Below are positions 1 to 38,354 of a stretch of DNA of 38,354 nucleotides, piece by piece. The position numbers and the translations under genes are program-made. Positions within the stretch are counted from its first letter, which is position 1. Each line of letters starts with the position of its first letter. The notes below the pieces were generated by a model, which ran no database searches, was not told where the DNA came from, and worked only from the letters and a program-made list of their open reading frames with translations. This stretch comes from an uncultured Bacteroidales bacterium (GTDB lineage Bacteria > Bacteroidota > Bacteroidia > Bacteroidales > UBA3824), in the NCBI GenBank assembly GCA_946409405.1, contig CAMJWL010000010.1, positions 1 through 38,354 of the forward strand. The letters run 5' to 3'.

Positions 1-882
1 ACCCGGTTCAAAGACACCATCGCCTTTGCAAAATACAAAATCGACATACTCGACAAAATAAACCAAGAACAGAAAATCCACGAATATTCGCCCCGAATAT
101 CGCTGATATATATGCTCGAACGGCTCAACTTCAAACTCAACTTCTCCAAATCTTTCGTTGACGCGCCTTATATGGCACGTACCAACGGATACAACATCTT
201 GTATTACGGCAAACCACTCATCCCAGAAACCGCATATTCGCTGCAATTTACGGTGTCGGGACACGATTTCGTACAGAACCTCACCTCCGAGGTCAACTTT
301 TTTTACAACAAATACGAAAACCTTATAATCACCGACGACTACATGTACGACAATTGGAACGTGCCAATGGCGGGCGTAGAGGCGGTGGCTACCTACAAGA
401 AAAACAAACTCTCGCTCACCGCCACCGCAATTTTCCAAAAAGTGGTCAAAGACGAGCCAATCACATACGACATGACTGATATCTATGTCGCCTTGGGAAA
501 CAAAGACCTCGCGCCAGAAGATTACCTATACACCGTGAGCGACGTATATGGCAACGATATATGCAACGTGCCTGCCTTTATGTTCAATGCAGTAGCAAGT
601 TACCAAATATGCCAAAAAATGCGCCTCAATGCCAACTTCAATTACATGGGGCGGCAATATTTTAAATTCTGCTACGACGAAGAGTTGGAAAAAAACGAAT
701 ACTACAAAATCCCGCAGGTATTCCTCGTCAACCCGTCTGTAAACCTGTATTTTGGCAAATTTGAATTTGACTTACAGATACACAACATATTCAACCACAA
801 ATACTCTTTGGGCGGCAAATGCTACTACCCAATACAGCAAAAAGGCCTGTGGCTGATGGCAGGGGCAAGTTACAAGTTTTGA
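1..882 (+). CDS. TonB-dependent outer-membrane receptor, C-terminal part (5' truncated by window edge)
   Basis: The frame is open from base 1 (TRFKDTIAFAKYKIDILDKINQEQ...). Beta-barrel style repeats end in ...YSLGGKCYYPIQQKGLWLMAGASYKF, typical of a TonB receptor C-terminus. Confidence 0.8.
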   Translation, partial: TRFKDTIAFAKYKIDILDKINQEQKIHEYSPRISLIYMLERLNFKLNFSKSFVDAPYMARTNGYNILYYGKPLIPETAYSLQFTVSGHDFVQNLTSEVNFFYNKYENLIITDDYMYDNWNVPMAGVEAVATYKKNKLSLTATAIFQKVVKDEPITYDMTDIYVALGNKDLAPEDYLYTVSDVYGNDICNVPAFMFNAVASYQICQKMRLNANFNYMGRQYFKFCYDEELEKNEYYKIPQVFLVNPSVNLYFGKFEFDLQIHNIFNHKYSLGGKCYYPIQQKGLWLMAGASYKF

Positions 883-910
883 TTAATCCTGCCAAAACGG
901 AAAAAACATT

Positions 911-941
911 TTTGATTCTTACAAAAAAAACATTATCTTTG
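911..941 (+). promoter_or_regulatory. Bacteroidota-type promoter for the nitroreductase gene
   Basis: TTTG (911-914), N19, TATCTTTG (934-941) matches the -33 TTTG / -7 TAnnTTTG consensus, about 22 bp before ATG 964. Confidence 0.65.
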
Positions 942-963
942 CCAAAACTAAAAACCAAACACT

Positions 964-1506
964 ATGACACAGAACGACAAATATGATATGATTCTCTCCC
1001 GTGCGTCGGTGCGCCGTTTCAAGGCGGCACTTACAGCGGAGGAGACGGAAGCCCTTCTTAGGGCGGCAATGAGCGCACCTACGGCAATGGACTTCCAGCC
1101 GTGGCATTTTGTAGTAGTCAACGACAACGCCACCAAGGAACAGATGCGCACCTTCCTGCCGTATGCCAAAATGATCAACGAAAACTGCACCGGCATCGTT
1201 GTATGCGGCGACATCGACCTCTACAAAGCGGTAAGCGAGCGCGACGGCGAAGACAACACTCTCTATTGGGTGGAAGACTGCTCGGCGGCAAGCGAAAACC
1301 TCCTGCTCGCGGCTCACGCATTGGGACTTGGCGCAGTGTGGACGGGCATCTACCCGCTCGAAAGCCGCATCTCAAAACTCCGCGCAACTCTCGCCCTGCC
1401 CCAAAACATCGTGCCGCTCAACCTCATTTTGGCGGGACATCCTCTCGTGCCGGGACGCGCAAAGGACAAATTCGATGCGACGAAAATCCACTACGAAAAA
1501 TTCTAA
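964..1506 (+). CDS. Nitroreductase family protein
   Basis: MILSRASVRRFKAALTAEETEALLRAAMSAPTAMDFQPWHFVVV...LGLGAVWTGIYP is a classic nitroreductase pattern. Confidence 0.9.
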   Translation: MTQNDKYDMILSRASVRRFKAALTAEETEALLRAAMSAPTAMDFQPWHFVVVNDNATKEQMRTFLPYAKMINENCTGIVVCGDIDLYKAVSERDGEDNTLYWVEDCSAASENLLLAAHALGLGAVWTGIYPLESRISKLRATLALPQNIVPLNLILAGHPLVPGRAKDKFDATKIHYEKF

Positions 1507-1542
1507 GACGCATCCCCTGTTCACCTCAAAAACATCTGCAAA

Positions 1543-1932
1543 ATGGAACTCCAACACCTTGGCTACGTGGTAGCCGACATCAACAAGACCGCCGCAGAGT
1601 TCAAACGGCTTGGATACACTCAGGGCGAAGTGCTGTACGACGAGGCTTTGCAAGTGGAATTATGTTTCCTCACCCTCGACGGCAAGATAACAATAGAACT
1701 CATCCATCAGCACAACCCCGATTCGCTCGAAAATTGCCTCCTCAACCTCAACGGCGTGATGCCTTACCACATCTGTTACGAAACCGAAGACATCTACGCC
1801 GACTGCAAACAACTAATTAACGCAGGCTACAAAGCGTTGTTTGACCCCGTGGAAGTGAAGGCACTCGGAGGCAAAAAAATCTGCTACCTCCACAAAGCGG
1901 AAATCGGATACGTGGAACTTACGGAGAAATAA
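1543..1932 (+). CDS. VOC/glyoxalase superfamily protein (methylmalonyl-CoA epimerase-like)
   Basis: MELQHLGYVVADINKTAAEFKRLGY...HICYETEDIYADCKQLINAGYKALFDPVE resembles the betaalphabetabetabeta VOC fold. Confidence 0.75.
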   Translation: MELQHLGYVVADINKTAAEFKRLGYTQGEVLYDEALQVELCFLTLDGKITIELIHQHNPDSLENCLLNLNGVMPYHICYETEDIYADCKQLINAGYKALFDPVEVKALGGKKICYLHKAEIGYVELTEK

Positions 1933-1934
1933 CA

Positions 1935-1979
1935 AACCCCATACATTATCGGCAATGCCCTAATGTATGGGGTTTTTTA
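1935..1979 (+). terminator. Rho-independent terminator
   Basis: AACCCCATACATTA / TAATGTATGGGGTT perfect 14-bp arms followed by a T tract. Confidence 0.85.
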
Positions 1980-2008
1980 TTATGTGTCTTACTGACGATT
2001 AACGGCTG

Positions 2009-2566
2009 CTACTTGCCAATCGCCTTCAAAATCTCTTGCGCCAAAAGGTAGCAATGTCCGCCGGTACGCGCCGATACGAGGTCGCCATCCACGAATACGT
2101 CGGCATCCTGATAGTCAACGCCGTAATTCTTGGCATCGCCGAGAAGGTTGTTGTGTACGGTCATCTTCCTGCCCTTTACAACTTCGCTGACGGGCGAGAG
2201 AAGCCACAGACCGTGGCAGATGACGCCCTTCACAATGTCCTTGCGGGCAAACACCTTCTTCATAAACGCGCTTGCGGGCGGTATCTTCTTGACATCCTCG
2301 GTGTAGCGCAGACGGTCGGACACCATGCCAGCCGGAACGATGATTGCAGCGTAGTCGTCCAAATCCTTGTCTGTCAACGCCTCAAAACTCTCGTTGCAAT
2401 AGAACGAAGCGCGAAACTCGTGACCTTGGAAAGTTATCGAGTCGTTGCCCCAGAGACGAGTGAGGAAGTGAGGCTCCAAGCCCGCCTCCTTGAAACGAAA
2501 CTGATAGTAGAATATCTCATTTTCGTAATAATCACTCTCGATGAGAATACCGATTTTATTTTTCAT
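2009..2566 (-). CDS. DJ-1/PfpI family protein
   Basis: MKNKIGILIESDYYENEIFYYQFRFKEAGLEPHFL...IIVPAGMVSDRLRY...VKGVICHGLWLLSPVSEVVKGRKMT. Confidence 0.8.
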   Translation of the reverse strand: MKNKIGILIESDYYENEIFYYQFRFKEAGLEPHFLTRLWGNDSITFQGHEFRASFYCNESFEALTDKDLDDYAAIIVPAGMVSDRLRYTEDVKKIPPASAFMKKVFARKDIVKGVICHGLWLLSPVSEVVKGRKMTVHNNLLGDAKNYGVDYQDADVFVDGDLVSARTGGHCYLLAQEILKAIGK

Positions 2567-2969
2567 TGCTGATAGTCTTCTTAATGGTTAGAATGTTTTC
2601 CGTGCCGGAGTATTCATAGTTAACGCTGTCCATTTGCTTGATAGTGAGCAGAATACCCAAACCTCCGATGCTCCTTTCTTCGAGAGGCAGGGAGGTGTCA
2701 GGCATTTCACGTTCAAGCGGATTGAATTTTTTTCCTCCGTCTTTGAAACGGATGGTTATCTCGGCAGGCGACTTTTCTATTTCCACATCGAGATAACCGT
2801 CCGCATCTTCATCGTAAGCATAACTTGCAACGTTCACTATCAACTCCTCGCACACAAGGTGTAATGCAAAAAATTCCTTTTTGCACGACGAAACCTCCTC
2901 TGTGGCAATCACCGCATTGACGATTTCATCCGCCTTATCCTTGATGGGTTGAAAATGAAGTTTCCTCAT
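2556..2969 (-). CDS. RsbW/SpoIIAB-like ATP-binding anti-sigma regulatory protein (HATPase)
   Basis: LVCEELIVNVASYAYDEDADGYLDVEIEKSPAEITIRFKDGGKKFNPLERE...GLGILLTIKQMDSVNYEYSGTENILTIKK. Confidence 0.85.
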   Translation of the reverse strand: MRKLHFQPIKDKADEIVNAVIATEEVSSCKKEFFALHLVCEELIVNVASYAYDEDADGYLDVEIEKSPAEITIRFKDGGKKFNPLEREMPDTSLPLEERSIGGLGILLTIKQMDSVNYEYSGTENILTIKKTISNEK

Positions 2970-3280
2970 TATTTCTCGATAAAGTTGATGTACTCCTGAA
3001 TGCCAGTCATCTCAAATACGCTGTAGATTTCCTTGGCACAGTTGATGAACTCGATTTCGGGGTTGCCGCCGAGTTTCTGCTTAGCGAAGATGATGGTACG
3101 GATGCCGCTGCTCGCGATGTACTTGAGTGCGGTGGCGTCAAAGACAACCTTCTCCACGCCTTGGTTCTTGTACTTATTGAGTTCGTCCATCAACGCCGGA
3201 GCATTGGCGGTGGTGAGTTCCTGTCCGAGAACAATCTCAAGAACATTGCCGTCCTTCTTTACTTCAAATGTATTCTCCAT
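2969..3280 (-). CDS. STAS-domain anti-sigma factor antagonist
   Basis: LEIVLGQELTTANAPALMDELNKYKNQGVEKVVFDATALKYIASSGIRTIIFAKQKLGG. Its stop overlaps the next start (TAATG). Confidence 0.88.
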   Translation of the reverse strand: MENTFEVKKDGNVLEIVLGQELTTANAPALMDELNKYKNQGVEKVVFDATALKYIASSGIRTIIFAKQKLGGNPEIEFINCAKEIYSVFEMTGIQEYINFIEK

Positions 3281-3318
3281 TTTTGTATAGTTTTAATTGT
3301 TAATTACAATAATCACAT

Positions 3319-5433
3319 CTATTTACCTACCAAAATCATTATCGACCTTGCTTCAACGAGAACTTCCCACTGATTGTCAATAAGGATTTCGTAACCCGGC
3401 TCTACAATGTCCTGAGGTGCAGCCATGCCAGTATTTGCAAAAACGTGCCACTTCAATCCGTCGGGCAACTGAGGCAACTCAAATCCGTGCATCTCCCAGT
3501 GCATGTTCATTGCAACGTAGATGAAGTCGTCGGGCTTGCCGTCCGAATCGGCGTAACGTCCGTTGAGCATGAACGCCTGAGTAAGATTGTTGTATGTGTT
3601 CCACGGCTGCCAAGCCTTGACACCGTGCCAAGAGAAATCGGGCATGCCGAGGTTGCGCCAGTCGGAGTGTCCGAGGTGGTACTCGTAACGCAACGCCCTG
3701 TGCTGACGGCGGAACTTGATTATCTTTTGGAAGAAGTTGAACAAGTCAGCATTCTTTTCGAGATTGTTCCAATCGAGCCACGAAATCTCGTTGTCCTGAC
3801 AGTAAGCATTGTTGTTGCCGAATTGAGTATTGCCAATTTCGTCGCCAGAAAGCACCATCGGGATTCCCTGCGAAGTCATCAGGATAGAGATGAAATTCTT
3901 AATCTGCTTGTGGCGCAGAAAGTTGGTGCCAATGTCGGTGGATTCGCCTTCCCAGCCGCAGTTCCAAGAATTGTTGTGGTCGTCGCCGTCGCGGTTGCCC
4001 TCGCCGTTGGCTTCGTTGTGCTTGCCGTCGTATGACACCAAGTCCATCATCGTAAAGCCATCGTGCGCGGTCACGAAATTGACACTCGCCTTGATGCCAC
4101 GGTTTGCGGAGGCGTACAAGTCGGCGGAACCTGTGATACGTTCCTTCACCTCGTCGAGTACATGCTCGTCGCCTTTTACAAAACGACGGATGGCGTCGCG
4201 GTACTTGCCGTTCCATTCAGCCCAGCGTCCCCACGACGGGAACGAGCCTACCTGATACAATCCGCCCGCATCCCACGCCTCGGCGATGAGTTTGGTCTTG
4301 CCAAGTATCGGGTCGTGCGCCAATGATTCCAAAAGCGGCGGATTAGACATCGGATAGCCGTTTTGGTCGCGTCCGAGGATGGCTGCAAGGTCAAACCTGA
4401 ATCCGTCCACGTGATAATCCGTCACCCAATAACGCAACGAATCCACAATCATGTCGCGCACGTTGGGGTTGTTGCAGTTCAAGGTGTTGCCACAGCCGGA
4501 GAAGTTGAAATAATAACCATCCTGCGTGAGCATATAGTACGTCTTGTTGTCGATGCCACGGTACGAAATGTAAGGGCCGTTTTCGTTGCCCTCGGCGGTG
4601 TGGTTGAACACAACGTCAAGTATAACTTCGATGCCCTCGGCGTGGAGACGCTTGATGAGGTTTTTCAACTCATCTACCTGCATGGAATACTTGCCCGTGG
4701 AAGCGTATGCCGCCTTCGGTGCAAAAAATCCCACGTTGGAATATCCCCAGGCGTTGTACAATGTATGACCATCGGGCGCGGGGCGCGAATTTTCAAACTC
4801 GTCAAACTCGTGTATAGGCATGAGTTCCACACAGTTGACACCGAGTTCTTTGAGGTACGGGATTTTTTCCGCAATACCTGCAAAAGTGCCCGGATGCTTC
4901 ACACCCGACTTGGCGCCACAGGTGAAATTGCGCACGTGCATCTCGTATATCACGAGGTCGTTGACGGGAGTTTCGAGCGGGAGGTCGTTTTCCCAGTCAA
5001 AATCGTCAAACACCACACGCGAGCGGTATTGGTAATTGTTGATCCAATCAGGCTCCTTGCCCCACACGTCGCGTCCGGCGATGAGTTTGGCGTAAGGATC
5101 CATGAGGATTTTGGTCTTGTCGAAACGGTGTCCCTGCCTCGGGTCAAACGGGCCGTCCATGCGGTAGCCGTACTCGATGTTTTCGTAGTCGAGGTCAAAA
5201 ACCATCATCGAAAAGACGTTGCCAAGCCTGAACTCCTTGAAAAAAGGAATCTCCAAGAAGGGCGTCTTATCGTGGTTGTGAAACAGCACGAGAGTACAAT
5301 CTGTGGCATAGCGCGAATAAATCGAAAAATTCACCGCATTGCCCACCACGGTCGCACCGAAAGGATACGGACGACCAGCACGGAGTTTATAGCCGCCAAA
5401 CTCGTGTGTCGGGAATAAATCTACTCTTTGCAT
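3319..5433 (-). CDS. glgX: Glycogen debranching enzyme / isoamylase-type GH13
   Basis: 704 aa with an N-terminal CBM48-like region and GH13 motifs VILDVVFNHTAEG, VDGFRFDLAAILGRD, LIAEAWD, VTAHDGFTMMDLVSYDGKHNEANGEGNRDG. Confidence 0.93.
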   Translation of the reverse strand: MQRVDLFPTHEFGGYKLRAGRPYPFGATVVGNAVNFSIYSRYATDCTLVLFHNHDKTPFLEIPFFKEFRLGNVFSMMVFDLDYENIEYGYRMDGPFDPRQGHRFDKTKILMDPYAKLIAGRDVWGKEPDWINNYQYRSRVVFDDFDWENDLPLETPVNDLVIYEMHVRNFTCGAKSGVKHPGTFAGIAEKIPYLKELGVNCVELMPIHEFDEFENSRPAPDGHTLYNAWGYSNVGFFAPKAAYASTGKYSMQVDELKNLIKRLHAEGIEVILDVVFNHTAEGNENGPYISYRGIDNKTYYMLTQDGYYFNFSGCGNTLNCNNPNVRDMIVDSLRYWVTDYHVDGFRFDLAAILGRDQNGYPMSNPPLLESLAHDPILGKTKLIAEAWDAGGLYQVGSFPSWGRWAEWNGKYRDAIRRFVKGDEHVLDEVKERITGSADLYASANRGIKASVNFVTAHDGFTMMDLVSYDGKHNEANGEGNRDGDDHNNSWNCGWEGESTDIGTNFLRHKQIKNFISILMTSQGIPMVLSGDEIGNTQFGNNNAYCQDNEISWLDWNNLEKNADLFNFFQKIIKFRRQHRALRYEYHLGHSDWRNLGMPDFSWHGVKAWQPWNTYNNLTQAFMLNGRYADSDGKPDDFIYVAMNMHWEMHGFELPQLPDGLKWHVFANTGMAAPQDIVEPGYEILIDNQWEVLVEARSIMILVGK

Positions 5434-5450
5434 ACAATTTTTTTTTTGAA

Positions 5451-5488
5451 CAACGGATTAAACGGATAATTATTCGTTTAATCCGTTG
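5451..5488. repeat. Perfect 14-bp-arm inverted repeat
   Basis: CAACGGATTAAACG - GATAATTATT - CGTTTAATCCGTTG in the glgX/STAS intergenic gap. Confidence 0.85.
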
Positions 5489-5497
5489 TAAAAATTA

Positions 5498-5797
5498 CTA
5501 CTTCATTGCATCCTTGGCGGTTGCGAAAAACTCGAAGAACTTGTCGAAGCCTGTCATCTCCATTACGTCCTTCACTTCGTCGCTCACGCCGGCGAGGGAT
5601 ACTTTGACACCCTTGGGCGCAGCCACTTTGTACGAATAGAGCAACACGCGGAGTCCGGCACTCGATACGTACTTGCACTCGCTCATGTCGATCACCACAT
5701 CCTTTTCGCTGTCGATGATGGCGAGGATTTTGGGCTGTTCGGTAGCCGCGTTGGACGAATCGAGTTTGTCGCCCATCTTGTAAACTTCTGCACTCAT
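5498..5797 (-). CDS. STAS-domain protein (anti-sigma factor antagonist-like)
   Basis: LAIIDSEKDVVIDMSECKYVSSAGLRVLLYSYKVAAPKGVKVSLAGVSDEVKDVMEMTGFDKFFEFFAT. Confidence 0.88.
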   Translation of the reverse strand: MSAEVYKMGDKLDSSNAATEQPKILAIIDSEKDVVIDMSECKYVSSAGLRVLLYSYKVAAPKGVKVSLAGVSDEVKDVMEMTGFDKFFEFFATAKDAMK

Positions 5798-5803
5798 TGT
5801 CTG

Positions 5804-7663
5804 TTAGTTTTTGGGTACAACAACAACTTTTACCTTGGGACGGTACTCTACTGCGGGCAACTGAACCGTGAGAGCGTCAGCGTCAAACTTGGTCCACGGC
5901 TTGCCGTCGATTTCCACGCTTTCGATCTTGATGCTGTTGACGGGCAGGATGTCCGGGCTTACGCGAAGGATGCCGTCCTTGAAACCATTGACAACCGGCT
6001 TGAAATACAGCGGCAACGGCTTCTTGGTGTTGAGGAGGTTGGTGTATGTAGCGGCAAGGTATGCCAACTCTACCGAGTGGTAAGCACTCATCGAGTGAGA
6101 ACCCTTCTTACGCTCCGTGCCAAGCAAGTAAGGCAGACCGTTGGCGAGAACGTTGAAATATACAGCACCGTCGTCGTGGTCGAGGAAGTAGGTGTTGTAG
6201 AATGCGGCGGATTCGCGGGCGTACTTCAAGTACATCGGGTCTTTGAAAATGCCGTAGAGGATTTCGTAAGCCAAGATGCCCTGCTCCTGCTGCCACCATG
6301 CCTTGCGGTCGTGCCATGCAAAACGGTAGAACTCCTCGTCGTTGTGGAGTTTGCGCTCCATCACGTCGTACCAGCCGTAACGCTGTACGTCCATGCCCAC
6401 CTGAGGCATCACCTCGGCGATGTGCTTTGCAAACGCCTTGTACGAATCCTTGGGGCAAACGCTGTCGAAACGCATCAAGTTCCAGGCAATCTTCAAGTTG
6501 TGACCAACAACTGCCCTGTCCTGCTGCCAGCCCCAAGAGAGGTCGTGGCTCCAATCGTCCATGAAACGCTCGTTGACAAACGGAGAGTTCTCATAGTCGG
6601 GGAAGTGTCCCGCGATGGTGTCGAATGTGTATTCGAGGAATTTCTTGTATTTCTCCTCGCCGGTGGCAAGGTAGAGGTTGATGAGGTATGCCGGTGCGTG
6701 GTCGCCCACGGAGTTCCAGTTTTTCTTCATGCGGTTTGCGCCGAGGCTTGCGCTGTTGGGGCTGAGGGTAACGGGGTCGATGTGCGAATAATAGCCCTCG
6801 CCCTTGGTGTCCTTGAAGAAGCGGTCAAACAGGTCGATGGTCAATTCGGCATCCTTCAAAATCTTCGGGTCGCCGTTGGCGCGGAAGGTTTGGATAGGAC
6901 CAGCCAATGCGTAAATCTGCTCGTACATCGGGATAGCGTCGTAGTCGTCGCCAAACTCGGAGGTAAAGATTTTCTTCTCCTGACCGTTGGCGTCAACGTC
7001 GATGCCGTGGTACCAATATACCACATTCTCGTCCACATCGTAGAAACGCATGTGTTTTTTGAGGTACTCGACGCCCTTCTCGGCAACTTCAAGGTAGATG
7101 TCCTCGCCGGTGAGCATGAATGCCGAAGCCATACCGTAAATCATACGGGAAATGGTGTCGGTCTCCTGACGGAACGAATTTTTCTCGCTCTTGCCGCCGA
7201 GAGTTACAGAGGTGCGGTAGTTGTCGTAATTGATGTTGCCGTCGGGGAACTGAGCGCGGATGAAGAAGTTGCAGATGCTCTTCGCCTGATTTGCCCACCA
7301 GTTTTGCTCCTCAAAACGATACTTGCCCTTGCCCTTTTCGGGGAAGTCAATCTGCTTGGCCTCGAAGTCGAAAGTGCCGTCAGTCTTCGGATAGAAAATA
7401 CCGAAAGCAAACACCATCCTGCCGTCCTGAGCAAGGAGGTCGTACATGTTGCCTGTGGCGTCCTGATACGGCTCGTCGAGGTTGCGCATCAGACGTGCGT
7501 AGGTGGTTGCGCCAAGCAATACATTGAATGCCCTGCCATCAGAAGTGGTCAAGGTGAAAGATTTCTTGTCGGCGTTGAAGCCGCTTACGTAGCCGGAAAT
7601 CAAGTCGGTAAACTCGAACTGCATTTTGCCAGCCGGCTTAAATGTCTTGAAATTGTCCTTCAT
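5804..7663 (-). CDS. N-acylglucosamine 2-epimerase (AGE)-like (alpha/alpha)6-barrel protein with extra N-terminal domain
   Basis: WWANQAKSICNFFIRAQFPDGNINYDNY...DWSHDLSWGWQQDRAVVGHNLKIAWNLMR...WHDRKAWWQQEQGILAYEILYGIFKD is AGE-like. The roughly 120-aa N-terminus is separate. Confidence 0.75.
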   Translation of the reverse strand: MKDNFKTFKPAGKMQFEFTDLISGYVSGFNADKKSFTLTTSDGRAFNVLLGATTYARLMRNLDEPYQDATGNMYDLLAQDGRMVFAFGIFYPKTDGTFDFEAKQIDFPEKGKGKYRFEEQNWWANQAKSICNFFIRAQFPDGNINYDNYRTSVTLGGKSEKNSFRQETDTISRMIYGMASAFMLTGEDIYLEVAEKGVEYLKKHMRFYDVDENVVYWYHGIDVDANGQEKKIFTSEFGDDYDAIPMYEQIYALAGPIQTFRANGDPKILKDAELTIDLFDRFFKDTKGEGYYSHIDPVTLSPNSASLGANRMKKNWNSVGDHAPAYLINLYLATGEEKYKKFLEYTFDTIAGHFPDYENSPFVNERFMDDWSHDLSWGWQQDRAVVGHNLKIAWNLMRFDSVCPKDSYKAFAKHIAEVMPQVGMDVQRYGWYDVMERKLHNDEEFYRFAWHDRKAWWQQEQGILAYEILYGIFKDPMYLKYARESAAFYNTYFLDHDDGAVYFNVLANGLPYLLGTERKKGSHSMSAYHSVELAYLAATYTNLLNTKKPLPLYFKPVVNGFKDGILRVSPDILPVNSIKIESVEIDGKPWTKFDADALTVQLPAVEYRPKVKVVVVPKN

Positions 7664-7702
7664 ACTGAGTTTATATTATTGATGATTATTTATTTGTCCT
7701 AA

Positions 7703-8392
7703 TTAATCGTGTACGGGACGTATGCAACGCCCGCTGCAACGTGTAAACAATTTGCCAACCATGTTGAACTTTGCGCTTACGAAAAGTCCCTTGGCGCACT
7801 TGTCGGTCTCGTCGTCGAGAGTGCTGCTCCAATAATAGCCGCGCATCTCGTATTCTGTGTTGCCCTGAAACCTTGTACCCGTCAATGGCATGAAAATGCT
7901 TGTGCCGTTGGGTCCTACGAAAGTGGTTCCCTGCTTGCCGTTGAGGACACCAAATGTAATTTCACAATTTTCGAGCAACTCGTTGATGTCGTCCAACGTA
8001 GGCATACGCCAGCCGTTGCCCCACAACTGTCTTACAACGTCGTCGCAATCTTCCAACTGCGTGAGATTGTCCTTGATGCCAAATTCGCCGGTAGTGCCGT
8101 ATTTGGTGAGCGTCTTTACCGCGCCAATTTCGTCAACCTGCGAGCAAAACTTATAGTCGGTAAAGTCGCACTGCGATTTTGTAGCGAGTTCACCCCACGA
8201 GTAGAAATTGCCCACGTCAATCGGCTTGGTCGCGCCGACATTCATAGTAGCCCATTTGAGACCCGACGGCAGACCCAAATCCACATATTCGTACCCGCCG
8301 TATGGGTATTCTTCGTTCTCGTCCTCGTCGCAAGCCGCCACCAGGAATAGAGCCGAGAGAATCAGTGTGTATAAATAAAATTTTTTTATCAT
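7703..8392 (-). CDS. Lipoprotein with Fibrobacter succinogenes major paralogous (FISUMP)-type domain
   Basis: Lipobox LVAACDEDENEE; YEYVDLGLPSGLKWATMNVGA; LWGNGWRMPTLDDINELLENC; YYWSSTLDDE; CIRPVHD. Confidence 0.8.
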   Translation of the reverse strand: MIKKFYLYTLILSALFLVAACDEDENEEYPYGGYEYVDLGLPSGLKWATMNVGATKPIDVGNFYSWGELATKSQCDFTDYKFCSQVDEIGAVKTLTKYGTTGEFGIKDNLTQLEDCDDVVRQLWGNGWRMPTLDDINELLENCEITFGVLNGKQGTTFVGPNGTSIFMPLTGTRFQGNTEYEMRGYYWSSTLDDETDKCAKGLFVSAKFNMVGKLFTRCSGRCIRPVHD

Positions 8393-8445
8393 AATCGCTT
8401 TAATATTACTGTAATTGTTTTCTTAATCACAATCGCCACTCCATA

Positions 8446-9669
8446 TTACTTGTTGTCAACAGGAGCCTGCCCTACTTCCTCGTCAGCCTCGGTAAGCGGG
8501 CGCGGAGATATTGTGGAAGCAAACGCCTTAACAGCAAAACCGATGACAACAGTAGTTACCGTGGCAACGATAAAGCGCATCCTCAGCGACTCGCTGTCGG
8601 TTCCGGTGCCAAAAAGGTTGGTGTAGAACGGCGACACAAACTGTCCCAACTGCGCCACCATCGACACAATAGCCACACCGAGAGTGCGCTGCCTTGGAGT
8701 AACAATACGCGGCACAAAGGTAAACAACGGAGGAATAGACACGCCGCCGCCGATACCAATTATCAGGCAACCTGTCATTATCATATTATACGATTGAGCC
8801 TCGGCGATAACAAAATAACCCGCCGCCATAAACAACGTGGCTATCGTTACCGTCCAGTCTTTGAGATTCTTCATAAGCCAGCCAAGCATTATGCCGGCAA
8901 ATATGGCAGGAATCCTCATCACCGACAATGCAAAACCGCAGTCCTGTGCGTCGCCGAGATTCTCGTGAACCATAAAGAGGGCGAGGTCGGTATTCACCAC
9001 GAAGAAACATACAAAAATCATCATGGCAAAAAACGCAAGAGGATAAATCTTCCAGTCGAACGGTTTCTTTTTGCCCGTAGCGGCAGCCTGCTTCTTCATA
9101 GGCGGTATCGACGGCATAAACATCAACGTCATCAATATAGACACCACCACAAAGGCATAGCACAAAAACGAATAACGCCACGAGATATTGGCAAGCACGC
9201 CCGAAAGTGCCATAAAAATAAGGCCTCCGAGTTGGTTGACCGCACCCTGATAGCCCATCATCTTGTTGCGACGGTTGGTGTCGGACACAAAATCGAAGAT
9301 GAGCGACGTGGAAAGCGGTGTCATGATGCCGATGCCAACGCCAAACATCACGCGCATGGCGATAAGCACCTTGAAATCATCTACAAAACCGCCACCTACG
9401 CCAAAGACCAAGAACAAGAACATGCCAACCAGCAAAATCTTCTTCTTGTCGAAACGCTCGGTAAGTTTGGCAGCCACAAGTCCGAGCGGCATCATCAGGG
9501 TAGGCAACGTAAGCACCAACTTGGCCTCCGTCTCGCTGATGCCCTGAAAAGCCTCCTTGATAGCCGCCAACGCAGGTGCTACCGCCGTAGGTGCCATGAT
9601 GGTAAGCAACGACACCGACAATATCGCCGGCATCAGCATCACTGAATATTTTTCTTCTTCCTTCTCCAT
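8446..9669 (-). CDS. MFS transporter
   Basis: About 12 hydrophobic segments; GLVAAKLTERFDKKKILLVGMFLFLVFGVGGGFV is an MFS loop 2-3 motif. Confidence 0.88.
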   Translation of the reverse strand: MEKEEEKYSVMLMPAILSVSLLTIMAPTAVAPALAAIKEAFQGISETEAKLVLTLPTLMMPLGLVAAKLTERFDKKKILLVGMFLFLVFGVGGGFVDDFKVLIAMRVMFGVGIGIMTPLSTSLIFDFVSDTNRRNKMMGYQGAVNQLGGLIFMALSGVLANISWRYSFLCYAFVVVSILMTLMFMPSIPPMKKQAAATGKKKPFDWKIYPLAFFAMMIFVCFFVVNTDLALFMVHENLGDAQDCGFALSVMRIPAIFAGIMLGWLMKNLKDWTVTIATLFMAAGYFVIAEAQSYNMIMTGCLIIGIGGGVSIPPLFTFVPRIVTPRQRTLGVAIVSMVAQLGQFVSPFYTNLFGTGTDSESLRMRFIVATVTTVVIGFAVKAFASTISPRPLTEADEEVGQAPVDNK

Positions 9670-9707
9670 TTGTAAAAAATTTTACGTTTGGTACTTCGTT
9701 ACAGAGA

Positions 9708-10928
9708 TTACATAAACATACGACCCGGCTTGCCCACGGTAACGCTCAGGCGGACAAAATTGACCACTCCCGCCATAAAATGCTGACGTTTTGGGTTGAT
9801 GTCCTGCCATAAGAACTCAGGCGTACAATAGTAGCCCAAGACAATGCGCCTCGTAACAGACATTACGCAGTATGCGCAGGCATTGATACACGTGAACCTG
9901 TCGGAAAGCAATCCCTGACCCTCTACCTCCAAGCCTACTTTGCGCACAAAACATTTTGGGGCAATCTTGGACGGCAAGAAACGGATACCCGCCGAAGCCA
10001 TGAAAGTCTCCTTTGCCGCATCCTTCTTATTTTCGTAATAAACGTATGCACGGCTCTGTTTCATAATGTCGAAAGTGCCGGACGTATGCGGCATCATACC
10101 CACATAGCCTACGTTGCCGCCCGCATTGAGGAACACGGTGGTGCTGCGACCCTTATGGGCTACCTCCGCCTCATACGAGAAATAAGTGTTCTTGCCATGG
10201 TTGTAGGAAGGAAAGAGTTTTTGAAGTTCCTCCTCATGCGACTTGTTGAGCGAAACGATAGTGTGCATCTGCATACCATTTTTGAAAGGCTGATGCATTC
10301 CCGCATAGATGGATTTCAATTTGATAGGCTTGAACATCGGCTTGACACCCACGAAATACACACCATTACCGTTTTTGAAACGTCCGTCCCATTCTACGGC
10401 ATCGTTGATGAAAATCTTGCGACCATGCTGATGCGCCGACGACTCCTCCAACGCTATGCGCCCAAAAAACTGAGATTCCGACACCGTGTTGCACAGACGA
10501 CCAATACGGAACTTCATGTTTTTGTTCTTGAAAAAATGCTCCATCTCCAAGTTGGTGATTACAACCATCGCCTCGGAATTGAGACCTTCCTCAATGTTGA
10601 GGAAAGTAACGGTGGAATACATATTGGTACGTTCAGGCAGCGCGGACGACAAAATCCAGTCGGCTCTCTGACGATAATACGAGGTAAACGGGAAAGCCTC
10701 CTCAATAGCCTTGTCGTTGGCATTGAAGATAGCGACGTCGCTTGCAATCTGCATCGCCATGTTTATCACATTGACCTTGCTCGTATCAACGTCGAAGCCT
10801 TTCATGGTCTTTGCCTCCACATCGGCGGGATTGAATGTAGAATCGCCCTTGATGGACACCTTCATCTCCTGTGCCGTCGCTGCGAGAGCAAAGACCATTA
10901 GTATTACCGCTGATAATATTTTTTTCAT
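9708..10928 (-). CDS. Secreted/envelope hypothetical protein
   Basis: Signal peptide MKKILSAVILMVFALAATAQE; 406 aa; no family recognised. Confidence 0.7.
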   Translation of the reverse strand: MKKILSAVILMVFALAATAQEMKVSIKGDSTFNPADVEAKTMKGFDVDTSKVNVINMAMQIASDVAIFNANDKAIEEAFPFTSYYRQRADWILSSALPERTNMYSTVTFLNIEEGLNSEAMVVITNLEMEHFFKNKNMKFRIGRLCNTVSESQFFGRIALEESSAHQHGRKIFINDAVEWDGRFKNGNGVYFVGVKPMFKPIKLKSIYAGMHQPFKNGMQMHTIVSLNKSHEEELQKLFPSYNHGKNTYFSYEAEVAHKGRSTTVFLNAGGNVGYVGMMPHTSGTFDIMKQSRAYVYYENKKDAAKETFMASAGIRFLPSKIAPKCFVRKVGLEVEGQGLLSDRFTCINACAYCVMSVTRRIVLGYYCTPEFLWQDINPKRQHFMAGVVNFVRLSVTVGKPGRMFM

Positions 10929-10950
10929 ATAGTTTGTATTAAAGTATCAT

Positions 10951-12606
10951 TTATACCTTGCCAAGATTAAACGGCGGATACTGCTCGTTGTCAACGAGTA
11001 CATCGATGATGCACGGCTTATTGAGAGCAATGGCCTCTTTGAGTGCCGGTACAAACTCCTCGATTTTGTTGACACGGAAGCCCTTTGCACCACAACTTTC
11101 GGCGTATTTGATGAAGTCGGGATTGTCAAACGACATGAACGCCTCATCGTTGTACATATTCAAGAGGAACTTCTTGATGATATTGAACTCGTTGTTGTTG
11201 AAGATAATCCAGATAACAGGGATGTCATACTGAACGGCGGTCATAAGTTCAAAACCCGCCATCTGATAGCAACCGTCGCCCACGCCCGCGATAACCACCT
11301 TGTCGGGGTTGGCGCACTTGACGCCGATTGCGCCGTTGGTGTGGCTTGCCATGGGGCCAAAACTTCCCGGATTCTGATAACGTTGGTTCTTGTTGAGTTG
11401 CAGGTAAGCCGAAAGCCAGAGCATGTGGCTGCCAGCGTCGCCCATCACGATAGCGTTTTCGGGCAGATTGTCGGAGAGAAGCCTTACCATGTCGCCTGCA
11501 AACATCTTTGCCGCGCCGGTGTGGGGTGCATTGTTGTAATATTTTTCTTGCGAGAGCGTGGGTGCGGACACGGAAAAAGTCTCCTTTGCCAATATCGCCA
11601 AAATCTGTTGCAAAGCCGGCTTGATGTCGCTCAATACGGGTGCTTGCGGCTTATAGACTTTGCCGATTTCCACGGGGTCGATGTTGATGTGTATCAGTTC
11701 CTTGCCTTTGTAGAGGTCGGGGCGGAAGGCAAACGTGGCATTCTGCGCGAAAGAGTTGCCCATCGCGATTACCGTCTCTGCCTGTGCGAAATAATCGTTG
11801 GCAGCCTTGTCGCCCGACGAACCGTACATGCCAAGGCAAAGCGGATGGTTTTCAGGCAGATAACCCTTTGCGTCCATAGTCTGAACAAAAGGAATCTGAT
11901 ATTTTTCCACCAATTGGAGGAGTTCGTCCTTTGCGCCGCTGCGGATGCAACCGTAACCGATGAGGGCGAGCATCTTCTTGCCCTTTTTGAGACTGTCGGA
12001 GAGAATGTCGGCTGCATGGCGGATTTCTGAATCCTTGGGCAGGACGGGCTTGATGTCAAGTTTTATCGGGCGGTAATTCTTGACCTCAGCCGTTGTAATG
12101 TCTTTTGGAATGTGAATATGCACGGGACCCGGACGACCTTCAAAAGCAAGGTTCAACGCCTCTTCCAAGATGTCGCAGGTGTCGTCGGCGTTTTCGATGA
12201 TGAAAGATTTTTTGCAGGTGGCAGAAAACATCACCTGCGAATCGGGGGTGCGGCTAAGACCGGTGGATTCGTTGAGCGCACCTTTGCCCCTCTGACTCAT
12301 GGACGTATAACCCGTGATCGCGAGCAACGGCAACGAATCGCTCAGCGCAACCGCCATGCCCGAAAACAGATTGAACGCACCCGGACCGCCCGTCGCAAAA
12401 CAAACGCCGAGATTGCCCGGATTGAACATTGTGTATCCGCAAGCCATGAAGGAAGCCGCCTGCTCGTTGCGAATGATTACTGTCTTGATTTTTTTGGAGT
12501 CCCTGAGCGCGAGAAGCATGGAGGCGTTTACCTGTCCGCTGCCGCCAAAAACGTGCTTTACACCTATATCTTCAAGGACTTTTACGATGGTTTGATTTAC
12601 GTCCAC
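10951..12606 (-). CDS. Thiamine pyrophosphate-dependent enzyme, acetolactate-synthase-like
   Basis: HVFGGSGQVNASMLLALRDSKKIKTVIIRNEQAASFMACGYTMFNPGNLGVCFATGGPGAFNLFSGMAVALSDSLPLLAITG; GDGCYQMAGFELMTAVQYDIPVIWIIFNNNEFN (TPP motif). Start codon is GTG. Confidence 0.88.
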   Translation of the reverse strand: MDVNQTIVKVLEDIGVKHVFGGSGQVNASMLLALRDSKKIKTVIIRNEQAASFMACGYTMFNPGNLGVCFATGGPGAFNLFSGMAVALSDSLPLLAITGYTSMSQRGKGALNESTGLSRTPDSQVMFSATCKKSFIIENADDTCDILEEALNLAFEGRPGPVHIHIPKDITTAEVKNYRPIKLDIKPVLPKDSEIRHAADILSDSLKKGKKMLALIGYGCIRSGAKDELLQLVEKYQIPFVQTMDAKGYLPENHPLCLGMYGSSGDKAANDYFAQAETVIAMGNSFAQNATFAFRPDLYKGKELIHINIDPVEIGKVYKPQAPVLSDIKPALQQILAILAKETFSVSAPTLSQEKYYNNAPHTGAAKMFAGDMVRLLSDNLPENAIVMGDAGSHMLWLSAYLQLNKNQRYQNPGSFGPMASHTNGAIGVKCANPDKVVIAGVGDGCYQMAGFELMTAVQYDIPVIWIIFNNNEFNIIKKFLLNMYNDEAFMSFDNPDFIKYAESCGAKGFRVNKIEEFVPALKEAIALNKPCIIDVLVDNEQYPPFNLGKV

Positions 12607-12630
12607 GATGATTACTGATTACAAAGTTAC

Positions 12631-12686
12631 GAATTATGAATTACGAATTACGAATTACGAATTACGAATTACGAATTACGAATTAC
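12631..12686. repeat. Heptameric tandem repeat (GAATTAC)x8
   Basis: One GAATTAT and seven perfect GAATTAC units; reads (AATTCGT)n in the sense of the downstream TPP gene. Confidence 0.95.
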
Positions 12687-12711
12687 GAAATTGTCAATTG
12701 TTAATTGTCAA

Positions 12712-12942
12712 TTACTTCTCCCACTCGTCGGCGTTGAATTTTGCCTTGGCGAATTTGGGCGGGTTTTCGGAGCAAAGTTTGCCGCCGATTACAACGTCGT
12801 TGAGGTCGTAGCCGTTGAAGAACATATAAATCCTGTCCTTCGGCACGCCGGTAACTTCCGACATTGTTGAGATGAACTTTTCGGCCACGATAGCCTTCTG
12901 CTTGTCGGTCATCTCGATGCTGTGTACTACTATTGCAGGCAT
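12712..12942 (-). CDS. 4-oxalocrotonate tautomerase-superfamily protein
   Basis: MPAIVVHSIEMTDKQKAIVAEKFISTMSEVTGVPKDRIYMFFNGYDLNDVVIGGKL. Start moved to the ATG giving the Pro-1 residue; the ORF track extends it by 13 aa. Confidence 0.75.
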   Translation of the reverse strand: MPAIVVHSIEMTDKQKAIVAEKFISTMSEVTGVPKDRIYMFFNGYDLNDVVIGGKLCSENPPKFAKAKFNADEWEK

Positions 12943-12956
12943 GATGATGTTTTTTT

Positions 12957-13043
12957 TAATAATGCATAATTCACAATGCATAATGCATAATTGCCATCCG
13001 GCGGATGCTAATTATGCATTATGAATTATGCATTATGAATTAC
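12957..13043. repeat. Long imperfect palindrome made of ATGCATAATT-type units
   Basis: ATAATGCATAATTCACAATGCATAATGCATAATTGC - CATCCGGCGGATG - CTAATTATGCATTATGAATTATGCATTATGAATT. Confidence 0.85.
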
Positions 13044-13053
13044 CAAAGTTGGA

Positions 13054-13830
13054 TTAGAGTTTGCTCAATACTTCCACAATCTTGTCACCGTAAGCGATAG
13101 AGGACTCTACCGATGTGCCGGTGATGAAGGGGTGGTCGTAGTAAACCTGCGGATTCTCGCGGGTGGTGTTGATGCGGGCGATGCAAGCACCGTTGGGGCC
13201 AACAGCGTCGCGTACCAAGTCTTCGAGCGGCCAGAGGAAGCCCGGAGTAACGAGTTCAGGAACGCCGTGGTTGTCGGGAGTAGCACCGTAAACATCGAAC
13301 GACATTGCCATGCCAGGGCCGTAGAAGTCCCATGCGCGGGGATGAGCACAAATCTTCTTGCCGTAGATGATCGACTTGTAGTCGTTCTCGGGGTCGCGGA
13401 GGAATACGAAAGCAGATACTGCGTAGCAAAGACCTGCTACGATTTTGCCGCCCTTGTAAGCGTCCATGATGAGTTTGTGGAGTTCCCAGCAGTTGCACAT
13501 GTCGATCATTGCGCCAGGACCGCCGGTGAGGGCGATACAGTCGTAGTCCTTCATGTCGCACTCAGCAAACTTCTTGGGATGTGCCCATTCGTCGCCGTCA
13601 ACGAGTTCCTTACTGCGCTTGCAAACCCAGTCGGGGTTGGTCTTCACGTTCTGAACGCCGTCCACAAAGTCGGGATCAACACTGATTTGGAACGGGAGCG
13701 GCTTCTTGCCGTTCTTGGTTGCGAGTGTTACCTCGAATCCTGCCTTCTTGCAAGCATCCCACGGAGCCTGAAGTTCCTCTGCCCACGAGCCGCACTCGGT
13801 GGCGATAATCAATACTCTTTTCTTTGCCAT
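13054..13830 (-). CDS. DJ-1/PfpI family (type 1 glutamine amidotransferase-like) protein
   Basis: KKRVLIIATECGSWAEELQAPWDACKKAGFEVTLATKNGKKPLP...CIALTGGPGAMIDM...GGKIVAGLCYAVSAFV. Confidence 0.82.
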   Translation of the reverse strand: MAKKRVLIIATECGSWAEELQAPWDACKKAGFEVTLATKNGKKPLPFQISVDPDFVDGVQNVKTNPDWVCKRSKELVDGDEWAHPKKFAECDMKDYDCIALTGGPGAMIDMCNCWELHKLIMDAYKGGKIVAGLCYAVSAFVFLRDPENDYKSIIYGKKICAHPRAWDFYGPGMAMSFDVYGATPDNHGVPELVTPGFLWPLEDLVRDAVGPNGACIARINTTRENPQVYYDHPFITGTSVESSIAYGDKIVEVLSKL

Positions 13831-13901
13831 AATCGGTAAATGTTAATAAATTTGTGTATTAATGTTATGTGCGGTTGCCCGCACGGGTTTGTTTTCTTTT
13901 A

Positions 13902-15899
13902 TTATTCGGTAACAGGACGGATACACTGACTGCTTGTACGCGGGTGGATGAACCACATCTTCTGACGCGCCATAAATCCGTATCCGTATGCCGTGTGCCA
14001 GATGTCAACTGTCTGACCAGTCTTATCGACAATCTCGCCGCCACCGCCTTCAACAGCCTCATAACCAGGAGTGCCAGTGGGGTCTGCCGAACCGCTCCAG
14101 TACAAACAGAACATAGACGTACCCTGCGCCATTTCGGTAGCGTGGCGGAAACCTGCTGCGGGAAGTTTCAAGGTGTTGGTGGTAACGCCGTCAACGCTGT
14201 AAGCATAAGCCATTCCAAAGTTGACCCTCGGCGTACCGTAAGGCGCGCCATCGGGAGTGATGCCAGCGTATGTAGGTTCGCTGTCCTCAAAAGCCGACAA
14301 CTCGTTGTAACCCGTCTTGTCGCCGGTGGGCAGACGCCAGAGTCCGCCGAGTTGTGCGCGGGCTGCGTCAAAACGCTCGTCGCCACAGATGTTGAATACG
14401 ATGCTCTCCTCGCTCTTGTCCTCTGCCATCTGACCCAACTCTATGCAGTATTGGTCGATTTTGCTCTTTTCGAGGTCTTTTTCGTCATAGTCGTAAAGCC
14501 TCAGACCAGTGGGGTCGCCAAAGGCAAACATGTCCCACTTGGAACCAGCGGGCAACGCTGCATATCCGTCAGGCACATTGGCAACCAACTTGTCGTTCAT
14601 CATGATGAACGAGCCGGACGTAGAGCCTTCCTCCTCGGATTCGTCCGCAGTAGCAATATGGTATGCAACTTCCGACTTGCCACCTGCGCCATTGGTCTTA
14701 ACGGCGATGAGATTGCCGGAAGCCCAGTACAACGGTGCGCCAGCGGCATTGTCGATGCCAATGTAGAGGGCAACAATCCAGTCGTTCTTCAAGCCAGAGG
14801 CATCCACTGTGCTACCATCGTCCTTGTCGGGAAGGATTACAGCACCAGCGGCAGACTCCGCATCGGTAAACTTGTGGAAAAATTTAGCCAACTTGGGAAC
14901 GCAGAACCACACCTCCTTGCCAGCAAACTGACCAAGGTCGGTATTAATCACAGCCTTGCCATTGCCGTCGAATACAGCCTCGGCAACAGCCTCTGTGCTG
15001 CCCGCAAGACCTATCTGAACGGTACGACCGTCATAGTACATTTCGCCTGTCAAAGAAGTAGTTACCACGAAACTGCCAGCATTGACGCTCGCGGTCTTAA
15101 ATTTCACTTGCAACGCATTGGCAATAGCATTGTCTGAAAGGTCGCTAATTGAGTTGCCCTCAATGCGGCATACGTACTCGCGGTCTGCGGCAAGTGCGGT
15201 GTACTCAATTGTAACGATGTTGCCTTTTGCAGATGCGCCAAACGAGAGCGCGTCCTCACCCTCAGTGGTAAAAGTGCATTTGATGTCGTCCTTCGTCATC
15301 TTGACCGCCTCGGAGAATACGAGTTGCAATTTGCCAGTCAAAGGAACGTCGGTAGCCTCGTCCAACGGCGATGTTTTAACGAGTTGCGGTGCGGTTTCGT
15401 CTGCCACAGCCTTTGTGGTAAATGCCACCATGGTCAATTCGCTGATGGCATTGCCAGCGGTGTCGGCTATCACGCCAGCCACAATGCGCAAGTAATAAGC
15501 CGTACCAGACATGAGGTCGCTGTACTCGATGGTAACAGTCTTGCCATCTGCCACCGGCTTAACCTTGGTGGACTGACCCATGCCATAGCCAATGTAACAT
15601 TCGGGGTCGTCGCCGATAATCTTGACATCCTCGTCGAAAACGAGTTCTACCTTGCCCGAAAGTTCAACGTCAACAGCCTCGTTAGCGGGCGTGGAACTTA
15701 CGAGTTTGGGTGCAACAGTGTCCACAACAACGACCTCCGGATCGGGAAGGGGGTCAATCTTGGTGGTGTCCTGATTCTCTTGTTTGGTAGTGTCGGTCTC
15801 AGGTGAAGGAGGATTGACGGGTTCTTTTTCGTCGTCGTCCTTGCACGCATACATCACCAACGTTGCAAGCAAAATTAATAATCCAAAAATTTTTTTCAT
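13902..15899 (-). CDS. Surface lipoprotein with two Big_5/SbsA-type Ig-like domains and a FISUMP-like C-terminus
   Basis: Lipobox VMYACKDDDEKEP; two copies of APKLVSSTPANEAVDVELSGKVELVFDEDV / APQLVKTSPLDEATDVPLTGKLQLVFSEAV; C-terminus LWRLPTGDK...YWSGSAD...QCIRPVTE. Confidence 0.8.
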   Translation of the reverse strand: MKKIFGLLILLATLVMYACKDDDEKEPVNPPSPETDTTKQENQDTTKIDPLPDPEVVVVDTVAPKLVSSTPANEAVDVELSGKVELVFDEDVKIIGDDPECYIGYGMGQSTKVKPVADGKTVTIEYSDLMSGTAYYLRIVAGVIADTAGNAISELTMVAFTTKAVADETAPQLVKTSPLDEATDVPLTGKLQLVFSEAVKMTKDDIKCTFTTEGEDALSFGASAKGNIVTIEYTALAADREYVCRIEGNSISDLSDNAIANALQVKFKTASVNAGSFVVTTSLTGEMYYDGRTVQIGLAGSTEAVAEAVFDGNGKAVINTDLGQFAGKEVWFCVPKLAKFFHKFTDAESAAGAVILPDKDDGSTVDASGLKNDWIVALYIGIDNAAGAPLYWASGNLIAVKTNGAGGKSEVAYHIATADESEEEGSTSGSFIMMNDKLVANVPDGYAALPAGSKWDMFAFGDPTGLRLYDYDEKDLEKSKIDQYCIELGQMAEDKSEESIVFNICGDERFDAARAQLGGLWRLPTGDKTGYNELSAFEDSEPTYAGITPDGAPYGTPRVNFGMAYAYSVDGVTTNTLKLPAAGFRHATEMAQGTSMFCLYWSGSADPTGTPGYEAVEGGGGEIVDKTGQTVDIWHTAYGYGFMARQKMWFIHPRTSSQCIRPVTE

Positions 15900-15916
15900 A
15901 ATACAATAATATTATT

Positions 15917-17401
15917 TTAGTTTGTTTTTTTTGTCAATGATATAGTCTTGTCCGCCTTTTTCCAATTCATATTGAAACCATCCAAGGCGGCAGCAAAACC
16001 AATTTTTTCGTATCCTTCAACAGTAGATTTGCCAGAGGGGTTTGTCAACAAAACATCGGGCGATACGCTCCACACTTTGCCGTCCGCACCATCTTTTCCC
16101 TGCAACAAATGCACATTTGCCTTGCTAAAATCCATTTTAACAGCGCAGTTTGAAACAAAGAGATGCTCCTCTTTTTTCTTGAAGTCGCGCAGATGAGTGC
16201 GCCAGTTGCCAATAGTAATGCTTATCGGCGAATCGCCCATTACACGGCTAAAAATTCCCATCTCCGCCATCTGATGTTTTACATTGGAACCGCGTTGTGC
16301 AAGCCCAATAGTGCCGTCGTTGTTGACCGACATATTGGTGCGACATGGCGACACCATTCCAACATACATTCCATAACCTGTCCAATCAGTATCGTCGAGG
16401 CCGTCGAGGGTAATGTTGATAACGCCCTTGTTGCCCATCGGCGGTATGTGGGTGCATTTTGACGACATCAATTCCATCATTCCGCAGACAAATTTTTCCG
16501 AGCCTGCAAGTATGGACTTGTAACCGTCGGGCATTTTTACGACAGAGAGGTCGATAGTGCCGTTGTTTACAATATGACTGTCGCCGTAGCGCGTCATGCC
16601 GAGAAGAGTGCCGCTCGACCTGCCAAGCATAGTGCCGTTGTTAATAATTTCGTTGTATTCGCCGCCCGAAGTTATCATGCGGGCATCCTCCGACATCTGT
16701 ACATCAATGTTGATAGTGCCTTCGTTGATGAAAGACACATTGTCTGCCATGGAGCCCATGCCGCGCATACGGGTAAGGGGCGAACCCATGCCACCAAATT
16801 TTATCAAACCACGGTTGATGAAGGTGCTGTTTGCATTGCCGCAGAGCCCGAAGCCATACACGCGGAAATCAGCCGAAGGGTCGTGGTCGAAGACAATGAT
16901 AATCACGCCCTCGTTGACCAGCATATTGCCCTCGCCCTCGCTCATCATGCCCAAAAAACGCAGATATTGATAAGGGCGGTCGGGATTGGCCTGATTCTTA
17001 ATCTCATGGCGGTACTTCTCCACCATCGCCTTGGTGTGAATCTCTATGGTGTCGCGGTTGATGATGGTAACGTTGTTAACCTTGGAGGAGGTGTCCTGCA
17101 TGTCGCCGTTGAGCCTGATGGCGGCTATCGCGCTGCAATCGCGCACCACTTCGAGTTCGCGTCCCTTGCCCTTGATGATGGTGGTAACGCGGCGATAACT
17201 GAAATCGTCGGCATTCAGCCCCACAACGATCTTGTGTTGGTTGACGTATGTCTGTCCCGACTTGTCGATGACGACACCCCCGCTTGTCTGTTGAGATGAT
17301 TGCACGGCGGCAACTCTTTGGTTTCTTACCGATGAGCAAGAAACCAAAGGGGCAGCCAATACAATCAGCCACAACAACAGATAAGGCATTCTACTTAGCA
17401 T
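15917..17401 (-). CDS. Lipoprotein, tandem paralog A of an N-x-G-x-I repeat family (predicted beta-solenoid), unknown function
   Basis: Lipobox APLVSCSSVRN; repeats NRDTIEIHTK, NEGVIIIVFDHDP, NRGLIKFGGMGS, NEGTINIDVQM, NNGTMLG, NNGTIDLSVV, NKGVINITL, NDGTIGL. Confidence 0.75.
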   Translation of the reverse strand: MLSRMPYLLLWLIVLAAPLVSCSSVRNQRVAAVQSSQQTSGGVVIDKSGQTYVNQHKIVVGLNADDFSYRRVTTIIKGKGRELEVVRDCSAIAAIRLNGDMQDTSSKVNNVTIINRDTIEIHTKAMVEKYRHEIKNQANPDRPYQYLRFLGMMSEGEGNMLVNEGVIIIVFDHDPSADFRVYGFGLCGNANSTFINRGLIKFGGMGSPLTRMRGMGSMADNVSFINEGTINIDVQMSEDARMITSGGEYNEIINNGTMLGRSSGTLLGMTRYGDSHIVNNGTIDLSVVKMPDGYKSILAGSEKFVCGMMELMSSKCTHIPPMGNKGVINITLDGLDDTDWTGYGMYVGMVSPCRTNMSVNNDGTIGLAQRGSNVKHQMAEMGIFSRVMGDSPISITIGNWRTHLRDFKKKEEHLFVSNCAVKMDFSKANVHLLQGKDGADGKVWSVSPDVLLTNPSGKSTVEGYEKIGFAAALDGFNMNWKKADKTISLTKKTN

Positions 17402-18911
17402 TTAACAACGATACTGTTTGTTTGTCCTTGTCCCAATTGAGTTTTACACCTTCGCCTGAGGCTCTGAATACAAGATTGTCAAAACCAATGATTTCGTTGG
17501 TAAACCTCTTGTCTGCATTGTATATCAGCGCGTCCTCAGCAACACTGTATTGAGTACCAATAACGTAACTTTCGGTTTTTACCAAGTCGATGTAAGACTC
17601 AGTAAAATCGAGTCCAACGCCTTTTGCCACAAACAAATCCTTTGTAGCGGCAAAATCGCGGATACGGGTTTTCCAATGTCCCAACTTAACCTTGCACATA
17701 AGCGGCGGTTCTACGCTGAGAACCTTGGGGGTACACTTGAAACCAACTTCGCCCATGTCGAAATGCACAGGGCCAGTCTGCGAAACACTGATGATGCCGT
17801 CGTTGGTCATGCCCGCCGTGATGCGGTTGCCGCCGATAAGGTCATAAAGGAATCCGTAACCCTGAAATGCTGCATCAGAGGTGGCGTTGCCTTCGATTGC
17901 AATGTCGATGACGCCCTCGTTGACCATTGGCGGAATCACCTTGCGGTTTTGGTTATAGACATTGTACAAGCCGCAGACAAATTTCATGTCGTTGGTCAAT
18001 ATCGAGGTCTGACCTTCGGGAACGGGAACAACAGTAAGATTGATGTTGCCACGGTTGAGAACGGTATTGGTGCCGTAGTGAGTCATGCCAAACAGCGTAC
18101 CGGGAACGCGACCCTTCATCATGCCGTCGTTGATGATGGTGCAGCGGTTTTCGCCGCAGGTAATCATACGGCAATCTTCCGCCATGTCAACATTCATAAA
18201 CATATCGCCCTCATTGATGGCAGTTGCGCCCGCGCCTGTAATGGCGATGCAGCGCATACGAGTACGGCGCGAACCGTTGCCACTAAACTTGATAGTGCCC
18301 TTGTTGATAATTTGGCTGCCGGCACCACCCGCCATCGCAAAACAATACACCCAGATTGGAGTGTCGGGGTCGTGGTCGAAGTAAACCTCAATCGTGCCCT
18401 CGTTGATAATGGTGCAATTCTTGCCCGTGGAACACATGCCAAACATACGCACATATTCGATAGGACGGCCGGTCTCGTCTTCAATCTCCGGGTTAACGGT
18501 CTGCGATTCGTAGAGTTCCACAATCCTTTTGGTGTGGATTTCTATGGTGCCCTTGTTGACGAGCGTTACGTTGTCGATGCTCTTGGTGGTGTCCACCTCG
18601 TTTTGTCCGGCAAAATAGGGGATGTCGTTCATAGCGGCGCAGTCGGTAACGCGCTTCGACACCCAGCCCATGGCCTTCAACACGTTGGCATTGCGCTGAT
18701 AGATGAAGTCGCTCTCGTTAAGGCCAATCACAATCTTGCCCGTGTTGGTGATTGTAGAGCCTGAAACCGGACTGTTCATCTGCTCTGCCAGTGGGAGATC
18801 CGACTCGTTGTTTTTCTTGTTGTCGTTTTCGTCATCGTCCTTGCTACAAGAGGCAACGGTAAACAACAATGCAAAAATCAGCACACTATTTTTTAGTATT
18901 CTGAAATTCAT
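17391..18911 (-). CDS. Lipoprotein, tandem paralog B of the N-x-G-x-I repeat family, unknown function
   Basis: MNFRILKNSVLIFALLFTVASCSKDDDENDN; NKGTIEIHTKRIVELYES, NEGTIEVYFDHDPD, NKGTIKFSGNGSRRTRMRC, NEGVIDIAIEG. Start chosen at 18911 instead of 18941 to begin at the signal peptide. Confidence 0.78.
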   Translation of the reverse strand: MNFRILKNSVLIFALLFTVASCSKDDDENDNKKNNESDLPLAEQMNSPVSGSTITNTGKIVIGLNESDFIYQRNANVLKAMGWVSKRVTDCAAMNDIPYFAGQNEVDTTKSIDNVTLVNKGTIEIHTKRIVELYESQTVNPEIEDETGRPIEYVRMFGMCSTGKNCTIINEGTIEVYFDHDPDTPIWVYCFAMAGGAGSQIINKGTIKFSGNGSRRTRMRCIAITGAGATAINEGDMFMNVDMAEDCRMITCGENRCTIINDGMMKGRVPGTLFGMTHYGTNTVLNRGNINLTVVPVPEGQTSILTNDMKFVCGLYNVYNQNRKVIPPMVNEGVIDIAIEGNATSDAAFQGYGFLYDLIGGNRITAGMTNDGIISVSQTGPVHFDMGEVGFKCTPKVLSVEPPLMCKVKLGHWKTRIRDFAATKDLFVAKGVGLDFTESYIDLVKTESYVIGTQYSVAEDALIYNADKRFTNEIIGFDNLVFRASGEGVKLNWDKDKQTVSLLNAK

Positions 18912-18933
18912 TTTTTTTCTAATTAGTATTTGA

Positions 18934-20223
18934 TTATACAATCGTCAATGTATCGCCGCGCTGCTTGGCGTCTTCGGTCTGATAGACCAAAGTCTTCGGG
19001 TCTGCCTTGGCGGGCTTGCCGTCGAAGGTAAGGCGCATATCGCTGAGGTCGAGGTTTGCGCTGTGGCAAGCAAACAAGTCCTTGGTGTTGGCAAAATCGC
19101 GCTCGCGAGTGTTCCAGGCAACCACCTTCATCTTGACGGGGTTGTCGGTCTTGAGTTGCATATTGATGCCCAGTTCGGCGGTGATGTACTTCTGCGGGCC
19201 TTCTTGCGTAACCTCCACAGTGCCTTCGTTGGATACGTAGCGCGTGGGGGTCTGCCCATCGTCCTTGTTCTCCATCTGATAGTAGAAACCAAAGGCAATT
19301 GCCTCGGGACCGCTCTCCTGAGAACCAACAAGGTGAACTTTGATTTTGCCACGGTTTACTATGGGCGCAGGGAGCATCGTGCCGGGACGGAAATGCTCGT
19401 ACATGCCAGTAGCCATAGGCGGGAAGTTGAAGAGGTACGGAATCTTGCCCTCGATGAGTGTTGCGATGGAAGTAACGTCTATCTCGCCATCGTTCATCAT
19501 GTGGGTGCCGGTAACGCTGCCCATGGTCATCACACGACCACGGACACGTATCTTTATCTTGCCCTCCTTCTTGTTCCACAGCGAGCCGTTCATGCCGGCG
19601 GTGTGGAGGATGCGGGTTTGGAACGCGCGATCCACATCTACGGTGATAAGTCCCTCGTTGATTACTTGAAGATTGTTTGCCACGCCGCCAACGCCGCGCA
19701 CAAGCGACTGCCACGAACCATTGCCATAGAAGTGGATTTCGCCCCTGTTGATGAGTTGCGAATTGGCCTCCGCCCACATTGCACAGCAATACATAGTGGT
19801 CTCGGCATCGGCATCGTGATCCATATAGATGTTGATGACGCCATCGTTGACAAGCACCGAATTTTCGCCCGCCGCCATTGCATAGCCACGAAGCGCGTCC
19901 ACATGGTAATCGGGGTCGCCCTTTGCCATGTTGCGAATATGCTCGGCGTAGAGATCCTTGAAGTGCAGGTCGATGACACCCTTGTTGACCAAGGTGGCAT
20001 TAGGAGCCAGCATCATGTCGCCCGGCGAATTTGGGTCTTCCGTAAGCGCCACAAATCCGCAAATCACGTTGTTCTGCAACTTACGACTGATATTAAACTG
20101 CGCTCCGGCAGCATAACGATATATAAACAAGTTGCGCTCCGATGGGTCGGTAATGTCGAGGTGTTGCTCGTTGACAGCATACACACCCTTGCCCACAAAT
20201 ATAGCCTGATTCGTAGTATTCAT
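18934..20223 (-). CDS. Paralog C of the N-x-G-x-I repeat family, no signal peptide
   Basis: NKGVIDLHFKDLYAEHIRN, NDGVINIYMDHDADAE, NRGEIHFYGNGSWQSLVRG, NEGLITVDVD, NEGTVEVTQEGP, WNTRERDFANTKDLF. An in-frame stop lies upstream of the ATG. Confidence 0.75.
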   Translation of the reverse strand: MNTTNQAIFVGKGVYAVNEQHLDITDPSERNLFIYRYAAGAQFNISRKLQNNVICGFVALTEDPNSPGDMMLAPNATLVNKGVIDLHFKDLYAEHIRNMAKGDPDYHVDALRGYAMAAGENSVLVNDGVINIYMDHDADAETTMYCCAMWAEANSQLINRGEIHFYGNGSWQSLVRGVGGVANNLQVINEGLITVDVDRAFQTRILHTAGMNGSLWNKKEGKIKIRVRGRVMTMGSVTGTHMMNDGEIDVTSIATLIEGKIPYLFNFPPMATGMYEHFRPGTMLPAPIVNRGKIKVHLVGSQESGPEAIAFGFYYQMENKDDGQTPTRYVSNEGTVEVTQEGPQKYITAELGINMQLKTDNPVKMKVVAWNTRERDFANTKDLFACHSANLDLSDMRLTFDGKPAKADPKTLVYQTEDAKQRGDTLTIV

Positions 20224-20253
20224 AATTGATTCTTTTTGATTTTAATGTAAGGG

Positions 20254-21144
20254 TTACTTAACGGGACGGATGAGTCGTCCGCCAAAACGGCGAGCATAGT
20301 GCAAATGCGGCTCGGTTTCCTCATACGAATTTTTTGGGTTTTCGTGATTTTCGGCTGTGAAAAACAACATGTAGGCGAAACCCGTGCTTGCGCCCACACC
20401 GTCGGCGGTAACGTCGTACTTCAAGGTGGAAGACCAGTAGTAACCCTGTTCGCCTACCCAGTGCCTGTCTTGCTGCCCACGGTCGCCACCGGCGGGAAGG
20501 AAGATAGAATTGCCGTTGCGTTTGCTCGTCATGCGCTTGCCTATTACGCCAGCCACAGTGTCCCATACGGATGTGCAGTTGTCGCAGAGTTCCTTGATGT
20601 CCTCTTTGGTGGGCATACGCCAGCCATCGCCCCAGAGCAAGATGGCGGCATCGTCGGCGTCGTCGAGTTTGGTCTTGTTGTCGCCCACAAAATTGCCGTC
20701 CACATACCAGTTGCTTGCGGGATTGGTCTGCTCGTTGGAACCGTCTGCGCCATCGGCAATCTGATATTTTGTGAATCCGTACCACAAATTATAGCCCGCC
20801 GTGGCATCATTCCACTTGTAGTCGCCGAGGAAGAAAGGACGTCCGTCGGCGGGCGAAGTGCCAAACCCAACAGTCTCGCCCCATGCGAAATAGAGACCAA
20901 TCTCCGATTCGGAGGCTGCGCCAATGTTCATGGAAGCCCACTTGGTGCCGCTTGGCAATCCCAAATCCACCGCCTCGTGGCTAATCTCCGGCATAGGGAG
21001 TTTTTCCTCGAAAAAGGCTTTTTTGGGGTCTTCAATGTTTTCGTCGTCATCCTCGTCGTCATCTTTGGAACACGAGGAAGCCAACGTTACTGCCAAAGCA
21101 AGCGTCAACAAGCCTGCCGCACGTCTTAAATAATTGATTTTCAT
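20254..21144 (-). CDS. FISUMP-type surface lipoprotein
   Basis: Lipobox TLASSCSKDDDEDDDE; HEAVDLGLPSGTKWASMNIGA; LWGDGWRMPTKEDIKELCDNC; YYWSSTLKYD; RLIRPVK. Confidence 0.82.
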   Translation of the reverse strand: MKINYLRRAAGLLTLALAVTLASSCSKDDDEDDDENIEDPKKAFFEEKLPMPEISHEAVDLGLPSGTKWASMNIGAASESEIGLYFAWGETVGFGTSPADGRPFFLGDYKWNDATAGYNLWYGFTKYQIADGADGSNEQTNPASNWYVDGNFVGDNKTKLDDADDAAILLWGDGWRMPTKEDIKELCDNCTSVWDTVAGVIGKRMTSKRNGNSIFLPAGGDRGQQDRHWVGEQGYYWSSTLKYDVTADGVGASTGFAYMLFFTAENHENPKNSYEETEPHLHYARRFGGRLIRPVK

Positions 21145-21176
21145 GCTCGAAAATGGTTTGTTTGCGAATTGATGTT

Positions 21177-21518
21177 TTATTTCTTATCCCACGGAAATTC
21201 AGTTTTGATTGGAGAGAAAACGTCGATTGCTTCGGTTTCGCCTACTGCCACGAAAGCGTGCGGCACGTTGGCGGGAACAAGATAGGCGTCGCCAGCCTTG
21301 AGATGGAATACTTCTTCGCCAATTGTGAGTTCGAAGCCGCCCTTGATGCAATAGCCAAACTGCTCCTGAGGATGGGTGTGCATGCCTACAACAGACTTGT
21401 CAGACATATTCCAATGAAGTACGTTCATATTTTTGCCGCTTGCAAAATCCTGACGTACAACGCCTTTGCCCATATCGACCTTTGCAATTTGGTCGTGGAA
21501 GAATACAGATTTGTTCAT
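21177..21518 (-). CDS. Cupin-domain protein
   Basis: VVGMHTHPQEQFGYCIKGGFELTIGEEVFHLKAGDAYLVPANVPHAFVAVGETEAIDVFSP. Confidence 0.88.
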   Translation of the reverse strand: MNKSVFFHDQIAKVDMGKGVVRQDFASGKNMNVLHWNMSDKSVVGMHTHPQEQFGYCIKGGFELTIGEEVFHLKAGDAYLVPANVPHAFVAVGETEAIDVFSPIKTEFPWDKK

Positions 21519-21833
21519 AATCTAATAGATTTAATTTTTGTTGATTACTTTCTATGCAATTATACGCAAAAAAAACGTAAAATGTTTCACTTTTCCGCTT
21601 CAATAAAGAATAGATTATTTATAATATACTGATACTCAATCGGAAAAAAAATTTGGAAAAAATAGATTTAATGATTTGTTAACATAATTAAGGATAAGTT
21701 AACGTTTGGGGATGCAGCGGCAAAAAAACAACGGGTACAGCAATTTCATTTAAGTTTTTTAACACCGAATTAAACAAATAAAACGAATTTGTCTTACAGA
21801 AAGTTACATTAAACAAAGTGCCGCAAGCGGCAG

Positions 21834-21880
21834 CGAATTTAACGAATATAAAAATTGCAGAGGTGTATTCGTTAAATTCG
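21834..21880. repeat. Perfect 14-bp-arm inverted repeat
   Basis: CGAATTTAACGAAT ... ATTCGTTAAATTCG in the AT-rich intergenic region. Confidence 0.85.
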
Positions 21881-21995
21881 TAAAATTAAAAATTAACTTG
21901 TTGATTTTTAATTTATTAGTTTAATAAATTATTTTGTTTTATTCGTTTAATGCGTTGTTAAATGAAATTACCGTGTACAACAGGAAACAAAAAAA

Positions 21996-22027
21996 TTTGG
22001 TGTTAATTATAAAATACGCTAATATTG
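21996..22027 (+). promoter_or_regulatory. Bacteroidota-type promoter (TTTG-N20-TAATATTG)
   Basis: TTTG 21996-21999 and TAATATTG 22020-22027, upstream of the nucleotidyltransferase-partner remnant. Confidence 0.5.
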
Positions 22028-22055
22028 CAATGTAAAAACAACTCTTGATAATATT

Positions 22056-22247
22056 ATGAGCGACATCAGATGGATACAGAGGCTTGAAAACCTCGAAAAA
22101 GCCAATGCGCTGGTACAGGAAGTGGTCATCAACAATCCCGCCAACACATTGTCTGAACTCGAAAAGCAAGGTTTGATACAGAGGGAAGAAAACCGCCACC
22201 ACAGATATTTTGTAGCATTATGTTTGGCTTGTCAGACAATACAATAG
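22056..22247 (+). pseudogene. Truncated nucleotidyltransferase substrate-binding (HI0074-like) protein remnant
   Basis: MSDIRWIQRLENLEKANALVQEVV...LSELEKQGLIQR keeps family motifs, then diverges (EENRHHRYF...) where FEYT-ELAW-type sequence is expected. Confidence 0.6.
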
Positions 22248-22492
22248 AGGAAATCACGGGCGTATTCAGGCAGCATCCCGAGATAGACAAAGTGCTCATC
22301 TTTGGCTCGCGGGCAAAGGGATGTTACAGGGAAGGATCCGACATTGATTTGGCACTTTTTGGCGACAAAATCAATAGACGAATCCTTCTCAAAATATCAT
22401 GCGACATCGATGATTTAGAAATGTTATATATACCCCCCATAAATCGACCCGTATCTTCCCTCGCCCCACCCACACCCCGCCTAACACCCTGA
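22220..22492 (+). pseudogene. MNT-type minimal nucleotidyltransferase, C-terminally truncated
   Basis: VLIFGSRAKGCYREGSDIDLALFGDKINRRILLKISCDIDDLEMLY keeps the GSRAKG...SDIDLA motif. After about 22430 the translation becomes low-complexity (PPINRPVSSLAPPTPRLTP). Confidence 0.7.
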
Positions 22493-22642
22493 CACAAACC
22501 ACTTTCCGCCACTCACCATCTTCACCCCTCCTCAAAACGAAATGTTCATTATAATGAATTTTATGTGAATTTTGGCCTGAATAAGGGCGGGTAAATGCGA
22601 ATAACGGTTAATTGGGCTAAGTAGTTAATAATCATTGAAGAT

Positions 22643-22692
22643 AGCGGCTGTTTTGCTGTGCTGATGACAGTATGGCAAAACAGCCGCTTTTT
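22643..22692 (+). terminator. Strong hairpin, rho-independent terminator-like
   Basis: AGCGGCTGTTTTGC / GCAAAACAGCCGCT perfect 14-bp arms followed by TTTT. Confidence 0.7.
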
Positions 22693-22698
22693 GTGTTT

Positions 22699-22754
22699 GG
22701 ACGGACAGTAGGACGGACAGTTTGGACGGACAAATAAAACAACTTGGACGGACA
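22699..22754. repeat. Four copies of GGACGGACA near prophage left end (candidate transposase-binding sites)
   Basis: Copies at 22699, 22711, 22724 and 22746 (spacings 12, 13, 22), several preceded by TTT/TT. Confidence 0.8.
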
Positions 22755-22913
22755 AAACCGTATTTTCAGGGGGTGGCGAGTTGACAAACAAAAAAGCGGT
22801 TTTCTGACGAGTTCAAAACCGAACAATACAGAAAACAAAATGAGTTGTTTTGCGGAGTTTTGACGCAATATTCTGACAATAAGCGCATTATACAAAAAAT
22901 CGGGCAAAAACTC

Positions 22914-22936
22914 TCAAAAAGCCCTTTTTCGGCTCA
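22914..22936 (-). terminator. Possible terminator of the repressor transcript
   Basis: Minus-strand AGCC-gaaaaag-GGCT followed by TTTTT, just after the repressor stop. Confidence 0.4.
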
Positions 22937-22952
22937 CCGGGAAGGGGGTAGG

Positions 22953-23354
22953 CTACGCTTCGTTTTTACCAAGACGGGATTCAAGGGTGGTGATCTTGGC
23001 GGTCAAATCCTTGATAATATGCGCCTGTGTGTTGATGGTGTCGAGCATACTGCCCTTTTCGCCGTCTTCCAACGGCGTTACAACAGGATTACAAGGCGGT
23101 TCGGATGCCGTTGGTGTCTTCAACATCGAACCATTGCCTGTAAGAAGCCATTCGGCTGAAATGTCAGGATATTCAGTAATTAAACCGGCAAGTAAATCAG
23201 CACCAACATTCATCCTTTCTTTCAGAATTTCTGTAAATTTTTGCTGAGATATGCCGAATTTTAGAGACAAATCTCCCTTCGTAAGCCCATTATCTCGTTC
23301 TAAAATCATATTTATAGCCGATATGAACCTACTATTAATAAGCGATTTACACAT
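22953..23354 (-). CDS. Phage repressor, XRE/CI-like HTH protein
   Basis: RFISAINMILERDNGLTKGDLSLKFGISQQKFTEILKERMNVGADLLAGLITEYPDISAEWLLTGNGSML, with a C-terminal coiled coil. Divergent to the early genes. Confidence 0.82.
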   Translation of the reverse strand: MCKSLINSRFISAINMILERDNGLTKGDLSLKFGISQQKFTEILKERMNVGADLLAGLITEYPDISAEWLLTGNGSMLKTPTASEPPCNPVVTPLEDGEKGSMLDTINTQAHIIKDLTAKITTLESRLGKNEA

Positions 23355-23390
23355 TTTCTTGAAAATAATTTAAAAATTTCTGTAAAAATA

Positions 23391-23422
23391 TTTGGTAGTA
23401 TTACAGAAATTCTGTAATATTG
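23391..23422 (+). promoter_or_regulatory. Phage early promoter with embedded palindromic operator
   Basis: TTTG (23391-23394)-N20-TAATATTG (23415-23422). The spacer and -7 contain ATTACAGAAATTCTGTAAT (23400-23418), with 9-bp arms and a 1-bp centre. Confidence 0.6.
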
Positions 23423-23465
23423 CAGCGTTGAAATAATTTCAACACGGCGTAAAAATAGTAAAAAA

Positions 23466-23690
23466 ATGGAAAACACAAAAATTAAATATTTCATCGAGGC
23501 GGACAATGAACTGCGACGCGAGGTGGCAAGGATAGCCAAGAAGAGCGGGCTGCCTTGCAGCCTCCCATACGTGTGCCGCGCTCTCAACTACACCGACATG
23601 AGCGTGAATGCTTACAAAATACGTAGGATAGCCCTCGAACACGGGGCGGTGAAGATGGAGGTGAAGGTGAGCGACGAACAAAAGGCGTAA
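23466..23690 (+). CDS. Small early protein, Ner/Cro-like candidate
   Basis: 74 aa, first gene opposite the repressor: LRREVARIAKKSGLPCSLPYVCRALNYTDMSVNAYKIRRIALEHG. Confidence 0.6.
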   Translation: MENTKIKYFIEADNELRREVARIAKKSGLPCSLPYVCRALNYTDMSVNAYKIRRIALEHGAVKMEVKVSDEQKA

Positions 23691-23715
23691 CATTTAACTA
23701 AAAAAGCGAACTAAG

Positions 23716-25740
23716 ATGGTGTATTACGGTGGAAAACTTTGTATGGGAGTAGAGGAGTTGGAGTCCTGCGGGGTGTCGAGGCACAATTACGACAAACTCG
23801 TAAATCGCGGCAACATCAGGATAGCCCGACGCGGAGGCGGCAAGGGAGTGAGCGCACTTATCGACGTGGACTCGCTGCCTTGCAGGGTGAAGGAGTTGGT
23901 GGACAAGAAGTACCCCAGCGGCGCGGGCATACTTCTCGAAGGCTACGTTATGGACAATTACCATTACGACCAGAACGCGGTGGCATTCTACTCCGACAAG
24001 GCCAACACCGGCGTACAACTGAGCGCGGACAAGATACGAGAATACAGCACCAATGCCGGCGTACTCAATTGCTGCATCCGTCTGTATGAAAACGCACAGG
24101 CGGCGCAGAAGGTCTTTGGCGGCAAGTATTCGTGGGAGCGGATGCTTGCGGCTATCAACATACTGAAAGCGAAGACCGGGCACACGCTCCCCGAAAGCAT
24201 TATGCGCTTCCGCAAGAAGGCGGTGCAATACCAAAAGGAAGGCTACAAGGCACTGATAAGCGGCAAATACGGCAACCAGAGCGCAAGGAAAGTGGACGTT
24301 AAGACGGAGCGGCTGATATTGGGACTCGCCACCCTGCCCAACAAGCCTTTCAATACGAGCGTGGCGGAGATGTACAATATGTTTGTATGCGGCGAACTCG
24401 ACTGTTACGACCCAGAGACAGGCGAGGTGATGGATCCGGAAAACTTCACCGACAGGAAGGGCGACCCAAAGACCCTTAGCGAGACCACTATAAGCAACAT
24501 ACTCAATGCGCCCAAAAACCGCGTACTTATTGAGCACAAACTGTCGTCGTGGACCACCTTTATGCACGAGCAGAAGCCGTATATGCACAGGCACGCGCCG
24601 GAGTTTTCGTTCTCTAAGATTTCATTCGACGACCGCGACCTGCCGCGCAAACTCAAAGACACCAAGATACGCCCCAAAGCGTACTACGCCTACGACGTGG
24701 CGAGCCAGTGCGTGGTGGGCTACGCATACAACAGGTACAAGAATACCGACTTGGTGGTGGATATGTTCAGGAATATGTTCCGTATGATAGACCGCAACGG
24801 ATGGATGTGCCCCGCACAGGTGGAGGTGGAAAACCACCTTATGAGCCAGTGGCAGGACAGTATGCTGAAAGCGGGCGAGATGTTCCCCTTCGTGAGGTTT
24901 TGCGCCCCGCAAAACTCGCAGGAGAAGTACGCCGAGGCTATGAACGGCGCAAAGAAACGCTCCATAGAGCATAAGAACCACCTCGGCATCGGACGCTTCT
25001 ACGCCAAGACAAGGCAGTACAGGACGGAGGCCAAAAAGGTGTTTGACGCCTACAACGACACCTACGAGGACAAACAGTACTACTCTTGGGAGGAACTGAT
25101 AGCGGACGACATCAGGGACATCGAGGAGTTCAACAACTCGCTGCACCCAAACCAAAAGAAATACCCCGGAATGACACGCCTCGACGTGCTTAAAAACAAT
25201 ATGAACCCGACATTGCAGCCCGTCAACAAGGCGGTGCTTGCCAAGTACATCGGCGAGAAGGTGGAGACGAGCGTAAGGCGCAATTCGTATTGCCGCGTGG
25301 CGCATCAGGAATGGTGGCTATCCGACACCAAGGTGCTTGAAGCCTTGAAGCCCAACGACTACAAGGTAACGGCGTACTACCTGACGGACGAGGCAGGCGA
25401 GCCGACTGACGTGTTTATCTATCAGGACGGCATCTACATCGACCATCTCGAAAAGATACAGACCTTCAATACGGCGGAGGCCGAGCAGACGGAGGCAGAC
25501 AAGGCGGCATTCGTGGAGCAGCGTAAAAAGATAGCCAAGTTTGATGCGTATGTGAAGGACAATGAGATTGCGGCGGTGGGCGTGGCAGAGAGGTTGAAGG
25601 CTGAGGCGGACGACCCTCCCGAGATCCAAGACGTGGAAGTCGTCGAAGTAATTGAAGACCAGCCGCAGGAGGATATAGGCTATGCGCCGCAGGACTACCT
25701 CTCGGAAGACTACGTGGCAAGGGCATTGGCGGAGTTTTGA
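23716..25740 (+). CDS. Mu-type DDE transposase (MuA-like)
   Basis: 674 aa with N-terminal DNA-binding segments, RNase-H-like core AYYAYDVASQCVVGYAYNRYKNTDLVVDMFRNMF...PAQVEVENHLMSQW...QNSQEKYAEAMNGAKKRSIEH and a C-terminal Mu-type tail. Followed by a MuB-like gene. Confidence 0.88.
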   Translation: MVYYGGKLCMGVEELESCGVSRHNYDKLVNRGNIRIARRGGGKGVSALIDVDSLPCRVKELVDKKYPSGAGILLEGYVMDNYHYDQNAVAFYSDKANTGVQLSADKIREYSTNAGVLNCCIRLYENAQAAQKVFGGKYSWERMLAAINILKAKTGHTLPESIMRFRKKAVQYQKEGYKALISGKYGNQSARKVDVKTERLILGLATLPNKPFNTSVAEMYNMFVCGELDCYDPETGEVMDPENFTDRKGDPKTLSETTISNILNAPKNRVLIEHKLSSWTTFMHEQKPYMHRHAPEFSFSKISFDDRDLPRKLKDTKIRPKAYYAYDVASQCVVGYAYNRYKNTDLVVDMFRNMFRMIDRNGWMCPAQVEVENHLMSQWQDSMLKAGEMFPFVRFCAPQNSQEKYAEAMNGAKKRSIEHKNHLGIGRFYAKTRQYRTEAKKVFDAYNDTYEDKQYYSWEELIADDIRDIEEFNNSLHPNQKKYPGMTRLDVLKNNMNPTLQPVNKAVLAKYIGEKVETSVRRNSYCRVAHQEWWLSDTKVLEALKPNDYKVTAYYLTDEAGEPTDVFIYQDGIYIDHLEKIQTFNTAEAEQTEADKAAFVEQRKKIAKFDAYVKDNEIAAVGVAERLKAEADDPPEIQDVEVVEVIEDQPQEDIGYAPQDYLSEDYVARALAEF

Positions 25741-25775
25741 CAAGTGGAACAATAACATTAAAACAGCATAATAAG

Positions 25776-26654
25776 ATGATTACAAACGAGCAAAAAGACA
25801 AGATTATCGCGGCGGTGAGGGACAACCGCTCCAACTATCCGAGCGACGCCAAGCACGCCGCCGCACTCGGCATCACGGCAAGCGCGTACTCCAACATCAA
25901 GAAGGGCAACGTGGAGGGGCAACTCTCGGACGCCAATTGGATAACCATCGCAAGGCGTCTCAATGTGATGCTCGGCAGGGAGGTGCAGTGGAAGACCGTA
26001 AGCACCCCGACGTTCCAGTACATCACGGCGAGCCTCGACTTTGCGCGTCAAAATTCCACCGGCGGCATATTCTGCGACGAGGCGGGCATCGGCAAGACCT
26101 ACACGGCGCAATACTATGCACGTACTCACAAAAACACCGTGTATGTGGATTGCAGCCAGGTGAAAAGCAAGCAGCGTTTCATACGCGGCATAGCCAAGGA
26201 GTTCGGCGTGGGCAGCACGGGGCGGTATTCGGATGTCTATGACGACCTGAAATACTACCTGCGCACCTTGGAGCAGCCGCTTATCATCCTCGACGAGGCG
26301 GGCGACCTGCAATACGACGCCTTCCTTGAACTCAAAGCCCTTTGGAACGGCGCGGGCGAGAACAACTGCGGATGGTATATGCTCGGCGCGGAGGGTCTGA
26401 GGGAGAAGATCTCGCGCTCCATCAACTGCAAGAAGGTTGGATACGCTGAGGTTTTCAACCGCTACGGCAACCGCTTCACCCGCGTAACGCCCGACAGCGA
26501 GAAGGAACGCCGGCAGTTCCTTAACGCACAGGCGGAGACCGTGGCACGCGGCAACGCCCCCGACGGAGCCGACATCCGCACTCTTGTGGTGAAAAGCGGC
26601 GGTCATCTGAGACGCCTGTTTACGGAAATACAGAAGTCAATTCAAAATTCGTAA
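25776..26654 (+). CDS. MuB-like AAA+ ATPase (transposition target selector)
   Basis: N-terminal HTH; Walker A CDEAGIGKTYTAQ; Walker B LIILDEAGDLQ; follows MuA-like gene. Start moved to ATG 25776. Confidence 0.87.
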   Translation: MITNEQKDKIIAAVRDNRSNYPSDAKHAAALGITASAYSNIKKGNVEGQLSDANWITIARRLNVMLGREVQWKTVSTPTFQYITASLDFARQNSTGGIFCDEAGIGKTYTAQYYARTHKNTVYVDCSQVKSKQRFIRGIAKEFGVGSTGRYSDVYDDLKYYLRTLEQPLIILDEAGDLQYDAFLELKALWNGAGENNCGWYMLGAEGLREKISRSINCKKVGYAEVFNRYGNRFTRVTPDSEKERRQFLNAQAETVARGNAPDGADIRTLVVKSGGHLRRLFTEIQKSIQNS

Positions 26655-26666
26655 TTCATAATTCAT
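26646..26666. repeat. (AATTCRT)x3 leader directly before the second ATPase start codon
   Basis: AATTCGT AATTCAT AATTCAT then AATTGAAAATG. Confidence 0.85.
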
Positions 26667-26674
26667 AATTGAAA

Positions 26675-27292
26675 ATGAAGCGTAGTTATTCGACAGAGGA
26701 GATTTTGGAACGGAAGTTCCCCGACCTTGGATGGGGCGAGAGATGGCGCGAGGTGTTTGGCGTACCGGCAGACAACGACACTTGGCTGATATGGGGCGCG
26801 AGCGGCAGCGGCAAAAGCAGTTTTGTGATGCAACTCGCCAAGGAACTTGCCAAGATAGACCGTGTGGTGTATGTGGGCTACGAGGAGGGCATCAGCAAGA
26901 GTTATCAAAAAAGGCTGCAAGACTTCAATATGAAGGAGCACCACGGCAGTTATACCACGGTGATAGAGAGTTACGACGAACTCACCGAGCGGCTCAAACG
27001 TCAGCGCAGCGGCAAGTTTGTGATAGTGGACTCCATACAGATGAGCGGATGGAACTACGCACAGGCGGAGGAGATGATAAGGCGTTTTCCTCGGAAGACA
27101 TTCATCTTCGTAAGCCAGGAGGAGAAAGGCGAGCCGCTTGGTTTTGACGCCAAAAGGCTTCTGTACCTTGCAAGCGTGAAGATAAAGGTGGCGGGCTACC
27201 GTGCATACAGCAAAGGCCGCTACTCCGAGAACCCGGCGGTGTCGTTCCCGGTATGGCAGCAAGGAATAATAGAGACGACAAATAATGTGTAG
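26675..27292 (+). CDS. Second phage ATPase, RecA/RadA-like P-loop protein
   Basis: WLIWGASGSGKSSFVMQLAKELAKIDRVVYVGYEEG...SGKFVIVDSIQMSGW...KTFIFVSQEEKG. Confidence 0.78.
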   Translation: MKRSYSTEEILERKFPDLGWGERWREVFGVPADNDTWLIWGASGSGKSSFVMQLAKELAKIDRVVYVGYEEGISKSYQKRLQDFNMKEHHGSYTTVIESYDELTERLKRQRSGKFVIVDSIQMSGWNYAQAEEMIRRFPRKTFIFVSQEEKGEPLGFDAKRLLYLASVKIKVAGYRAYSKGRYSENPAVSFPVWQQGIIETTNNV

Positions 27293-27362
27293 GAGAGAGA
27301 AAAGAGGAGAGAAATCAACAAATCGCGAAATCAATAAATCAATAAATAAAAAAGCGAACAAA

Positions 27363-28037
27363 ATGGAAATAATACCGATGAAACTGAAAACCTCCCACGC
27401 GGAGGAACTGATACGCCAGATAGACGAGACGATGGCGTATGTGGCAGAACACAAAGACCTGTACACACATGGAGACACAGCGGCGACAGCGATGGGCGAC
27501 GGTTTTGGCGCATTGGCGCGCAAGGCGATGCTGAAAGCCCTGCAAACAGAGAAAGACCGCCTACACTCCGCCATGGCGACGGCACAGGACGGGTACGTGC
27601 AATATGTGAGCGTGGCGCAGGAGATGACGGTAACGCCACTGAGCACCGTATATGCGACCATAACGCGGGCGTATGCCGAAAGGCAGCGCGAATGGCGCGA
27701 GAAGACAGACCATCTGAAAAAGCACTACCAGCAGATGTGGATAGCGAGGTACGGCAACCCGGCACGTAGTTACCTGAATACTATGGGACGTAATGTGGCG
27801 GAATACGCGGCACGGTACGACAACTACATGGTGCACACAGACGAGATAGACGAACTCGTGGACGAACTGCGCGGCTATCAGGCGCAGGCTCTCGAAGAGA
27901 ACCGGTACAGGATGAATCCTGTGGCAATCGAGCGACGAAAGCACAACGGCAGCGACGACGTGTATATAGGCACGGCACTGAAAGACGGGGAGTATGCAGA
28001 CTTCCTTGTACTGACTAAGATAGCCGGAGAATATTGA
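27363..28037 (+). CDS. Phage early hypothetical protein
   Basis: MEIIPMKLKTSHAEELIRQIDETMAYVAEHKDLYTHGD...; collinear with the early operon. Start placed at 27363 after the repeat leader. Confidence 0.65.
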   Translation: MEIIPMKLKTSHAEELIRQIDETMAYVAEHKDLYTHGDTAATAMGDGFGALARKAMLKALQTEKDRLHSAMATAQDGYVQYVSVAQEMTVTPLSTVYATITRAYAERQREWREKTDHLKKHYQQMWIARYGNPARSYLNTMGRNVAEYAARYDNYMVHTDEIDELVDELRGYQAQALEENRYRMNPVAIERRKHNGSDDVYIGTALKDGEYADFLVLTKIAGEY

Positions 28038-28078
28038 CAAGTGATTGAAGTAATTGAACCAATAAAAACAAGGCGACT

Positions 28079-28222
28079 ATGGCAAAATTCAGTGGAAACT
28101 ACAACAGCAAGACGGGTCTGTACACGCTCATCGTAGTAATTGGCAGCGCTGTGTACCGCTATGTAGGACCCAATTGGAACCAGTTGGTAGCATACGTGAA
28201 GGCGGTGCTTGGAATAGAGTAA
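28079..28222 (+). CDS. 47-aa small hydrophobic phage protein (not in supplied ORF track)
   Basis: ATG 28079, TAA 28220-28222: MAKFSGNYNSKTGLYTLIVVIGSAVYRYVGPNWNQLVAYVKAVLGIE. Confidence 0.6.
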   Translation: MAKFSGNYNSKTGLYTLIVVIGSAVYRYVGPNWNQLVAYVKAVLGIE

Positions 28223-28264
28223 TCAACAAATCAATAAATCAATAAATCAATAAATCAACAAATA
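28221..28264. repeat. (AATCAAYA)x5 octameric tandem repeat leader
   Basis: AATCAACA AATCAATA AATCAATA AATCAATA AATCAACA AATAG, directly before ATG 28270. Confidence 0.92.
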
Positions 28265-28269
28265 GAACG

Positions 28270-28998
28270 ATGGATACAAAGACAACAGTAACAATGACCG
28301 CCGAGGAAATGGCGGAATTTGAGGCATTCAAGGCCGCACAGGCGGCTGCCAAGGCAAAGGAGGAGCGCAAGCAGAACCTCGCCACCTACAACAAGATGAT
28401 AGACGAACAGGTGGAGACAACAATTCCCGAACTGGAGGACATCTCGGAGCAGTTGGCAACGGTGAAGGCCACCATCTTCGGCAACTTCAAGACGTTGCTC
28501 GACATGAAGAGCGACGTGATGAAGATGACCAAGGACGGACAGCGCAGCCACACCTTCACGTCGAGCGACGGCAAGAAGAAGATAGAACTCGGTTGCTACA
28601 ACATCGACAACTACAAGGACACAGTGCAGGACGGCATCGACATGATAAAGGCGTACATCAGCGGACTTGCAAAGGACGCGGAGACGCAGAACCTCGTGGA
28701 GATGGTGCTGAAACTTCTGAGCAAAGACCAGAAGGGCAACCTGAAAGCGAGCCGCGTATTGCAGTTGCGTGCGTTGGCAGAGAGGAGCGGAGATCCTCAA
28801 TTCCAGGAAGGCGTGGAGATTATCATGGACGCCTACGACCCGATACCAAGCAAGCAGTTTGTGAGGGCTTGGGTGAAGGGCGACCAAGGCGAATGGCTGA
28901 GCATTCCGCTGAGCATCACAGACGCGAAGTGTGCGGACGCGGGCGAGCCGCCCGCACTCCACGAACTCAAAGGCATAGAGGTAAAACTAAAACGATAA
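28270..28998 (+). CDS. DUF3164-family Mu-like phage protein
   Basis: MTAEEMAEFEAFKAAQAAAKAKEERKQNLATYNKMIDEQVETTIPELEDISEQLATVKATIFGNFKTLLDMKSDVM...HTFTSSDGKKKIELG. Confidence 0.75.
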   Translation: MDTKTTVTMTAEEMAEFEAFKAAQAAAKAKEERKQNLATYNKMIDEQVETTIPELEDISEQLATVKATIFGNFKTLLDMKSDVMKMTKDGQRSHTFTSSDGKKKIELGCYNIDNYKDTVQDGIDMIKAYISGLAKDAETQNLVEMVLKLLSKDQKGNLKASRVLQLRALAERSGDPQFQEGVEIIMDAYDPIPSKQFVRAWVKGDQGEWLSIPLSITDAKCADAGEPPALHELKGIEVKLKR

Positions 28999-29002
28999 TA
29001 CG

Positions 29003-29440
29003 ATGAAAAAAACAGAGGACGAGAAGGACATCGTGCGGAGGATGGTGGAGTATTACCGGCAATGGTATCTGGCACGGTTTGGCGTGGCGGTGCAGTACAG
29101 CAGCCAAAACGCCTACGTGATAGAGTACAACACAATGAAGGGCATATACAACATGCTTGTAGGCACGTGGCGCACAAAGAACCCGACGGCGGTGGCTACT
29201 GACGACGTGATACTCGGAATGTGGCAGCGGCTCTTGGAGTACCTTCAAATGAAAAACAACTACTTTTTCACAAGCCTGCTTAGCATACACCGCAACTACA
29301 ACATCATAGTGCCTCAGATGATGCGGCACAAGGAGAAGGAGCGGCTTGCAGAGGCAAAGAAAAAGGCGGGCAACATGCAGAAAAAACTTGACATCGTGAA
29401 GGACATGCTGAACGGCAGCCTGATAAACGACTATCATTAG
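29003..29440 (+). CDS. Phage early hypothetical protein
   Basis: 145 aa, 4 bp after the DUF3164 stop, good coding character. Confidence 0.65.
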   Translation: MKKTEDEKDIVRRMVEYYRQWYLARFGVAVQYSSQNAYVIEYNTMKGIYNMLVGTWRTKNPTAVATDDVILGMWQRLLEYLQMKNNYFFTSLLSIHRNYNIIVPQMMRHKEKERLAEAKKKAGNMQKKLDIVKDMLNGSLINDYH

Positions 29441-29462
29441 GCACTACTAAAAGCGTAAAAAT

Positions 29463-30185
29463 ATGGAAAACGAGGCAAAAAAGGTAGGCGAGCCGCCTGC
29501 ACTCCATGGCGTGAGTGCGGCGGTGGCAAGGAAAGTGGGGAGCGTGGCGGCATTGCGGATGGAAGCGGTAGAGTTTGTGAAGGCATACTCGCCGCTACCA
29601 GCAATGCGGCAATGCGCAGAGGTGAATACGCCGGTGAAGGCGGCGATGAACATGGAACTGCCGACCTTAGTGGCGATACGACAGGAGTACGGCGAGGCTT
29701 TTATTACGGGATACATCAAACTGTGGATTGTGGATCTGATAGAATACCTCGGCGGCAAAGAACTGACCGACGCCCAACTTGAAGAGACAAGCCTGCGCAT
29801 CTACCACAACAACTACTACCTGAACATCGCCGACCTCAACATCCTGCTAAACCGCGTGAAGGACGGCGACACCGTGCTGACCACGCCGATAAACGGGGCT
29901 AAACTTAACGCCCTGTTTGCGGCGTACCGGGACGAAAGAGCGGAGGCAGTGGTGGCAAGCCACGAGAACGAACACGAGGTGCTCAAAAAGCACGGCTACA
30001 TTCCGCACGTTGACCACATCACCGAGGCGGTGCACGAGGCGATGATAGAGAACCAGATGGCGGCGGCAGAACGACAAGCAAAGGCTGAGGCGGCGGAGAT
30101 AGACCGCCTATACCGCAAAGCGTTGAGATACCAAAAACTGTGGGATAAATACCCGCAATTGAAACCGAAAATGACAAAAGAATAA
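29463..30185 (+). CDS. Phage early hypothetical protein
   Basis: 240 aa collinear ORF: MENEAKKVGEPPALHGVSAAVARKVGSVAALRMEAVEFVKAYSPLP. Confidence 0.65.
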   Translation: MENEAKKVGEPPALHGVSAAVARKVGSVAALRMEAVEFVKAYSPLPAMRQCAEVNTPVKAAMNMELPTLVAIRQEYGEAFITGYIKLWIVDLIEYLGGKELTDAQLEETSLRIYHNNYYLNIADLNILLNRVKDGDTVLTTPINGAKLNALFAAYRDERAEAVVASHENEHEVLKKHGYIPHVDHITEAVHEAMIENQMAAAERQAKAEAAEIDRLYRKALRYQKLWDKYPQLKPKMTKE

Positions 30186-30231
30186 CCACAGGAAGCCCGG
30201 AAAGCAAACCTGTAATACTAACAGAGCCAAA

Positions 30232-30453
30232 ATGTATAAAAGTACGCTAAAACGAAAGGAATATGTGGAGATGCTGCTAAGCGAGCATTACGAACCCGGA
30301 CGGCAGGACAGGTGCAAGCGATGGGTGTATGTGCATTATGTATATCCGGCGACACACATATCGGAGCGTACTTTTTACAGGTATCTCGGAGAATACGAGA
30401 AACGGCTGCTGTCAGAGCCGGAGGCTGATGCAGTGCAGCTGAGCCTTTGGTAA
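30232..30453 (+). CDS. Small phage protein with possible HTH (ISERTFYRYLGEYEK)
   Basis: 73 aa, last gene before the bidirectional terminator. Confidence 0.6.
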   Translation: MYKSTLKRKEYVEMLLSEHYEPGRQDRCKRWVYVHYVYPATHISERTFYRYLGEYEKRLLSEPEADAVQLSLW

Positions 30454-30454
30454 T

Positions 30455-30501
30455 AAAAAAGACACCGCAGGGTCGAAGATGACGCTGCGGTGTCTTTTTT
30501 T
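30455..30501. terminator. Bidirectional terminator between early (+) and late (-) genes
   Basis: AAAAAAGACACCGCAG ... CTGCGGTGTCTTTTTT, with T tracts on both strands. Confidence 0.9.
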
Positions 30502-30540
30502 AATAGAGTGTGTAGTGTGTTGGTTGGTCAGATTGGCGCG

Positions 30541-31566
30541 TTAGTCGATTACGTTCTGCACCTTGAGGGGCTGCCAAGAGGCGGGAGAACCGATGGTGGT
30601 AGAGGTGTCTGTTGTTCCCATCGTGTAATATTGTATTGTGCAAAACTTGAAATTGTTGAGGATTGCATAGCCGCCATCAGTTGTTGTGTAGAATGAATGT
30701 CCATTGCAATCCACGAATTTGTTTTGGAATGTTGGGTTTTTGTCGAAAGTCTTAATGTTGGCAGAACGACGAGAGTCGGTAGAACCGACCAATGCAACGA
30801 CATAGGAGGAGCCTGTATCTTGGACGGAAGCAACCTCGACAGGGCTGTCAAGACCATCGCCAGTAACAAATAGGTCGCCTGGTTTTGGTGTCGCAGCGTT
30901 GCACAACAACAATGCATAACCATTACCTTGCAATACGAATTTGTCGCAACTTTCCGATTTGTAATATCTGCCAACAAATTCTACCATCTCGTCTTCGCTG
31001 TAAGGGTTCTTAACATCGACATAGGCAGTACCTGCTGGAATTACAACCGCATCTCCTCCCACCTTCTCGTAGATGAATCCGTGTTTGTACTTGTCGTTGG
31101 TTTCGCCAATGTACTGCACAATCTTGCCGTCGGGTGCGGTGGTGTAGGCGTCGAGATCAGGAACCTGCATGAGGTACTGGCCTTCGACTGCGGAGAGAAT
31201 CTCCTGACGGTACTGCTGGAGAAGAGAGAGGAGGTTCTCAGTGTCGGTAATGCCTTGGAGGAAGGCCTCCAACTCCTTCCAACGGTTGATGGTCTCGTTG
31301 GAAGCGTCCACCGTGCCGAGGAAGTTGTTGACCTCGTTGATGAAATCCTGCAAGCCCTCTACATCGGCAATCTGATGGGTGTGGGTGCGCTCGGAAAGTT
31401 CGTTGATGAGCTGGATGATGGTCTTGTCTCCCGACTTGACCTGCTCTGCCGGCACAATGTCGTCCTTGTGGACGTAGGAGTCGAAGACGTTCTCGAAGTC
31501 TTGCTGCGTCGGGTACATGCCAGTCTTGTAACGCGCCTTGTTCTCTTGTCTTGAAATTTTACTCAT
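30541..31566 (-). CDS. Phage tail-fibre-like protein
   Basis: MSKISRQENKARYKTGMYPTQQDFENVFDSYVHKDDIV...LINELSERTHTHQIADVEGLQDFINEVNNFLG resembles the N-terminal region of Bacteroidota phage fibre/appendage proteins. Confidence 0.55.
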   Translation of the reverse strand: MSKISRQENKARYKTGMYPTQQDFENVFDSYVHKDDIVPAEQVKSGDKTIIQLINELSERTHTHQIADVEGLQDFINEVNNFLGTVDASNETINRWKELEAFLQGITDTENLLSLLQQYRQEILSAVEGQYLMQVPDLDAYTTAPDGKIVQYIGETNDKYKHGFIYEKVGGDAVVIPAGTAYVDVKNPYSEDEMVEFVGRYYKSESCDKFVLQGNGYALLLCNAATPKPGDLFVTGDGLDSPVEVASVQDTGSSYVVALVGSTDSRRSANIKTFDKNPTFQNKFVDCNGHSFYTTTDGGYAILNNFKFCTIQYYTMGTTDTSTTIGSPASWQPLKVQNVID

Positions 31567-31648
31567 GATGTAAGTTGTTTTTAATTGTTAGTAATAATTG
31601 TTATTTATAATTGCATTGCAACGGGGTTACAATGCGGTTAGTAGTCCG

Positions 31649-31933
31649 TTATAGTTCCCACGGGTATTGGATAGAAAACCTCTCCAAATACTCGTACCTT
31701 GTTTTGAACCCGTTGAAGTCCTGTCTGAGGTCGAAGTACTTCTTTTCGAGTTTCCTGTATTCGTCGTTGACGATTACAGGCGAAGTGTTTGCCCTTTTGT
31801 GGTATTCTTTATCTACCTTTTCATAGGCCTTTTTCCGTTTTTCGTATTCGGGTTTCAGGTATTGAAGGAAGTACCTCACATCTCCCTTTTCCAATACCAA
31901 AACCTCTCTGTTGTCCCAGTTCTGCTTTATCAT
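31649..31933 (-). CDS. Phage hypothetical protein (charged, coiled-coil)
   Basis: 94 aa; overlaps the upstream gene by 4 bp (ATGA-type coupling). Confidence 0.55.
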   Translation of the reverse strand: MIKQNWDNREVLVLEKGDVRYFLQYLKPEYEKRKKAYEKVDKEYHKRANTSPVIVNDEYRKLEKKYFDLRQDFNGFKTRYEYLERFSIQYPWEL

Positions 31934-32187
31934 TTTTTTGTGTTTTGTTTGAGTGTCTTGTATGTGTATGTAGTGTCATATTGCACTTCGATTATCTCCG
32001 CATCGTCTTTCATGTGCCATTTAATATAAGACTTTGCCTCTCTTGGACTGCAAAACGGAGTACAAGCCGTCAGGACCTCCTGCGGATAACCTTTACTGCC
32101 TTTGCCGTGATAGCCGACCATACTAACACCACGGCGATCACCGTACACAACATATCCGATTATTGTATGTTTTATAGTTCCTTCCAT
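31930..32187 (-). CDS. Phage hypothetical protein
   Basis: 85 aa: MEGTIKHTIIGYVVYGDRRGVSMVGYHGKGSKGYPQEVLTACTPFCSPREAKSYIKWHM. Confidence 0.55.
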   Translation of the reverse strand: MEGTIKHTIIGYVVYGDRRGVSMVGYHGKGSKGYPQEVLTACTPFCSPREAKSYIKWHMKDDAEIIEVQYDTTYTYKTLKQNTKK

Positions 32188-32269
32188 TTTTTTTCAATTT
32201 TTATTTGTTGGTTCAAAAATTGTTTGTATATTCACCGCCGATAAAATAATTTCAAAATCAACGATAAAT

Positions 32270-32479
32270 ATGGATAAAGACACAATGTTAGCCGAGTCGT
32301 TTGCAAGAACGATAGCACTCGAAGCGCAAGTAGCAGCCCTTAAAGCCGTAGTTTTGACGACGGATGCCTCAAAAAAGGCATACAAAGAGCGTTACAAGGA
32401 AGAGATTAAGCGTTTGCAGAATCAGTTTCCGCACCTTCTTTCAGTTTTAGAACAAGCGATTCTTGAACTTTCTGATTAA
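32270..32479 (+). CDS. Small coiled-coil protein on the opposite strand (moron-like candidate)
   Basis: MDKDTMLAESFARTIALEAQVAALKAVVLTTDASKKAYKERYKEEIKRLQNQFPHLLSVLEQAILELSD. Weak TTTG-N19-TATATTCA promoter at 32204-32234. Confidence 0.5.
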   Translation: MDKDTMLAESFARTIALEAQVAALKAVVLTTDASKKAYKERYKEEIKRLQNQFPHLLSVLEQAILELSD

Positions 32480-32753
32480 ACCTTGCGTTAGTTGGTTGCA
32501 GTAGTCGCTCCAAACACGAAAGCACCGTTTCTTCAATTTTGGTGCGGTGGCTGTCTCTGCCATATAGCCAGTTGCGAAACCTTGACACAGGGTCGTCGCC
32601 GGCTTTGTACATCTGGACATCAATTCTGTCGGTGTACATGATTTTGCCGTTGATTGTTACGGTGCGCTCCACATAATCCACGCCCGATATTTTGCCGTCT
32701 GCGCGGGCCGGTTTATTGTGGTACTTGGTGATTATTTCAATTTTTTCGTCCAT
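32406..32753 (-). CDS. Phage hypothetical protein
   Basis: 115 aa: MDEKIEIITKYHNKPARADGKISGVDYVERTVTINGKIMYTDRIDVQMYKAGDDPVSRFRNWLYG. Confidence 0.55.
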   Translation of the reverse strand: MDEKIEIITKYHNKPARADGKISGVDYVERTVTINGKIMYTDRIDVQMYKAGDDPVSRFRNWLYGRDSHRTKIEETVLSCLERLLQPTNARFNQKVQESLVLKLKEGAETDSANA

Positions 32754-32765
32754 TTTTTTCGTTTT

Positions 32766-33053
32766 TTATTTGGTTATACATTCTTTTACCTGTTTTACAA
32801 AATGGTCGGCAAGTGCGCATTTGTCGGGGGTGCAAGTAACTTTTGTCATCATAAGATGGTGAGGACAGTCGATTGGACAGTCTGCCCACGTCGTCCAGTT
32901 GGAGTATTCGCACCTCTCTTTAAGTTCTTTTAGTCCACAAATAGCGGTTTTCCCGTCGTAAGACTGACGCACGTGTCGGCAATACGACACAAACATCGTC
33001 TGCAACGCTGTTTTTTGAGCCTTTGTGAATTTTATTTGCGTTTTTTTTTCCAT
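32766..33053 (-). CDS. Cysteine-rich small phage protein
   Basis: 95 aa: MEKKTQIKFTKAQKTALQTMFVSYCRHVRQSYDGKTAICGLKELKERCEYSNWTTWADCPIDCPHHLMMTKVTCTPDKCALADHFVKQVKECITK. Confidence 0.6.
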   Translation of the reverse strand: MEKKTQIKFTKAQKTALQTMFVSYCRHVRQSYDGKTAICGLKELKERCEYSNWTTWADCPIDCPHHLMMTKVTCTPDKCALADHFVKQVKECITK

Positions 33054-33057
33054 TTTG

Positions 33058-33088
33058 TTTGTTAATTAAAATATTGTTTGTACTTTTG
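33058..33088 (+). promoter_or_regulatory. Bacteroidota-type promoter of the ncRNA candidate
   Basis: TTTG (33058-33061)-N19-TACTTTTG (33081-33088). Same spacing as the nitroreductase promoter. Confidence 0.7.
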
Positions 33089-33092
33089 CAGT

Positions 33093-33186
33093 GCGATACC
33101 GCTACTTGGGGCGACCCTCTTAGTTTAAAGTAGGCTATCTCACGTAGAAGTCCACTTATGCGCAGCCGCCTTCGGGCGGTTTTTTT
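33093..33186 (+). ncRNA. Candidate structured phage small RNA of unknown class
   Basis: Promoter immediately upstream. Closing stem TGCGATA (33092-33098) pairs with TAT-g-CGCA (33157-33164). Internal CTACTT/AAGTAG helix (33102-33107/33128-33133) with stacked GGG-GCGA-CCC GNRA hairpin. Terminator CCGCC-UUCG-GGCGG plus T7. No plausible ORF. Confidence 0.62.
33166..33186 (+). terminator. Rho-independent terminator of the ncRNA
   Basis: CCGCC TTCG GGCGG followed by TTTTTTT. Confidence 0.85.
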
Positions 33187-34687
33187 ATTTTACATCAAAT
33201 TTATATATCCTCATAACACCACTGACAACACAATAAACATGCTTAATGTAATTATGGATTCTCCGTTTGTAAAGTTCTCCCTTATTTAAGTAATGTGTAA
33301 TTCCATCTTTTACCTTCAATCTTGAAAACATTGCTGGATCGTGAAAATATAACATCACACTATCTGCGGGGTCGTTAGGATTTTCGTCGTTCCATTTTTT
33401 TAGTTGTTCGTTTTTTTGGAGTAATGGCCAATAATAATAACCTTTGTTTTTTGTTATTGACCTTATCTCCATTCTAACACCATTAAGCAAGATGTCAAGC
33501 GCCGTATAAAAAGTCAGAGTTTCACCTGGTCGACAAGGTTTTGGCAATCCTTCGGGAAGCCCTATTACGCTATTGCCCATCTTAAACAATTGCTCTACGC
33601 AAAATTTTTCTAATTCCAAAGATTTAAATCCCGAACCGTTAGCCGTTAGATGAGTTAAATATGGTCGTGGGTCGCCGTTTTTGTGGTCTTTATGCCACGC
33701 CTTGACAGCACCTGTATTCGTGTCAAAATCCACATCCACATAATCAGGGTCGTTCTTGTATTGCTCGTACTCTTGCCGACGTTGTTGTACAAATGCAGCC
33801 TTTTTTTCATTTTTATTGCATATCTCATCCACCTTCACACAATCTCCGCAATGCTTTTCCCCTCCTACCAATGCCGCGAACAACTTCCCCACCCCCTTGT
33901 TGAACGGACACACGCCGCAGTTCTCAGGGAAGTACGGATGTGAGGTGGAGAAGATTTCGCCGGTAGTGCCGGGATTGGTATCAAGACCTTTTTGTGGTCC
34001 GGTGTTTTTGTAGAAGTGCTCCACTGGTATTGCGGTGCGTTGCTTGTCGGTATTTCGGAGGCTGCACTTGCAGTTCCAGCGGTCGCCGGGGCGGTGCTGG
34101 TTCCAGAACTCGTGGTCAACTGGGAGTACCGTCCCCCAGTATGGCTTGTGGTCTTCGCCGGGATTAGGCGATGTTGACGGCTTCCATTCGAGGTTGGGCA
34201 GCACGTCCTTCTCGTCCTCAAACCGTTGCCAGTCGGCGGCGAGGTGTGCGCGGCGGACGGCGGTGTCGTACTCGGTCTGCAACCATTGGCGGTTCTGGTG
34301 TGTGATGTATGGCTTCACGTCCTTCACAAACTGACCAAAAGGCTTCAATTTGCCTTTGGAGTCCACAAGGTACGAAGCGATTTTGCTCTGCATATTGTGT
34401 ACCCGGAATGCCGAAAATACGTCGGTGCTGTGTGTAAGTGCGTGGATAAAGGCGTCGGATGTCTTGCCGGAGCGTTGTCCTGCAACGCCCTTATTAACCG
34501 CGCCACTGAGTATTTCTTTCGTCTTTTCAAAGAGCGTCGGCTCTATGTCTGGCGAGCCGTTGCCGTATTTCTTTTGGTATATGTTCACCAATGCCTTGGC
34601 TATGGTGTCGGCATCGAATGAGATGGAATGGTTCGGGGCGTCAAGGCGGGCTGGCAGCCCACGCTCCAAGCCATAGAGAGCGTCCAA
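33185..34687 (-). CDS. Mu F-like head morphogenesis protein with toxin-like C-terminal extension
   Basis: PF04233-like signature PNPGEDHKPYWGTVLPVDHEFWNQHRPGDRWNCKCSLRN. The C-terminal roughly 180 aa (DPDYVDVDFDTNTGAVKAWHKDH...LDILLNGVRMEIRSI...DSVMLYFHD) is extra. Confidence 0.8.
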   Translation of the reverse strand: MDALYGLERGLPARLDAPNHSISFDADTIAKALVNIYQKKYGNGSPDIEPTLFEKTKEILSGAVNKGVAGQRSGKTSDAFIHALTHSTDVFSAFRVHNMQSKIASYLVDSKGKLKPFGQFVKDVKPYITHQNRQWLQTEYDTAVRRAHLAADWQRFEDEKDVLPNLEWKPSTSPNPGEDHKPYWGTVLPVDHEFWNQHRPGDRWNCKCSLRNTDKQRTAIPVEHFYKNTGPQKGLDTNPGTTGEIFSTSHPYFPENCGVCPFNKGVGKLFAALVGGEKHCGDCVKVDEICNKNEKKAAFVQQRRQEYEQYKNDPDYVDVDFDTNTGAVKAWHKDHKNGDPRPYLTHLTANGSGFKSLELEKFCVEQLFKMGNSVIGLPEGLPKPCRPGETLTFYTALDILLNGVRMEIRSITKNKGYYYWPLLQKNEQLKKWNDENPNDPADSVMLYFHDPAMFSRLKVKDGITHYLNKGELYKRRIHNYIKHVYCVVSGVMRIYKFDVK

Positions 34688-34716
34688 GGTTTCGGCTACC
34701 CCGTCAGAGGCGGGGG

Positions 34717-35919
34717 TTACACGAAAAAACTGCGGGCGCGGTCAAAGAGGGATTTTGGGTCGTCTTTTTCGTCATCTTTTTCGTCGGATGGCGTTTCATC
34801 AGCGGCACGTTGACTGTTGTCGGGACGCGGGATTCCGTATGTGTCGTACCAATAGTCGTCGTCGATGGGCACCTTGGTGGCCACTTGGAGGTCTATCTGC
34901 AACTTCTGTTGGAGCGCGGCGACGTCCTTTGTCTGTTCAAACATAAACTTGCCGCCCTCGACAGGGTAGCCGTATTGTGCAAGGATGCCGTGAAAAAACG
35001 GCGAGTTGAGGTACGAAAGGACATAGCGGAGGTCTGCCTGTGTGAGTTGGTTCTGCTGTCCTGCGTGTATCTCCGCCTGTGCGTACCCTGACGAGGACGA
35101 CGACGATGTGGTCTCGGTGTTGCCGAGGATGGCGATGCTCATCTCGCGGTTGCACGCCTGTATGAGACGTTCCTGCAATGCGCCGTCGCCGTTGGAGGTC
35201 TTGCCGTCCATCATCTGAAACTGCGCCTGCTTGGGTATCATCATAACGAGGGACGAGCCCGACTGTTCGAGGATGTCGCGGAGGCGGGATTCTGTCTGTC
35301 GGTCGTATGCGTCGTACTGTATGATGCGCACCGGCTGCCCGAATATCTCCACGTATTGTGCGAAGTCGCCGAAACCGCTGCGCTTGTATAGCGCGTACAT
35401 GGAACATTGGAGGAGTTTGCCGAGGTTCTTTGGGCGTCCGATGAGCCACACGCCGGGATATTGGGAGATGTCGATGCCGGAGTAGTCGTACTGCGAGCGT
35501 GCCACCTGGTGTTTCTCGGGGCGGATGTGTCGGCGGTCTATTTCGTTGAAGGCGAAAGTATGACCGGGAACAAACTCCAAGCCGGATATGCCCCAGTATA
35601 TGGAGTCCATTATGAGTTCGATAAGGCACTCGAAGTCCTGCGAACCTATAAGCGCATCGAGCGCGTCCACCTTGCGGCCTTCCGCATCCACAAAAACCAT
35701 CTTCTTGTTGGTTACGGACTTGGTGCGCTTTTCGAGTATGCCGGATAGGTGTCCGTCGATGGTAACGAGGTCGTGGTAAAGGTCGTAGAGACGCACACGG
35801 TTGGCGGCATATATGCTCTCCGCCGAGAGGATTGCCTGTTTGAGATGGGCGATGTCCTTTCGGTTTCTGTCGGGGGCGACGTATGTGATTTCTGGTACTA
35901 TGAGTTGTTTTGTTTCCAT
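34717..35919 (-). CDS. Mu gp29-like portal protein (DUF935)
   Basis: DLYHDLVTIDGHLSGILEKRTKSVTNKKMVFVD...YWGISGLEFVPGHTFAFNEIDRRHIRPEKHQ...LLQCSMYALYKRSGFGDFAQYVEIFGQPVRIIQYDAYDRQTE. Confidence 0.9.
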   Translation of the reverse strand: METKQLIVPEITYVAPDRNRKDIAHLKQAILSAESIYAANRVRLYDLYHDLVTIDGHLSGILEKRTKSVTNKKMVFVDAEGRKVDALDALIGSQDFECLIELIMDSIYWGISGLEFVPGHTFAFNEIDRRHIRPEKHQVARSQYDYSGIDISQYPGVWLIGRPKNLGKLLQCSMYALYKRSGFGDFAQYVEIFGQPVRIIQYDAYDRQTESRLRDILEQSGSSLVMMIPKQAQFQMMDGKTSNGDGALQERLIQACNREMSIAILGNTETTSSSSSSGYAQAEIHAGQQNQLTQADLRYVLSYLNSPFFHGILAQYGYPVEGGKFMFEQTKDVAALQQKLQIDLQVATKVPIDDDYWYDTYGIPRPDNSQRAADETPSDEKDDEKDDPKSLFDRARSFFV

Positions 35920-35930
35920 ATATTGGTTAC

Positions 35931-35958
35931 GAATTATGAATTACGAATTATGAATTAA
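35931..35958. repeat. Heptameric (GAATTAY)x4 leader upstream of the portal gene
   Basis: GAATTAT GAATTAC GAATTAT GAATTAA; reads (AATTCRT)n in the sense of the portal gene. Confidence 0.88.
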
Positions 35959-36395
35959 AAGTGCTGCACCCTCTTTACGTTGGAGTTCCACGCCACCGAG
36001 CCGTCGCTTTCGTTGTCTTCGGTTTCGGGGTCGTCCTTGGCGTATGGCAACTCCACGAGGTTGTTTTTGCCGTCGCGGATGTCCTTCAACATGTCCAACG
36101 CCAGTTGATAGTCGAGGCGGTACAGTTCCAGGTCCACATTCGGGTTGGCAAGGCGGACGAGGTAGTACGACGCTATCGTCTTGACAATCTTTTTGAGGAG
36201 TTCGCATTGGATTGCAGGCGGCTCGCCTGCCTCACCAAATGCCGCCTTCAAGTCGTATTTGAATAAGTACGACTTGCAGAGGGATTCTGCGGCGACGATT
36301 TGCAGTTCTGCCGCTTCGCGGTCGCCTCGCGTTATGGTCTCTATTATTTCGGGGTAGAGCGACGTCTGCCCGAGTTCCTCTACTGTTACTATCAT
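35955..36395 (-). CDS. DUF1320/Mu gp36-like protein
   Basis: MIVTVEELGQTSLYPEIIETITRGDREAAELQIVAAESLCKSYLFKYDLKAAFG...YYLVRLANPNVDLELYRLDYQLALDMLKDIRDGK. Confidence 0.75.
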   Translation of the reverse strand: MIVTVEELGQTSLYPEIIETITRGDREAAELQIVAAESLCKSYLFKYDLKAAFGEAGEPPAIQCELLKKIVKTIASYYLVRLANPNVDLELYRLDYQLALDMLKDIRDGKNNLVELPYAKDDPETEDNESDGSVAWNSNVKRVQHF

Positions 36396-37930
36396 AGTTT
36401 GAGCCTGTTTTTGCGTTTTACGGTATATATGCCCTTGTCTATGGCGTCGGTGGCTTCGGTCTGTTTTAGGATGAAAACGCCGCCCTCCACCATGTCGGGG
36501 CCGTCCATGCGCTTCTGCTTCCGCGAACAGTTGCGGAATTGTGCGCCAAGGCGTTTCATGTCGGGGTTTTCCCGTTCCTTCTCGTTGAATATGAGTTGCC
36601 CGTTGCGGTTGAGCGGTTCAAGGAGTCCTTCTATGCGGGTGAACTTGTCCTGCTTGACGCGGATGTCGGGCGTGATGGGGAGCATGACGCCGAGTTCCTG
36701 AGCCTTTCGATAGATTGCGGGCAGGATGACCTGCTCGTAAAATGGGTTTTGCAGGGTGTTGTTCTCTATCCACACCTTCACGTTTTCCGCGCCGAGGACT
36801 TGGGCGTGGAGATAAGCGGCAAATAATGCCTCGATAAAGTGTGCTGTTGACATTGTGTCGAGCCACGCCTTTACGATGTAATAGTTGAAGCCTTGTTTTG
36901 CAATGACGCCGACCGCCTTGTCAGAGCCTGACGTTACGTCTTTGTTTGACGTGGCGGGGTCTGCATATACGAGGACAAGGCAGTTTTTCAAGTTTGGCAC
37001 TTTGCCAAACACCAACTCCTTGAACACCGTGCCGCCGTCCATAGGGTTGTTGAAGTATTCTTTTTGCGCCGATTCGTAGCTGATGGTGGCAAGTACGCGG
37101 TCTATCTGTTCCTCGGTGTTCTTTTCAGGCCACGACGACTTGCCTTCGGCGTTGCGTATGTTTACGATGTCAAACTTGTCGGCGGTGTTTTCGCCGAGGT
37201 ACTTGACGGCGCAGTTGTCGTGTATGATGTTGCCGTTTACGAGTATGCGCGTGGGGTTCGAGATCGACCGCGTTGGGATAAGAGCCTGTTCGAGCCAGTT
37301 GATTTTGTTTCGCATGGTGTCCTCGTTGCGGCACTCCTCGTCGGTGTCGAGGTCGTCTATAAGGATGAAGTCGGGACGCTTTTCGTTGTTTCTCGTGCCA
37401 CGGGGCGATTCTCCCCAGCCCAATGCGCGGAACATGCAGCCCGCCTTGATGAGAAACTTGTCCGCCGTCCACTGTCCGAGCGTGGTCTGTGTGCCGTAGT
37501 CGTTCTCTATGCGCCTGTTGGCCTCGAAACAAGCCTTGAACGGCAAAAGGAGGCTTACGGCGTTGTCGTGCGAGTTGGATACCAGGAGGAGGTTGTGTAT
37601 CCTGCCGGTGAGCGCGAGGTAGCATATCTCCATCATCGAGCGGGCAGACTTGCCGAGTTCCCTCGACCATGCTCGCACTTCAAACCATTCGGGGTGTCCG
37701 ATGAGCCTCTTGGTGGCGGCTATATGGAAGGCGGCGGGCTTGGCGGTGCAGTAATGCGGAAAATAGTACTGGAACCACAACTCCGGCGCGGCTTCGAGCC
37801 GACGGATGCGGGCATATTTCACCGCCTCCGGCTCGTTGATGTCCGTAGGTGTTGCGGAGCGGAAACTGTCGCAGTACCGCTGCCATTGTTTGAGGTAGTC
37901 TTTGTCCGATGCCTTGGTTAATCCTGCCAT
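36392..37930 (-). CDS. Phage terminase large subunit (Mu gp28-like)
   Basis: ELWFQYYFPHYCTAKPAAFHIAATKRLIGHPEWFEVRAWSRELGKSARSMMEICYLAL...RPDFILIDDLDTDEECRNED...LVLVYADPATSNKD. 4-bp overlap with the downstream gene. Confidence 0.88.
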   Translation of the reverse strand: MAGLTKASDKDYLKQWQRYCDSFRSATPTDINEPEAVKYARIRRLEAAPELWFQYYFPHYCTAKPAAFHIAATKRLIGHPEWFEVRAWSRELGKSARSMMEICYLALTGRIHNLLLVSNSHDNAVSLLLPFKACFEANRRIENDYGTQTTLGQWTADKFLIKAGCMFRALGWGESPRGTRNNEKRPDFILIDDLDTDEECRNEDTMRNKINWLEQALIPTRSISNPTRILVNGNIIHDNCAVKYLGENTADKFDIVNIRNAEGKSSWPEKNTEEQIDRVLATISYESAQKEYFNNPMDGGTVFKELVFGKVPNLKNCLVLVYADPATSNKDVTSGSDKAVGVIAKQGFNYYIVKAWLDTMSTAHFIEALFAAYLHAQVLGAENVKVWIENNTLQNPFYEQVILPAIYRKAQELGVMLPITPDIRVKQDKFTRIEGLLEPLNRNGQLIFNEKERENPDMKRLGAQFRNCSRKQKRMDGPDMVEGGVFILKQTEATDAIDKGIYTVKRKNRLKL

Positions 37931-38354
37931 TTTGCTGTTTCAATAGACTTGTTGACGAATGCGTTGAATAGTTCCACCACCTGCGGGGCGATGTCGGGCG
38001 CGGCGGTCTTGACAAACTCGCAGAACTCCATGCCGGTGGTTGTTATCTGGGCGATGGAGCATTGACCTTCGAGAGCCTTGATGTCCATGATGAGTTTGCG
38101 CCGGGCGTCAGCCTGTTTGGAGTCCGCCACCTTGTAGTTGTCCTTGTCCCTGATCATACGGTTGAACTCTTCAAGTTCGTCGTAGAGTTCGGAGAGGCGT
38201 GTGGACTTGGAGGTGAGGAGGTTCTTGCGCAGGGCGTCCCAGTTGCCCGCCTTCGCCCATCGGGTAACTGTCTGTTGCGACACCTCCAACTTTTCTGCAA
38301 TCTCCTTTTGGGAGAGTCTGTTTTGCAGGAAGAGTATCTGTGCAATCTCCCTTA
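37918..38354 (-). CDS. Terminase small subunit-like / DUF1804-like HTH protein (N-terminus beyond window edge)
   Basis: The frame stays open to the right edge: REIAQILFLQNRLSQKEIAEKLEVSQQTVTRWAKAGNWDALRKNLL. The ORF-track start at 38289 is TTG and truncates the HTH. Confidence 0.75.
   Translation of the reverse strand, partial: REIAQILFLQNRLSQKEIAEKLEVSQQTVTRWAKAGNWDALRKNLLTSKSTRLSELYDELEEFNRMIRDKDNYKVADSKQADARRKLIMDIKALEGQCSIAQITTTGMEFCEFVKTAAPDIAPQVVELFNAFVNKSIETAKWQD

What the first reader, a model, noticed from the sequence alone, without database searches (positions are those of the whole stretch)
15917..20223. Three tandem paralogs of an undescribed N-x-G-x-I repeat (beta-solenoid-like) family
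A, B and C share repeated strand-turn units (NEGTI/NKGVI/NRGLI), a conserved DHD motif after the second strand (VFDHDP, YFDHDP, YMDHDA), a G-x-G-S-xxxx-R-R segment and a W(R/K/N)TxxRDF block. This is a tandem gene-family expansion of apparently structural proteins. I cannot match it to a named family.
Basis: seen in the sequence. Interest (0 to 1): 0.6.

Follow-up and report, generated by a model that had tools for sequence, protein, structure and literature searches.

The report
Undescribed three-class bacterial beta-solenoid protein family
Three neighbouring genes in a gut-type Bacteroidales genome encode an unnamed family of rod-like repeat proteins, some made for the cell surface and some apparently kept inside, which travel together with one particular set of metabolic and regulatory genes in a few scattered gut bacteria of two phyla.

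Summary
Genes C, B and A (20223 to 15917, minus strand) are homologous (B-A 40%, B-C 34%), carry 7-9 N-x-G-x-[IVLM] units each (about 1 expected) and match no Pfam, NCBIfam or PDB family above cut-off. AlphaFold2 predicts a confident beta-solenoid (pLDDT 89 and 92). Corrections: only the first D of "DHD" is invariant (H in 21 of 37). It is not a local tandem expansion: a tree shows three old classes, each found in Bacteroidales and Lachnospiraceae. Class II (A, B) are lipoproteins, usually with a surface-export motif; classes I (C) and III never have a signal peptide. One genome lacking the class II lipoprotein carries a class II-like solenoid as passenger of a true autotransporter. The family sits in a conserved island (cupin, lectin-fold lipoproteins, DJ-1, tautomerase, TPP enzyme, MFS, GlgX, STAS and anti-sigma-like proteins); solenoids and TPP enzyme occur in the same 6 of 18 genus genomes. 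Two genomes have the core without solenoids. Most likely class II is a surface recognition or adhesion rod and classes I and III are intracellular partners or scaffolds; function is inferred. New variant of a known kind.

The parts
18934..20223 (-). gene C, class I beta-solenoid, 429 aa, no signal peptide
17391..18911 (-). gene B, class II beta-solenoid lipoprotein, 506 aa, lipobox VASC followed by SKDDDE (lipoprotein export signal-like)
15917..17401 (-). gene A, class II beta-solenoid lipoprotein, 494 aa, lipobox LVSC followed by SSVRNQ (no acidic export signal); start overlaps the end of B by 11 bases
21177..21518 (-). cupin, first gene of the run; found next to the solenoids in L024, L026, L029, L033, L054
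20254..21144 (-). lipoprotein with C-terminal Lcl_C / Fib_succ_major-like (lectin-like fold) domain, sub-threshold match
13902..15899 (-). lipoprotein: two Big_5 domains plus a 390-aa C-terminal part conserved (39-52%) beside the solenoids in five other loci
13054..13830 (-). large DJ-1/PfpI-family protein, core of the island
12712..12981 (-). DmpI-like tautomerase, core of the island
10951..12606 (-). acetolactate-synthase-like TPP enzyme, core of the island
9708..10928 (-). secreted 406-aa protein, probably an outer-membrane barrel (by eye; no Pfam match)
8446..9669 (-). MFS transporter
7703..8392 (-). Lcl_C-like lipoprotein, 33% identical to 20254-21144
5804..7663 (-). probably cytoplasmic sugar-active enzyme; relative in L063 matches GlcNAc 2-epimerase PF07221
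5498..5797 (-). STAS-domain anti-sigma-antagonist-like protein
3319..5433 (-). glycogen debranching enzyme GlgX (above NCBIfam cut-off)
2969..3280 (-). second STAS-domain protein
2556..2969 (-). HATPase_c_2, RsbW-like anti-sigma-type kinase
2009..2566 (-). small DJ-1/PfpI-family protein

Best explanation
A, B and C belong to an undescribed beta-solenoid family related to autotransporter passengers but, in this island, lacking the barrel. The family has three old classes. Class II (A, B) is carried through the inner membrane and anchored as a lipoprotein, B most likely on the outside of the outer membrane. Class I (C) and class III (not found in this genome) have no export signal and most likely stay in the cytoplasm. 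All are accessory proteins of a horizontally spread island that pairs an intracellular metabolic core (two DJ-1 proteins, tautomerase, TPP enzyme, GlgX, sugar-active enzyme) with a partner-switching regulator (STAS, RsbW-like kinase, SpoIIE phosphatase in relatives) and with lectin-fold surface lipoproteins. Most likely working: class II rods, with the lectin-fold lipoproteins, bind a ligand or neighbouring cell at the surface, while class I and III rods act inside as a scaffold or binding partner of the island's enzymes or substrate. Shown: homology, classes, signal pattern, linkage. Predicted: fold. Inferred: binding, scaffold role, location and horizontal spread.
For: Homology and repeats. 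AlphaFold2 pLDDT 89.4/pTM 0.88 (B) and 91.7/0.92 (C), nearly all beta. Class tree with each class in both phyla. Signal peptides: lipobox or clear hydrophobic N-terminus in all 14 Bacteroidota class II, none in any of the 22 class I/III; open frames leave hardly any upstream room. B's C-S-K-D-D-D-E fits C-x-K-(D/E)2-x (PMC5080379). Class II-like passenger with PF03797 barrel in G414, a genome where otherwise only class I and III are found. A 951-aa protein in L020 with a signal peptide and two class II domains. Island and co-occurrence: solenoids and TPP enzyme in the same 6 of 18 genus genomes, the same 1 of 251 and the same 1 of 200. Purifying selection on all, class II loosest (dN/dS 0.146 against about 0.06 for I/III and 0.05 for TPP).
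Against: No experiment. Co-occurrence follows partly from physical linkage. Two genomes have the core without solenoids, so the solenoids are not essential to the core reaction; at L023 the solenoids (class III truncated) have no DJ-1 or TPP gene beside them. Class II of Lachnospiraceae L027 has no signal peptide, so 'class II = surface' is not universal. A lacks the acidic export motif. Foldseek gives no match with E <= 0.001 and TM below 0.4, so handedness and closest fold are open. The TPP enzyme's substrate is unknown.
Confidence: 0.5

Rival explanations
1. All classes act outside: class I and III are exported by a signal-peptide-independent route and assemble with class II at the surface.
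For: Same fold and homologous ends in all classes. In Lachnospiraceae two ABC exporter half-genes follow class III. Related environmental cluster G106 also has signal-less FGE and Lcl_C proteins, domains usually found outside.
Against: No dedicated secretion gene seen in the Bacteroidales islands; the Lachnospiraceae ABC genes have no peptidase domain in Pfam and are not conserved in Bacteroidales; 3-9 cysteines per class I/III protein and slow, enzyme-like evolution fit the cytoplasm.
Confidence: 0.2
2. The family is enzymatic: a beta-helix polysaccharide- or sugar-active enzyme with an active site formed by the invariant Y189, R220, R248, E388, D179.
For: These residues are invariant in all 37 relatives; Y189, R220 and R248 fall in register on the third strand of neighbouring coils (by eye); GlgX and sugar enzymes nearby; Foldseek's weak list includes GH28, GH110 and lyases.
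Against: No sequence match to any carbohydrate-active Pfam model; no catalytic signature of GH28 or pectate lyase was identified; invariant Arg and Tyr may be structural; Foldseek matches not significant.
Confidence: 0.2
3. Ordinary surface adhesins whose signal-less copies are simply decaying or mis-started.
For: Patchy distribution; beta-solenoids are common adhesins; one class III copy is truncated (L023).
Against: All 22 full-length class I/III genes compared are signal-less across two phyla, and the pair tested is under purifying selection about as strong as the TPP enzyme's.
Confidence: 0.05

Closest known systems
Type Va autotransporter passenger (Ag43-like beta-helix; PF03797 barrel partner)
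   Same: Predicted beta-solenoid; a Parabacteroides MAG (G414) has a protein with class II-like passenger (57.8 bits, best of 500 shuffles 8.2) and a PF03797 barrel. Ag43 heads the (non-significant) Foldseek list for B.
   Different: A, B and C have no barrel; A and B are lipoproteins; C has no signal peptide; three-class operon linked to metabolic genes.
Hyphal_reg_CWP (PF11765, fungal adhesin beta-helix) and floc_PepA (NF033554)
   Same: Weak repeat-type similarity: 5 of 37 members reach E <= 0.01 with PF11765 (best 9e-4); B reaches 4e-4 with NF033554.
   Different: Weak and partial (20 of 80 bits needed for NF033554); probably shared N-x-G repeat composition.
Surface-exposed Bacteroidota lipoproteins with lipoprotein export signal (PMC5080379)
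   Same: B: C-S-K-D-D-D-E; most class II relatives acidic after the cysteine.
   Different: A lacks it; class I and III are not lipoproteins.
FISUMP / Lcl_C / FGE-sulfatase lectin-fold proteins
   Same: Frequent neighbours; in G106, signal-less Lcl_C and FGE proteins stand beside the TPP enzyme where gut loci have solenoids.
   Different: Different fold; no sequence relation to A, B, C.

Membership tests
beta-solenoid proteins | repeated strand-turn coils stacked in one solenoid | tested here: met
   7-9 N-x-G-x-[IVLM] units and confident AlphaFold2 models of B and C with strands at each unit; prediction only, handedness not seen
beta-solenoid proteins | superposition on a solved solenoid | tested here: inconclusive
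   Foldseek matches are mostly beta-helices but none has E <= 0.001 and TM scores are below 0.4
Type Va autotransporter | Sec signal peptide | tested here: not met
   C and all class I/III have none; A and B have lipoprotein signals
Type Va autotransporter | C-terminal 12-strand barrel (PF03797) | tested here: not met
   no Pfam match in A, B, C nor in the family alignment; met only in the distant relative L051
Type Va autotransporter | passenger homology | tested here: met
   class II profile against L051 protein 57.8 bits, aligned over model 155-486; reciprocal tblastn finds B first in the window's genome, E 4e-13
surface lipoprotein (LES type) | lipobox cysteine followed by acidic export motif | tested here: met
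   B CSKDDDE meets it; A does not (CSSVRNQ); not applicable to C (motif from PMC5080379)
metalloprotein with DHD site | conserved D-H-D triad | tested here: not met
   H in 21 of 37, third D in 32 of 37
recent tandem gene expansion | window paralogs closer to each other than to copies elsewhere | tested here: not met
   C is up to 75% identical to class I copies elsewhere but only 34% to B; A and B lie in separate supported subclades with L020 and G003/G014 copies
polysaccharide-active beta-helix enzyme | match to a carbohydrate-active domain or its catalytic residues | tested here: not met
   no Pfam/NCBIfam match; activity itself not testable here

The most novel reading that the evidence does not exclude
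A passenger-type beta-solenoid has been split off from secretion and taken into the cytoplasm as two conserved classes, working there as a scaffold or filament for a mobile metabolic island whose third, surface-displayed class senses or binds the same ligand outside: a matched inside/outside solenoid set shared by diderm and monoderm gut bacteria.
Probability: 0.15. Interest if true: 0.75.

Novelty: new variant of a known kind. Interest (0 to 1): 0.45.

Why it matters
It is an unnamed protein family with three conserved classes that makes one question testable: why homologous solenoids of one operon are kept partly at the surface and partly without any export signal. It also marks an undescribed, partner-switch-linked metabolic island shared by Bacteroidales families and Lachnospiraceae of gut and rumen communities.

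Tried and rejected
Family scans: Pfam, NCBIfam, PADLOC, PHROGs and PDB sequences gave no full-length family. Phage or plasmid origin: no relatives in 50,697 phage and 72,556 plasmid records (C as query) nor in viral contigs, although a Mu-like prophage stands next door. Diversifying selection: dN/dS well below 1 for all classes. Metal site at DHD: His not conserved. Empty-site comparison through the neighbouring ArgR gene: the genus copies are too diverged (55-60%) to say whether they are the same site, so no island boundary was shown. Foldseek: no significant match. Literature: no paper on the gene set found with the terms tried; an incomplete library, so absence is weak. Promoter scan: only slightly above shuffles and not suited to Bacteroidota promoters.
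Full report
What is there. Three minus-strand genes, C (20223-18934), B (18911-17391) and A (17401-15917), lie head to tail with a gap of 22 bases (C-B) and an 11-base overlap (B-A). They are homologous over most of their length: B-A 40% identity, B-C 34%. Each has 7 to 9 N-x-G-x-[IVLM] units where shuffled sequence gives about one. Two details do not survive. Over 37 relatives the 'DHD' motif is only D-x-[DE] (D179 37/37, H180 21/37, D181 32/37), and the 'R-R' of the G-x-G-S segment is one invariant Arg (R220).

Fold. AlphaFold2 with an alignment of 32 relatives gives mean pLDDT 89.4, pTM 0.88 for B and 91.7, 0.92 for C; both are almost wholly beta, with short strands at each N-x-G unit. This supports a beta-solenoid. 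Foldseek lists mostly beta-helices (antigen 43, tailspikes, GH28, GH110, SufB/D) but no match reaches E 0.001 and TM scores stay below 0.4, so the handedness and nearest solved fold remain open. By sequence there is no Pfam, NCBIfam, PADLOC, PHROG or PDB family; the weak hits to PF11765 and NF033554 look like shared repeat composition.

Relatives. One scan of about 85,000 species genomes found 14 loci, in Bacteroides, Phocaeicola, Parabacteroides, Prevotella and other Bacteroidales, and in Lachnospiraceae (AC3007, sequenced under a strain name rather than as a MAG; RUI240, a MAG). In the window's genus 6 of 18 genomes have the family; in samples of 393 genomes of the order, 251 of the Phocaeicola family and 200 Lachnospiraceae it was found only in the seed genus or seed genome. 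The distribution is therefore sparse and patchy. The Lachnospiraceae copies are not contamination by a near Bacteroidales genome: their TPP enzyme is 88% identical between the two and 63-66% to all Bacteroidales ones.

Three classes. A maximum-likelihood tree separates class I (C), class II (A, B) and class III (absent from this genome as assembled, 88% complete), each with Bacteroidales and Lachnospiraceae members (support 100/100 for class I, 90/96 for class III, 99/98 for class II; the root is arbitrary and the autotransporter branch very long). Most genomes hold three copies. So the three genes are not a local expansion; A and B alone share a class, in separate subclades.

Signals. In Bacteroidota all class II proteins have a lipoprotein or hydrophobic N-terminus, most with acidic residues after the cysteine; B's C-S-K-D-D-D-E fits the published export motif C-x-K-(D/E)2-x (PMC5080379), A's C-S-S-V-R-N-Q does not. 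None of the 22 class I and III proteins has a signal peptide, and their open frames leave little or no room for one. An exception on the other side is the class II protein of L027, which has no signal.

Autotransporter link. G414 has class I and III genes but no class II lipoprotein. It carries elsewhere a 733-aa protein with a signal peptide, N-x-G-x-I passenger and a PF03797 barrel. The class II profile scores its passenger 57.8 bits (class I 24, class III 30; best of 500 shuffles 8.2) in one alignment that includes the W-x-T-x-x-R-x-F block and the C-terminal part special to class II. The reverse search finds B first in the window's genome (E 4e-13). A Prevotella MAG has a 951-aa protein with a signal peptide and two class II domains. 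Thus class II solenoids are exported in at least two independent designs, which supports an extracellular role for class II; that the autotransporter replaces the lipoprotein in G414 is one case only.

Neighbourhood. The genes are part of a long minus-strand run: cupin, Lcl_C-like lipoprotein, C, B, A, a lipoprotein whose C-terminal 390 aa is conserved beside the solenoids in five other loci, large DJ-1, tautomerase, TPP enzyme, a barrel-like secreted protein, MFS, Lcl_C lipoprotein, sugar-active enzyme, STAS, GlgX, STAS, RsbW-like kinase, small DJ-1. A response regulator with SpoIIE phosphatase follows in relatives. In Lachnospiraceae GlgX, STAS, both DJ-1 proteins, TPP enzyme, solenoids and a SpoIIE protein are together. 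The TPP enzyme occurs in exactly the six genus genomes with solenoids and in the same single genomes of two family samples; linkage explains part of this. In the order sample two further genomes have the TPP enzyme without solenoids; one of them has signal-less FGE and Lcl_C proteins beside the TPP gene. So the core can do without the solenoids. The reverse was seen locally once: at L023 class II and I and a truncated class III have no DJ-1 or TPP gene beside them; the rest of that genome was not checked for the core.

Selection. For the pair L021/L025 dN/dS is 0.06 (I), 0.15 (II), 0.06 (III), 0.05 (TPP) and 0.01 (large DJ-1); synonymous divergence is near or above 1, so the ratios are rough. 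All classes are under purifying selection and class II is the loosest, as expected for a surface protein.

Interpretation. Shown: homology, repeats, classes, signal pattern, linkage. Predicted: solenoid fold. Inferred: class II as surface binding or adhesion rod; class I and III as intracellular partners or scaffold of the island; horizontal spread of the island. Rivals are export of I/III by an unknown route, or an enzymatic role around the invariant Y189/R220/R248/E388 set, which I could not map on coordinates. The finding is a real, undescribed family with an unusual inside/outside split; the function is not established.

Noticed in passing
window about 22700-38354: Mu-like (transposable) prophage: Mu F-like protein (33185-34687), AAA ATPase of MuB type (25737-26654), a probable transposase (23716-25740) and further phage-like genes fill the right part of the contig, starting just upstream of the island's first gene.
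   Followed up: partly
L051 (G414) 3-1397 and L063 (G106) 5818-7824: Signal-less Lcl_C-repeat proteins, 50% identical, one near the autotransporter and one beside the TPP enzyme: lectin-fold proteins also occur here without export signals.
   Followed up: partly
L064 (G192) 11257-14593: Two tandem TPP enzymes (69% and 55% identical to the window's) with cupin, DJ-1, SDR-like and VOC-like genes, no solenoids: a variant of the island core.
   Followed up: no
L031 9152-13005 and L052 3292-7097: In Lachnospiraceae two ABC exporter half-genes follow the class III solenoid; possible export route or unrelated.
   Followed up: partly
L023 1322-4947: Solenoid cassette with class III cut short (128 aa) and followed by unrelated 2-oxoacid oxidoreductase-like genes instead of the island core: possibly a decaying copy.
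   Followed up: no
window 22643-22688: Hairpin of 20 pairs (G-T allowed) followed by a T-run on the plus strand, near the probable prophage end.
   Followed up: no
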